Positions 1 through 45,703 of a stretch of 45,703 bases of DNA are shown here, one piece after another (the stretch's first letter is position 1; each line of letters opens with the position of its first letter). The stretch covers positions 1 to 45,703 of the forward strand of contig QKAU01000033.1 in assembly GCA_003246265.1 (NCBI GenBank), written 5' to 3'. This DNA is from Kiritimatiellales bacterium. GTDB lineage: Bacteria > Verrucomicrobiota > Kiritimatiellia > Kiritimatiellales > Pontiellaceae. Both the position numbers and the translations under genes were made by a program. The notes under the pieces are model-generated. The model did no database searches, was not told where the DNA came from, and saw nothing but the letters and a program-made list of their open reading frames with translations.

Positions 1-1
1 T

Positions 2-78
2 GCCCCGGTAGCTCAGCTGGACAGAGCGACGGATTCCTAATCCGTAGGTCGGAGGTTCAAGTCCTCTCCGGGGTACCA
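2..78 (+). tRNA. tRNA-Arg (anticodon CCU), CCA encoded
   Basis: A full cloverleaf can be folded. The acceptor arm GCCCCGG pairs with CCGGGGT (first pair G-U). The D-arm is GCTC/GAGC, the anticodon arm ACGGA/TCCGT closes the loop TTCCTAA, and the T-arm is GGAGG/CCTCT around TTCAAGT. The anticodon CCT (bases 36-38) reads the Arg codon AGG. A is the discriminator base and CCA at 76-78 is encoded in the DNA. Confidence 0.96.
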
Positions 79-103
79 TTTCAACTTTCGCGGGGATTGT
101 TCC

Positions 104-895
104 ATGCAGATGAGGCTGCTCCTTCCTTGGATGGCCGCGGCGATGGTGCTGGCGGCGTGTTCGACGGTTCCGCTGACGGGGCGCAAGCAGATCCGGCTGG
201 TGCCCGAGGCGACGATGATCGCCCAAAGCGCGGCAAGCTACCGGCAGGTCGTGTCGGAGGGGCCGCTCTCGGCCGATGTCCGGCAGGCCGAGCAGGTGCG
301 CCGGGTCGGCCGGCGGATGGCGGCGGCGGTCGAGCGCTATTTCCGGGAGCGGGGCGAGGCGGAGGTGCTGGCCGGATTTGCGTGGGAGTTCAACCTGATC
401 GAGAAGGACGAACCCAACGCCTGGTGCATGCCGGGGGGCAAGGTGGCGGTCTATACCGGGATCCTGCCCTACACGCTCGACGAGACGGGTCTGGCCGTGG
501 TCATGGGCCACGAGATCGCCCACGCGGTGGCGCGGCATGGTTCGGAGCGGGTGAGCCACCAGTTGATCCAGCAGGCCGGAGCGTACGGCCTGGCGTTTGC
601 CGTGAAGGATGCCGACTATCGCGCAGCCTTCATGGCGGTCTACGGGATCGGCACGCAGGTCGGCGGCATCCTGCCCTATTCGCGGGAGCACGAGAGCGAG
701 GCCGACCGCATGGGGCTGGTCTTCATGGCCATGGCGGGCTACGACCCGCAGGCGGCGATCGGTTTCTGGCAACGCATGGCCCAGGCCGGAACCGGAGCAC
801 CCCCCGAGCTGCTCAGCACCCATCCTTCCGACGCCACGCGCATCCGCCGGCTCCGCGAGGCCTTGCCCGAAGCGATGGCCTACTACCGGCCCTGA
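104..895 (+). CDS. M48 family zinc metallopeptidase, lipoprotein
   Basis: This is a predicted envelope-anchored zinc protease of the M48 family (LoiP/BepA-like quality-control proteases). The N-terminus is a lipoprotein signal with lipobox LAAC, so Cys19 would be lipidated. It is followed by the STVPLTGRKQ stretch typical of this group. The zinc site is H136-E-I-A-H140, and the third ligand is the Glu of the ESEAD motif near residue 199. The C-terminal THPSDATRI motif is also family-typical. Length (263 aa) matches single-domain M48 lipoproteins; no C-terminal TPR domain is present. The start at 104 keeps the signal intact, with ATG 110 as an alternative; no clear Shine-Dalgarno is visible. 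The gene begins 25 bases after tRNA-Arg and ends convergent with the DUF212 gene. Family call is firm; the substrate is unknown. Confidence 0.93.
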   Translation: MQMRLLLPWMAAAMVLAACSTVPLTGRKQIRLVPEATMIAQSAASYRQVVSEGPLSADVRQAEQVRRVGRRMAAAVERYFRERGEAEVLAGFAWEFNLIEKDEPNAWCMPGGKVAVYTGILPYTLDETGLAVVMGHEIAHAVARHGSERVSHQLIQQAGAYGLAFAVKDADYRAAFMAVYGIGTQVGGILPYSREHESEADRMGLVFMAMAGYDPQAAIGFWQRMAQAGTGAPPELLSTHPSDATRIRRLREALPEAMAYYRP

Positions 896-908
896 CCGCT
901 TCCATCCG

Positions 909-1349
909 CTAATGGATGTAGCGGAAGGTCGCCAGGGCGGTGGCGATGCCCGTCAGGAGCCCCATGAAGACCTCGAGGCGGGTATGGCCGAGCAACTCCT
1001 TGAGCTTCTTTTCCGAGAGATGGTGCTCGTGGAGCAGTTCGTCGACGATCTGGTTGAGCAGCGTCGCCTGTTCGCCGGCGGCCTTGCGCACGCTCTGGGC
1101 ATCAAACATCACCACGATGGCGAAGGCCGTTCCCAGGGCAAAGATGGCGGAGTCGAATCCTTCGGCCAGGCCCAGCGCGGTGGCCATGGCGGTGGCCATG
1201 GCGGAATGGGCGCTCGGCATGCCGCCGGTGCTGACCATGTAGCTGAAATCGAGCCTACGGGTCTGGATCAGGCTGCAGACCATCTTGATGGACTGGGCGA
1301 CCATCCAGCCGAAGAGTGCCGCCCAGAAACAGGGGTGTAGTGCATTCAT
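909..1349 (-). CDS. Divergent PAP2 family (DUF212) membrane protein
   Basis: A 146-residue integral membrane protein of the DUF212/divergent-PAP2 family (YuiD-like), distantly related to membrane acid phosphatases that act on lipid phosphates. The hallmark GGMPSAHSA lies at about residues 42-50. The GHTRLEVFMGLLTGI block near the C-terminus corresponds to the family's second conserved histidine motif. About four hydrophobic segments are visible. The ATG at 1349 is chosen because the family begins directly at the first membrane helix; longer frames run into the upstream AsmA-like gene. It follows that gene by 50 bases on the same strand and is probably the last gene of the ABC/DUF4340/AsmA run. 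No enzymatic activity is established for most members. Confidence 0.88.
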   Translation of the reverse strand: MNALHPCFWAALFGWMVAQSIKMVCSLIQTRRLDFSYMVSTGGMPSAHSAMATAMATALGLAEGFDSAIFALGTAFAIVVMFDAQSVRKAAGEQATLLNQIVDELLHEHHLSEKKLKELLGHTRLEVFMGLLTGIATALATFRYIH

Positions 1350-1399
1350 GGGAAATCCGTTGTTCGTTGGGTGCAGAGTAGGGGGGCGGGGGGGGAGGT

Positions 1400-3919
1400 T
1401 CAATCCGTTTTCGAGGCTTCTTCGGGGAGTTCCTTCCCCTTGGTTGCGGTGGAGAGATTGTCGAGCCGCCAGCGCGGTTGGCGCAGGGTTCCCTCGAGCC
1501 GGATTTCGAAGATCTTGAAAATGGGGTCGGTGATGACGCGGATTACCTTGGTGATGCGGTTTTCGCTGAAGATCTGGGCCTGCAGGACCGCATCGAATCC
1601 GGCTGGCTGCGCATAGCTGCCCTGCCCCTTGGCGCTGAGGACATCTCCGTCGAGATAGAGGTCGTCCGAGAAAATCGTTCCGTTCTCGAAGCGGAAGGTC
1701 GCCTTCAGGCTCTGGATGGAAAACACGCTGAAGGAAGGGATCATCCGGCGGATCAGGTTGGAAAAGCCGTGGAAAAGCGGAAGGTCGGACAGCTGCCCGT
1801 TTTCGACGACGATGTTCCCGCCACCGTTGGCGGTGGCGAAGAAGCCGCGCCGCATGTCGGCCTCCACCGTTGCCGAGCCGGACATCTTTCCGGAGGCGCG
1901 CGAGCCGCAATCCGGATTCAGGAACAGAAGACATTGCGCGAAGTCGGCGGTTTTCACATCGGCTTCCAGCCGGTAGGGCATCGGCTCGCGATCCGGATCG
2001 ATCTGGATCGAAAACCGGCCCTTCCCCTCGCCGCCGTAGATGGCGAAGCGTGCGTCTTCGACCGCGATGCGCGGTCCCTGGCCCGCCACCTTGGCCGAAA
2101 AGGCATCCATCCGTGCGACGGGGATCTCCACCTGTGCGGCCTCGACGCTGGCGGAAAAGTCGGTGGCCCGCATCGTTCTCCAGTCGACGGTTCCCCGCGC
2201 CTCGTAGCGCACGGCACCCGCCGTGCGGATGTGTTTGCCGAAGACGCCGAGCTCCGCATAGATGAGATCCTCGACCATATCCGGCGGCAGGGTGCCGAGG
2301 GCGTCGAACGAGGCCGTATGCCGGTTGAAGTCGAGGGTCGCCGAACCTTTGAGGAAATCGGCGTCCCGCAAGGCGGCCACGGGATCGAGCACCACCACTC
2401 CGTCTTCATAGACCACCGCGGCGTTGAGCGAGGAGAGCGGTACCCCATGGAACGCGAGGTCGTTGGCCGATCCCTGGATGTCGAGCCGCAGCGTGTCCCA
2501 ATCCTCGACGTTGGCATAGAGGCGGATGTGGAGCTTCGGGGGTTCGCCGCTGAAGCGGAAACGGTCGATGACGTTGGTAGCCTCCTCGCAGAAGGAGAGG
2601 ACCTCCATGGCCAGCAGCGGATCGCAATGGCCGTCGGCCTGGACGAACAGCTCCCGTGAACGGAAATCCCAGCAAACCTCGCCCTCCGCCAGTCCGCCCC
2701 GCATGGAGCTGCCGGTTTGCGCCGATCGGTATTCCTGTCCGGCGATGCGGCACTGGAGCCCCTTGAACTCCAGTTGCCCATCGTGGCCGGCGAGCGCGCC
2801 GCGCATTCCCTTGATCTCCGTACCGCCCAGCGCGAGATCGGTCGAGGAAAACGCGCCGGCCACGTGGTCCGCAAGTTCGCGGGGGGGGCACGGGCCGAAG
2901 TCGCAATAGAGCCGGGGCAGCTTCCCGATTTCCAGCTTGGCTTCGCGGAGCAGGTCCAGCACTTTGCGCGGCAGCAACCGGAGCAGGTCGGGTGATTCCA
3001 GCGTGTTCTCCAGCCGGCCCTCGCAAAGTCCCGTTCCCAGGGTGTAGCGGCCTTCCGCCCGCAACGACTGGCTGTTCCGGGCAAGCACCGCCTGGTCGAG
3101 GTATGCCATGCCGTCGCGGTATCCGCCAACCACCCGGATTTCCTTGAAGGCCACATCGTGCAGCACGGGATTTTCCACCCGCGCGTCGATCTCGATCCAG
3201 CTTCGGGCCGGGGCGGCCACATCCAGAGAGAAGTCGACATCCAGGACGACCCCGCCGGACAGTTGAAGCAGCGCAAGGCGTTCCTCCAGCGAGGCGAAGC
3301 GGGCACCATCGAGCCAGGGCTTCATCACGGCACTGCGGGTTCCCGGGGCTGCATCATGCGGAGTGGGCAGGGAGACAGGGATGGTGCCTTCCACCCGGAA
3401 CAGGCAGCCGAGCCAGCGCAGCTTCCCCTGCTTGATCCCGACGCGATCGGGGAGGAAGGCCAGCGAGGCTTCGATCTCCTCCAGCTGGCGGCAGGCATGC
3501 CCCTCCGGAATTTCCATGCCCCACTGCACCGAAGGATGCATGGTGACGCCATAGGCCTTGACGTCCATTTTCCACGATCCCGGCGCCGTGCCGCCGCCAT
3601 CGGTTTCGGAACGGTCGAAGAAGACCTCCCGGGCTTCGAACATGGGCTGGAGGTCGTCGGGATGGCGGCTGTAGTAGCGCACGCCCTCCGCGCGCCATCC
3701 GCGCAGGGTGAGCCGGATGCCGTCGACATCGACCGGGATGCCCGCCCCGTTGGCCCGGCGCACGGCTTCGCGCAGCACGAAACCGGGAACCCCCCGCACG
3801 CGCAGGTAGACGAACGCTAGGAGGAGCAGGACCGCCGCCAGGGCCATGATTCGCACCGCCAGCCGGAAGGCCCGGTGCGCACGCACGACAAACCTTCGTC
3901 CTGGCCGGCGCGGCTTCAT
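1400..3919 (-). CDS. Large AsmA-like membrane-anchored periplasmic protein
   Basis: An 839-residue protein with a basic N-terminus, one membrane helix (about residues 22-43) and a long beta-rich remainder. The C-terminus resembles the AsmA/TamB-type C-terminal region: GSATVEADM, then NGGGNIVVENGQLSDLPLF, then an IRLEGTLRQPRW ending. Such proteins form hydrophobic grooves bridging the inner and outer membranes; characterised relatives (TamB, YhdP, YdbH) act in phospholipid transport. Its ATG overlaps the stop of the DUF4340 gene (ATGA, 3916-3919), so the two are translationally coupled; it lacks its own Shine-Dalgarno. Downstream is the DUF212 protein. AsmA-like is supported by architecture and motif style; the link to the ABC cluster is inference. 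Confidence 0.8.
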   Translation of the reverse strand: MKPRRPGRRFVVRAHRAFRLAVRIMALAAVLLLLAFVYLRVRGVPGFVLREAVRRANGAGIPVDVDGIRLTLRGWRAEGVRYYSRHPDDLQPMFEAREVFFDRSETDGGGTAPGSWKMDVKAYGVTMHPSVQWGMEIPEGHACRQLEEIEASLAFLPDRVGIKQGKLRWLGCLFRVEGTIPVSLPTPHDAAPGTRSAVMKPWLDGARFASLEERLALLQLSGGVVLDVDFSLDVAAPARSWIEIDARVENPVLHDVAFKEIRVVGGYRDGMAYLDQAVLARNSQSLRAEGRYTLGTGLCEGRLENTLESPDLLRLLPRKVLDLLREAKLEIGKLPRLYCDFGPCPPRELADHVAGAFSSTDLALGGTEIKGMRGALAGHDGQLEFKGLQCRIAGQEYRSAQTGSSMRGGLAEGEVCWDFRSRELFVQADGHCDPLLAMEVLSFCEEATNVIDRFRFSGEPPKLHIRLYANVEDWDTLRLDIQGSANDLAFHGVPLSSLNAAVVYEDGVVVLDPVAALRDADFLKGSATLDFNRHTASFDALGTLPPDMVEDLIYAELGVFGKHIRTAGAVRYEARGTVDWRTMRATDFSASVEAAQVEIPVARMDAFSAKVAGQGPRIAVEDARFAIYGGEGKGRFSIQIDPDREPMPYRLEADVKTADFAQCLLFLNPDCGSRASGKMSGSATVEADMRRGFFATANGGGNIVVENGQLSDLPLFHGFSNLIRRMIPSFSVFSIQSLKATFRFENGTIFSDDLYLDGDVLSAKGQGSYAQPAGFDAVLQAQIFSENRITKVIRVITDPIFKIFEIRLEGTLRQPRWRLDNLSTATKGKELPEEASKTD

Positions 3920-5712
3920 GGTTCGACCGGTGCCGGGGCCGTCGGCTGGGGTTCCACCAGCAGGTCGGCCGATAAGGCGGCGACAAGGATCTTGTCGAGG
4001 CTGAAGACCACGTCGCGCCCCTTGACCATGGCATAGAATCCATCGGGCGTTTCGCGACCCAGCAGGAGGACGCGACCCAGGACGTTCGTGCCCGTCAGCC
4101 CGATATGCAGTTCGAGCGAAGGTTCCGCCAAGCCGTAGGTTTCAAGGTCGCGCGGCCGGTTGGTGATGTAGGTGCGGGCCTCGATCCGTTCGAGCAGCTC
4201 CACCAGGCGGGCGGCGGCCGCGGCATCCACCCGGACGGTTCCGTTGGTTTCGGCCGGCACGAATCCGTTTTCGGCCTGCCGTTCCACCACCTGCCGGACA
4301 CCGCCCTTGACCTGGGCGATCCGGGCGATGTCCCGGCGGTCGAGCTGCCAGACCAGCTTGCTCTTGTAGACCAGGGGATCGATCGTGGCATCGGACAGTG
4401 TCGGGATGTTGATACGGCATGCGGCGGTCTCGCCTCCGCGCCGTACCAGCAGTCCGTCGCGCTTGCCGTTGCCAGGTAGAACCTCGATGCGGTTCGTGCG
4501 CCCAAGGGCCGAGGCACCGAACGAAAGCGTCCAGTCCGGGGCCGTCCCGCCGCTGCCGGGGATATCGAATTCAATGATGACTGCGCGCTTCCAGATTTCG
4601 ATCAGGTTCTGGACGGCCTGTCCGTCGGCCTCCCATGCCGCGGGGCTGGCCACGTGCCAGGTGCCCTTGCCGTCGCTGGCCAGTTCCAGCCGCTCGGTGC
4701 TCCGGGCGATGGTGATCGAGTCGATGGATGCGGCGGGAGTCGAGAGCAGGCCGACATCGCGGAAGCGTTCGGCGGGGATGTCCAGCAGCTCCATGATGTT
4801 GGAGTTGACGGCGAACACGGAGGTGTCGTCGGCGCGGCGGGCGTAGACCATGCCGGGGTGGCCGGGGTAGGCGTCGCCGAGGACCAGCATGCGGGAGGAA
4901 CCGTCGGCGCTGCCGAGGGAGATCTGCTTGATTTCGCCCTGGAGGCCGTAGACCGAGAAGTCGGAGACGTTGTCGGCCACGAAATCCTCGATCCGCAGCG
5001 CGCGAAGGCGGTCGATGAAGCCATCCACCGCCGCGGGGTCGGCCGGGGCCGCCACGGGCTGCTGCAGGTTCCATTCCGCCTGGCCGCTCTTCAGGATCTG
5101 GATGAAGCCGCCGGCGCCCCGGATTTCGACGCGCCGCACGCTGGTGGCTTCGCCATGGAAGAGGAGGGTATCGCGCAGGCGCTCGGCATCGAACGGCACG
5201 ACGGCGAGCAGCTTGTCGGAGATGGTATAGATTTCGTCCGAACCCTCCTTCCTGAGGTAGAGCATATTGCCCAGCGGAGTCTGCCTGCCGATCTGCCAGG
5301 CATGCCGGCCCTTGTTGTCGACCCCGACGATCTCGATCGCGGGCTGGTCGAAGCCGTACTCCGCCGGATCGACCCCCCGGATGCGCAGGTGCTTGGAGGT
5401 GATGGTCGTGCCCTTGCCGAGCCCGTTGAGGCCGGCCACGGTGTGGAGTACCTTGGCGGTATCGGCGCGGCCCATGCCCTTTTCGGGGTTGCCGGTCAGC
5501 CATACACCGCCCTGCTGCCTGCATTCGACCACGTCGTTGGTGATCCGGAACTGCAGCGCGGTAAGCGTGGCGGGATCCAGGTCGAAGATCTTCCGCATCT
5601 CCTGTTCCTTCGAGGGCGTGCGGGCGCGCCACGTCTCCTGGAACCAGATGAAGCCGCCCAGCACCACGATGGTTGCCAGGATCCGCAAGGTTGATCGATG
5701 GTTGCCGGCCAT
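3916..5712 (-). CDS. DUF4340 domain protein, membrane anchored
   Basis: A 598-residue protein with one N-terminal membrane helix (about residues 9-24) and a periplasmic region of the DUF4340 family, a domain regularly found beside GldG-type ABC accessory proteins. The sequence reads as several successive modules, each with a hydrophobic strand, a GxW patch and an acidic helix pair: about residues 45-200, 205-340, 345-455 and 460-590. The start at 5712 is supported by AGGAGG about 10 bases upstream. It begins 3 bases after the GldG-like gene ends and overlaps the AsmA-like gene by 4 bases. Biochemical function is unknown; it presumably works with the ABC transporter upstream. Confidence 0.9.
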   Translation of the reverse strand: MAGNHRSTLRILATIVVLGGFIWFQETWRARTPSKEQEMRKIFDLDPATLTALQFRITNDVVECRQQGGVWLTGNPEKGMGRADTAKVLHTVAGLNGLGKGTTITSKHLRIRGVDPAEYGFDQPAIEIVGVDNKGRHAWQIGRQTPLGNMLYLRKEGSDEIYTISDKLLAVVPFDAERLRDTLLFHGEATSVRRVEIRGAGGFIQILKSGQAEWNLQQPVAAPADPAAVDGFIDRLRALRIEDFVADNVSDFSVYGLQGEIKQISLGSADGSSRMLVLGDAYPGHPGMVYARRADDTSVFAVNSNIMELLDIPAERFRDVGLLSTPAASIDSITIARSTERLELASDGKGTWHVASPAAWEADGQAVQNLIEIWKRAVIIEFDIPGSGGTAPDWTLSFGASALGRTNRIEVLPGNGKRDGLLVRRGGETAACRINIPTLSDATIDPLVYKSKLVWQLDRRDIARIAQVKGGVRQVVERQAENGFVPAETNGTVRVDAAAAARLVELLERIEARTYITNRPRDLETYGLAEPSLELHIGLTGTNVLGRVLLLGRETPDGFYAMVKGRDVVFSLDKILVAALSADLLVEPQPTAPAPVEP

Positions 5713-5715
5713 GGG

Positions 5716-7149
5716 CTATTTCCTCCTGCGAAGCCAGACCATCAGGCCGATGACGCCGGCGATGGAGGGGATGCCCACCACGTTCGCGGCGGTCAGCATC
5801 CGCAGCTGCTTGCGCGAGAGCCCCAGGCGCACCTCCTCGATCGGCTTCGGCGCGATGCCCATCAGCACCTCGCGGTCGAGCAGCCAGTTGAGGGCGCTCA
5901 TGAAGAAGTCGGCATTGCCGCCTACCAGGCTCCCGTTGGCGATGAAGTCGGAATCGCCGAATACCACCATGCGCGACGACTTGATCTGCACGTCGAGCAG
6001 CTTCTGGGCGGCACCGCGCTCGACGGCGACGGCGAGCGAAAAGGGCCCGCGCTCGTCGCCGGTGTTTTCATCGAACTTGGCCGAGGAATCCTCCACCTGG
6101 GTTTCGGACCAGCTCCGGTCGGAGGTGTAGCAGAGCGGGGCGACGGCCGGCCGGTCGTCCGTGGGCGGAGCTCCCGCCTCCTCGTCCATCGGCTCGATGG
6201 AGCGCGGCAGGATGAACTGGGTGATCGACTGCATGCGCATGGTGATGGGGTGGGGGTTGTAGCGGCGGATATGGACATCGCTGCCCCGCAGGGTGTTTTC
6301 CGGATCGACCACGATGTCGTGCCGCAGGGCCACGCCCCAGCGCCGGAGCATCGGCTCGAGGCCGGTCTCCTTGAGCGCATCGATGAGCACCATGACGCGG
6401 CCGCTGCGGCTGAGGTACTCCTCGATCATCTCCACTTCCGCCGTGTCCATCGGCTTGGCCGGTCCGGGAATGACCAGGGCGGCGGCATCGTCCGGGATGC
6501 CCTTCTCCGCGCCCAGGATCAACTCCTTGATCTCGATGTTGTCGGCGATGATCGCGGTGGCGATTTTCGAGTAGCCGGTCATCTGGTCGAACTCGGTGAC
6601 GCGCCGCTCGCCATGACCGACCAGGAAGTAGACCTTGGGCGGCTCCTCCTGCATCAATCCCTGAATGGCGCTGGAGAAGGCCTGCTCCCCCTTGAAGGCC
6701 ACGATGGTTGGCTCCTGGCTGCCCTTGTCCATCCGCAGGTCGGCGATCTCGGCCTGGCGCACCACCTTGCTGCGGCCCTCCATGTCGAACACCACCACCT
6801 GGGCCTCCGTCAGGCCGTACTGGTTGGCCAGCTTTTCGGTGCGGGCGCGGTCGCGGGTGGGATCGACCCACTCCACCTTGATGCCGCGCGCGTGGTACTG
6901 GTACTCCTCCAGCAGGTTTTCAATGTCGTGGTAGAGCTTGTGCTCCTCCTGGAAGAAGACCGTGACCTTCACCTCCTGCTGCAGCTCGTCGAGCAGGTGC
7001 AGGGTCTTTTCGGAGAGGGTGTAGTAGGAGCGTCCGCTCAGGTTGGCGCGGACCGGGTTGCGCAACGCAATGAAGCAGACCATCTGGACCAGTACCAGGG
7101 CCAGCACCGTGGCGACGAACGAATTGAGGTTGCTTGCGAAACGCTTCAT
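5716..7149 (-). CDS. gldG: GldG-like ABC transporter accessory protein
   Basis: A 477-residue protein with an N-terminal membrane helix (about residues 11-30), a large periplasmic domain and a C-terminal helix just before the basic end WLRRRK. It matches the GldG / ABC-transporter auxiliary family: YYTLSEKTLHLLDEL followed by VKVTVFF near the start, and a later GATase-like fold with VYFLVGHGER and ALVIPGPAKPM. In Bacteroidetes GldG pairs with GldF and GldA in an ABC complex needed for gliding and type IX secretion; in other phyla the trio exists without gliding. It follows the permease by 15 bases and precedes DUF4340 by 3, so the set is one operon. The symbol marks family membership, not proven gliding. 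Confidence 0.9.
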   Translation of the reverse strand: MKRFASNLNSFVATVLALVLVQMVCFIALRNPVRANLSGRSYYTLSEKTLHLLDELQQEVKVTVFFQEEHKLYHDIENLLEEYQYHARGIKVEWVDPTRDRARTEKLANQYGLTEAQVVVFDMEGRSKVVRQAEIADLRMDKGSQEPTIVAFKGEQAFSSAIQGLMQEEPPKVYFLVGHGERRVTEFDQMTGYSKIATAIIADNIEIKELILGAEKGIPDDAAALVIPGPAKPMDTAEVEMIEEYLSRSGRVMVLIDALKETGLEPMLRRWGVALRHDIVVDPENTLRGSDVHIRRYNPHPITMRMQSITQFILPRSIEPMDEEAGAPPTDDRPAVAPLCYTSDRSWSETQVEDSSAKFDENTGDERGPFSLAVAVERGAAQKLLDVQIKSSRMVVFGDSDFIANGSLVGGNADFFMSALNWLLDREVLMGIAPKPIEEVRLGLSRKQLRMLTAANVVGIPSIAGVIGLMVWLRRRK

Positions 7150-7164
7150 AGTCTACCGCGGGGC

Positions 7165-7917
7165 CTAGGCCCGTTTGCCCTCGACCACCTTGACCGTTGC
7201 GAAGAGGAACCACGCGGCGTAGGCCACGTAGAGTACGACGATGCGGCTGTCGATGATGCCGCGGGCGAAATCCATCAGGTGCGCGAAGGAGGAGTAGTAC
7301 TGGCCGACCAGGCGCATCAGCGGGTTGGTGGCGGAATAGGCCAGGATGGTGAAGCCGAGCGTTTCGCCGAAGAGCAGGGCGAAGCCTCCGATCGCCGCGA
7401 CGATTTGGTTGGAGGTCAGGCTCGACATCAGGAGCCCGACGGCAATGTACACCGCGCCCACCAGGACAGTCCCGACGGCCCCGCCGGCTAGGGCCCCCAG
7501 GTCGGGGAAGCCGGCCACCCCGGGAGGGCAGAGCCGGTGCTGGATGAAGGCGTAGGCGAAGACGGGCAGCCACAGCACCATGTAGAAGGCCATGGCGCCC
7601 GCGAACTTGGCGAGCACCAGCTCGTGCACCCGCACCGGCGTGGTGAGCAGGGCTTCCAGCGTGCCGAGCTTCCGCTCCTCCGCGAAGAGCCGCATCGTGA
7701 TCAGCGGCACCACGACCGGCAGCGAAAAGGTGAGTAGCGGCCCGCTGAACAGCAGCTGCGTCGCCAGGGTGAGCGATTCGCCGTGGGCAAGCTGTCCGAG
7801 CAGCCAGACGAAGTTCCCGCCGGTCAGCGCCCAGAAGAAGAACATCACCACATAGGCGGCGGGCGAGCAGAAGCAGGCGCGCAGCTCCTTCCCTAGCAGG
7901 GTCGCAAACGTACTCAT
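7165..7917 (-). CDS. ABC transporter permease (GldF / ABC-2 type)
   Basis: A 250-residue integral membrane protein with about six hydrophobic helices, of the ABC-2 permease type (GldF/NosY-like). The cytoplasmic segment FAEERKLGTLEALLTTPV is the hallmark of ABC-2 permeases. The start at 7917 is chosen over longer frames because AAGGAGG lies 7 bases upstream and the ATG overlaps the ATPase stop (ATGA). It is the membrane channel partner of the upstream ATPase and the downstream GldG-like protein. Substrate is unknown. Confidence 0.92.
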   Translation of the reverse strand: MSTFATLLGKELRACFCSPAAYVVMFFFWALTGGNFVWLLGQLAHGESLTLATQLLFSGPLLTFSLPVVVPLITMRLFAEERKLGTLEALLTTPVRVHELVLAKFAGAMAFYMVLWLPVFAYAFIQHRLCPPGVAGFPDLGALAGGAVGTVLVGAVYIAVGLLMSSLTSNQIVAAIGGFALLFGETLGFTILAYSATNPLMRLVGQYYSSFAHLMDFARGIIDSRIVVLYVAYAAWFLFATVKVVEGKRA

Positions 7918-8855
7918 CGGCCGCCCTCCTTGCCCTGCGTGATCTTCACGAAGGTATCCTCCAGCGAGTGCTGCTGCTCGGTCAGCTCGCGCAGGGGCCA
8001 TCCTTCGGCCACCGCGAGGTTGTAGAGTTCCACGCGCATGGCGGCGGAGTCCGATTCGATCTCGAGCCAGAGCCACCCGTCGGCCAGTTCGGAGGCGTTG
8101 CGCACATTCATGCCGCCGAGGGCGTCCACCTTCCCGACCGCCGCGGCCTGGTCGGCCAGTATCTCCATCTCGATGATGGAGCAGGCGTGCAGCTTGCGGT
8201 GGAGGTTCTCCTCCGTATCGGAGGCGACGATGCGGCCGTTGTCGATGATCAGGATCCGCTCGCAGATCGCTTCGACCTCCTGGAGGATGTGGGTGGAAAG
8301 CAGGATGGTGTGCTTTTCGGCGAGCTGCTTGATCAGTTCGCGCACCTGGCGGATCTGGAAGGGGTCGAGGCCGACGGTCGGTTCGTCGAGTACCAGCAGG
8401 TCGGGTTCGTGGACCAGGCTGTCGGCCAGCCCGACGCGTTGGCGGTAGCCCTTGGACAGCTGGCCGATGATGCGGCGACCGACCTCGGTCAGTCCGCACT
8501 GCTCCTTCACTTCGGCGATCCGCGCCTTGCGGGCCGACGGGCGGACGCCCTTGAGGGAGGCGCGGAAGCGGAGGTATTCGTCGACACGCATTTCCGGATA
8601 GAGGGGGCAGTTTTCGGGAAGGTAGCCGATACGCCGCCGCACCTCATGGGGCTCCTTCTCGACGTCGAACCCCGCGACCTCGATCCGTCCGGCGTTCATC
8701 GGCAGGTAGCCGGTCAGCAGGCGCATCGTCGTCGTCTTGCCCGCGCCGTTCGGCCCGAGGAAGCCCACGATCTCGCCGCGGGCCACCTCGAACGAGATGT
8801 TGTCCACGGCCAGCCGCGCCGGATATTTTTTCGTAACCCCAGAAACCTTGATCAT
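7914..8855 (-). CDS. ABC transporter ATP-binding protein (GldA type)
   Basis: A 313-residue nucleotide-binding subunit. Walker A is GPNGAGKT (residues 34-41, Lys40), the signature is LSKGYRQRVGLADSL, Walker B is LLVLDEP and the H-loop lies in LSTHILQEVEAIC. The C-terminal about 80 residues form the extra domain seen in GldA/CcmA-type ATPases. The ATG at 8855 is chosen because MIKVSGVTKKY is the normal N-terminus; a TTG 45 bases further upstream would add an atypical extension. It forms a complex with the permease encoded next and heads the five-gene transporter/AsmA cluster, 84 bases after hisC. Confidence 0.93.
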   Translation of the reverse strand: MIKVSGVTKKYPARLAVDNISFEVARGEIVGFLGPNGAGKTTTMRLLTGYLPMNAGRIEVAGFDVEKEPHEVRRRIGYLPENCPLYPEMRVDEYLRFRASLKGVRPSARKARIAEVKEQCGLTEVGRRIIGQLSKGYRQRVGLADSLVHEPDLLVLDEPTVGLDPFQIRQVRELIKQLAEKHTILLSTHILQEVEAICERILIIDNGRIVASDTEENLHRKLHACSIIEMEILADQAAAVGKVDALGGMNVRNASELADGWLWLEIESDSAAMRVELYNLAVAEGWPLRELTEQQHSLEDTFVKITQGKEGGR

Positions 8856-8939
8856 GTTTGAAACCGTCGAATGGAACCGCGCATTATGCCCGAAGGCCAA
8901 GGCGAGTCAAGCAACCAGCCCCGGCGGCAATGCCACCCA

Positions 8940-9995
8940 TCAATCCGCCCCCTCCAGGATGGCCTCCACCGCGTCGAGGAACCGGAACATTTCGGGCGCG
9001 GTGCCGATGGTGACGCGCAGGTAGTCCCTGGTGCGCTCCTCCCGGCCGAAGTAGCGCACGATGATCTTCCGCTTGCGGAGCGCTTCGAAGAGCGGCTTCG
9101 CCCCGATGCCCAGCGGTTTGATCCAGAGGAAGTTGGTCTGCGAGTCGCACACGTCGAAGCCCAGCTCCAGCAGCCGTTCCGCCACCCGCCGCCGCGTTTC
9201 GACGATCGCCTGCACGTTGGCGCGCATCGTCTGCTGGTCGAGGATGGCCACACGGGCGATCTCCTGCGTGAGATAGTTGACGTTGTAGGAGTCCTTGATC
9301 TTGTACATGGCACCGATCAGCCCGGCATCGCCCACGCAGTAGCCCAGCCGGATGCCGGCGAGCGAGTAGGATTTGGACAGCGTGCGCGCCACGAGCACGT
9401 TGGGACAGGCAAGCGCGAGGTCCATGCAGTTTTCGCTGGCGAAGTCGGCATAGGCCTCGTCGATGAGCACAACGCCGCCGAACCCCTTGGCAAACGCCTC
9501 GACCTGCGCCTTCGCGTAGGATTTGCTGGTCGGGGCGTTCGGGTTGGTCAGGAAGAAGAGCGAGGCCGCATAGCCTTCCGGCATCCGCCAGCCGAAGCGC
9601 GCATCGAGCGGCACGGGCCGCTTTTCGATATCCTCGATATCGGCGAGCACCGGATAGAGCGAGTAGGAGGGGTCGAAATAGCCGACCGAGCCGTCGCGCT
9701 CCACGAAGGCTCGCAGGCAGAGCGCGAGCACCTCGTCCGAACCGTTGCCGGCAAAGACGTTCTCGACGGCGCAGCCGTGGAGTTCCGCGATCGCCTTGCG
9801 CAGCTCGAGGCAGAGCGGATCGGGGTACCGCGAGAGCACCGCGATGTCGACCATCGAGAGGATGTCCTGCACGTCCGGCGAGGGCAGGTAGGGGTTTTCG
9901 TTGGTGTTCAGCTTGACGATGCCGGCCTCCTTGGGCTGCTCGCCGGGCACATAGCCCTCCATCGCCTGCACCGATTTCCGTATCAAGTTGTTCAT
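8940..9995 (-). CDS. hisC: Histidinol-phosphate aminotransferase
   Basis: A PLP-dependent class I/II aminotransferase of 351 residues that converts imidazole-acetol phosphate to histidinol phosphate in histidine synthesis. Visible family features are KLNTNENPY near the N-terminus, SRYPDP, GNGSDE (cofactor phosphate binding), DEAYADF and the Schiff-base lysine in TLSKSYSLAG (Lys208). Length is normal. It starts 8 bases after the hisD stop, so the two histidine genes are co-transcribed and the order matches the last steps of the pathway. HisC and aromatic aminotransferases overlap in sequence, but the hisD neighbour makes HisC the best call. Confidence 0.95.
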   Translation of the reverse strand: MNNLIRKSVQAMEGYVPGEQPKEAGIVKLNTNENPYLPSPDVQDILSMVDIAVLSRYPDPLCLELRKAIAELHGCAVENVFAGNGSDEVLALCLRAFVERDGSVGYFDPSYSLYPVLADIEDIEKRPVPLDARFGWRMPEGYAASLFFLTNPNAPTSKSYAKAQVEAFAKGFGGVVLIDEAYADFASENCMDLALACPNVLVARTLSKSYSLAGIRLGYCVGDAGLIGAMYKIKDSYNVNYLTQEIARVAILDQQTMRANVQAIVETRRRVAERLLELGFDVCDSQTNFLWIKPLGIGAKPLFEALRKRKIIVRYFGREERTRDYLRVTIGTAPEMFRFLDAVEAILEGAD

Positions 9996-10003
9996 GAATC
10001 AAC

Positions 10004-11308
10004 CTATTCGAAGCGTATGGTCGCTGAGCGCGCGTGGCCGTCGAGGGTCTCGATGCGGCCGAACGCCTCGACGACCGGCAGGGTTTCCATCAGGTCTTCG
10101 CGGGTGAACTGGATCAGGCTGATGCGCCGCCGGAAATCCTCGACGGTCAGGCCGGAGAAGTAGGCCGCCGTCCCGCCCGTCGGGAGGACGTGGCTGGGCC
10201 CCGCGGCAAAGTCGCCGACCGACTCGGGCGTCCATTCGCCGACAAACAGGGCCCCGGCGTTCCGGACCTTGCCGATCCATTTGTCCGGGTGCTTGACGAT
10301 CAGTTCCATGTGCTCGGGCGCGAAGCGGTTGCAGAGATCCATGCCGTCGCCGAGATTCCTCACCACCACCAGCAGCATGCCGTTGGCCAGTACCTTGGCG
10401 ATCGGTTCCGCGCGGGAGAGGGTTTGCGCCTGGCGCAGCACTTCGGCACGGATCGCCTCGGCCATCCGCTGCGAGGTGGTGACCAGCAGCGACTTCTCCG
10501 ACCCCGTGCCGTGCTCGGCCTGCGAAAGCAGGTCGGCTGCCACATGGGCGGGTTTGGCGGAGGTGTCGCACAGCACCGCGATCTCGCTCGGTCCGGCCAC
10601 CATGTCGAGCGCCACATCGCCGTAGACCTGCCGCTTTGCGGCCGTCACGTAGGGGCCTCCGGGGCCGACGATCTTGCGCACCTTGGCGATCGTCTTGGTG
10701 CCGTAGGCCATTGCTCCGATGGCGTGGACTCCGCCGATCTTGTAGATTTCCGTGGCCCCGGCGAGGACCAGGGCATGGATGATATAGGGATTCAGCCGAC
10801 CGTCCGGACCGGCCGGCGAGCAGGCGACCAGTTCCTTGACGCCAGCCACCTTGGCCAGGGTGAGCGTCATCAGGGCCGTGGAGGCCAGCGGCGCGGCGCC
10901 GCCGGGGATGTAGGCACCCACGCGGTCGTAGGGGACAAACCGTTCGCCGAGTGTTCCACCCCGGGGGGTCGGCATGGACCAGTCGCTACGAAGGCCTTTT
11001 TCAGAAAAGGCGGCGATGCGCCTGCGCGCCTCGGCGGCCGCGCGCTTGAAGTCGTCGTCGACCAGCCGGTCGGCTTCAGCAATCTCCGCGTCCGTCACGC
11101 GCAGGCGGCGGATCGAGATGTTGGAACCGTCAAAACGCCGCGCGCACTCGATGACCGCCTTGTCGCCGCGTTCCTCGACATCGGCCAGGATGGAGGCGGC
11201 GGCCTGCATGGCCTGCTCTTCCACCGCGGGCCGCAGGAGAAACTCCTCGACCTTGCCGTATTTCCTGGAGGTGTCCCATTTGACGATCGGTGCCCAATTC
11301 CTGCTCAT
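10004..11308 (-). CDS. hisD: Histidinol dehydrogenase
   Basis: A 434-residue NAD- and zinc-dependent enzyme for the final two oxidations of histidine synthesis (L-histidinol to L-histidine). Family motifs are in order: YDRVGAYIPGG, IVGPGGPYVTAAKRQVYG, DMVAGPSEIAV, the zinc-site stretch LLSQAEHGTGS, and the catalytic Glu-His pair in RFAPEHMEL. GPSHVLPTGG follows. The start at 11308 has GAGGAT about 7 bases upstream. It lies between mnmE (47-base gap) and hisC (8-base gap) on the same strand. Confidence 0.97.
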   Translation of the reverse strand: MSRNWAPIVKWDTSRKYGKVEEFLLRPAVEEQAMQAAASILADVEERGDKAVIECARRFDGSNISIRRLRVTDAEIAEADRLVDDDFKRAAAEARRRIAAFSEKGLRSDWSMPTPRGGTLGERFVPYDRVGAYIPGGAAPLASTALMTLTLAKVAGVKELVACSPAGPDGRLNPYIIHALVLAGATEIYKIGGVHAIGAMAYGTKTIAKVRKIVGPGGPYVTAAKRQVYGDVALDMVAGPSEIAVLCDTSAKPAHVAADLLSQAEHGTGSEKSLLVTTSQRMAEAIRAEVLRQAQTLSRAEPIAKVLANGMLLVVVRNLGDGMDLCNRFAPEHMELIVKHPDKWIGKVRNAGALFVGEWTPESVGDFAAGPSHVLPTGGTAAYFSGLTVEDFRRRISLIQFTREDLMETLPVVEAFGRIETLDGHARSATIRFE

Positions 11309-11355
11309 GGCCTATCCTCAGTGTTCAATGGCCGGGAAACGTACCCTGACCGCGT

Positions 11356-12720
11356 TCATTTGCCGATGCAGAAGCGCGAGAAAATATTGTCCAGAAGCTC
11401 GTCGTGGTAGGCCCGCCCCGTGACCTGCCCGAGCATTTCGAGGGCCGTTCGCAGATGTTCACTGGCCATCGCCGCGTTCTCTTCGATGTTGCGCTCCAGC
11501 AGACTCCTTGCGCTCCGGGCTTCGTGGTGGGCCTTGGCAAGCAGGGCGCGGTGGCGCTCCGAAATGACGGCATGGGGAGGGGCGTGCAGGTCGGCGCCGC
11601 GCTCCAGCGCCTGCGCCATCGCCTTCTTAAGGTCGGCCAGCCCTCGGCCGGAAGCCAGGGACGTTTCGATGCCGTCGATCTGCACCCTCCTGCCCAGGTC
11701 CACCTTGTTCAGGACCACGATGCTGCGGTCGGGATCGAGCCGGCCCAGACGGACGCGGTCTTCCTCGTGCAGGGGCTCGGAGGCGTCGACCAGGTAGATG
11801 GCGAGGTGCGCCTCCGCGCCGTGGGCCTCCGCGCGGCGGATGCCTTCGGCCTCGATTTCGCAGTCGGTTTGGCGCAGCCCCGCGGTGTCGATGATGCGCA
11901 AGGGGATGCCATCGAGCACGAAGCCCTCCTCGATGGTGTCGCGCGTGGTGCCGGCGGTGCTCGACACGATGGCGCGGTCGTAGCCCAGAAGGGCGTTGAG
12001 CAACGTGGACTTGCCGGCATTGGGTCGGCCAAGGATGACGATGCGGGCACCTTCGCGCAGCAGCCGCCCCTCGTCCCAGGTGTCGAACAGCTCGTCCAGT
12101 TCGAGAAAGGTACGGTCCAGCAGGCTGGCAATGCCGGAAAAGACATCGTCAGGCAGCTCGTCCTCCACGAAATCGAGGGTGGTCTCCAGGTTGGCGGCAA
12201 CCTCCATGAAGGCGTCGTAGAGCGCGTTGAAGCGCTGGCTGAGCCGGCCTTCCATCTGTTCGAGGGCGGCGGCGGCGGCACGGTCGGACCGGGCCCGGAT
12301 CAGGTCGTAGATTCCTTCGGCCTGCACGAGGTCGATGCGCCCGTTGAGGAAGGCCCGTTTGGTGAACTCGCCCGGCTCGGCCATGCGGGCCCCCGCTTCC
12401 AGCACCCGCCGCAGGATGCGACGGAGCACGACGGAGCCGCCATGGCCCTGGATCTCGACCACATCCTCGCAGGTATAGCTTCTGGGCGCGCGCATCACGA
12501 GTGCCAGTCCGGCATCGATCTCGCCGCCATCGGCTTCGACGACCTTTCCGTAGGCAAAGGTTCCATGCTCGCGCACGGAGAGGGGGGTGCCGTCCAAAGG
12601 ATGGAAGAACTGGTCGACAATCTGCCAAACACCGGGGCCCGAGATGCGCACGATGCCGACCCCACCCTCGCCCGGGGGGGTGGCGATCGCCGCAATGGTC
12701 TCCGCGTCGTAGGACAACAT
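11356..12720 (-). CDS. mnmE: tRNA uridine-5-carboxymethylaminomethyl(34) synthesis GTPase MnmE
   Basis: A complete 454-residue MnmE (TrmE). With MnmG it modifies the wobble uridine of certain tRNAs. The N-terminal tetrahydrofolate-binding domain starts [22 protein letters not shown]-like after MLSYDAE. The embedded G domain shows G1 GRPNAGKS (231-238), G3 DTAG (278-281) and G4 NKVD (338-341), and the protein ends with the diagnostic CIGK. No strong Shine-Dalgarno precedes the ATG at 12720. A hairpin at 12784-12807 separates it from the EF-hand gene, so mnmE probably has its own promoter and starts the long run through hisD, hisC and the ABC cluster. Confidence 0.97.
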
Positions 12721-12783
12721 GCGCGGGATGATAGCCGTTTGGAACGGGCGGGAAAGCAGAATCCGACCGGCCTGGGAAAAGGA

Positions 12784-12807
12784 AACCCCGCGCCGTGGCG
12801 CGGGGTT
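12784..12807 (-). terminator. Perfect hairpin, probable terminator after the EF-hand gene
   Basis: Eleven-base perfect inverted repeat, AACCCCGCGCC and GGCGCGGGGTT, around a 2-base loop. It lies 25 bases past the stop of the minus-strand EF-hand gene and upstream of mnmE. The minus strand continues with TTTCC, so the U-tract is short; the stem is strong enough for partial or full termination. Confidence 0.65.
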
Positions 12808-12832
12808 CTTTCATGGAACTAAGGGGGCGACG

Positions 12833-13123
12833 CTATTCGGCCGCCGGCTGTTCCGCACCCTTTTCTTTCTTCTTTTGGGCATGGGCCTTCTCTTCGGGAC
12901 TCAGGACGCCGTCCTTGTTGGTGTCCATCTTGTCGAAACGGGCTTCGGTCTTGGCCTGGTCGAACTCCTGGCCCTTCTTTTCGGCCATCTTGCGCTGGTT
13001 TTCTACGTATTGGGCCTTGGTGACGCTGCCGTCCTTCTTTCCCTTCTCCTTCTGCGTGCCCTCTTCGGCCTGCACAGCGACTGCAACGCAGCCCACCAGG
13101 GCCGCGAACAACCACTTCTTCAT
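12833..13123 (-). CDS. Small secreted EF-hand protein
   Basis: A 96-residue exported protein. The signal peptide is MKKWLFAALVGCVAVAVQA, with cleavage expected after Ala19. The mature part is highly charged. It holds one good EF-hand loop, DTNKDGVLSPEE, with Ca-ligand positions D-N-D-V-S-E, and a weaker half-site, KKDGSVTKAQY, about 45 residues earlier; the tail is Lys/Glu/Ala rich. The start at 13123 is set by AGGAGG 8 bases upstream and by the signal peptide; a longer frame lacks both. It is probably a periplasmic calcium-binding protein. No partner is evident. Confidence 0.85.
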   Translation of the reverse strand: MKKWLFAALVGCVAVAVQAEEGTQKEKGKKDGSVTKAQYVENQRKMAEKKGQEFDQAKTEARFDKMDTNKDGVLSPEEKAHAQKKKEKGAEQPAAE

Positions 13124-13246
13124 GGCAACCCTCCTATCGGAAGTTTTGGCCCGGCCGTTGCCCAATCCCAATCATGGAACAACCCGGAAACCACGCATGG
13201 AACGTAGCATATCGCGGCGGCATGGACACTCGCATAAATAAAAAAA

Positions 13247-13264
13247 GCGGCCGTGGAAGGCCGC
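13247..13264 (-). terminator. Rho-independent terminator of the ferredoxin gene
   Basis: Stem GCGGCC/GGCCGC with a 6-base loop. On the minus strand it is followed directly by a run of seven T and then ATTTA. It lies 24 bases after the ferredoxin stop codon, which is textbook position and form. Confidence 0.9.
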
Positions 13265-13288
13265 CTTCTCGATGCAGGTTGCGTTGCG

Positions 13289-13459
13289 CTAGCCGGCGGA
13301 AATCGCATCCACCGGGCAGGAATCGGCGCAGGCGCCGCAATCCGTGCAGGTGTTGGCGTCGATGACGAACTGGTCGTCGCCTTGGCTGATGGCCTCGACG
13401 GGGCAGGTCGACTCGCAGGCGCCGCAGGAAATGCATTCGCTGGAAATGACATATGCCAT
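13289..13459 (-). CDS. 2[4Fe-4S] ferredoxin
   Basis: A 56-residue clostridial-type ferredoxin, a soluble low-potential electron carrier. Two complete cluster motifs are visible, CISCGACESTCP and CTDCGACADSCP, each CxxCxxCxxxCP, giving two cubane clusters with the usual cross-ligation. The start at 13459 (MAYVISSEC) is fixed by AGAAGGAG upstream; the longer frame adds unrelated residues. Its own terminator follows, so it is a single-gene unit, divergent from the Fur-family gene across a 151-base intergenic region. The redox partner is not encoded beside it; a flavin reductase lies about 6 kb away without operon linkage. Confidence 0.96.
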   Translation of the reverse strand: MAYVISSECISCGACESTCPVEAISQGDDQFVIDANTCTDCGACADSCPVDAISAG

Positions 13460-13610
13460 GGTTTCTACTCCTTCTCTGGTTGGTTTAGCTGGGACAGATT
13501 TGTGGCCGAAAGGGGGCGAAGTTACCAGCAAAAACCGCGATTACAGCTTTATTTATCCTCCCCGGGCGTGTTTATATGTAGATTCAATTTAAAGAAACGA
13601 CGGTGTGGTT

Positions 13611-14090
13611 ATGAGCATGGATGAACGGCAGTTGCCCGAGGAGGTCCGGGAGTCGGTCGAGCAGGCGTGGCCCCTTTTTGTGGATTTCCTCAAGAAAAAG
13701 GAGGCCCGGATCACGCAGGCGCGGAAAATCGTCCTTACCCAGGTCTTTATGCGGCACGACCATTTTTGCGCCGACGACCTGGCCGCCGAGCTCTCCAGCG
13801 GACCCAACCACGTGAGCCGCGGGACGGTCTACCGGACCTTGGCGCTCATGGAGGAGGCCGGACTGGTGCGGGTCATCCGCGACACCGACGTCCATGCCCA
13901 CTACGAGCACACCTTCAACCATCCCCAGCACGAGCACATGATTTGCGACCAGTGCGGGCAGTTCATCGAGTTTTCCGATGAGCAGATCGTGAAGCTCATC
14001 GCCAAGGCCTGCTCCGCGCACGGCTTCAGGGAACGCACCCACCGGATCGCCGTATTCGGGATCTGCCGCACCTGCGCCGGGGGCGCATAG
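13611..14090 (+). CDS. Fur family metal-responsive transcriptional regulator
   Basis: A 159-residue Fur-type repressor. The N-terminal winged helix includes ARITQARKIVLTQVF and SRGTVYRTLALMEEAGLV (recognition helix). The C-terminal metal-binding dimer domain has HPQHEHMICDQCGQFIEF. Two CxxC pairs (CDQC and CRTC near the end) form the structural zinc site. The pattern is closer to Fur than to Zur or PerR, but metal identity cannot be read safely. ATG 13611 and ATG 13617 are both possible starts, and a GTG lies at 13605. It is divergent from the ferredoxin gene and convergent with the Cys-rich membrane peptide, so iron or redox control of this small neighbourhood is plausible. Confidence 0.92.
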   Translation: MSMDERQLPEEVRESVEQAWPLFVDFLKKKEARITQARKIVLTQVFMRHDHFCADDLAAELSSGPNHVSRGTVYRTLALMEEAGLVRVIRDTDVHAHYEHTFNHPQHEHMICDQCGQFIEFSDEQIVKLIAKACSAHGFRERTHRIAVFGICRTCAGGA

Positions 14091-14101
14091 GTATTGGCCG
14101 A

Positions 14102-14320
14102 TCAATGGGCGGAAGCCGCCTTCTTCCGGGCAGTCTCGGCCTGGAATTCCCGCAGCTCGCAGGAAGGGCACTGCACCTTTTCGCCCTTGTATACGACGCA
14201 GTCGTGGCTGCCGGAGCAACCGGGCTGCTTCTTCCTCAGCGCATTGACGGTTGCCAGGATGCCGAGGGGGACTCCCACGATCAGGAAGGCCGCCAGGAAC
14301 AGGGTAAGGAAAGTCGCCAT
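14102..14320 (-). CDS. Small Cys-rich single-pass membrane protein
   Basis: A 72-residue protein. Residues 3-27 form one membrane helix, followed by a basic turn (ALRKKQPG) and a tail with two cysteine pairs, CSGSHDC and CPSC. The layout recalls FeoB-associated Cys-rich and NqrM-type small metal-binding membrane proteins, but the spacing fits neither exactly, so no name is given. It ends 11 bases from the stop of the Fur-family gene. A weak AAGGCG precedes the ATG. It probably binds a metal or takes part in thiol chemistry at the membrane surface. Confidence 0.68.
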   Translation of the reverse strand: MATFLTLFLAAFLIVGVPLGILATVNALRKKQPGCSGSHDCVVYKGEKVQCPSCELREFQAETARKKAASAH

Positions 14321-14452
14321 TTTTCGCCTTGTTTTTCGGGGTGAAAGCTACCGGGAGCAACACTTGACACTTACCCGCATGCGACGGATACTGCAACCCC
14401 TTTGTTCACGATAAGCTTTCGGGTGCCGCCGGAGCGGCAGGGTGGTCCACCA

Positions 14453-15724
14453 ATGAGGAACGAGCATAAGACACGATCGGCAGGGCGTGCCGCCGCGGGG
14501 TTCGATCCCCTCGCCTCCGATTCCAACTTCTATTCCGGGTCGCCGAGCGAGCGGCCGCTCTACGAACAGCACAACCTGTCCGAGGCGCAGCGGGTGCGCA
14601 AGACCCGCCGGCACCAGGCGGTGGCCGGGCGCAGGAAAGAGGGGATCGATCCACGCGAAAAGATGGCCCTGTTGGCCATTCTCAAGGCGGGCGTCGTGCT
14701 CGTGCTGCTCGTCATCGCCTTTTTCCTGCTGTGGAAAGGGATCAAGCTCTACGAGGAAAGCATCTGGATCGAAAACCAGCGGCCGGAAGAGGCCGCCCCC
14801 GTGCTGCGTGAAGTGGTCCAGCTGGAGGAATTCGATATCGGGGACCAGGATTCGAGGATCCTGTTCGCCGAGCGCGTGAAGATGTGGGACGAAGCCGAAC
14901 GGCTGGTCCGGTCGGCCGATACCTTCATGCAGCGCAACAATATCGACCAGGCCATCGGCCGCTGCCAGGAGGCACTGCGGCTCGACCCTTTCCACATGGG
15001 TGCCTTGGAACGGCTGGGCAGGCTCTACAAGGCTCAGGGAATGCATGTGGAGGCGATCAACGCCTACATCCGGGCGCTGAGCGTCGATCCATCGCGTGAA
15101 GACCTCCATCTCGGGTTGATCGACCTGCTGGACCAGCGGGGGGATTCCGATGCGGTGGTCTTCATGGCCCGGTGGTATTTCGGGCAGCACACGTACAATG
15201 CCGATGTGCAGCGCCATCTGGCCAGCGCCCTCTACCAGAAGGGGGAATTTGCAGAAGCCGCGGAAGCGTTTGAGCGGGCGCTCAAGGATGCGCCCGAAGA
15301 TGTGGGGATTCTCGAACAGCTGGCAAAGGCGCGCATCCAGCTCGGCGAGTACGACAAGGCGCTGCCCTCCCTCGAGAAACTGCGCGAATTGAACTTCAAC
15401 GAACAGACCTACTACCTGCTCATCGCGGTATGCCACGCCCAGCTCGGCCATGGGCTCGAGACGGTCCAGACGCTGGGCAAGGCGGCGCATCTCTTCGGGC
15501 AGAATACGGTGGTTGGTTGGATGCAGGATCCACGTCTCGATCCGGTGCGCCAGGACCGCACCTTCCAGGCGTTTGCGGACCGCGTAGGCGGGGAGGAGTT
15601 CCGCAAGTGGCTCGAGCGCGTGGCCCAGAGCATGGAGAGCGAGGATCGCGAGAAGGTCATGCCCCAGTTGACCCTGCCTGAACGCGAGACGATCGACACC
15701 GAATTGCTCAAGCCCCGCAAATAG
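14453..15724 (+). CDS. TPR-repeat membrane protein
   Basis: A 423-residue protein with a charged cytoplasmic N-terminus of about 70 residues, one membrane helix (about residues 71-94, MALLAILKAGVVLVLLVIAF) and a C-terminal solenoid of about six tetratricopeptide repeats. Clear TPR helices are DQAIGRCQEALRLDP, VEAINAYIRALSVDP and AEAAEAFERALKDAP. The start at 14453 is preferred; an upstream TTG would add 17 residues and lacks a ribosome site. TPR domains scaffold protein complexes. It precedes the glycosyltransferase-like gene by 16 bases and so heads a TPR-GT-ComEC operon, suggesting envelope assembly. Specific role unknown. Confidence 0.87.
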   Translation: MRNEHKTRSAGRAAAGFDPLASDSNFYSGSPSERPLYEQHNLSEAQRVRKTRRHQAVAGRRKEGIDPREKMALLAILKAGVVLVLLVIAFFLLWKGIKLYEESIWIENQRPEEAAPVLREVVQLEEFDIGDQDSRILFAERVKMWDEAERLVRSADTFMQRNNIDQAIGRCQEALRLDPFHMGALERLGRLYKAQGMHVEAINAYIRALSVDPSREDLHLGLIDLLDQRGDSDAVVFMARWYFGQHTYNADVQRHLASALYQKGEFAEAAEAFERALKDAPEDVGILEQLAKARIQLGEYDKALPSLEKLRELNFNEQTYYLLIAVCHAQLGHGLETVQTLGKAAHLFGQNTVVGWMQDPRLDPVRQDRTFQAFADRVGGEEFRKWLERVAQSMESEDREKVMPQLTLPERETIDTELLKPRK

Positions 15725-15740
15725 ACCGGCTGCGAAGTCG

Positions 15741-16865
15741 ATGAAGATACTCTTTGCCACTTTCGGGGAGCTGTCCGTCGAATCGGGATCGGTCCGATCC
15801 GTCGCGATGCTCCGGGCCTTGGCCGACGCCGGGCACCGCGTTGATGTGATCGCGGCCCGCGCCAAGCTGCCGAGCCATCCCCATGTGCAGGTGCTGGCCG
15901 GCGCGGGGGAGGGCCGCCTCCCTCAACGCAAGTTGCGCATGGCGATCATGGGTGCATTGGGCAGGCGCACCCACGACGTGGTCCACGCCCTGGATACCTG
16001 CGCCCCTTTTGCCTCCCGCATCTGCCGCCTGCGCAAGGTTCCATTCGTGTACGACGCGGCCCGGTGCTTTACCGGCCCCGCCGCCGAGCCACCCTCCATC
16101 GGATGGCGCTGGTTCGCCAGGCGCGGCCAGCGCATCGAAAAGCGGATGATTGGCCAGGCGGCTGCGATCTTCGCCGGGTGCGATGCCCTGGTTCAGGACC
16201 TCCGCGGACTGGCTCCGGAGGCGGATGTGTCCTTGGTGGAAGACGTTCCGGCCCAATTCCTTGCCACTCCTGAAGACGGTGCCTTGCGGGCGCTGCAGGG
16301 AGGCGTCGTCGATGGGCCGGTCGGGCTGCTGGTGGTGGCTGGCGTGGTGCAGCCGACCTCGGCTGTCCTGCGCGATGTGCTGCTGGCCTCCCGCAAGGTC
16401 GTGGATTCGAATCCGCAGGCCCTATTCGTCTTCAAGGGATTACCGGTCCGCGATGCCGCGGCATGTGCCGCCAACCTGGATATCGCCGGGCGCTGCGTGT
16501 TCCTGGAGGAGAGCGAAACGGCGCGCTACCTCGGGCTGTTGAAGGCCGCCGGCGTTCTGTTGTTCGTACCGCCCGCGTCAGGCCGCTACCTGGATGCCGA
16601 AGCCTACACCCTGCTGCATGCTTCCGCCCCCCTCGTTGCTGTTCAGGCTGACGCCTACGCAAAGCTGCTGACCGACCGCAACTGCATCCCGGTCCTGCAG
16701 GGTGCGGATGCGATTGCCGAAGGGGTGCGGCAGGCGGTCCAGGAGCCGCTCTTTTCCTTGGGAATTTCCCTGAACGGCGAGCAGCTGATTGCGGATCGGC
16801 ACTCCTATTCCAGCTTCAAGCACAAGGTCCGCATGGCCTACCACGCCCTTGGCATCATTGAATAG
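15741..16865 (+). CDS. GT-B fold glycosyltransferase-like protein, degenerate active site
   Basis: A 374-residue protein with the start of a GT-B glycosyltransferase: MKILFATFGELSVESGSVRSVAMLRALADAGHRVDVI, typical of GT4 proteins. The C-terminal Rossmann half includes NPQALFVFKGLP and RCVFLEESETARYLGLLKAAGVLLFVP. In GT4 enzymes an EX7E motif binds the donor. Here the second Glu can be aligned (Glu287 in LDAEAY) but the first is replaced by a small residue in PPASGRY. It may be inactive or use an unusual donor. It lies 16 bases after the TPR gene and 8 before the ComEC gene. Fold confident, activity not. Confidence 0.78.
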   Translation: MKILFATFGELSVESGSVRSVAMLRALADAGHRVDVIAARAKLPSHPHVQVLAGAGEGRLPQRKLRMAIMGALGRRTHDVVHALDTCAPFASRICRLRKVPFVYDAARCFTGPAAEPPSIGWRWFARRGQRIEKRMIGQAAAIFAGCDALVQDLRGLAPEADVSLVEDVPAQFLATPEDGALRALQGGVVDGPVGLLVVAGVVQPTSAVLRDVLLASRKVVDSNPQALFVFKGLPVRDAAACAANLDIAGRCVFLEESETARYLGLLKAAGVLLFVPPASGRYLDAEAYTLLHASAPLVAVQADAYAKLLTDRNCIPVLQGADAIAEGVRQAVQEPLFSLGISLNGEQLIADRHSYSSFKHKVRMAYHALGIIE

Positions 16866-16873
16866 GAGGGGCC

Positions 16874-18430
16874 ATGCCCGACGGCTATCCAGGGCAGGCG
16901 AAGCGACGCCCGATGGTAGGACTGGGGATTGCGGTCGTTGCCGGGATGGCGCTTGGGGCCAGCGCCATCATCTCCTTGGAGCTCCTTTGGGTGGCAAGCT
17001 TCGCCCTGCTGGTGGCCGGGATGGCCTTGCGCCGCTCGCGGAGGTCGACCCTGCTGGTCCACCTGGCCGTGGCGGCCGTGGCGGCTTGCCGATTCCAGCT
17101 GACCGATCCAGGCCTCTCCCCGGCATCGATCGACCGCATGGCCGGACAGCTTCCGGTGGAGGAAGCGGAGGTTGAGGGGTGGATCTGCTCCGAGCCGGAA
17201 TTCCATCCCTACGGATCGCGGAACCTCGGATTCTGGCTCTTCAGCCTGCAATGCGAAGGGATTCGCGCCGGTGGGGGGTGGACGACCCGCCGGGGCACGA
17301 TCGATGTGGTGCTTTCCGGGGCCGAGGCGTCAACCGTTGCGCGGATCGGCGATCGCGTCCGGCTCGCAGGTGTACTGGCGAAGCGCAAATATCCCGGTGG
17401 CCATGCCATCGAATTGAAGGTGGTCCGCCCCGGCGACTGCCTGACCATCTCTACACGGCATGCCGCGCTGCGGCCCGGCAGCCTGGGCAGGGCGATCCGC
17501 GGGGCCCTGGAAGGGCGCCTGGAGGTGGGGATCGAGGACCTTGCCTCCCAGCAGGCCATCCTCAAGGCCCTGGTGCTGGGCAGACGTGATGCCGTTCCCC
17601 GGGAAACCATGGAGCCCTTCCGCCGTACCGGTGCGATCCACATCTTCGCGATCTCGGGACTGCATGTCGGGATTGCCGGCTTGCTGCTGGCCGTCCTGTT
17701 GCAGGCCGCCGGGATGCCGCGGGACTGGCTGGGGGCGGGGCTTCTGCCGCTGCTGTCCCTCTACGTGGTAGCCACGGGCATGTCGGCCAGCGCATTGCGC
17801 GCGTTGACCATGGCCGGCGTCTACCTCCTCGCCCCGCTGGTGCGCCGCGAACCGGATGTCCCGTCCTCCGTGGCCTTTGCCGCCATCCTGCTGCTTTTCA
17901 TCCAACCCATGGAACTGCTATCGGCCGGTTTCGTATTCTCGTTTGCCGTGGTTTCCGCGCTCGTCATGGCCTACTCGGCCGTTCCCGCGCACTGGCTGGC
18001 GCACGGCGGCTGGCTGCGCCGCTACGTGGTTTCGCTGGCCGTGACCTCCTTTGCGGCCAGCCTGGCCGCCATGCCGCTTACGGCGCTCTATTTCGGCACC
18101 TACTCGCCTATTGCGCTGGCGGGCAACCTGGTCGTGGTGCCGTTGACCTTCTGCATCGTCCTGTCGGGGTGGCTGTCGTTGGCGATCCCTTTCCTGTCGG
18201 GCCTCTTCAACCATGCGGCCGTGGCGTTCATCGATCTAATGGTCTCGGCAGTGCGGCTTCTGGATGCCGTGCCCGGTTCGTGCGTCGACGTCGTCTCGCC
18301 GCCGCTGCCCGCCGTGCTGCTGTGGTTTGCCAGCCTGGCCTACCTGTTTACGCACGGAAGCGTCAGGCGGGCGTTGCCGCCCGCCCTGGCCGGGCTCGTC
18401 CTTGCCATGCTATGGGGTCTTGCGGGCTGA
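16874..18430 (+). CDS. comEC: ComEC/Rec2-type competence channel protein without MBL domain
   Basis: A 518-residue polytopic membrane protein. Near the N-terminus are two or three helices, then an OB-like soluble region with [11 protein letters not shown] and [12 protein letters not shown]. The competence core begins with the conserved [14 protein letters not shown] (His256) and continues with about seven helices to the end, including [19 protein letters not shown], another ComEC landmark. ComEC transports single-stranded DNA during natural transformation. Full-length ComEC has a C-terminal metallo-beta-lactamase nuclease domain; none is present here and the frame ends right after the last helix. 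The last 21 bases overlap the convergent trhO. Identity is good; competence function in this organism is inference. Confidence 0.9.
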
Positions 18431-19396
18431 GGCCTGCGCGGCGCGCAGGCGCTTGCGCTGCCGCCGCCCTTCGCCGACGGCCCCGCCGGCGGCTCCCAAG
18501 TGGGCTTCGCCCCGTTCACCGGCCAGTCGGACCTGGCGTTCGCGCTCTCGCAGGCGTTCCTTCCGCTCTGCCGAGGTTTCGCCGTGGCAACGGGGGCAGC
18601 TTACGCCGGGCTGGTAGAGTTCGCTGGCGCGATCCTTCGGGCCGATGGGCCTGCGGCAGCCATGGCATAGCTCGTGGCAACCCTTCTCCAGCATGTGCCC
18701 GAGGGCGACGCGCTGGTCGAAGACAAAGCATTCGCCCTCCCAGAGGGATTCCTCCTCGGGAATCTCCTCGAGGTATCCGAGGATGCCGCCTTTCAGGTGG
18801 TAGACCTCGTCGAAGCCGAGCTTCTTGAGGTAGGCGGTCGACTTTTCGCAGCGGATGCCGCCGGTGCAGAACATGGCCACCTTCCGGTGGCAGGCGGGAT
18901 CGAGGTTTTCGGCGACGTAGCGGGGGAAGTCGCGGAACGACCGGGTGTGTGGATCGATGGCGTTGCGGAAGCTGCCGATCGCGGTTTCATAGTCGTTGCG
19001 GGTATCGATCACCACCGTTGCGGGATCGCTGATCAGCTCATTCCAGTCGCTTGGCTCCACATAGGTGCCCGCCGAAGAGCGGGGATCGATGCCCTCGACG
19101 CCGAGGGTGACGATCTCCCTTTTCAGCCGGACCTTGGCCCGGAAGAATGGATTGGTGTCGTGCCGGGAGAATTTGGCGTCGATGTCCGCCATGCGGGGGT
19201 CGGAGCGGAGCCGGACAAGGAGTGCGTCGATGGCTTCGCCGGAACCGGCAACGGTTCCGTTGATGCCTTCGCGGGCCAGCAGGAGGGTTCCAAGGATGCC
19301 GAGTCCGTGCATGAGGTCAAGCAGGGGCTGGCGCAGCATTTCCGGATCCTCGAGAAAGGCAAACTTGTAGAGGGCGCAAACTACGATCGGTTTCAT
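18410..19396 (-). CDS. trhO: tRNA uridine-34 hydroxylase, rhodanese family (TrhO)
   Basis: A 328-residue member of the TrhO/YceA family, which makes 5-hydroxyuridine at tRNA wobble position 34. The N-terminal acylphosphatase-like domain contains [14 protein letters not shown]. The rhodanese domain has [10 protein letters not shown] and the active loop [14 protein letters not shown] (Cys177 and Cys183). The C-terminal part has paired cysteines (CHGC and CPRC) normal for the family, then a basic, low-complexity tail of about 45 residues. The start at 19396 gives the standard N-terminus [12 protein letters not shown]; the longer frame is spurious. It is convergent with the ComEC gene and overlaps it by 21 bases. 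Confidence 0.93.
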
Positions 19397-19457
19397 GGTG
19401 CGGGCCGTATTAGGATTCCCGGCTCCCGGCGGCAACAACCAAGAAGGGAAAATAAGA

Positions 19458-20120
19458 CTAGCCGTGGAAGAAGACCTCCCGGTGGATCCGTTCGAGGGGA
19501 ATGCCCTGCGCGCGCAGCCACGCGGTGGCTTCGCCGACCATGCTTTCGCGGCCGCAGGCGTAGTAGTGGTGCCTGTCGTCGAGCGGCAGGGCGGAGAAGA
19601 GACCGGTGATGCGCCCGTGGCGATGCCGGGTAGCCTCGCGCGAAACGGCGAGGTGTGTTGGGCAACGTTTGTCCAGTGTATCGAAGCCGGCCGCATCGGA
19701 TTCATGGCGCACGCCGTAGAGGCAGCAGGAGGGGGGGCGGTCGAAGGTGGCGACATAGGAGAGGAAGGGGGCGATGCCCGTGCCGGTGGCCATAAAGGCA
19801 AAAGGAGCGTCGCCGATCTCCTGGCCGGGGCGGAACCATCCGAACGGCGGGGAGATGCGTACCGTGTCGCCCGAGGTTCGGCCCGCCAGCCAGGGCGATA
19901 CCTCGCCGCCGTCCATTTCGCGGATCAGGAAGCGCAGGTCGGCATCGCGGGAACCCGACGCGATGCTGTAGGGGCGGGACTGACCGCCTCCGTTGTACAG
20001 GGCCACGCAGTCTCCGGGGGTGAAGGCGAGGCCGTTGCGTTCGAGGGCGACTTCATACAGGCCGTGCCCATACGCCTTGACGGAAAGTACGGCATGGGTG
20101 CTGCAATCCAGATTGATCAT
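19458..20120 (-). CDS. FAD-dependent ferredoxin/flavin NAD(P)H reductase
   Basis: A 220-residue reductase of the ferredoxin-NADP reductase superfamily. The FAD-binding barrel has the RPYSIAS motif; the nucleotide half has [11 protein letters not shown] and ends with [17 protein letters not shown] and the C-terminal EVFFHG. No 2Fe-2S domain is fused. GAGGTG just upstream supports ATG 20120. A GTG at 20144, immediately after the stop of the preceding gene, would add 8 residues (228 in all) and is the alternative. It follows the PanE-family gene on the same strand, so they are likely co-transcribed. The 2[4Fe-4S] ferredoxin 6 kb away is a conceivable partner, unproven. Confidence 0.88.
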
Positions 20121-20144
20121 TTCCACCTCGCTGAAAAGCGGCAC

Positions 20145-21113
20145 TTAAGCGGATGGCGGCGTCTCTGGCAACCCCCCTAGGCGTCCCGCCTCCATGACTT
20201 GGAGCGTGCGGTAGAGCTTCTCGGTCTCGGGCATGGCCACCCCCGCCGCCTTGGCGGCCAGCAGGGGGGCTCCGTAGATGCTGTCGATTTCCATGGGCAG
20301 GCCCCGGTCGTAGTCCAGCTTCATGCTGGTGGCGTAGGGCTTCATCCGTTCCGTATCGGACATCATTTTTTCGAGGAATGCCGACTCGATGGGACGGGCG
20401 CAGGCCGCGGCCGCCGCGGCCGTCTCCTCCATCAGCTCCCGGCAGAGGGCGCGTAGCGTGGGATCGGCGACCAGCACGTCGGTCAAGGCGTCGTGCGCAA
20501 CGGACAATCCGTTGAACGGAATGTTCCAGAGCAGTTTCTTCCAGCGCGCCAGGGGGAGATCCTCCACCAACCTGGTCGGGATGCCCGCCTCCTGGAGGAT
20601 CCCTCCGATCGAACGCAGGCGCGGCGTGATGCCCGCCGGGCGCCCATCGGCGCGGTAATCGCCCAGCGTGACGAGGCCGTAGTCGAGGTGGCGTATCGCA
20701 CCGGGCCCGGTCTTGTTCGCGCACAGGAAGCAGAGGCCTCCCACGACCCGGTCATGGCCGATCGTGGCACCCACCGTCTGCTCGCTGCCCAGTCCGTTCT
20801 GCAGGGTCAGCACCACGCCGCCCGGCTTGAGGATATGGGGCAGGATGGAGGGCAGGAGATGGTTGGCCGTCGTTTTCAGGGCCACGATGGCCAGATCGCA
20901 ACGAGGCATCATCCTAGCCTCTCCGTACGCGTTGACGCAGGGAAGAACAAAGTTCCCGTCGCGCGACTCAATGGATAGCCCATGGCTCCGCACATGCTCG
21001 ACATCGTGGTGCAGCAGAAAATGGAGCTGGAAGCCCGCCCGCTGCAGCAAGGCACCGTAGTATCCCCCCACGGCCCCCGTTCCCACTACGGCAATCTTCG
21101 TTCCACTGTCCAT
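20145..21113 (-). CDS. panE: Ketopantoate reductase (PanE/ApbA) family protein
   Basis: A 322-residue NADPH-dependent reductase. PanE converts 2-dehydropantoate to pantoate on the way to coenzyme A. The N-terminus has the Rossmann motif GTGAVGGYYG (residues 11-20); DLAIVALKTTAN and LTLQNGLGSE are typical PanE strands; ARWKKLLWNIPFNGLS carries the catalytic lysine region; EIDSIYGAPLLAAKAAGV is the conserved C-terminal block. Length is normal. The family includes other ketoacid reductases, and no other pantothenate gene is present, so substrate is likely but not certain. It lies downstream of the small RHH-like gene, separated by a terminator, and runs directly into the flavin reductase gene. 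Confidence 0.87.
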   Translation of the reverse strand: MDSGTKIAVVGTGAVGGYYGALLQRAGFQLHFLLHHDVEHVRSHGLSIESRDGNFVLPCVNAYGEARMMPRCDLAIVALKTTANHLLPSILPHILKPGGVVLTLQNGLGSEQTVGATIGHDRVVGGLCFLCANKTGPGAIRHLDYGLVTLGDYRADGRPAGITPRLRSIGGILQEAGIPTRLVEDLPLARWKKLLWNIPFNGLSVAHDALTDVLVADPTLRALCRELMEETAAAAAACARPIESAFLEKMMSDTERMKPYATSMKLDYDRGLPMEIDSIYGAPLLAAKAAGVAMPETEKLYRTLQVMEAGRLGGLPETPPSA

Positions 21114-21154
21114 GGCGGGATACTGTCAGACGCGCCGCGACGGAAAAGACAAAA

Positions 21155-21185
21155 ACCGGCTCCATATGCAGACGGTGGAGCCGGT
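21155..21185 (-). terminator. Rho-independent terminator of the small RHH-like gene
   Basis: Perfect 10-base stem ACCGGCTCCA/TGGAGCCGGT with an 11-base loop. On the minus strand it continues TTTTGTCTTTTCC. It begins 30 bases after the stop of the 59-residue gene, so that gene forms its own transcript. Confidence 0.9.
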
Positions 21186-21215
21186 CGGTCCGTTTTCCCA
21201 GGTTCGGGGTGGTAG

Positions 21216-21395
21216 CTAGTTTTCCTGGAGCTTGAGCTTGTTGCCCGATTTGAGCCATTCGCCCAGGATGATCTTGCAGTATGCACCGGTCGAGATCTGC
21301 ATCGACGCCGCGCGCTTTTCCAGCTCCCTGGCCATCTCCAGTTTCATGTTGATGCCTATGGTTTTGGTTCCTTTTCCTGCCGGATTCGTAGCCAT
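21216..21395 (-). CDS. Small ribbon-helix-helix-like protein
   Basis: A 59-residue protein. A short flexible N-terminus (MATNPAGKGTK) is followed by a strand and two helices: TIGINMKLEMARELEKRAASM, then ISTGAYCKIILGEWLKSGN. This strand-helix-helix pattern fits the Arc/CopG ribbon-helix-helix fold, in which paired strands from a dimer contact DNA. An excellent AAGGAGG lies 9 bases before the ATG and a strong terminator follows, so it looks like an efficiently expressed single-gene unit. No toxin gene is adjacent, which argues against a simple antitoxin. Fold is predicted from pattern only. Confidence 0.75.
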   Translation of the reverse strand: MATNPAGKGTKTIGINMKLEMARELEKRAASMQISTGAYCKIILGEWLKSGNKLKLQEN

Positions 21396-21554
21396 GGTAC
21401 TCGCCTCCTTTCGACCTGGTCGGAATGATAGAGGCCGCTGCCCGGTTTGTAAACTTGAAACATGTGGAGCAATGTTTTTTCCAATGCCGGGTCTATGCAT
21501 GGAATTTGATCTTCTAATCAGAACAGGCAGGATTTTTCGGCTGATTATGGGGCA

Positions 21555-22058
21555 TCAAAGGATTCCGGTGCGGCCCAGCTCCCGAAAGATGCGTTCGACT
21601 TCCGCATGGGAGGCATCGATGAAGTCCTCGTAGTCCGCGGTATTCTGCCCGGTGGGGTCGGGAATATCGTGTATCTCGTCCGGATCGCCGCTCCACAGGT
21701 ATTCCATCATGCGAAAGGTCTTTTCTCTGGCTTCGGGAAATCGTGCGATGATCTCATCCTTCTGGTACTGCTCCATCACCAGGATGGCATCGGCCTTTCG
21801 TATGGTTTTCGAGGTCAGGGGATCCGAGCGATGGCCCTTGAGGCTGAAACCGTGGATCCGGGCGACATGCTGGACCACTTGGCTCGCCTGACCTCCATGG
21901 CGCGCACGGACACCGCCGGAAACAATGCGGATCTTCCTGCGGGCGTGGGGGAAATGTTGCCTGAGATATTGTTCCATGTAGCCATGCAGGTAGGCGCTTC
22001 GCGTAATGTTCGCCTTGCAGACGACCATGATGGTGAATTTCCTCGAAAATAGAGACAT
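21555..22058 (-). CDS. Low-molecular-weight protein tyrosine phosphatase family
   Basis: A 167-residue LMW-PTP. The P-loop CKANITRS supplies the nucleophile Cys14 and Arg20 (CX5R) at the end of the first strand (FTIMVVC). The general acid is Asp134 in DIPDPTG, in the usual C-terminal position, followed by DYEDF. Relatives include Wzb and YwlE phosphatases and thioredoxin-linked ArsC arsenate reductases; the DP loop favours phosphatase over reductase. Start 22058 gives the usual short lead-in to strand 1; ATG 22076 and ATG 22028 are alternatives, none with a strong ribosome site. It is divergent from the tandem winged-helix regulator, with two palindromes in between. Confidence 0.88.
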   Translation of the reverse strand: MSLFSRKFTIMVVCKANITRSAYLHGYMEQYLRQHFPHARRKIRIVSGGVRARHGGQASQVVQHVARIHGFSLKGHRSDPLTSKTIRKADAILVMEQYQKDEIIARFPEAREKTFRMMEYLWSGDPDEIHDIPDPTGQNTADYEDFIDASHAEVERIFRELGRTGIL

Positions 22059-22118
22059 GAAGCGAGGATAGGCCATCCCTTGGGAACGAAGCAATGGCAA
22101 CAAAGAGAAACATCGACT

Positions 22119-22150
22119 CCATTCCCATACTTCATGAAGTGTGGGAATGG
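22119..22150. promoter_or_regulatory. Long palindrome, candidate operator 1
   Basis: A 32-base inverted repeat centred on TTCATGAA. The left arm is CCATTCCCATACTTCA and the right arm TGAAGTGTGGGAATGG, with only one mismatched pair. It lies 60 bases upstream of the phosphatase start and 70 bases upstream of the regulator start. It shares ACTTCATGAAGTGTGGGA, followed by A or G and TGG, with the second site. No T-run follows, so a terminator is unlikely. Confidence 0.75.
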
Positions 22151-22184
22151 TTAGGGACTTGATATTTCCAACCGCATCTCATAT

Positions 22185-22202
22185 CACACTTCATGAAGTG
22201 TG
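22185..22202. promoter_or_regulatory. Perfect palindrome, candidate operator 2
   Basis: The 18-base sequence CACACTTCATGAAGTGTG is a perfect inverted repeat. Its right side continues GGAGTGG, matching operator 1 over about 22 bases. The two centres are 59 bases apart. The site ends just before the GGAGGAGG ribosome site of the regulator gene, an ideal place for autorepression. Confidence 0.78.
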
Positions 22203-22219
22203 GGAGTGGAGGAGGTTGC

Positions 22220-22771
22220 ATGCCGGATCTGCATCCATCGTTGTGGCGAACCTGCCGGGTGCTTGCCAACGCCAACCGTGTTGGCCTGCTTTGGCGCCTG
22301 TTCGAACTCGAAGAGTCGTCCATGGGGAGGCTTGCCGAGGCGTGCGGCCTGGGTGGAAGCTCGGCCTGCATGCATTTGAGGGCGTTGAATGCCCGGGGGC
22401 TGATCCGGGCCGAGCGCCGCCGGACGCACGTGTTCTATCGTCCGGTGGCCAACCCCGAGGTGGCCCATGCCGTGGCCCTTCTGGGGGCCTTGCGCCGGAG
22501 CCATGCCGACGGGGATTCGGCTGCCAAAGTGATCAGGGCGGCGACCGCGTTCACCCATCCCCGTCGGATCGAGGTGGTGCGTTCGCTGGGCGAGGGGGCG
22601 AAGGATTTTTCGACACTGGCCGTTGAAACCGGAATCTCCGTGCCGGCACTGGCGCGCCATGTCGCAAAGCTGGCAAAACGCGATATCCTGAAACGAACGG
22701 CGGAGGGGTTTGCCCTTCTACCGCAGAGCGATCCGCTATGCGCCTGTCTGCTCAGGGCGGCGATGGCGTGA
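22220..22771 (+). CDS. Tandem winged-helix (ArsR-like) transcriptional regulator
   Basis: A 183-residue protein made of two helix-turn-helix units in series. Unit 1 (about residues 4-75) is ArsR-like: LANANRVGLLWRLFE, MGRLAEACGLGGSSACMHLRALNARGLI (recognition helix), then a wing RAERRRTHVFYR. Unit 2 (about 105-170) repeats the plan: THPRRIEVVRSLGEG, FSTLAVETGISVPALARHVAKLAKRDIL, wing KRTAEGFALL. An ArsR metal motif (ELCVCDL-type) is absent; cysteines occur singly and as CAC near the C-terminus. The start at 22220 is set by GGAGGAGG; the earlier ATG at 22193 lies inside a palindrome. Probably autoregulated through the two upstream palindromes. Confidence 0.86.
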   Translation: MPDLHPSLWRTCRVLANANRVGLLWRLFELEESSMGRLAEACGLGGSSACMHLRALNARGLIRAERRRTHVFYRPVANPEVAHAVALLGALRRSHADGDSAAKVIRAATAFTHPRRIEVVRSLGEGAKDFSTLAVETGISVPALARHVAKLAKRDILKRTAEGFALLPQSDPLCACLLRAAMA

Positions 22772-22826
22772 TTTTTTTCTGTGGCAGGCCGGTGAAGGCA
22801 TGTAGATTCCGCGGTGCAGATGCGTG

Positions 22827-24212
22827 ATGAAGACGACGTTTAAGATCATGGGACTGGTTGCCGGCCTGGGGCTGGTCCTCCTGCTCTCACTGCACCTCTT
22901 CCTGCAATATGGCCTGACCCGGGCGATGCGCGAAGTCGTTCTTCCGCGCATCAGGCAGGAGACCGGTATCGACCTGCGCGTGGGAGGGCTTTCCATCAAC
23001 CTGCCGAAAGGGCAGCTGGCCATTCGGGAGATCGAGGTGCGGAATCCGGAAGGATTCCTGCTTGAAAACCTGGCATCTGTCGGGCGCGTGGTGCTGGAGG
23101 TCGACCTGCTCCGGCTGCTCAAGGATAAAACCCTCGCGGTCCATGACCTGGAGATTGAGGGGGGGGTGGTGAACATCGTGCGCGACCGGGAAGGCGTCAT
23201 GAATTTGGAACGGTTGGAAGCCGGGCTTGCCCAACCGCCCCTGTCTCCGTCCCTGCCCGAATCCGCCTCTCCAGGATCCGGCCAGCCTGCGCTGGAACGC
23301 GCTCCCGGAACCGTGCGGCAGGATCCGGTTCCCCGGCCCGTCGAGCCGTTGCCCGAGATGATTGTGGAGCACCTGAAGGGCGACGCCATCGTCCGCTACG
23401 TGGACTTTCGGTTAAACCAATACGACATCGCGCTCAGGCTGGATATCGAGGGGCGCAATCTCTCGACGGTCGCGGCAACCGACTCCGGCTGGGGCGATCT
23501 TCGTGCGACGGGGGCGTTGGGGAGCGATCGGACGAGCTTTGTGACCGATCTCGCGGTTCGGATGGCTCCGCTAACCGATCTGCAGGCCCCCTCGTTCGAC
23601 CTTGCCGGCAAGATTATGGAGATCGATCCCCGCATCCTGGAGAAGGTCTACGGCAAGGCGGGGATCCGGTCCGCGCCGTTCGGGATCGATCCCGTACTCC
23701 ATTGCCGTCGGGGTTGGTTCGAAGACTCGACGGTCTCGCTCCATCTCCGCGACGTGAAGTTCGAAGAAAAGCTGGCGAGGAGGATGGGCGGCATGGGTAC
23801 GATCGGTTCGCTGCGCTTCAGCGTTCCGGTCGGGGGGTCCTTGCAGCAGCCGGAGTTCGACCTGAGTGCGGCCATGCTGGGTGCGGTGGGTGGCAACATG
23901 CGCAGCGTCCTGGATGCTTGGCTCATGGGCGCTGCCGGGCAGCAAGGCGGGACGGGGCAGGCTCCGGCCGGAACCAGCGATGCCGCGATCGAGGCGCTGG
24001 GTGAAAAGATCGACGAGATCGGCCGGAGCGAAACGGCCAAGCGGATCTTAAAGGATTTGGCAGATGGCGAACCTTCGGCTACAAACGCGCCTTCCCCGGC
24101 CAGTTCCGACGTGCTGGTCGATCTGCTTGGCGAGCAGGTCGAGGAGATTGGGGAGAACGAGGCGCTCAAGAAGGATCTCAAGGATCTAGGGCGGAAGCTT
24201 TTTGGGAGGTAG
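22827..24212 (+). CDS. AsmA-like membrane-anchored protein upstream of plsY
   Basis: A 461-residue protein with an N-terminal membrane helix (about residues 8-27), then an AsmA/TamB-like N-terminal domain: ETGIDLRVGGLSINLPKGQLAIREIEVRNPEGF and LLKDKTLAVHDLEIEGGVVNIVRDREGVMNLERL. A Pro/Ser-rich linker follows, then a second beta domain and a C-terminal helical part with a 22-residue unit repeated twice (codons at 23994-24059 and 24123-24188). A GTG directly precedes the chosen ATG. It is on the same strand as plsY and gpsA and ends 7 bases before plsY starts. AsmA-family proteins take part in lipid traffic or outer-membrane assembly. Confidence 0.77.
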   Translation: MKTTFKIMGLVAGLGLVLLLSLHLFLQYGLTRAMREVVLPRIRQETGIDLRVGGLSINLPKGQLAIREIEVRNPEGFLLENLASVGRVVLEVDLLRLLKDKTLAVHDLEIEGGVVNIVRDREGVMNLERLEAGLAQPPLSPSLPESASPGSGQPALERAPGTVRQDPVPRPVEPLPEMIVEHLKGDAIVRYVDFRLNQYDIALRLDIEGRNLSTVAATDSGWGDLRATGALGSDRTSFVTDLAVRMAPLTDLQAPSFDLAGKIMEIDPRILEKVYGKAGIRSAPFGIDPVLHCRRGWFEDSTVSLHLRDVKFEEKLARRMGGMGTIGSLRFSVPVGGSLQQPEFDLSAAMLGAVGGNMRSVLDAWLMGAAGQQGGTGQAPAGTSDAAIEALGEKIDEIGRSETAKRILKDLADGEPSATNAPSPASSDVLVDLLGEQVEEIGENEALKKDLKDLGRKLFGR

Positions 24213-24219
24213 GGAACAT

Positions 24220-24822
24220 ATGGTTGCAGCGTTTCTGACATTGGCGGCGTACCTGTTCGGGGCGTTGCCCTTCGGCCTGTTCGTGGCCCGGATGCATGGC
24301 ATCGACATCCGCCACCATGGCAGCGGGAACATCGGGGCCACCAACGTATTCCGGGTGGTCGGCAAGGGATGGGGCATCTTCACTTTCGTGCTCGATGCGC
24401 TCAAGGGATTCATCCCGGCGTTTCTCTTCCCGAAGCTTGCCGGCGTGGAAGCGGAATGGGGGGTCTTGTTCGGTGCTGCCGCCATCCTCGGCCATAGCTT
24501 CCCGGTCTACCTGCGCTTCAAGGGCGGCAAGGGAGTGGCCACGAGTGCAGGCATGCTGCTGGGCGTGGCGCCGCTGGCGGTGGGGATCGGTTTCCTGTGC
24601 TGGGTGGTCTGCATGGTGGTATCGCGCTACGTTTCCCTCTCCTCCATCATGGCTGCGCTGGCGGTCGGAGCGAGCATCTGGTTCATGGACAAGCCGCCGG
24701 TGGTTCGGGTCGTCCTGACGGCGTTGGCTGTCCTCGTGGTCTGGCTGCATCGCGCCAACATCAAGCGGTTGCTCAACGGTACGGAAAGCCGCTTTGGGAA
24801 AAAGAAGGAGACGTCGGCATGA
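24220..24822 (+). CDS. plsY: Acyl-phosphate glycerol-3-phosphate acyltransferase
   Basis: A 200-residue membrane enzyme that transfers an acyl group from acyl-phosphate to sn-glycerol-3-phosphate, the first committed step of phospholipid synthesis in most bacteria. The three family motifs are seen: GSGNIGATNVFR near residue 34, HSFPVYLRFKGGKGVAT near 95, and a less conserved C-terminal HRANIKRLLNGTESRFGKK. About five membrane helices are visible. Start 24220 has AGGGA upstream. The stop overlaps the gpsA start (ATGA), coupling it to the gene that makes its substrate. Confidence 0.97.
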   Translation: MVAAFLTLAAYLFGALPFGLFVARMHGIDIRHHGSGNIGATNVFRVVGKGWGIFTFVLDALKGFIPAFLFPKLAGVEAEWGVLFGAAAILGHSFPVYLRFKGGKGVATSAGMLLGVAPLAVGIGFLCWVVCMVVSRYVSLSSIMAALAVGASIWFMDKPPVVRVVLTALAVLVVWLHRANIKRLLNGTESRFGKKKETSA

Positions 24823-25814
24823 AGGTGGCAGTGATCGGCGATGGCGGCTGGGGTACGGCCTTGGCGATGGTGCTCGACCGCAACGGGCATGAAACCACCG
24901 TGTGGGGACCGTTCCCGGACTATCTCGGGGAGATTTGCCGGTCGGGGGAAAACACGAACTACCTTCCCGGCGTTCCGCTTCCGTCCTCCATCCGCTGGAC
25001 GGCGGACCACCGGGAAGCCGTCGAAGGTGCCGGGCTTGTGGTGCTGGTGGTTCCGTCGCGCTTCTATAAGCCGGTACTCGAAGCCTTCAGGCCGCATATC
25101 CCGGCCGATGCCCTCGTGGTTAGCGCCACCAAAGGGCTGGATGAAAGGAGCCGCGAGCGGATGAGCACGACGGCCGAGCGGATCATCGGCCGGCCCGTGG
25201 CCGTCCTGTCCGGGCCGAGCCATGCCGAGGAGGTGGCCCGCGGCATCCCCTGCGCCGTCGCCATTGCCGATCGCGACCACGCCACGGCCGAGCAGATCCA
25301 GCAGCTGTTCGTCAACGACGCCTTCCGCGTCTACACCCTCGACGACGTGGTGGGCGTTGAATTGGGCGGCGCGCTCAAGAATGTCATCGCCATCGCGGCG
25401 GGGATCAGCGATGGCATGGGTTTTGGCGACAATACCAAGGCGGCCCTCATGACGCGCGGCATTGCGGAAATCACGCGCCTAGGGACCGCGCTGGGAGCCA
25501 AGCCGGAAACCTTCTACGGGCTCAGCGGCATCGGCGACCTGATGGTCACCTGCATGAGCCGGCACAGCCGCAACCGCGGCGTGGGCGAACGGCTCGGCAA
25601 GGGCGAGAGCCTCAAGGATATCATGGCCGGAATGAAGATGGTGGCCGAGGGCGTTTGGAACTGCCAGGCGGCGAAGGAATTGGCGGACTCGCTAGGTGTC
25701 GATGTTCCGATCACCGAACAGGTCAACGCCGTTGTCCACGAGGGGAAGGATCCCCGCCAGGCGATGCTCGATCTCATGAGCCGCGCACCCCGTCCGGAGC
25801 GCGAGGAGCCCTGA
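24819..25814 (+). CDS. gpsA: Glycerol-3-phosphate dehydrogenase [NAD(P)+]
   Basis: A 331-residue cytosolic enzyme that reduces dihydroxyacetone phosphate to sn-glycerol-3-phosphate, the backbone for PlsY. Motifs are the N-terminal GDGGWGTALA dinucleotide site, VLSGPSHAEEVARG, the catalytic lysine in ELGGALKNVIAIAAGI, FGDNTKAALMTRG and YGLSGIGDLMVTC, followed by SRNRGVGERLGKG. AAGGAG lies about 10 bases before the ATG, which overlaps the plsY stop by four bases. The plsY-gpsA pairing is a common arrangement; the AsmA-like gene in front is less usual. Confidence 0.98.
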   Translation: MKVAVIGDGGWGTALAMVLDRNGHETTVWGPFPDYLGEICRSGENTNYLPGVPLPSSIRWTADHREAVEGAGLVVLVVPSRFYKPVLEAFRPHIPADALVVSATKGLDERSRERMSTTAERIIGRPVAVLSGPSHAEEVARGIPCAVAIADRDHATAEQIQQLFVNDAFRVYTLDDVVGVELGGALKNVIAIAAGISDGMGFGDNTKAALMTRGIAEITRLGTALGAKPETFYGLSGIGDLMVTCMSRHSRNRGVGERLGKGESLKDIMAGMKMVAEGVWNCQAAKELADSLGVDVPITEQVNAVVHEGKDPRQAMLDLMSRAPRPEREEP

Positions 25815-25838
25815 TCGAGGCATTCCAGCCGCAGGCTT

Positions 25839-26078
25839 CTAGTCGGCGTCCAGGGATCCGAGGGTCGACACCAAGTTGAGCAGGTTCTGCTTGGCCTGCA
25901 TGTATTCGGTATCGCTGATCACCCCTTTTTCATGGGCCGCCTGGAGATCCAGCAGTTCCTGGCCGAAGGTGATGTTGCGGTGCATGGTCAGGTTTACGCG
26001 GTTGAACGCGGCGCCCGCGCAACCCGACAGGATGGCCGCCGAAATCAGGGCCACGGCGGTATTCCGGATCTGTTTCAT
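25839..26078 (-). CDS. Small lipoprotein with SHOCT-like tail
   Basis: A 79-residue lipoprotein. The signal peptide ends in the lipobox LSGC (Cys20). The C-terminal half, ELLDLQAAHEKGVISDTEYMQAKQNLL, resembles the SHOCT oligomerisation motif (L-x-LxxxGxIsxxEFxxxKxxLL). GGGAGG about 7 bases upstream fixes the start at 26078; the longer frame overlaps the neighbouring gene. It starts 10 bases after the LOG-family gene stops, so they share a transcript, and it is convergent with gpsA. Function unknown. Confidence 0.84.
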   Translation of the reverse strand: MKQIRNTAVALISAAILSGCAGAAFNRVNLTMHRNITFGQELLDLQAAHEKGVISDTEYMQAKQNLLNLVSTLGSLDAD

Positions 26079-26088
26079 AACTTCCTCC

Positions 26089-26820
26089 CTAGTTGTTTTC
26101 GTAGAATTCGTTGATGCGTTGCCAGGCCTCGTCGGCCGTGTCGCAGAAGGTGAAAAGGTCGAGGTCCTTCTGGCTGATAAGGCCGCATTCGGCCATGTAC
26201 TCCCAGTCGACGATCCGTTTCCAGTGGTCGGTGCCGAAAAGGAGGATGGGCATCGGCTGGATCTTTCCGGTCTGGACGAGCGTGAGCGCCTCGAACAGCT
26301 CATCGAAGGTGCCGAAGCCTCCGGGGAAGATGCAGACCGCCTTGGCGCGGAGCAGGAAATGCATCTTGCGCATGCTGAAGTAGCGGAATTCAAAGTTCAG
26401 CTCGGGTGTCACGAACGGATTCGCCTCCTGCTCATGGGGCAGGACGATGTTGAGCGAGATCGACTTGCAGCCCGCCTCCGCGGCGCCGCGGTTGCCCGCT
26501 TCCATGATGCCGCCCCCTCCGCCGGTCATGATGACGTATTCGCATTCGTGGTTGGTCTGGCAGGTGGTGCTGACGATCTGGGCCAGCCTGCGGGCCTCAT
26601 CGTAGAACGGGGTAAGCGCCGCCAGGTTCTTGTTCCGGGTGGTTTCCGCCGCTTCGGGCGAGGGGATGCGCGCGCTGCCGAAAAGCACGATGGTCGACTT
26701 GACGCCCTGTTCCTGCATGGTCACCTCGGGGTGGAGGTATTCCAGCTGGAGCCGGACGGGCCGGCAGTAGGGGCTGTTGAGAAAAGGGATGTTCTCGTAG
26801 GCTTTGGGCGGGCTGATCAT
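26089..26820 (-). CDS. LOG family nucleoside-5'-monophosphate phosphoribohydrolase
   Basis: A 243-residue Rossmann-fold protein of the LOG / TIGR00730 family. Some members release cytokinins from their nucleotides, others are PpnN-like hydrolases of purine nucleotides. Visible motifs are TGGGGGIMEAGNRG (about 99-112), MRKMHF near 150 and PGGFGTFDE (166-174), the last two being the active-site set. An N-terminal extension of about 40 residues precedes the fold. It forms an operon with the small lipoprotein. Upstream is a 129-base intergenic stretch holding a degenerate ACGAAG-type repeat. Confidence 0.92.
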   Translation of the reverse strand: MISPPKAYENIPFLNSPYCRPVRLQLEYLHPEVTMQEQGVKSTIVLFGSARIPSPEAAETTRNKNLAALTPFYDEARRLAQIVSTTCQTNHECEYVIMTGGGGGIMEAGNRGAAEAGCKSISLNIVLPHEQEANPFVTPELNFEFRYFSMRKMHFLLRAKAVCIFPGGFGTFDELFEALTLVQTGKIQPMPILLFGTDHWKRIVDWEYMAECGLISQKDLDLFTFCDTADEAWQRINEFYENN

Positions 26821-26845
26821 TGGCGGTCTCCTTGATATGGAACGT

Positions 26846-26886
26846 TTTTACACCACGCAGCCAGGAAGATCACGAAGAATCACAGG
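26846..26886 (+). repeat. Degenerate CACGAAG-type intergenic repeat
   Basis: Between the LOG-family and DUF805-like genes the strand reads CACCACGCAGCCAGGAAG then ATCACGAAGAATCACAGG. This is a worn series of CACGAAG-like words spaced by 10-13 bases. Similar words make up common intergenic repeats in several environmental genomes. Only one clear block is seen here. Confidence 0.35.
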
Positions 26887-26949
26887 ATCCTGCGAATGTT
26901 TTGTGGCTGCTGGTCCAATGCTGCAACCGCACTCCCCGCATGGGCCCGT

Positions 26950-27309
26950 CTATTTGGATTCCTTCCCCGGTGCAAAGGTCAGGATCAATCCAAGCGCGAA
27001 GTTCACACCGGGCACCAAGGCCAATATCGAACTTGCGGGTGGCCATTGGAGGTCCCGGAGTCTCGGCAGGAGTATGAACGGGAAAACGAATATGAAGGCG
27101 ACGATGGCGACCAATAGATAGAAGGCCAAGAGGATTGGGTTGCCGGTTTGGACTGCATGCTCGCCCAAGGCGCCCAGGGGCAGGATGGCAAGTACGGTGA
27201 AGCCGAGGTTCCGGGCCACATATTCCAGCCTTCCGATTTGCGAAGGGAAGAAGAAGTTCCTGGCGGGCGAAGGAAGCTTCCTCATTTGTTCCAGGCGGTC
27301 CTTGGGCAT
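26950..27309 (-). CDS. DUF805-like small membrane protein
   Basis: A 119-residue protein with a polar N-terminus (MPKDRLEQMRKL) and three or four membrane helices. FFPSQIGRLEYVARN recalls the GRxxRxEYW motif and LPRLRDLQWPPASSILALVPGVNF the RLHDxGxSGWW block of DUF805 proteins, with several aromatic positions lost, so this is a diverged member. GGAGG lies 8 bases before the ATG at 27309. It follows the lemA gene by 28 bases on the same strand and probably shares its transcript. Confidence 0.7.
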   Translation of the reverse strand: MPKDRLEQMRKLPSPARNFFFPSQIGRLEYVARNLGFTVLAILPLGALGEHAVQTGNPILLAFYLLVAIVAFIFVFPFILLPRLRDLQWPPASSILALVPGVNFALGLILTFAPGKESK

Positions 27310-27337
27310 GTTGTGGCCTCCGGTTGAACGTTGACAC

Positions 27338-27922
27338 CTAGGGTCGATGTCCTGCCATGTCGACTTGCGGTGCTTCGCGGACGGCGGGATCGACATCGAA
27401 GAAGTCGTGGGCTTCGAAATGGAAAAGACCGGCGATCAGGTTGGAGGGGAAGGACTCGCACTTGTTGCGATAGTCGCGGACGTTGCCGTTGTAGAAGCGC
27501 CGCGCCGCCTGGATGCGGTCCTCGGTGTTCACCAGCTCCTGCTGGAGTTGCAGGAAGTTTCGGTCGGCCTTCAGTTCCGGATAGGATTCGGCCACGGCCA
27601 GCAGCCGCTGGACCCCGGCGACCAGCTGCTTCTCCGTGCCCGCCTGGTGGACGACGCTGCCGTGGTCGGCCGCGCATTGGTTGCGAAGCTCGACCACCCG
27701 TTCGAGCGTCTCGCGCTCGTGCTTTGCATAGCCCTTGACCGTTTCGACCAGGTTGGGGATCAGCTCGTAGCGGCGTTTCAGTTCCGTATCCACATCGGCC
27801 CACGATTCGCCAATGTGGTTCCTCAGCGCGACCAGCGTATTGTAGGTCGCAACCACGAAAACGACCGGTGGCAGGACGATCAAACCCAATAGGGCCAATG
27901 CGGCGGGGGTCATGGATGTCAT
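27338..27922 (-). CDS. lemA: LemA family protein
   Basis: A 194-residue member of the LemA family. It has an N-terminal membrane helix (about residues 8-25) and then the long helical domain facing the periplasm: YNTLVALRNHIGESWADVDTELKRRYELIPNLVETVKGY is almost diagnostic. NTEDRIQAARRFYNGNVRDYRNKCESFPSNLIAGLF is the second conserved block. The ATG at 27922 overlaps the stop of the upstream gene (ATGA), coupling the two. LemA proteins are widespread but of unclear role, often next to membrane proteins of unknown function, as here. Confidence 0.95.
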   Translation of the reverse strand: MTSMTPAALALLGLIVLPPVVFVVATYNTLVALRNHIGESWADVDTELKRRYELIPNLVETVKGYAKHERETLERVVELRNQCAADHGSVVHQAGTEKQLVAGVQRLLAVAESYPELKADRNFLQLQQELVNTEDRIQAARRFYNGNVRDYRNKCESFPSNLIAGLFHFEAHDFFDVDPAVREAPQVDMAGHRP

Positions 27923-28587
27923 CTCGCTTTCTCGAAGAGGTACTCCGGCATGAGGTTGCGGACTTCAATGAGCTGCCGCAGGCAGGGTTCGATGTCGTCG
28001 ACGCGCAGGCAGGAGGCGTAGCCGATGGCGAGGGCGTCGGATTCGACCTCGATGTTGAGGTCGGGGTTGCCCAGCAGGTATTCCATCATCCGCGCGTTGC
28101 AGAAGTCGTAGGCGAACTTCTTGTCCTTGGACCGGACGACGAACTTCCGGGAGAATTCGTGGGATTCGAAGTCGATGTCGTCGTAGCCCAGCGACTGCGC
28201 GATCTTGGAGAGGATGCCCTCCTTGGCGATGGTCAGTTCCGGAAGGTGCTTTCCGAGCGAACAGATGAAGAAGGAGAAGTGGTGGTGGTGCGTCTGGCGC
28301 CGGCCCTTGGAGTCGGTCGAATGGGTTTCGTAGTGGTAGTCGAACACGGTGACGGGGTGCCCGTGGTAGTCGCCGTCGAGGATGTTGTAGGCGTAGCGGT
28401 TCGAGCCCTGCGCCAGTTTGTCGAGGAAGCCGTAGCGTTCGGCGAGGCGGTAGTTGCGCTCGGAGGAAAAGGAAAGGCCCAGCTTTTCTGCCAGTAGGGT
28501 CATGGCGTCCCGGCGCTTCTTCCCGGCGTAGAGGCCCCATGCGATGGCGCCGACGACGCACAGCAAGACTATGATGAATCCACCCAT
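27919..28587 (-). CDS. Membrane-anchored LemA partner (DUF3137-like)
   Basis: A 222-residue protein with one N-terminal membrane helix (about residues 2-20) and a soluble domain. The domain has RYAYNILDGDYHGHPVTVFDYHYET, then SKGRRQTHHHHFSFFIC, then a C-terminal region rich in short strands. The pattern resembles DUF3137-type proteins that accompany LemA, but the match is judged from sequence style only. GGGAG about 10 bases upstream supports the ATG at 28587; a longer start at 28617 is possible. It overlaps lemA by four bases, so the two are expressed together. Confidence 0.74.
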   Translation of the reverse strand: MGGFIIVLLCVVGAIAWGLYAGKKRRDAMTLLAEKLGLSFSSERNYRLAERYGFLDKLAQGSNRYAYNILDGDYHGHPVTVFDYHYETHSTDSKGRRQTHHHHFSFFICSLGKHLPELTIAKEGILSKIAQSLGYDDIDFESHEFSRKFVVRSKDKKFAYDFCNARMMEYLLGNPDLNIEVESDALAIGYASCLRVDDIEPCLRQLIEVRNLMPEYLFEKAR

Positions 28588-28689
28588 CCCATGCTCCCGG
28601 TTTAAACTCCCCCGCATTTAAGCGGGATGCTCCGCGCTTGCCGATTACAAATTCCGGCAAAGAATCCATCGCATCTGGCTCGGGAATCT

Positions 28690-28718
28690 TTGCGCCTCGG
28701 GACGGCTTCTGCTAGAAA
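28690..28718 (+). promoter_or_regulatory. Candidate promoter of dus
   Basis: TTGCGC (28690-28695) and TAGAAA (28713-28718) are separated by exactly 17 bases and lie 16 bases before the dus ATG. The resemblance to a sigma-70 promoter is moderate; no other evidence. Confidence 0.35.
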
Positions 28719-28733
28719 TCTGGCTTTTCGACG

Positions 28734-29747
28734 ATGATGAAGCTTTCCCCCTTCAAATTTGGCTCGGTGGAAATTACATTCCCCGTCTTGCTTGCACCGA
28801 TGGCAGGCTATACCGACGCGGCGATGCGCACGCTCTGCCTGGAACACGGGACGGGGGCGGTCTATACCGAGCTGGCCAGCGCCGAAGGGCTGCGGCGCGA
28901 TGCGGGAAAAACTTTCCAGGTGCTGGAGCCAGCCGAAGGCGAGCATCCGGTTGCCGGACATATTTTCGGGGCCGATCCGCAGGCGATGGCCGAAGCGGCC
29001 CGGATGATCGAGCAGGATGGCCGCTTCGATTGGATCGACTTGAACTGCGGTTGTCCGGTCAAGAAGGTGGTATCGCGCGGGGCGGGGGCGGCGCTGCTCA
29101 AGGATTTGCCGCTGCTGGGCCGGATCGTCGAGGCGGTGAAGGCGGCGGTTTCGCTTCCGGTCTCGGTCAAGACCCGCATCGGCTTCAACGCCGAAACGGC
29201 CGGGCATCTGGAAATCGCCAAGGTGGTCGAGCAGAGCGGCGCGGACATGGTCGCCGTGCACGCTCGGCTGGCGAAGAATTTCCATGGCGGCGATCCCGAC
29301 TGGGAAACACTGGGCGAGATGAAGCGGGCCCTCAAGATACCCGTGATCGGGAACGGCGGCGTCAACACGCCCGGGGACGCCGAGCGCATGGTGGCCGTTT
29401 CCGGGGTCGATGGCGTGATGATTGGTCGCGGCGCCATCGGAAATCCGTGGATTTTCCAAGAGATCCGGACGGGATGCACCGCTCGTCGGTCGGCCGCGGA
29501 GCGGCGCGATATGATGGCGGAACATTTGCGGCGGCTGGTGGCCCTGATGGAAAAGCGGCACGCGCGGTCGGGCCGGGCGGAACGCCATTCCCCCGAGGAG
29601 GCGGCCTGCGTGCTCTTCCGCACCCATATTCCCTATTACGTGAAGGGAATGTATGATAAAAAACAGCTCCTGATGAAGCTGGCGACGCTGGTGAGCGTGG
29701 ATTCAATAATGGAGGAAGTGGAAACTCTGGTATCCAAGAACCGGTAA
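28734..29747 (+). CDS. dus: tRNA-dihydrouridine synthase (DusB-like)
   Basis: A 337-residue FMN-dependent enzyme that reduces specific uridines in the tRNA D-loop. The TIM barrel begins FPVLLAPMAGYTDAAMR. The catalytic Cys lies in NCGCPVKKV (Cys107). SVKTRIGF, AVHARLAKNFHGGDPDW and VIGNGGVNTPGDAERM follow, with GRGAIGNPWIF at the FMN phosphate end. The C-terminal helical domain includes FRTHIPYYVKGMYDKKQL. Two ATGs in tandem (28734, 28737) are both possible. It is followed by the small HTH-like gene and uvrA on the same strand. Confidence 0.95.
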   Translation: MMKLSPFKFGSVEITFPVLLAPMAGYTDAAMRTLCLEHGTGAVYTELASAEGLRRDAGKTFQVLEPAEGEHPVAGHIFGADPQAMAEAARMIEQDGRFDWIDLNCGCPVKKVVSRGAGAALLKDLPLLGRIVEAVKAAVSLPVSVKTRIGFNAETAGHLEIAKVVEQSGADMVAVHARLAKNFHGGDPDWETLGEMKRALKIPVIGNGGVNTPGDAERMVAVSGVDGVMIGRGAIGNPWIFQEIRTGCTARRSAAERRDMMAEHLRRLVALMEKRHARSGRAERHSPEEAACVLFRTHIPYYVKGMYDKKQLLMKLATLVSVDSIMEEVETLVSKNR

Positions 29748-29755
29748 ATATATAT

Positions 29756-29795
29756 TTCACGCAAAGCCGCCAAGAAGGCAAAGACGGTTTTTCTT
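29756..29795 (+). repeat. GCAAAG-phased intergenic repeat, possibly acting as weak terminator
   Basis: Just after dus the strand reads TTCACGCAAAGCCGCC then AAGAAGGCAAAGACGG and TTTTTCTTTG. GCAAAG occurs twice, 18 bases apart, a style of repeat frequent in intergenic DNA of environmental bacteria. CCG/CGG and GCC/GGC can pair and a run of five T follows, so it may also stop transcription weakly. Confidence 0.35.
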
Positions 29796-29835
29796 TGAGG
29801 TTTAAGTGAGCCTTGCGAACAGGCGAGAGGATAAT

Positions 29836-30090
29836 ATGTCAGAAGAAGTTTCAATGGATGTCGGCGTCCAGCCCTTGGATGCCATCATGACGGCGAAGGA
29901 GATCAGGAACCACGATCTGGTGGCGGCTTTGCCTCCCGGCACCCTGACGCACAAGCAGGTACAAAAGGCGCGCAAAGGGCGCCGCCTGACGGCGAACGTG
30001 CAGGAAAAGGTGCTTTCGGCGCTCAATGCCTACGCGGCGCCGGAGTCCTACAGGCGCGAAGAGCTGTTCAACTATGCCGGGAAGCGGTAG
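29836..30090 (+). CDS. Small HTH-like protein upstream of uvrA
   Basis: An 84-residue soluble protein. The core [49 protein letters not shown] reads as a chain of short helices. The KARKGRRLT-then-KVLSALN part resembles the C-terminal half of Cro/CI-type HTH domains. GAGAGG about 7 bases upstream fixes the ATG at 29836. It ends 17 bases before uvrA, so co-expression is likely. Function is not recognised; DNA binding is a guess from helix pattern and the many basic residues. Confidence 0.68.
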
Positions 30091-30107
30091 CACCGGAGAG
30101 GGTTTTC

Positions 30108-32924
<2,817 letters not shown>

Positions 32925-33248
32925 TCCGGCGGACGGCGTCGCACCGTTTCCGTTGCTACCACCAATTCAGTCGCGGGCATCAAGCATGGCCCTTGTCGAA
33001 CCACCGCTCCCTGCGCCATCCATTGTGTTTTCAAGAGAGATATATATGAAAAATGAATATGTATAGAAATGCTTAAGAATAAAAAATTAACCAGAATTAG
33101 GTTTACTAAGGAAGGCGGCGGGATAGTCTGGTGGCAAGCGATCAGGATCGTCGCCTGCCGGGCGCCGCGAGGTTCCGCAGGCAGGTTGCAACCTCGGGGA
33201 AGGTTTGTAACGGCGTGATGGATCGTGTTCCGCTAAATGGGGTGTGCC
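32925..33248. other. 324-base intergenic region with AT-rich island and folded leader candidate
   Basis: No supported gene here. 33025-33110 is strikingly AT-rich against the GC-rich background and holds TATATAT and TATAGA-like words, so it probably contains a promoter for the secreted-protein gene. It also holds ATGAAAAATGAATATGTATAG, a 6-codon frame after a GAGAG that may mean nothing. 33153-33196 can form two crossing stems: GCCTGC/GCAGGC (33153-33158 with 33177-33182) and CGAGGTT/AACCTCG (33168-33174 with 33190-33196). No known riboswitch class is recognised. Confidence 0.5.
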
Positions 33249-34298
33249 ATGAAATTCAAAACCTTGTCATTGCTGATCACCGCGCTTGCCGGCAGTCTCC
33301 CTGCCAGCCGCGCGGTGGATCTTTATACCGAGTACTTCGCGTCCGATTTCGATCTGGAGGGAATCTCGTTGATGTTCACCCCCGATGGATCGACGAACTT
33401 CTATTCGGCGGATGCCGTGGCCATCCACGCGCTGCCCGTGGATCCGGCGGGCCATTATGCACTGGCCCTGTCGGATGACAGCTCTCTCCAGTGGTTCTTT
33501 GCCAACGACCGCATCTTCCAGTTCTTTGGGCAGCCCTACATCGGGGTGAACATCGGAAGCAATGGCTACCTGACATTCAACGAACACGACAGGACCTTTT
33601 CCACCAGCCTCTCCAACCACTTTGCCACGGCGCGCATCTCCACGCTGTTCACGGACCTGAATCCGGCGGCCGCGGGATCGGGATATGTCCGCGCCCAGCA
33701 GCTCGAGGATCGGTTCGTGGTCACGTTCGACGAGGTTTACCGGTTCGGAACGACCAACGCCAATACCTTCCAGACCGAACTCTTCTTCGACGGCAGCATC
33801 CGCATGTCCTGGATGGACGTGCAGACCTATTCTGCGGTGGTAGGATTGTCTCCGGGGCCGATCGTGCCGATGGATGCGTATGGAATACCGGTAGGCTATC
33901 TGGAGACGGACCTGAGTTCGTTCGCCATCGACCTCGACTTCGACGATATGCCGGATGCATGGGAACACCAGTACTTCGGCAGCTACACGAACTGCACCGC
34001 CAGCGATGATTTCGATGGGGACACCTACAACAACCTCGCCGAATACATCTGCGGGACGCATCCGAAGGATCCGACGTCGTACTTTTCCCTGTCTGGTTCC
34101 TGTGGGGGGGAGGGCATCATGCAGTGGAATGCCCTGCCGGGGCGCCGCTACAAGGTGCTGAAAAGCAGCGATCTGCTGTTCGGCACCTACGTTCCGGTGC
34201 AGGAGAACATCCTCTTCCCCTGCAACAGCTATACGACCGATGTCGGATCGGCGGGCAGCGAGGGATTCTACAAGGTGGAGGTCGAACTGGTCCCGTAG
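33249..34298 (+). CDS. Secreted protein with TSP3-like calcium-loop tail
   Basis: A 349-residue exported protein with a signal peptide of about 22 residues (MKFKTLSLLITALAGSLPASRA). The middle (about 60-215) looks like a secreted beta domain, with YIGVNIGSNGYLTF, FTDLNPAAAGSGYV and FQTELFFDGSIRMSW suggesting a nidogen-like fold. Residues 228-275 carry DLDFDDMPDAWEHQYFG and DDFDGDTYNNLAEYICGTHP. This thrombospondin-3-like calcium-loop pattern is very common in secreted proteins of the PVC superphylum. The end (residues 280-349) is a small beta module with WNALPGRRYKVLKSSDL. ATG 33249 has GGGGTG upstream; ATG 33237 is an alternative. Confidence 0.82.
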   Translation: MKFKTLSLLITALAGSLPASRAVDLYTEYFASDFDLEGISLMFTPDGSTNFYSADAVAIHALPVDPAGHYALALSDDSSLQWFFANDRIFQFFGQPYIGVNIGSNGYLTFNEHDRTFSTSLSNHFATARISTLFTDLNPAAAGSGYVRAQQLEDRFVVTFDEVYRFGTTNANTFQTELFFDGSIRMSWMDVQTYSAVVGLSPGPIVPMDAYGIPVGYLETDLSSFAIDLDFDDMPDAWEHQYFGSYTNCTASDDFDGDTYNNLAEYICGTHPKDPTSYFSLSGSCGGEGIMQWNALPGRRYKVLKSSDLLFGTYVPVQENILFPCNSYTTDVGSAGSEGFYKVEVELVP

Positions 34299-34344
34299 AG
34301 GGGGTGTGCGTTCCCTGTTCCTGCACGCATCGGGTTCCAGGCGG

Positions 34345-36111
34345 TCAGTGCTGCAGCCGGTGCATCTCGTAGAAGAAGCCGCGGCGCGCCATGAGGTCGT
34401 CGTAGGTGCCCACCTCTTCGATGCGCCCGGCCTTCATCACGACGATGCGGCTGGCCTTGCGGATGGTCGAAAGGCGATGCGCCACGATGAAGGTGGTGCG
34501 GTTGCGGACGGCGCGGTCGATCGCCTCCTGGACCTGCTTTTCGGAGACGACATCGAGCGCGGAGGTGGCTTCGTCGAGCACCAGGATGCGTGGATCCCGG
34601 ATCAGTGCCCGGGCGATCGCGATGCGCTGGCGCTGGCCGCCCGACAAGAGCGCGCCGTCCTCCCCGATGCGCGTATCGAGCCCGTGGGGCAGGCTGTCGA
34701 CCATGTCGGCGAGTTGTGCCGCCGCAAGGACGGCCGCCAGGCGCTCTTCGCCGCAGGATTCCACGCCGTAGACGATGTTTTCGCGGATTGTCCCGGAGAA
34801 GAGCACGGTCTCCTGCGGCACGACGGAGACGAACCGGCGGACCGTGCGCATGTCGAGATCCTCCATCTCCTGGCCGTCGAAAAGGATGCGGCCCGACTGC
34901 GGGCGGCGGAAGCCGATCAGTAGCTGGACGAGGGTCGACTTGCCCGCGCCGCTCGGCCCGACCAGCGCGATGCACTCGCCGGGCATGACGTCGAGGCTGA
35001 ACTGCGCGACGGACGGGGGCTTGCCGGGGGAATGGGCAAAGGTGACGTGGTCGAACCGGACTGCCCCCTCCACCGCCTGCACCGCCCTGCGTCCGAGGTT
35101 GTGCTCCAGGTCGGGGCACTCGAGCACCTCGCCAATGGAGCGGATCGACTCCACGCCGCGGGCCAGCTGCGGGTAGATGCCCAGCAGCTGCGAGACGCAG
35201 TTGACCATCATGCCGAACAGGCTCTGGTAGAGCACGATGTCGCCGACGCTGATCCACCCGCGCAGGCAGAACCATACCAGCACCGCCAGCGCCGCGACCA
35301 TTGCCAGCTGGAAGCCCACCCAGGAGCTGGAGCCGAAGAGCGCATTGATCAGGTCGAGCCGCCGCCCCCGCCGGTTGACGGCCTGGAACTTGGCGTCCAT
35401 CCGGACCAGCGCCACCTCCTCGAGCCCGTGCGCCCGGACGATCGGGATCATGTTGAGCATCTCCACGACGTCGGAGGACATCCGCTCGATCTCCGAACGG
35501 AAGGCGGTGTTGCGGTCGGCCATCCGCTCGCCGAACAGCATGCGCAGCAACGAAACCAGCGGGGCCATGGCGAGGAAGAAGACCAGCAGCCGCGGTTCCT
35601 TGAGCGCCGTCACCCCCACGGCGAACGCAAACGACATGAGGGCGACCGCCCCCGCGTCGCCCAGCAGCATGCAGAACATCTGCACCTGCTCGACGTCGCG
35701 CAGGACCTTGGCCTGCAGCCGGCCGCTTTCGGTGCGGTCGTGGAAGGCGATCGAGAGTTGCTGGAGACGTGTGACCAGCGCGCTCCGGAGATTCCGTTCC
35801 AGATCCCGCACCGCGCCGCTCAGCAGCGAGACGTACAGCGTGTGCGTCGGCACGTTCTGGGCAATCAGCGCCACGACCGCCACGAACCAGAGGATCAGCT
35901 GCCGCGGGTCGGCTGCGGACGGATCGGCCAGGTCGTTGATCGCGCGGGCGACGAGAAACGGGATCACCCACACCGGGGAATGCTTGACCGCCAGCACGAG
36001 CATGGTGAGCGCATGGTACCACCACGGCCGGTCCAGCAGGCCGTAGAGTGTGCGCAAGGGCCGGTCGCTGCGGTAGGCATGCTCCAGCGGCCTGAAGGTC
36101 GGGCGCGGCAT
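34345..36111 (-). CDS. ABC exporter, fused permease and ATPase
   Basis: A 588-residue half-transporter of the lipid/drug exporter type (MsbA-like layout). About six membrane helices occupy residues 30-310. The ATPase domain follows: Walker A GPSGAGKS (385-392), Q-loop VPQETVLFSGTIREN, signature LLSGGQRQRIAIARAL, Walker B ILVLDEATSALD, and H-loop IVAHRLSTIRKA. It would act as a homodimer in the inner membrane. No partner gene or clear substrate clue is adjacent. It is convergent with the secreted-protein gene. Confidence 0.94.
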   Translation of the reverse strand: MPRPTFRPLEHAYRSDRPLRTLYGLLDRPWWYHALTMLVLAVKHSPVWVIPFLVARAINDLADPSAADPRQLILWFVAVVALIAQNVPTHTLYVSLLSGAVRDLERNLRSALVTRLQQLSIAFHDRTESGRLQAKVLRDVEQVQMFCMLLGDAGAVALMSFAFAVGVTALKEPRLLVFFLAMAPLVSLLRMLFGERMADRNTAFRSEIERMSSDVVEMLNMIPIVRAHGLEEVALVRMDAKFQAVNRRGRRLDLINALFGSSSWVGFQLAMVAALAVLVWFCLRGWISVGDIVLYQSLFGMMVNCVSQLLGIYPQLARGVESIRSIGEVLECPDLEHNLGRRAVQAVEGAVRFDHVTFAHSPGKPPSVAQFSLDVMPGECIALVGPSGAGKSTLVQLLIGFRRPQSGRILFDGQEMEDLDMRTVRRFVSVVPQETVLFSGTIRENIVYGVESCGEERLAAVLAAAQLADMVDSLPHGLDTRIGEDGALLSGGQRQRIAIARALIRDPRILVLDEATSALDVVSEKQVQEAIDRAVRNRTTFIVAHRLSTIRKASRIVVMKAGRIEEVGTYDDLMARRGFFYEMHRLQH

Positions 36112-36226
36112 CGGTCAACTCCTGGTTCAATCCACAACGCGATGTGGCATCCGATGCATTGGAAGCCGATCCCGCCTTGCATTTCAATCCCAAAGGACCG
36201 CGCCGCCGAAGATTGCGGGGCTAGGA

Positions 36227-37378
36227 TTAATAGCGGCCGAACTCGCGGACGGTTTGCCACATGGCGAGCATGTTTTCGACGGGGACCCCCCACTGGATGG
36301 CGTGGACCGGGGCGAAGACGAAGCCGCCGCCTGGCATGAGTATGTCGAGCTGCCGCCTGGTTTCTTCGACGACCTGCCCGACGGTTCCCGTGGGGAGGAT
36401 CTTCTGGGTTTCGAGCCCGCCGCCCCAGAAGGTCAGTTCCTTGCCGAACTCCCGCTTCAGGAGCTGGGTGTCCATGTCGGCGGCCGTGTACTGGACCGGA
36501 TTGAGGATTTCGACGCCGACGTCGATCAGGTCGGGGATGATTTTCCGGATGCTGCCGCAGGAATGCATCATCATCCTGACATGGGGGGCCTTGCCCTTGA
36601 TGAATTCCACCAGCTGTTTCAGGCGCGGCTTGATATGGGCGCGGTACATCTCCGGGGAGATCATCAGGTTGATCTGCGTGCCCATGTCGTCCAGCTCCTT
36701 CACGATGTCGATCCGGCCCCCGAGGCGGCTGAGCGCCTCGTCCCAGAATTCCATCTTCATTTCGAGGACCTTGTCCATCAGCAGGAACGCGCGCTCCTCC
36801 TCCATGGCGAGGTCGACCAGGAAGCGGTCGTAGCCCATGAGCTGGTTGCAGGTCTGGAAGATGCCGTTCCCGAAGCAGTTGTCGAAGACCACGGGATAGG
36901 TTCCGTTTTCGGACAAGGTGTCGATCCTTTCCTCCAGCCCCCGGAAGCGTCGTTCGTCGCGCGGGTTGGGGAAGGGGTAGCGCCGGATGGCGTCCGCGTC
37001 GAGATCGGCCAGAGGGTAGCGGTGCATGTCGAAATAGAGTCCGCCATCGACGGGTTTGCGCCAGCCGATGCCGAACTCGTCGGTCAGGTGGAGGTAGCCG
37101 TCGTCTTCCCTGCGCAGCGCGTACGCCTCCGGGGGCTGGGGATTGACGCCGCGTACATCCGCCCCGAGATGCTCCTGGACTTCGGGGTCGACGTCGGCGA
37201 ACTGGGCGGTCAGCAGTTTGACGGCGATGGGCCGGTCCTGGCAGAGGCCCAGATGGTTCTTCAGCTGCTCGTAGGCCTTGATATGGATGGTGGTTTCCAT
37301 GGTGGCGCCGAAATCGAGCGGCAGCCGGTCGGGTTCCCGGTGGGCGATGCTGGCCATTACCCGGTCTTTTGGAGTCAT
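36227..37378 (-). CDS. URO-D family methyltransferase-like protein (not HemE)
   Basis: A 383-residue TIM-barrel protein of the uroporphyrinogen decarboxylase superfamily, in the branch including corrinoid-dependent methyltransferases (MtaA/MtbA type). The start MTPKDRVMASIAHREPDRLPLDFG is typical. MMMHSCGSIRKIIPDLIDVGVEILNPVQ carries the HxC zinc motif (His272, Cys274). The distal Cys of MtaA is absent; the block GGGFVFAPVHAIQWGVPVENML supplies His359 instead. The GHR/arginine motifs of true HemE are lacking. The start at 37378 has AGGTG upstream. It is divergent from the GH2-MFS operon over 241 bases, hinting at a role with methylated glycans, which is inference. Confidence 0.85.
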   Translation of the reverse strand: MTPKDRVMASIAHREPDRLPLDFGATMETTIHIKAYEQLKNHLGLCQDRPIAVKLLTAQFADVDPEVQEHLGADVRGVNPQPPEAYALRREDDGYLHLTDEFGIGWRKPVDGGLYFDMHRYPLADLDADAIRRYPFPNPRDERRFRGLEERIDTLSENGTYPVVFDNCFGNGIFQTCNQLMGYDRFLVDLAMEEERAFLLMDKVLEMKMEFWDEALSRLGGRIDIVKELDDMGTQINLMISPEMYRAHIKPRLKQLVEFIKGKAPHVRMMMHSCGSIRKIIPDLIDVGVEILNPVQYTAADMDTQLLKREFGKELTFWGGGLETQKILPTGTVGQVVEETRRQLDILMPGGGFVFAPVHAIQWGVPVENMLAMWQTVREFGRY

Positions 37379-37454
37379 ATATGCACCTATCTGTCCCTTC
37401 CCTGCGCACATGGGCCGACGCATGGTGGAATTTCCCGCACCCCGTCCGGGTATT

Positions 37455-37486
37455 GTCAAGGCCGGCCTGGGGCGGCCCACCTTGAC
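37455..37486. promoter_or_regulatory. Imperfect dyad between the URO-D and GH2 genes
   Basis: Outer arms GTCAAGG and CCTTGAC pair perfectly, inner arms GGCC and GGCC pair, and two bases between them do not; the loop is TGGGGC. The dyad lies in the divergent region, 77 bases from the URO-D start and 134 from the GH2 start. It may be an operator for a shared regulator that is not encoded here. No T-run follows. Confidence 0.5.
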
Positions 37487-37619
37487 TTTGCCGGGGCCAT
37501 CGATTAGTCGTATCCGGTGGGCATAGTATACCGGGCGGGATATCGGGGATATAGGACGTTTCTCCAGTATCGCCCCTCGCGCAGCTTCGCTAGATTGTCC
37601 CGAAATCGGAGAACATTGC

Positions 37620-39986
<2,367 letters not shown>

Positions 39987-40020
39987 CCTGGACCCCGGAG
40001 CCGGAAAGGATAAGCCAGCC

Positions 40021-41610
40021 ATGATGCGCCCAACCACCCGAACCGCCTTCATCGCCGCCATGATCGTGACGATAGGCGGCTTCGTCTTCGGCCTCGACCT
40101 GGGGGTTATTGCCGGAACGTTCGGCTACCTGACCGCGCAGTGGGGCCTGACCGATATCCAGATCGGCAACGTCGGGGCCGCCCCGGGCTTCGGGGCGATC
40201 TTCGCCCTCCTGTTCGCCGGACCGGTCAGCAACAGGATCGGCCGGAAGAAGACCATCCAGGTCATCGCGGCGCTCTACCTGGTCTCCGCGGTGACCTCCG
40301 CGCTGGCCCTCGGCTACTGGTCCCTGGTGGCGGCCCGTTTCCTCGGCGGACTGGCCTTCTGTTCGCTCTCCCTGGCCTCCATGTACATCGGCGAGATCGC
40401 CCCGTCGAACCTGCGCGGCCGAATGGTCGCCATGAACCAGATCAACATCACCATTGGCCTGACTGCGGCATTCTTCGTCAATTTCGTGATCCAGTCGATA
40501 GCCGAGTCCAGCCCCGGATGGGCGGCGCCGCTCCAGCTAGGCACGAACGCCTGGCGCTGGATGCTGGGCTCCGAAATCGTGCCGGCGCTGGCGTGGTTGC
40601 TCCTGCTGGCATGGATTCCCGAAAGCCCGCGCTGGCTGATGTCGGCCGGCCGGGAGGCCGAGGCCCGCAAGGCGATGGCGCGGGTGATGCCGCAGGATGG
40701 AATCGAAGGCGAGGTCGCCTCCATCCGCCAGAGCATGCAGCGCAGCCACGGCGCGAAGACGCTGGGCGCGCAGCTACGCGAGCTGTTCAGCCGGCATGCG
40801 CGCGCGGCGGCCATCATCGGCATCGTGATCGCGGCCATCCAGCCGATCACCGGCATCAACGCGATCCTCACCTATGCGCCCATCGTCTTCAGCCAGTCCG
40901 GCATGTCCGATCCCTTCAAGAGCACGATCTGGATCGGGGTCGTCAGCGTGGTGGCCAACCTGGGGGCCTTCGCCCTGGTGGACCGGCTGGGCCGGCGCCC
41001 GGTCGTCCTGCTGGGATTGCTCTGGTGCATCGTCAGCCTGGGGGCCTGTGGCTGGGCGTTCCACCACGCACGGTATTCGTTCGACGAGGCATCGCTCGCC
41101 AGGGTTGGGCAGAAGCTCGGTGCGGAGCCTGCCGCCGCCGTCGCCGGCCTGGAATCGGCGCACTATGCGAGCGACCTGGCCTTCATGCAAGAGATGCGGA
41201 GGGTGTTGGGCGAACAGCTGGCCAACGACAACAAGACCTTCCTGATCGGACAGGCGGCCCATCTGGACACGGGCCTGGTGCTGGTTGCCATCCTCAGCTT
41301 CATCGCCGCCTTCAACGTTTCCATCGGTCCGGTGATGTGGGTGGTCTTTTCGGAGATCTTCCCGACCCAGCTGCGGGGCATCGCCATACCGACGGCGCAT
41401 CTGGTTACCGCGATCGTCAACTATTTCGTCCAGTTCCTGTTCCCGTGGCAGTTGGCCAACCAGGGGGCCCGCGACATCTTCCTGTTCTATTGCATCTGCG
41501 TGGCCGCCGGGCTCGCCGCCCTCTTCTTCCTCCTGCCGGAAACCAAGAACAAGACCATCGAGCAGATCGAGGCCGAGCTGGTTGCGGGCCGCAGGAAGGC
41601 TGGGCGATGA
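40021..41610 (+). CDS. Sugar porter family MFS transporter
   Basis: A 529-residue major facilitator with 12 predicted helices. Sugar-porter motifs are GRKK after helix 2, RFLGGLAFCSLSLASMYIGEIAP in helix 4, PESPRWL in the central loop, QPITGINAILTYAPIVF in helix 7, RLGRRPV after helix 8, and PETKNKTIEQIE at the end. A hydrophilic insert of about 65 residues (about 351-417) sits between helices 9 and 10, longer than usual. It follows the GH2 gene by 34 bases, so it likely imports the oligosaccharide or sugar handled by that enzyme. Confidence 0.92.
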   Translation: MMRPTTRTAFIAAMIVTIGGFVFGLDLGVIAGTFGYLTAQWGLTDIQIGNVGAAPGFGAIFALLFAGPVSNRIGRKKTIQVIAALYLVSAVTSALALGYWSLVAARFLGGLAFCSLSLASMYIGEIAPSNLRGRMVAMNQINITIGLTAAFFVNFVIQSIAESSPGWAAPLQLGTNAWRWMLGSEIVPALAWLLLLAWIPESPRWLMSAGREAEARKAMARVMPQDGIEGEVASIRQSMQRSHGAKTLGAQLRELFSRHARAAAIIGIVIAAIQPITGINAILTYAPIVFSQSGMSDPFKSTIWIGVVSVVANLGAFALVDRLGRRPVVLLGLLWCIVSLGACGWAFHHARYSFDEASLARVGQKLGAEPAAAVAGLESAHYASDLAFMQEMRRVLGEQLANDNKTFLIGQAAHLDTGLVLVAILSFIAAFNVSIGPVMWVVFSEIFPTQLRGIAIPTAHLVTAIVNYFVQFLFPWQLANQGARDIFLFYCICVAAGLAALFFLLPETKNKTIEQIEAELVAGRRKAGR

Positions 41611-41699
41611 TTTGCGATGAGGCCTTGATAAGCTTGTCCCGGATGGTGTAGAGGTGGCGGGAATTAAGGACTCCACTCGTTCAGGGCAGGCAGGTGGCG

Positions 41700-43574
41700 A
41701 TGGTGAAGAGGCGTAGGGGCATAGTCAAAGGGGCACCGAGCGGGTTGGTGGTCAGCCTGATCCTCCATGCGGCCGCCTTCTTGCTGGCCGGATTGTTCGT
41801 GGTCTTCACCGTGGTGCAGAAGCAGGAGCAGAAGTTCGTGCCGCCCAAGGCCGTCGAACGGCCGAAGATGAAGCTCAAGAAGCCGACGGTCAAGATGCGC
41901 AAGAACGTCAAGCCCAAGGCCTCCAACCGCATCGTCACGAAGGTCAAGCGCTCCAATATGCCCAACATCCAGCTGCCCGAAATGAGCGGCCTCTCCGATG
42001 GGCTGGGTAGCGGCGGGATCGGGTCCATGGAGCTGCTGCCCGAGTTCGAAACCATCAGCATGCTCGGATCCGCCCAGTCGACGGGAAGCGACCTGGTCGG
42101 GACCTACTACGACTTCACCCGCGATCGCAACGGACGGGATATTTCGATGGATGTCGTGACGTGGCGCCACGAGATCATCAAGTTCCTTCGCGGCGGCTGG
42201 CGGACGTCCGATTTCACCAAATACTACCGGGCGCCGAGGAAGGTCTACGCCACCTGCCTGGTCGTCCCCCCCGTGCTCTCCTCCATCGCCCCCTCCACCT
42301 TCGGCGACAAGGATGCCGCCGGCGTCTGGTGGCTGGTCCATTACAAGGGGCAGATCGTCTACCCCAGGGACATCACCTTCCGCTTCTGGGGACAGGCCGA
42401 CGAAACCATGGCCGTGCGGGTCGGCGGGAAAATGGTCCTGGGCGTGCGCTGGGAAAACTCCACGGGCTACAGCAACGTCGATCCCGACACCATTCCCCCC
42501 AACCTGTGGAGGTCGGACTCGCTCGACACCCGCAAGTACTTTATGGGCAACACACTCTCCGTGGTCGGTGACTGGATCACCCTCAAGGCGGGCGAACCCC
42601 AGGACATCGAGATCGTGATCGGCGACAACGGCGGGCAGGCCTGCTTCATGCTCGCCGTGCAGGAGCAGGGCGTAGAATATGAGCGCAACGTCCAAGGCGG
42701 GCCCCTGTTGCCCGCGTTCAAGACGACCAAGCTATCGCACGACCTGATCGACGCCATCTACAAGAACCTCGTGCCCGGCGAGATCAGCCTGACCAACGGG
42801 CCCGTCTTCAACGACTTTGTCGCCGTGCCTTCGTCGGCCACGGCACCGGAACCCGCAGCGCCGATGGCCGCGCCGGAGGCCGCCATGCCCCCCGCGCCCC
42901 CGAAGTTGCGGCCATGGACCCTGGCCAACGGACAGTCCCTTGAAGGGGAGTTGATCAATGTGATGGGCAGCCAGGCCGTGCTCAAGGATGCCAAGGGCAA
43001 GACGCTCAAGGTGCCCGTGGACGAGCTCTCCGTCGAAGACCGCATCTTCATCGAACTGGCGAAGCCGCCCACCTTCAAGATCGACAAGCTGCAGGATTGC
43101 AAGCAAATGACTTTCCTGATGGGGCGGAACGACGCCAACCAGATCCGTCCGCCGGAGGACCGTTGCCACTACGGCATCCGGGTCCAGCAGCAGTCGGCGG
43201 GCGAATATCCGCACCGAGTAAACGTGGAGTTCTTCATCATCGGGCGGGAGCGGCTGGGCGACAAGTACATCCTGTTCGACCGCCAGTCGACCTCGTTCGT
43301 GCCCTCTTCGGAGAACGGCCGGAGGCATGAATTTATGAGCGCCCGCGAGGTGGTGCTGGAAAACTACGCGGTCGACAACGAACCGCGCGGCGAATACTAC
43401 ATGGCCTACTTGGCGGTTCTGACGGACGAGCGCGGCGAGGTGATCGGGGTTGGAACATCCGCGGATTGGCTGTACGAAAACTACGACAACCTCAAGCAGC
43501 GCTATGCGGGGAACTACATGGACAAGAACTGTCTCAGGACCTACCCGACGCGCCCGCCCCGGACCCGCTACTAG
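41700..43574 (+). CDS. TonB-like / PA14-like / SHD1-like composite membrane protein
   Basis: A 624-residue protein of mixed architecture. A basic N-terminus and one membrane helix (about residues 15-39, SLILHAAAFLLAGLFVVF) are followed by a Lys/Pro-rich stretch (40-85) as in TonB proteins. Then comes a PA14-like beta domain (about 135-330) with WWLVHYKGQIVYPRDITFRFWGQADETMAVRVGG, an Ala/Pro linker (about 385-400), and an SHD1-like domain (about 403-451), RPWTLANGQSLEGELI then LKVPVDELSVEDR. A C-terminal domain of about 165 residues is unassigned. A GTG at 41694 is an alternative start. The last 41 bases overlap convergent pdxB. Function unknown. Confidence 0.8.
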   Translation: MVKRRRGIVKGAPSGLVVSLILHAAAFLLAGLFVVFTVVQKQEQKFVPPKAVERPKMKLKKPTVKMRKNVKPKASNRIVTKVKRSNMPNIQLPEMSGLSDGLGSGGIGSMELLPEFETISMLGSAQSTGSDLVGTYYDFTRDRNGRDISMDVVTWRHEIIKFLRGGWRTSDFTKYYRAPRKVYATCLVVPPVLSSIAPSTFGDKDAAGVWWLVHYKGQIVYPRDITFRFWGQADETMAVRVGGKMVLGVRWENSTGYSNVDPDTIPPNLWRSDSLDTRKYFMGNTLSVVGDWITLKAGEPQDIEIVIGDNGGQACFMLAVQEQGVEYERNVQGGPLLPAFKTTKLSHDLIDAIYKNLVPGEISLTNGPVFNDFVAVPSSATAPEPAAPMAAPEAAMPPAPPKLRPWTLANGQSLEGELINVMGSQAVLKDAKGKTLKVPVDELSVEDRIFIELAKPPTFKIDKLQDCKQMTFLMGRNDANQIRPPEDRCHYGIRVQQQSAGEYPHRVNVEFFIIGRERLGDKYILFDRQSTSFVPSSENGRRHEFMSAREVVLENYAVDNEPRGEYYMAYLAVLTDERGEVIGVGTSADWLYENYDNLKQRYAGNYMDKNCLRTYPTRPPRTRY

Positions 43575-44727
43575 TCGCCTCCGCCCACCTGAACCCGAGC
43601 GCAAGGATCTTCCTTTTCAGCCCCTCCGGGCAGTTGCTGGCGCGGACCTCCGTATGCATGAATTCCCGCCGCATCCGGTAGACCTTCCGCAGGGCATCGA
43701 AGTTGCGTGCGCGGTCGATCTCGTTGGGCGCCGCGGCGTCGCGGATCAGCCGGTCGTCGGCATCGATGGCGTAGACCTTGCGCACCAGCTTGTGCAGTAC
43801 ATCCTCGTCGTCCCTTCCCGCGCAGTCGATGTCGATGCATGGCACGGCGGGCGGCGGCAGGGAGGCGGCCACGTTCCAGTTCTTCGGGATCTCGAAGAAA
43901 TTGCAGAGTTCCTCGTAGCAGGCGATGGTGCCGTTGAGCTTGCCTTCGTAGGAGTGGCCCGCGATGTGCGCGGTCGCCAGGTCGGCCATCCTGAGCACGT
44001 CGGTGCGAAATGCGGGCTCCGGACTCCACACGTCGAGCACCATGTGCGAGACGGCGCCGGCGCCCCGGGCCTCCAGGAGGGCGTCGTAGTCGCACACGCT
44101 GCCGCGCGCGGCATTGATGAAGACGGCGCCGGGCCTGAGCTGTTCGAAGAAGACATAGTCGGCCAGGCGCTCGGTCGGCCAGGGCTTTTCCCGGACCAGC
44201 GGAACATGGAGCGTGACGATGTCCGCCTGGCCGAGCAGTTCTTCCAGCGGCAGGAAGTCGGGGTCGGCCATGGTGGCCGCCAGCGGTGGATCGTTGCGCA
44301 GGACGCGCATGCCGAGCGCATCGCATTTCTTCGCCACCCGGCTCCCGACCTGCCCGCAACCCACCACGCCGAGGGTCCTGCCCTGCAGGTCGAAGGCATG
44401 CCGGCGCGAGAGGGAGAGCAGGGCGGCGACCACGTACTCCGACACGCTGTTGGCATTGCACCCGGGTGCGGCGCACCAGTAGATGCCACGGGCCTCGAGG
44501 TCGGCCGCCTCGACATGGTCGGTACCCGCCGTGGCCGTTCCGACGAACTGCACCGCCGTTCCCTTGAGCAGGTTGCGATCCACGCGGGTCTTCGATCGGA
44601 CGATCAGCGCATCGGCATCGAGGAGATGGTCGCGGGTGATCGCGCGGTCGGGAACGATCTCGGTCCGTCCGGCATGCGCGAAGGCCTCGCGACCCAGCAG
44701 CACGGTTTCGGCGCACACAATCTTCAT
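43534..44727 (-). CDS. pdxB: Erythronate-4-phosphate dehydrogenase
   Basis: A 397-residue 2-hydroxyacid dehydrogenase that oxidises 4-phosphoerythronate in the DXP-dependent route to pyridoxal phosphate. NAD site GCGQVG is at 123-128; the catalytic set is Arg208 (NAARGS), Glu237 (SPEP) and His254 (TAHIAG), the same numbering as in E. coli PdxB. The C-terminal dimerisation domain with LRKVYRMRREFMHTEV is specific for PdxB and separates it from SerA or lactate dehydrogenases. Start 44727 follows a GGAG-containing leader. The 3' end overlaps the convergent composite membrane gene by 41 bases. No other pdx gene is in the window. Confidence 0.92.
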   Translation of the reverse strand: MKIVCAETVLLGREAFAHAGRTEIVPDRAITRDHLLDADALIVRSKTRVDRNLLKGTAVQFVGTATAGTDHVEAADLEARGIYWCAAPGCNANSVSEYVVAALLSLSRRHAFDLQGRTLGVVGCGQVGSRVAKKCDALGMRVLRNDPPLAATMADPDFLPLEELLGQADIVTLHVPLVREKPWPTERLADYVFFEQLRPGAVFINAARGSVCDYDALLEARGAGAVSHMVLDVWSPEPAFRTDVLRMADLATAHIAGHSYEGKLNGTIACYEELCNFFEIPKNWNVAASLPPPAVPCIDIDCAGRDDEDVLHKLVRKVYAIDADDRLIRDAAAPNEIDRARNFDALRKVYRMRREFMHTEVRASNCPEGLKRKILALGFRWAEATSSGSGAGASGRS

Positions 44728-44781
44728 GGCGGGATTCTCCGCCGGAAGGAGCGGCCGCTCAAGTTCCAAAAAGGGGGAAAA

Positions 44782-45105
44782 TCAGCGCCGCCGGGTGTGC
44801 CGCTGGTTGATCGGATGGTGGCGCGAATGCTGGCGGTGCCGTTCGTGGGTCGAGTTCTTCTTCCAGAGGTGGGGATACCACAGCTTGGCGGTGGCCACGA
44901 TCGTGAGCAGGATGGTGAAGGTCACCGTCATCACCAGGACGAAGACCGCCCGCTGCCGGCTGGCGCCGCTCCCGTCCTCCTGGGAAAGAAAGGAAAGGGC
45001 AAGCAGAAGCCCCACCACCAGGGTCAGGATCAGGGCCCCGGCAACCACCGGGTGCGGCCGCATGGTGAAATGCGGTACTTTTCCCCTGGTTGGCGTCATC
45101 GGCAT
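44782..45105 (-). CDS. Small two-helix membrane protein
   Basis: A 107-residue protein. A short basic N-terminus is followed by two membrane helices (about residues 20-41 and 52-74) with the turn SQEDGSGASRQR between them, then a strongly basic, His-rich tail (KNSTHERHRQHSRHHP...). AGGA lies about 8 bases before the ATG. No family recognised. It precedes pdxB on the same strand with a 54-base gap and follows tRNA-Leu. The His-rich tail might bind metal or lipid headgroups, but this is a guess. Confidence 0.66.
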   Translation of the reverse strand: MPMTPTRGKVPHFTMRPHPVVAGALILTLVVGLLLALSFLSQEDGSGASRQRAVFVLVMTVTFTILLTIVATAKLWYPHLWKKNSTHERHRQHSRHHPINQRHTRRR

Positions 45106-45125
45106 GGTTCAGTCCTGCTTGGAGT

Positions 45126-45209
45126 TGGTGGGCGAGGCGGGACTCGAACCCGCACGCACGTGGCACGGGAACCTAAATCCCGCGTGTATACCAATTTCAC
45201 CACTCGCCC
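45126..45209 (-). tRNA. tRNA-Leu (anticodon UAG), CCA encoded
   Basis: A class II tRNA with a long variable arm. The acceptor is GGGCGAG/CTCGCCC. The D-arm region is TGGTGAAATTGGTATACA, the anticodon arm CGGGA/TCCCG around the loop TTTAGGT, and the T-arm GCGGG/CCCGC around TTCGAGT. Anticodon TAG reads CUN leucine codons. The 3' CCA is encoded in the DNA at 45126-45128. Confidence 0.96.
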
Positions 45210-45256
45210 GGTGAAAACGCGCGCCACTGTAGGAATTGGGTGCGGGGGGCTCAAGT

Positions 45257-45703
45257 TCAAAAGACGCGGCGTTTCCAAGCCTCCTGCAACCGGCGTATGG
45301 CCGCGACGGGATCGGCCGCCCCGTTGACGGCGCGGACCACGCAGAAATTTTCGACTCCGGCAGCAAGCAACGCGGGCAGGGTGCCGGCATCGATGCCCCC
45401 GATGGCGACGGCGGTGAGTGTGGAGGCGCGGGCGATGCGGCCCACCTCTTCCGGGCCGAGCGCAGGGTCGGCGTCGGCTTTTGTCGGCGTGGGGTAGGCG
45501 GGGCCGATGCCGATGTAGTCGGGCGCGAGCGCGGCGGCGGCCACGGCCTGTTCCATGCTGTGGGTGGAAAGGCCGAAGATCCTGCCCGGCACGTTCCATT
45601 TCCTCCGCGCCTCTGCCAGCGGAAGGTCGTGCTGGCCGAGATGGAGGCCGTCCGCCCCGCACGCCATCGCCGTTTCGAGATCGTCGTTGACGATAAAGCG
45701 GGT
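45257..45703 (-). CDS. thiE: Thiamine-phosphate synthase, 3' part (cut by window edge)
   Basis: The C-terminal 148 residues of ThiE, which joins the pyrimidine and thiazole halves of thiamine. The frame runs off the window end, so the N-terminus is missing. Visible are GADGLHLGQHDLP (substrate strand), the diagnostic GPAYPTPTKADADPALG and AIGGIDAGTLPALLAAG near the phosphate site. The ending EAWKRRVF is natural. It lies 47 bases upstream of tRNA-Leu on the same strand. Confidence 0.93.
   Translation of the reverse strand, partial: TRFIVNDDLETAMACGADGLHLGQHDLPLAEARRKWNVPGRIFGLSTHSMEQAVAAAALAPDYIGIGPAYPTPTKADADPALGPEEVGRIARASTLTAVAIGGIDAGTLPALLAAGVENFCVVRAVNGAADPVAAIRRLQEAWKRRVF

Follow-up and report, generated by a model that had tools for sequence, protein, structure and literature searches.

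Paired palindromes ahead of a tandem winged-helix regulator in Kiritimatiellales: a predicted autoregulatory operator and a place-conserved network of related sites

The window, a 45,703-nucleotide stretch of the genome of a Kiritimatiellales bacterium, contains two matching palindromes directly ahead of the gene for a tandem winged-helix DNA-binding protein. We propose that this pair is probably an autoregulatory operator, and that the related sites dispersed over the genome form a network with a barrier role and are not mainly promoter operators. The two palindromes are very probably docking sites of the adjacent protein, as suggested by comparison of its relatives and their upstream regions.

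The distal palindrome (CCATTCCCATACTTCATGAAGTGTGGGAATGG, positions 22119-22150) is a predicted extended operator site of 32 bp with one mismatched pair. The proximal palindrome (CACACTTCATGAAGTGTG, positions 22185-22202) is a perfect one of 18 bp, ending 17 bp ahead of the start codon. Neither is assigned a strand, nor is the spacer between them (positions 22151-22184), of which relatives keep the length but not the sequence. The centers lie at 22134/35 and 22193/94. A first-pass annotation of the window had described both palindromes as present here, and its separation of 59 bases is correct as the center-to-center distance. The outer arms of the distal palindrome, CCATTC...GAATGG, match most of the 30-36-bp copies that are scattered over the rest of the genome. 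The proximal palindrome of orthologs is similarly placed relative to the start codon, and relatives in the window clade carry two palindromes upstream, at about -85 and -26, with a spacing of 57-60 bp. Inspection of the palindrome-pair region revealed no sigma-70-like promoter, and no intrinsic terminator was found at the pair.

The regulator gene (positions 22220-22771, plus strand) starts with an ATG at 22220 preceded by GGAGG and encodes an ArsR/MarR-like protein of 183 aa. Pfam matches were obtained for HTH_5 (E 4.6e-8) and MarR_2 (3e-8), and NCBIfam HTH_metalloreg gave a score of 71.3 bits against a cut-off of 55. The AlphaFold2 model (mean pLDDT 94.6) revealed two winged helices, in agreement with the two HTH units noted earlier, with the recognition helix of HTH1 at residues 46-58, wing 1 at 63-74, and the recognition helix of HTH2 at 141-153. 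Each winged-helix half resembles ArsR-type repressors, with matches to SmtB, CzrA, and HlyU; the kind of protein, ArsR-like, is already known. Single-domain relatives reached a Foldseek TMq of ≤0.40, and no full-length PDB match to the tandem fold was present among the matches listed. The first-pass annotation had also noted that the sensing residues of classical ArsR proteins are not seen. This is partly right: the CxC metal motif was not seen, but among 104 relatives, Cys12 is conserved in 95%, His113 in 96%, and His147 in 91%. Because of the conservation of Cys12, a role of the family as a thiol or redox sensor is possible. Cys12 (codon 22253-22255), His113, and His147, together with Arg13, Arg20, and Arg116, are nearly invariant across the 104 regulators.

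A gene for an LMW phosphotyrosine phosphatase-like protein (positions 21555-22031, minus strand; PF01451, E 4.5e-19) is divergent from the regulator gene and shares the operator region with it. An AsmA/DUF748-like gene (positions 22827-24212, plus strand) lies downstream of the regulator and is a conserved neighbor. We refer to the window's genome as G000 and to its relatives by handles of the same form; phosphatase-regulator synteny is kept in G000, G005, G024, and G027. Control of the phosphatase by the palindrome pair may be supposed solely from the shared divergent region.

Homologs of the regulator (E ≤ 1e-3) were found in 35 of 58 related genomes, with up to 8 matches per genome, and its close relatives belong to Kiritimatiellales, Pontiellaceae, Verrucomicrobia, 'Lentisphaerae', and one Planctomycetota MAG. 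The first-pass annotation had proposed a comparison of orthologous intergenic regions. A palindrome of the type YCAYACNTNNNNANGTRTGR lies no more than 150 bp upstream in 84 of the 103 non-redundant regulators for which sufficient upstream DNA was available, compared to 2.2% of shuffled upstreams. The operator cores differ between paralogs (CTTCATGAAG in the window, CATTGCAATG in G027, CTTGCATAAG in G005, also CCTCTAGAGG and others), and the spacing is about 31-45 or 79-83 bp in other clades versus 57-60 bp in the window clade. Members of the family have multiplied in Kiritimatiellota and in other PVC bacteria, and most of them have a palindrome of their own. The G005 regulator of the CCTCACAAGG family seems to be truncated or frameshifted after HTH1 (L276, about 3470-3940; G005:C3:531769-532239); several sites of this family persist in G005, and a pair spaced 45 bp apart precedes the seemingly broken regulator.

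Co-variation was measured as mutual information between operator positions (h, the distance from the center) and protein columns in 83 regulator-operator pairs, using representatives below 60% identity and repeating the analysis at 48%. The residues of rank 1 were 52 for h1, 46 for h4, 69 for h7, and 142 for both h10 and h11, all of which fall within the two recognition helices or wing 1. At the 48% cut, residues 52, 69, and 142 still ranked first, and residue 46 dropped to rank 4 for h4; the co-variation in part reflects ancestry and persists below 48% identity with the exception of h4. At h7, Arg69 occurs with C in 33 of 36 cases and Met/Leu69 with T in 17 of 17. Pro142 accompanies T (15/17) and Ser142 accompanies C (15/18) at h10, and Arg142 accompanies G (6/6) at h11. 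The upstream site is therefore both conserved in orthologs and co-varying with DNA-contact residues, as expected for the operator of the adjacent regulator; as judged from these sequences, the palindromes are cognate to it. Since residues of HTH1 track the inner bases and those of HTH2 the outer bases of one palindrome, one dimer per palindrome with both HTHs engaged is predicted, and most likely both HTHs of a protomer read the same half-site. The earlier suggestion that the two HTHs of one protein bind or bridge both sites is not borne out by this pattern. Its companion suggestion, cooperative autorepression, fared better: because the palindromes are cognate to the regulator across the 83 pairs and the paired layout is kept at 57-60 bp in the clade, autoregulation with some two-site cooperation would be the natural reading of the window pair.

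The core ACACTTCATGAAGTGT was found at 10 places in the 3.0-Mb assembly of G000 when one mismatch was allowed, and the reversed 18-mer used as a control gave 0 matches, which argues that the palindromes are not due to chance. The ten places comprise the window pair, seven others with a CATG center, and one weaker copy with an AAGA center (C29); the sole further match listed had 3 mismatches. Most dispersed copies extend into a palindrome of 30-36 bp of the type CCCATTCTCACACTTCATGAAGTGTGAGAATGGG. One copy lies within dusA, and others are found near genes for a PAS histidine kinase and PAD_porph (agmatine-deiminase-like), near an LptF/G gene, a multihaem cytochrome, and a DUF456 gene, and elsewhere. 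The seven other CATG-center copies showed no partner at 54-66 bp above chance; they are single, and the window locus is the sole paired locus in G000. Dispersal over the genome had been named in the first-pass annotation as grounds for rejecting binding by the regulator. The copies are indeed dispersed in form, but the predicted binding stands, because they are partly orthologously placed sites.

Generic sites numbered 399 in the 58 genomes, compared to 6 with the reversed pattern. The median number per genome was 15.5 with the regulator (E ≤ 1e-10) and 0 without it (p = 8e-9). G027 has 24 copies of its own core, mostly in pairs spaced 58-60 bp apart, and G024, a complete genome among relatives that are otherwise drafts, has about 26 sites. 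Paired sites have a spacing fixed at 57-60 bp and spacer sequences that are unrelated between pairs, and asymmetric centers are inverted in most pairs of G005. Since spacing and orientation are held and the spacer is not, the pairs are as expected for two protein dimers.

The sites of eight genomes group into shared neighborhood clusters, which were built by neighbor homology and may include a few loose single links. In dusA, the palindrome keeps the reading frame and is flanked by the same residues in G000, G002, G005, G009, G020, G023, G024, and G027, and in G001 it is more degenerate. The dusA cores mostly match regulator families of the same genome. G001 and G009 are regulator-free yet carry a C-type palindrome in dusA, which we read as a relic. 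At the dusA position, about ten genomes lack a site and carry a short loop. In G010 (L190, G010:C104), a long hairpin insert, TCACACTAAGCCACGAAG...CTTCGTGGCTTGGTGTGA, replaces the short palindrome at this position. Sites at the same codon with cores of different families across genomes were also observed in genes for a glycosyltransferase, a radical-SAM protein, and an amidohydrolase. Upstream of the PAS kinase, the window clade's family of sites is present in G000, G024, and G027, and another family is present in G005.

The gene context of the non-self intergenic sites of the window clade's family was biased toward convergent gaps, with 6 of 8 sites in G005, 6 of 13 in G027, and 6 of 13 in G024. 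For G005 and G027 together, the convergent share was 12/21 versus 47/346 background gaps (p about 1e-5), where the background derives from gene calls made for this analysis, with at least one G000 context miscalled. Some sites lie in divergent or co-directional gaps, and a convergent bias was not seen in the other families of G005. Given this convergent enrichment, most non-self sites of the window clade do not fit a plain promoter role. On the G024 chromosome, sites are spread over 0.81-4.10 Mb (ori at about 3.35 Mb, ter at about 1.33 Mb) with no domain restriction, and an ori/ter macrodomain system was ruled out by this map. One replichore of G024:C1 carries 12 of the 15 site loci.

In the mechanism that we propose, one homodimer would sit on each palindrome. 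HTH1 of each protomer would read the inner half-site through helix residues 46 and 52 and wing residue 69, and HTH2 would read the outer bases of the same half through residue 142. Two dimers 57-60 bp apart would then cover the start region of the regulator gene itself, probably as its repressors. The eight dispersed single sites in G000, one of them weak, would also be bound by the regulator and may act as protein-bound barriers, namely transcription roadblocks or insulators, possibly with nucleoid contacts. Such a barrier or architectural role, deduced from placement alone, is the likeliest for the dispersed sites. A broader proposal, which we regard as tentative and on balance doubtful, is that the tandem winged-helix family keeps a network of sites conserved in place (3'-3' gaps, fixed codons) in which the occupying paralog and the core are exchangeable, forming a specificity-switching set of protein-bound barriers on the chromosome unlike any known regulon, REP, or centromere-like system.

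Neither a plain promoter regulon nor an ori/ter domain system nor a mobile repeat fits all of the evidence. The pair could instead be a classical local switch, with one protein's HTHs, or a tetramer, bridging both palindromes, only the regulator and phosphatase repressed, and the other copies incidental. The position over the start region, the divergent phosphatase with its conserved synteny, and the fixed spacing of 57-60 bp are all consistent with such a switch. It is nevertheless improbable given eight more copies in the genome, the orthologous placement of such sites, and the co-variation of HTH1 and HTH2 with inner and outer bases of a single palindrome. Chromosome-organizing sites like parS, matS, Noc, or SlmA, through which the protein would shape or mark the chromosome, are unlikely but deserve more weight than the other alternatives: placement is independent of promoters, some sites are intragenic, each genome has about 15 loci, and positions are conserved. 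Against this, the G024 sites run from ori to ter without domain restriction, their skew toward one replichore notwithstanding, several distinct families coexist per genome, and the site sequence changes fast.

The palindromes might also be REP/REPIN-like mobile elements spread by a transposase, with the regulator merely adjoining two of them. Their dispersed, mostly extragenic, often 3'-3' placement and long perfect symmetry would suit such elements, as would the palindromes on both flanks of some paralog genes and the one Y1_Tnp gene in G000. This gene (C14:12449) is the sole Y1_Tnp found, its contig is without any palindrome copy, and no RAYT (Y1_Tnp) gene surrounded by the same palindromes was found. 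REPIN pairs moving as a unit are expected to share their spacer, but the spacers here are unrelated between pairs while the spacing is fixed, orthologous positions carry rewritten cores, and bases track the DNA-contact residues of an HTH protein. A mobile origin is thus a poor candidate, slightly behind the local switch, and REP/RAYT elements as the main cause were ruled out by the unrelated spacers, the orthologous positions, and the palindrome-free Y1_Tnp contig. RNA hairpins, acting as terminators or mRNA stabilizers and not as protein sites, would agree with the enrichment between convergent genes and the perfect symmetry. They are very improbable, since no terminator-like site was found at the window pair, and the fixed spacing, the position over the regulator start, and the base-residue co-variation would be unaccounted for. 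We therefore retain an autoregulatory operator with a dispersed barrier network as the preferred reading.

Dimers of the ArsR/SmtB-type family read a palindrome, and autoregulation is common among them. The regulator shares the fold of each winged-helix half with these repressors (SmtB, CzrA, NolR, HlyU, BigR) and has their HTH_5/ArsR-type domain. At 183 aa, it is not a single-domain chain of about 90-120 residues. It also differs in having two winged helices per chain and no visible CxC metal motif, in a palindrome of 24-36 bp apparently read by both HTHs, and in dispersed sites off promoters. ParB-parS, MatP-matS, Noc, and SlmA use low-copy, mostly palindromic sites in any gene direction, some inside genes, and the present sites are alike in all these respects. 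Unlike those systems, they are not restricted to a macrodomain in G024, fall into several paralogous specificities within one genome, and form fixed-spacing pairs. REP/RAYT (REPIN) elements (PMC3116915, PMC8266576) are likewise short dispersed palindromes, often extragenic, tied to one gene family. The gene associated here encodes a DNA-binding HTH protein instead of a Y1/HUH transposase, the spacing of paired copies is shared but their spacer is not, and positions are kept across species with cores rewritten. In paralogous transcription factor families whose operators diverge, such as the LacI-family regulons (PMC4052901), regulator and operator co-evolve and contact residues relate to operator bases, as in the present family. 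The present case differs in that most non-self sites of the window clade are off promoters and the family at an orthologous site can switch. A literature search on Kiritimatiellota, the palindrome, and the regulator found no match, and no counterpart was found to a position-conserved, specificity-switching network.

The family offers a naturally occurring code of DNA recognition by a tandem winged-helix protein, and since about a hundred regulators mostly have a legible operator, prediction of DNA specificity is directly testable. The place of the operator is conserved, to the codon in dusA, while its sequence is rewritten to follow the changing protein. A standing question on the evolution of regulation is how site sets change in step with their regulator, and one genus here provides many replicate cases.

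Two minor observations were made on individual loci. An off-pattern near-palindrome, CATACTTGAGCATGTATG, is present at both G024:C1:2135801 and G027:C12:273535, on one strand or the other. Some distant paralog genes have their palindrome on both flanks (G002:C421:3445 and 4050, G023:C229:8195 and 8758, and G048:C29:43228 and 43912), an arrangement reminiscent of RAYT genes placed between REPs.

What the first reader, a model, noticed from the sequence alone, without database searches (positions are those of the whole stretch)
36227..41610. Divergent URO-D protein, GH2 glycosidase and sugar porter: candidate methylated-glycan module
A methyltransferase-like URO-D protein faces a cytoplasmic GH2 enzyme and an MFS sugar porter. 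One explanation is uptake and cleavage of a methylated sugar with transfer of the methyl group to a cofactor by the URO-D protein. All three lack export signals, so the whole path would be inside the cell.
Basis: inference. Interest (0 to 1): 0.55.

Follow-up and report, generated by a model that had tools for sequence, protein, structure and literature searches.

The report
Candidate anaerobic seaweed-sugar demethylase module
A sediment bacterium carries, next to genes for eating red-seaweed sugars, a gene that probably strips methyl groups off such sugars without oxygen using a vitamin-B12 protein, a step that published work says is still missing in anaerobes.

Summary
In detail: a URO-D-family protein (36227-37378, minus) lies 241 bp from a divergent GH2 enzyme (37620-39986), followed by an MFS sugar porter (40021-41610). 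The URO-D clade spans many phyla; in 50 loci, 9 hold a stand-alone corrinoid protein (0.77 expected) and 6 the uronate gene UxaC (0.086 expected); other members lie among rhamnose genes. The window's genome has one corrinoid hub (FolD, MTHFR/pterin methyltransferase, formate channel, Fhs, corrinoid protein, RACo). In congeners G024 and G027 the GH2 orthologue lies in agar/porphyran loci (GH86, GH117, ALDH). Of the four congeneric genomes with this GH2, two hold the URO-D orthologue and no P450; the other two lack it and hold a P450 whose best PDB match, 6g5o, I recall as the red-algal 6-O-methyl-galactose demethylase. Most likely the URO-D protein is a corrinoid-dependent O-demethylase for a methylated red-algal galactose. 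Not shown: activity, substrate, cognate corrinoid protein. Only two genomes support the GH2 link, the P450 pair are close relatives, and three GH86-bearing congeners have neither gene.

The parts
36227..37378 (-). URO-D-superfamily protein (383 aa), candidate corrinoid-dependent O-demethylase (methyltransferase 1)
   Evidence: PF01208 8.5e-22; branch with L105 and the G021 orthologue, support 100/100; AlphaFold2 model mean pLDDT 95.9, UROD/MtaA fold; H272 in 75 of 75 aligned, C274 in 61 of 75 (D in the other 14), H359 in 75 of 75
37379..37619 (.). 241-bp divergent intergenic region; imperfect inverted repeat 37446-37467/37474-37495 (22-nt arms, 73% complementary), possible operator
   Evidence: no sigma-70-like promoter found in the consensus scan of 36000-41800
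37620..39986 (+). GH2 exo-glycosidase, cytoplasmic by eye, putative acid/base E441 and nucleophile E523; likely acts on red-algal galactan oligosaccharides
   Evidence: Pfam; best PDB match beta-mannosidase 5n6u 2.9e-60; both Glu kept in 6 of 6 aligned relatives; orthologues of 60-62% in G021, G024, G027, in G024 and G027 beside GH86 and GH117
40021..41610 (+). MFS sugar porter (XylE/GlcP type)
   Evidence: TIGR00879 over cut-off; XylE 4gby 4.6e-57; relatives of 45-53%, beside GH117 in G005 and G024
41700..43574 (+). Protein with a TonB-like N-terminal membrane segment (by eye) and weak SHD1 match; homologues near the GH2 orthologues (possibly part of the module)
   Evidence: PF03983 20.8 bits, below its 23.7 cut-off; 43-44% homologues in L095 and L096

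Best explanation
The window holds a small cytoplasmic branch of red-algal galactan (agar/porphyran) use. The MFS porter imports a small sugar or oligosaccharide, the GH2 enzyme removes the terminal sugar, and the URO-D protein transfers the O-methyl group of a methylated galactose unit (most likely 6-O-methyl-D-galactose; 2-O-methyl-3,6-anhydro-galactose is the alternative) to the Co(I) form of the genome's single stand-alone corrinoid protein. The methyl then goes to tetrahydrofolate through the pterin-binding methyltransferase and is oxidised to formate by MTHFR, FolD and Fhs and exported by the formate channel, with RACo re-reducing the corrinoid. One corrinoid hub would serve several URO-D adaptors scattered in the genome. 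Shown by computation: gene identities, fold, clade, linkage of the clade to corrinoid and sugar genes, the agar/porphyran setting of the GH2 orthologues in G024 and G027 and of an MFS relative in G005, presence of the methyl-oxidation cluster. Inferred: that this URO-D protein is a methyltransferase, its partner, its substrate, and the direction of methyl flow.
For: Corrinoid link: in the first 50 of 80 clade loci, 9 hold a stand-alone corrinoid protein in the fetched flanks, 0.77 expected from the 213 B12-binding_2 matches in those 50 genomes (P 1.3e-7); in 6 of all 11 such loci it is the next gene downstream (L107, L111, L126, L133, L145, L175; coordinates), in L107 and L116 followed by a pterin-binding methyltransferase. 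Sugar link: UxaC in 6 of the same 50 loci, 0.086 expected (P 5e-10); UxaE, UxaA/UxaB-type and NagB genes; RhaA, RhaT, a sugar kinase and an aldolase around a clade member in G099, RhaM after one in G048. Own genome: hub on C37. Substrate setting: GH2 orthologues (60-62%) beside a GH86-type protein and GH117 in G024 and G027; the GH117 is 90-91% identical to L101's, which matches 3r4y at 2.2e-139; own genome holds 7 GH86-domain matches, 6 over cut-off. In G021 the URO-D orthologue (64-65%) lies 4 kb from the GH2 orthologue, and no other called window gene matched that 20-kb stretch at 1e-20. Complementarity in 28 congeneric genomes: GH2 orthologue (60% or more) in G000, G021, G024, G027; URO-D orthologue in G000, G021; P450 homologue in G024, G027; the G027 P450 matches 6g5o at 1.6e-105, next best 4.5e-39. 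Metal site: the profile aligns H272, C274, H359 with H246, C248, C325 of MtaA 4ay7.
Against: No corrinoid gene lies beside the window's URO-D gene; the hub is on another contig. P0001 alone found no PDB relative at 0.001. The GH2 link rests on 2 genomes of one genus, with three or four called genes on the other strand between the pair in G021, and no GH86 or GH117 was found in that G021 stretch. The closest outside relative (L105, 59%) lies by an ALDH and RhaT-like transporters after a transposase-like gene (by eye), with no GH2, and its genome shows no GH86 domain. G005, G017 and G014 have GH86 domains but neither the P450 nor the URO-D orthologue. G024 and G027 are close relatives (P450 94% identical), so the 2:2 split may be one event, and their P450 gene lies near housekeeping genes by eye, not in a galactan locus. 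The fold does not separate methyltransferase from decarboxylase (UROD and MtaA tied at Z 26-28). In G021 the folate genes are not beside the corrinoid gene in the 20 kb read. The clade spans several sugar settings, so this subclade's substrate cannot be read from the clade.
Confidence: 0.5

Rival explanations
1. The URO-D protein is a corrinoid methyltransferase, but its substrate is not a red-algal sugar (another methoxy compound, a methylated polyol or osmolyte); its place beside GH2 is incidental.
For: Clade members are linked to different sugar sets and some to none that I recognised; UroD-superfamily MT1 enzymes act on aromatics and haloalkanes (PMC13222342, passages); L105 has no GH2.
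Against: Linkage to the GH2 orthologue is kept in G021 while the other neighbours differ; an ALDH of 62-63% identity sits near the URO-D orthologue in L105 and its homologues near GH2 in G021, G024 and G027; complementary P450.
Confidence: 0.22
2. The URO-D protein is not a methyltransferase: it uses the fold for another step of sugar acid or deoxysugar breakdown (decarboxylation, lyase or epimerase step).
For: 69 of 80 clade loci show no corrinoid gene in the flanks held, though many are cut short by contig ends; fold equally close to UROD.
Against: Corrinoid enrichment 9 loci against 0.77 expected; His-Cys/Asp-His in the place of MtaA's His-Cys-Cys; nearest in NCBIfam (below cut-off) and, as a profile, in the PDB to methylcobalamin:CoM methyltransferases; the clade occurs beside unrelated sugar pathways, which fits a shared methyl-removal step better than a shared pathway step.
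Confidence: 0.15
3. It is a methyltransferase 2: it takes the methyl from a methylated corrinoid to a thiol or other acceptor, like MtaA.
For: Best profile and family matches are MtaA-type; His and Cys ligand positions aligned.
Against: Third ligand position is His, not Cys; 53 bits against cut-off 235 for MtaA/CmuA; the hub already has a pterin-type second methyltransferase; 11 URO-D genes besides HemE for one stand-alone corrinoid protein fits many substrate adaptors better.
Confidence: 0.06
4. GH2 and MFS form an ordinary agaro-oligosaccharide glycosidase and porter unit, and the URO-D gene is a chance neighbour.
For: G024 and G027 keep GH2 with GH117 and ALDH and have no URO-D orthologue; P0001's clade shows no general GH2 link.
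Against: Kept linkage in G021, and G024 and G027 hold the P450 instead.
Confidence: 0.2

Closest known systems
Corrinoid-dependent O-demethylase systems (MtvB, OdmB, VdmB, MtoB; CdmB for haloalkanes), UroD-superfamily methyltransferase 1
   Same: UroD fold; separate corrinoid protein, RACo-type activase and folate methyltransferase in the genome; some clade members directly beside a corrinoid gene
   Different: Known substrates are methoxylated aromatics or haloalkanes (PMC13222342, passages); here the setting is sugars; only weak sequence match to CdmB (1.4e-4); the corrinoid partner would be a shared hub elsewhere in the genome
6-O-methyl-D-galactose demethylase P450 of marine Flavobacteriia (Reisky 2018, as described in PMC10033563)
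   Same: Proposed same outcome (methyl removed from the red-algal methoxy sugar), and a GH2 in the genomic context of both
   Different: P450 route is oxidative and gives formaldehyde; here an oxygen-free transfer to corrinoid and folate is proposed; unrelated protein family
MtaA methylcobamide:CoM methyltransferase (4ay7)
   Same: Closest solved relative by sequence profile and by Foldseek E-value; His and Cys ligand positions aligned
   Different: Third ligand position His in 75 of 75 aligned clade sequences where 4ay7 has Cys; NCBIfam cut-offs not reached
BpGH2C and other porphyran/agar GH2 galactosidases
   Same: GH2 in porphyran/agar loci; BpGH2C cleaves methylated and non-methylated D-galactose (PMC12316285, passages)
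   Different: P0002 is cytoplasmic by eye and nearest in the PDB to beta-mannosidases; not compared directly with BpGH2C

Membership tests
URO-D superfamily (PF01208) | Pfam gathering score | tested here: met
   78.1 bits, cut-off 23.9
Uroporphyrinogen decarboxylase (HemE) | N-terminal RQAGR motif (recalled) | tested here: not met
   Absent in P0001 by eye; the genome has a separate HemE on C75 with MRQAGR and E 3.8e-117
MtaA/CmuA family (TIGR01463) | Curated score cut-off | tested here: not met
   53.2 bits against 235.4
Three-component corrinoid O-demethylase (MT1) | UroD-fold protein | tested here: met
   (fold shared with UROD too)
Three-component corrinoid O-demethylase (MT1) | Corrinoid protein, activase and folate methyltransferase encoded in the genome | tested here: met
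   not adjacent, cognate pairing not shown
Three-component corrinoid O-demethylase (MT1) | Transfers a methyl from a methyl ether to Co(I) | not testable with these tools
   needs an enzyme assay
MtvB/OdmB/CdmB subgroup | Sequence membership of that subgroup | tested here: inconclusive
   profile A1 to CdmB 1.4e-4, profile positions 305-380; no tree with MtvB or OdmB was built
Glycoside hydrolase family 2 | Domain set and two catalytic Glu | tested here: met
   E441 and E523, kept in 6 of 6 aligned members
Named GH2 equivalogs (GalA, GalB, LacZ and others in NCBIfam) | Equivalog cut-off | tested here: not met
   best GalA 100.5 bits against 900; all 10 listed are below cut-off; specificity open
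MFS sugar porter (TIGR00879) | Curated cut-off | tested here: met
   286.9 against 237.8

The most novel reading that the evidence does not exclude
The clade is a class of oxygen-independent, corrinoid-dependent O-demethylases for methylated sugars, plugged into one shared corrinoid/folate hub: a galactan subclade (this window) that replaces the oxygen-dependent 6-O-methyl-galactose P450, a uronate subclade beside UxaC/UxaE (candidate substrate 4-O-methyl-glucuronate) and a deoxysugar subclade beside rhamnose genes (candidate substrates O-methyl-rhamnoses).
Probability: 0.4. Interest if true: 0.88.

Novelty: new variant of a known kind. Interest (0 to 1): 0.72.

Why it matters
Methyl ethers protect seaweed and plant polysaccharides. 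A 2025 paper states that how anaerobes remove the methyl from 6-O-methyl-galactose is not elucidated and probably occurs 'by a mechanism to be discovered' (PMC12316285, passage read). If the uronate subclade works the same way it would also bear on methyl-glucuronate of plant xylan and on methyl groups as a formate source in sediments.

Tried and rejected
Substrate read from the whole clade: rejected, because the clade splits into uronate, rhamnose, amino-sugar and other settings.

Reading the fold alone as proof of methyl transfer: rejected, UROD and MtaA are tied.

Rhamnose or fucose as the substrate of this subclade (my first idea from L061, L059, L060): dropped for P0001, whose own subclade is linked to the ALDH, GH2 and MFS of galactan loci; it stays open for the other subclade.

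GH2 as a beta-mannosidase: not adopted; only the nearest PDB relatives are mannosidases, and the loci of its orthologues in G024 and G027 are galactan loci.

Regulatory search: no sigma-70-like promoter; inverted repeats found but of no clear meaning.

Limits. Gene calls outside the window come from my own GC3-based ORF chooser, which misplaces some frames and fails on low-GC loci (L105 and L108 re-read by the ORF listing); clustering its calls gave 9 of 80 loci with a corrinoid protein, tblastn gave 11 of 80. Some neighbour names (IclR, SDR, TPR, CobW-like, transposase and others) are by eye where no family search is cited. While checking this report I found that I had overstated the conservation of the hub; one search corrects it. 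The Poisson P values treat loci as independent, which related genomes are not. Alignment A2 (75 rows) holds P0001 and 74 of the 80 loci; L132, L167, L170, L173, L180 and L181 were left out. No control with other URO-D clades was run. MFS relatives were searched in 30 genomes only. Row lists were cut by the tool; orthologue statements rest on the top rows. 'Orthologue' here means 59% identity or more over the full length.

Literature: 10 searches of the held open-licence library listed no paper on corrinoid or anaerobic demethylation of methyl sugars; most subscription journals are not held. What I saw: PMC12316285, PMC10033563, PMC13222342 passages; PMC10418091 abstract and passages; PMC10880615 abstract, passages and section 22; Reisky 2018 and Robb 2018 not read (cited in PMC10033563). 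That PDB 6g5o is the Zobellia 6-O-methyl-galactose P450, that 6j75 (an ALDH match) is an anhydrogalactose dehydrogenase and that MtaA's aligned His/Cys/Cys bind zinc are recalled, not shown by a call.
Full report
OBSERVATION. P0001 (36227-37378, minus, 383 aa) hits Pfam URO-D at 8.5e-22; P0002 (37620-39986, plus, 788 aa) hits five GH2-type domains over cut-off; P0003 (40021-41610, plus, 529 aa) is over the curated sugar-porter cut-off. URO-D and GH2 are divergent, 241 bp apart; GH2 and MFS are 34 bp apart. A fourth gene (41700-43574) may belong, since homologues of 43-44% lie near the GH2 orthologues in two other genomes. The window is contig C8 of a 2.997-Mb genome in 81 contigs, 96% complete.

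WHAT THE URO-D PROTEIN IS. It is not HemE: the genome has a separate HemE on C75 (3.8e-117) among 12 URO-D matches. Its nearest curated families are methylcobalamin:CoM and MtaA/CmuA methyltransferases, far below cut-off (56 against 244 and 53 against 235 bits). Alone it finds no PDB chain at 0.001; a profile of 13 relatives finds MtaA (4ay7, 3.8e-9), two UROD chains and CdmB (1.4e-4). A 75-row alignment keeps H272 in 75, C274 in 61 (Asp in the other 14) and H359 in 75. In the profile alignment these positions fall on H246, C248 and C325 of 4ay7; that those are MtaA's zinc ligands is recalled. So a His-Cys/Asp-His site seems to replace His-Cys-Cys. The AlphaFold2 model (mean pLDDT 95.9) is a UROD/MtaA barrel; Foldseek ranks MtaA first (8.5e-16), while VIA-align 2 Z-scores of UROD and MtaA are tied at 26-28, so the fold alone does not decide.

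THE CLADE. A scan of the genome-contig collection gave 80 loci (best of 575), by record title and the tree's labels from Chloroflexota, Bacillota, Spirochaetota, Bacteroidota, Planctomycetota, Verrucomicrobiota, Armatimonadota and others. P0001, its G021 orthologue and L105 form one branch with support 100/100. By tblastn a stand-alone corrinoid protein lies in 11 of 80 loci (directly downstream of the URO-D gene in 6), RACo in 2, a pterin-binding methyltransferase in 2, UxaC in 9, UxaE in 5, NagB in 8. For the first 50 loci, with all 213 B12-binding_2 and 27 UxaC matches of the 50 genomes as background, 9 corrinoid loci stand against 0.77 expected and 6 UxaC loci against 0.086. In relatives of the window's class or order, one clade member lies among RhaA, RhaT, an FGGY sugar kinase and a class II aldolase (L061), one precedes RhaM (L059), one lies between an FAA hydrolase and a KDPG aldolase (L063), one near GH106 and GH95 (L060), one near GH29 (L062). 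So parts of the clade are tied to corrinoid proteins and parts to several sugar pathways, which fits a common methyl-removal step on different sugars.

THE HUB. The window's genome has two B12-binding_2 matches: MetH and one stand-alone corrinoid protein on C37, with the only RACo match. Around it lie FolD, a protein joining MTHFR and a pterin-binding domain, a formate/nitrite channel, formate-THF ligase, DUF1638, then an AraC regulator, a sodium:solute symporter, a protein with a rhamnose-mutarotase domain, a second URO-D protein (30% to P0001), a fatty-acid-hydroxylase-family protein and a URO-D protein joined to a thioredoxin domain. Read in four congeners (20 kb each): G005 and G024 keep the core (FolD, MTHFR/pterin, channel, Fhs, corrinoid, RACo, DUF1638, URO-D/thioredoxin); G027 lacks the MTHFR/pterin gene in that stretch; G021 has corrinoid, RACo, DUF1638 and URO-D/thioredoxin but none of the four folate/formate genes there. 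The cassette of AraC, symporter, mutarotase-domain protein and URO-D was found in G021 only of the four. All seven genomes tested have exactly one MetH-sized and one stand-alone corrinoid match. This suggests one methyl-transfer hub fed by several URO-D adaptors. Another own URO-D gene, on C50, directly precedes a sugar porter.

THE GALACTAN SETTING. Among the 146 genomes searched (own included) only G021, G024 and G027 besides the own genome have a GH2 match of 60% or more. In G024 and G027 it lies with a GH86-type protein, GH117, ALDH, a CoA-transferase III, a solute-binding-like protein and an IclR-like gene; in G024 an MFS piece 45% identical to P0003 precedes GH117. The GH117 there is 90-91% identical to L101's, which matches 3,6-anhydro-alpha-L-galactosidases at 1e-126 to 2e-139. 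In G021 the GH2 lies with ALDH and an IclR-like gene, without GH86 or GH117 in the 20 kb read. The nearest MFS relatives among 30 genomes searched are in G014, G005 and G017 (49-53%); in G005 that MFS has a sulfatase and a GH86-type protein on one side and GH117 on the other. The own genome holds seven GH86-domain matches, six over cut-off, and a second galactan locus on C5 with a GH86 protein (8h97 1.4e-160), a 43-44% GH2 paralogue, a GH117-like protein (36%), a dehydratase-like enolase-superfamily protein and a RhaT-family transporter. The GH2 keeps both catalytic Glu (E441, E523) in 6 of 6 aligned members.

THE LINK. The URO-D orthologue appears in one other of the 146 genomes, G021 (64-65%; the next best match anywhere is 41-42%), and there it lies 4 kb from the GH2 orthologue, with three or four called genes on the other strand between; no other called window gene matched that stretch at 1e-20. 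In L105 (59%) it lies by an ALDH 62-63% identical to the one next to GH2 in G024 and G027. Among the 28 congeneric genomes the GH2 orthologue is in four; two of these (G000, G021) have the URO-D orthologue and no P450, the other two (G024, G027) have no URO-D orthologue and a P450. The G027 P450 matches 6g5o at 1.6e-105, the next entry only at 4.5e-39; 6g5o is recalled as the Zobellia 6-O-methyl-galactose demethylase. Caution: G024 and G027 are near relatives, the P450 gene is not in a galactan locus, and G005, G017 and G014, which bear GH86 domains, have neither gene.

LITERATURE. Porphyran carries 6-O-methyl-D-galactose, and marine Flavobacteriia demethylate it oxidatively with a P450 (PMC10033563, passages). 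[quoted passage not shown] UroD-superfamily methyltransferases are known as O-demethylases of methoxylated aromatics and as CdmB for haloalkanes, some with zinc and some without (PMC13222342, passages). A cultured Pontiella grows anaerobically on agar and dried Porphyra (PMC10880615, section 22).

VERDICT. As a protein it is a new variant of a known kind, a UroD-type corrinoid methyltransferase in a sugar setting. I put the sugar O-demethylase reading with a red-algal substrate at about one half (lowered from 0.52 to 0.50 after the hub proved less uniform among congeners than first written).

Noticed in passing
L046 (G000:C37:8000-27999), 2363-18928: Complete-looking methyl-oxidation cluster (FolD, MTHFR joined to a pterin-binding domain, formate channel, Fhs, corrinoid protein, RACo, DUF1638) with a cassette of AraC, SSF symporter, rhamnose-mutarotase-domain protein and URO-D; the cassette was found in G021 but not in the stretches read of G024, G027 and G005.
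   Followed up: partly
L135, L143, L144, L150, L152, L153, L163, L167, L180: Clade members beside UxaC (9 of 80 loci) and UxaE (5 of 80), often with further URO-D proteins and NagB: candidate 4-O-methyl-glucuronate or other methyl-uronate demethylases in Chloroflexota.
   Followed up: partly
L059, L060, L061, L062 (genomes G048, G029, G099, G131): A subclade of the URO-D family beside RhaM (L059), RhaA and RhaT (L061), GH106 and GH95 (L060) or GH29 (L062): candidate O-methyl-deoxysugar demethylases.
   Followed up: partly
G024:C1:1712232-1713380 and G027:C12:902810-903958: A P450 (best PDB match 6g5o) in genomes of a genus described as anaerobic; its need for oxygen makes this odd.
   Followed up: partly
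L095 and L096: Beside GH2, GH117 and ALDH lie a CoA-transferase family III protein (768 aa with two matched stretches in L096) and a solute-binding-like protein of unknown purpose.
   Followed up: no
window 41700-43574; L095:17789-19684; L096:1335-3245; L100; L102: Recurrent protein with TonB-like N-terminus and weak SHD1 match near MFS or GH2 genes of this genus (L100 and L102 by eye).
   Followed up: no
L047 (G000:C80): Two URO-D matches on the same contig as MetH and a homocysteine S-methyltransferase joined to MTHFR.
   Followed up: no
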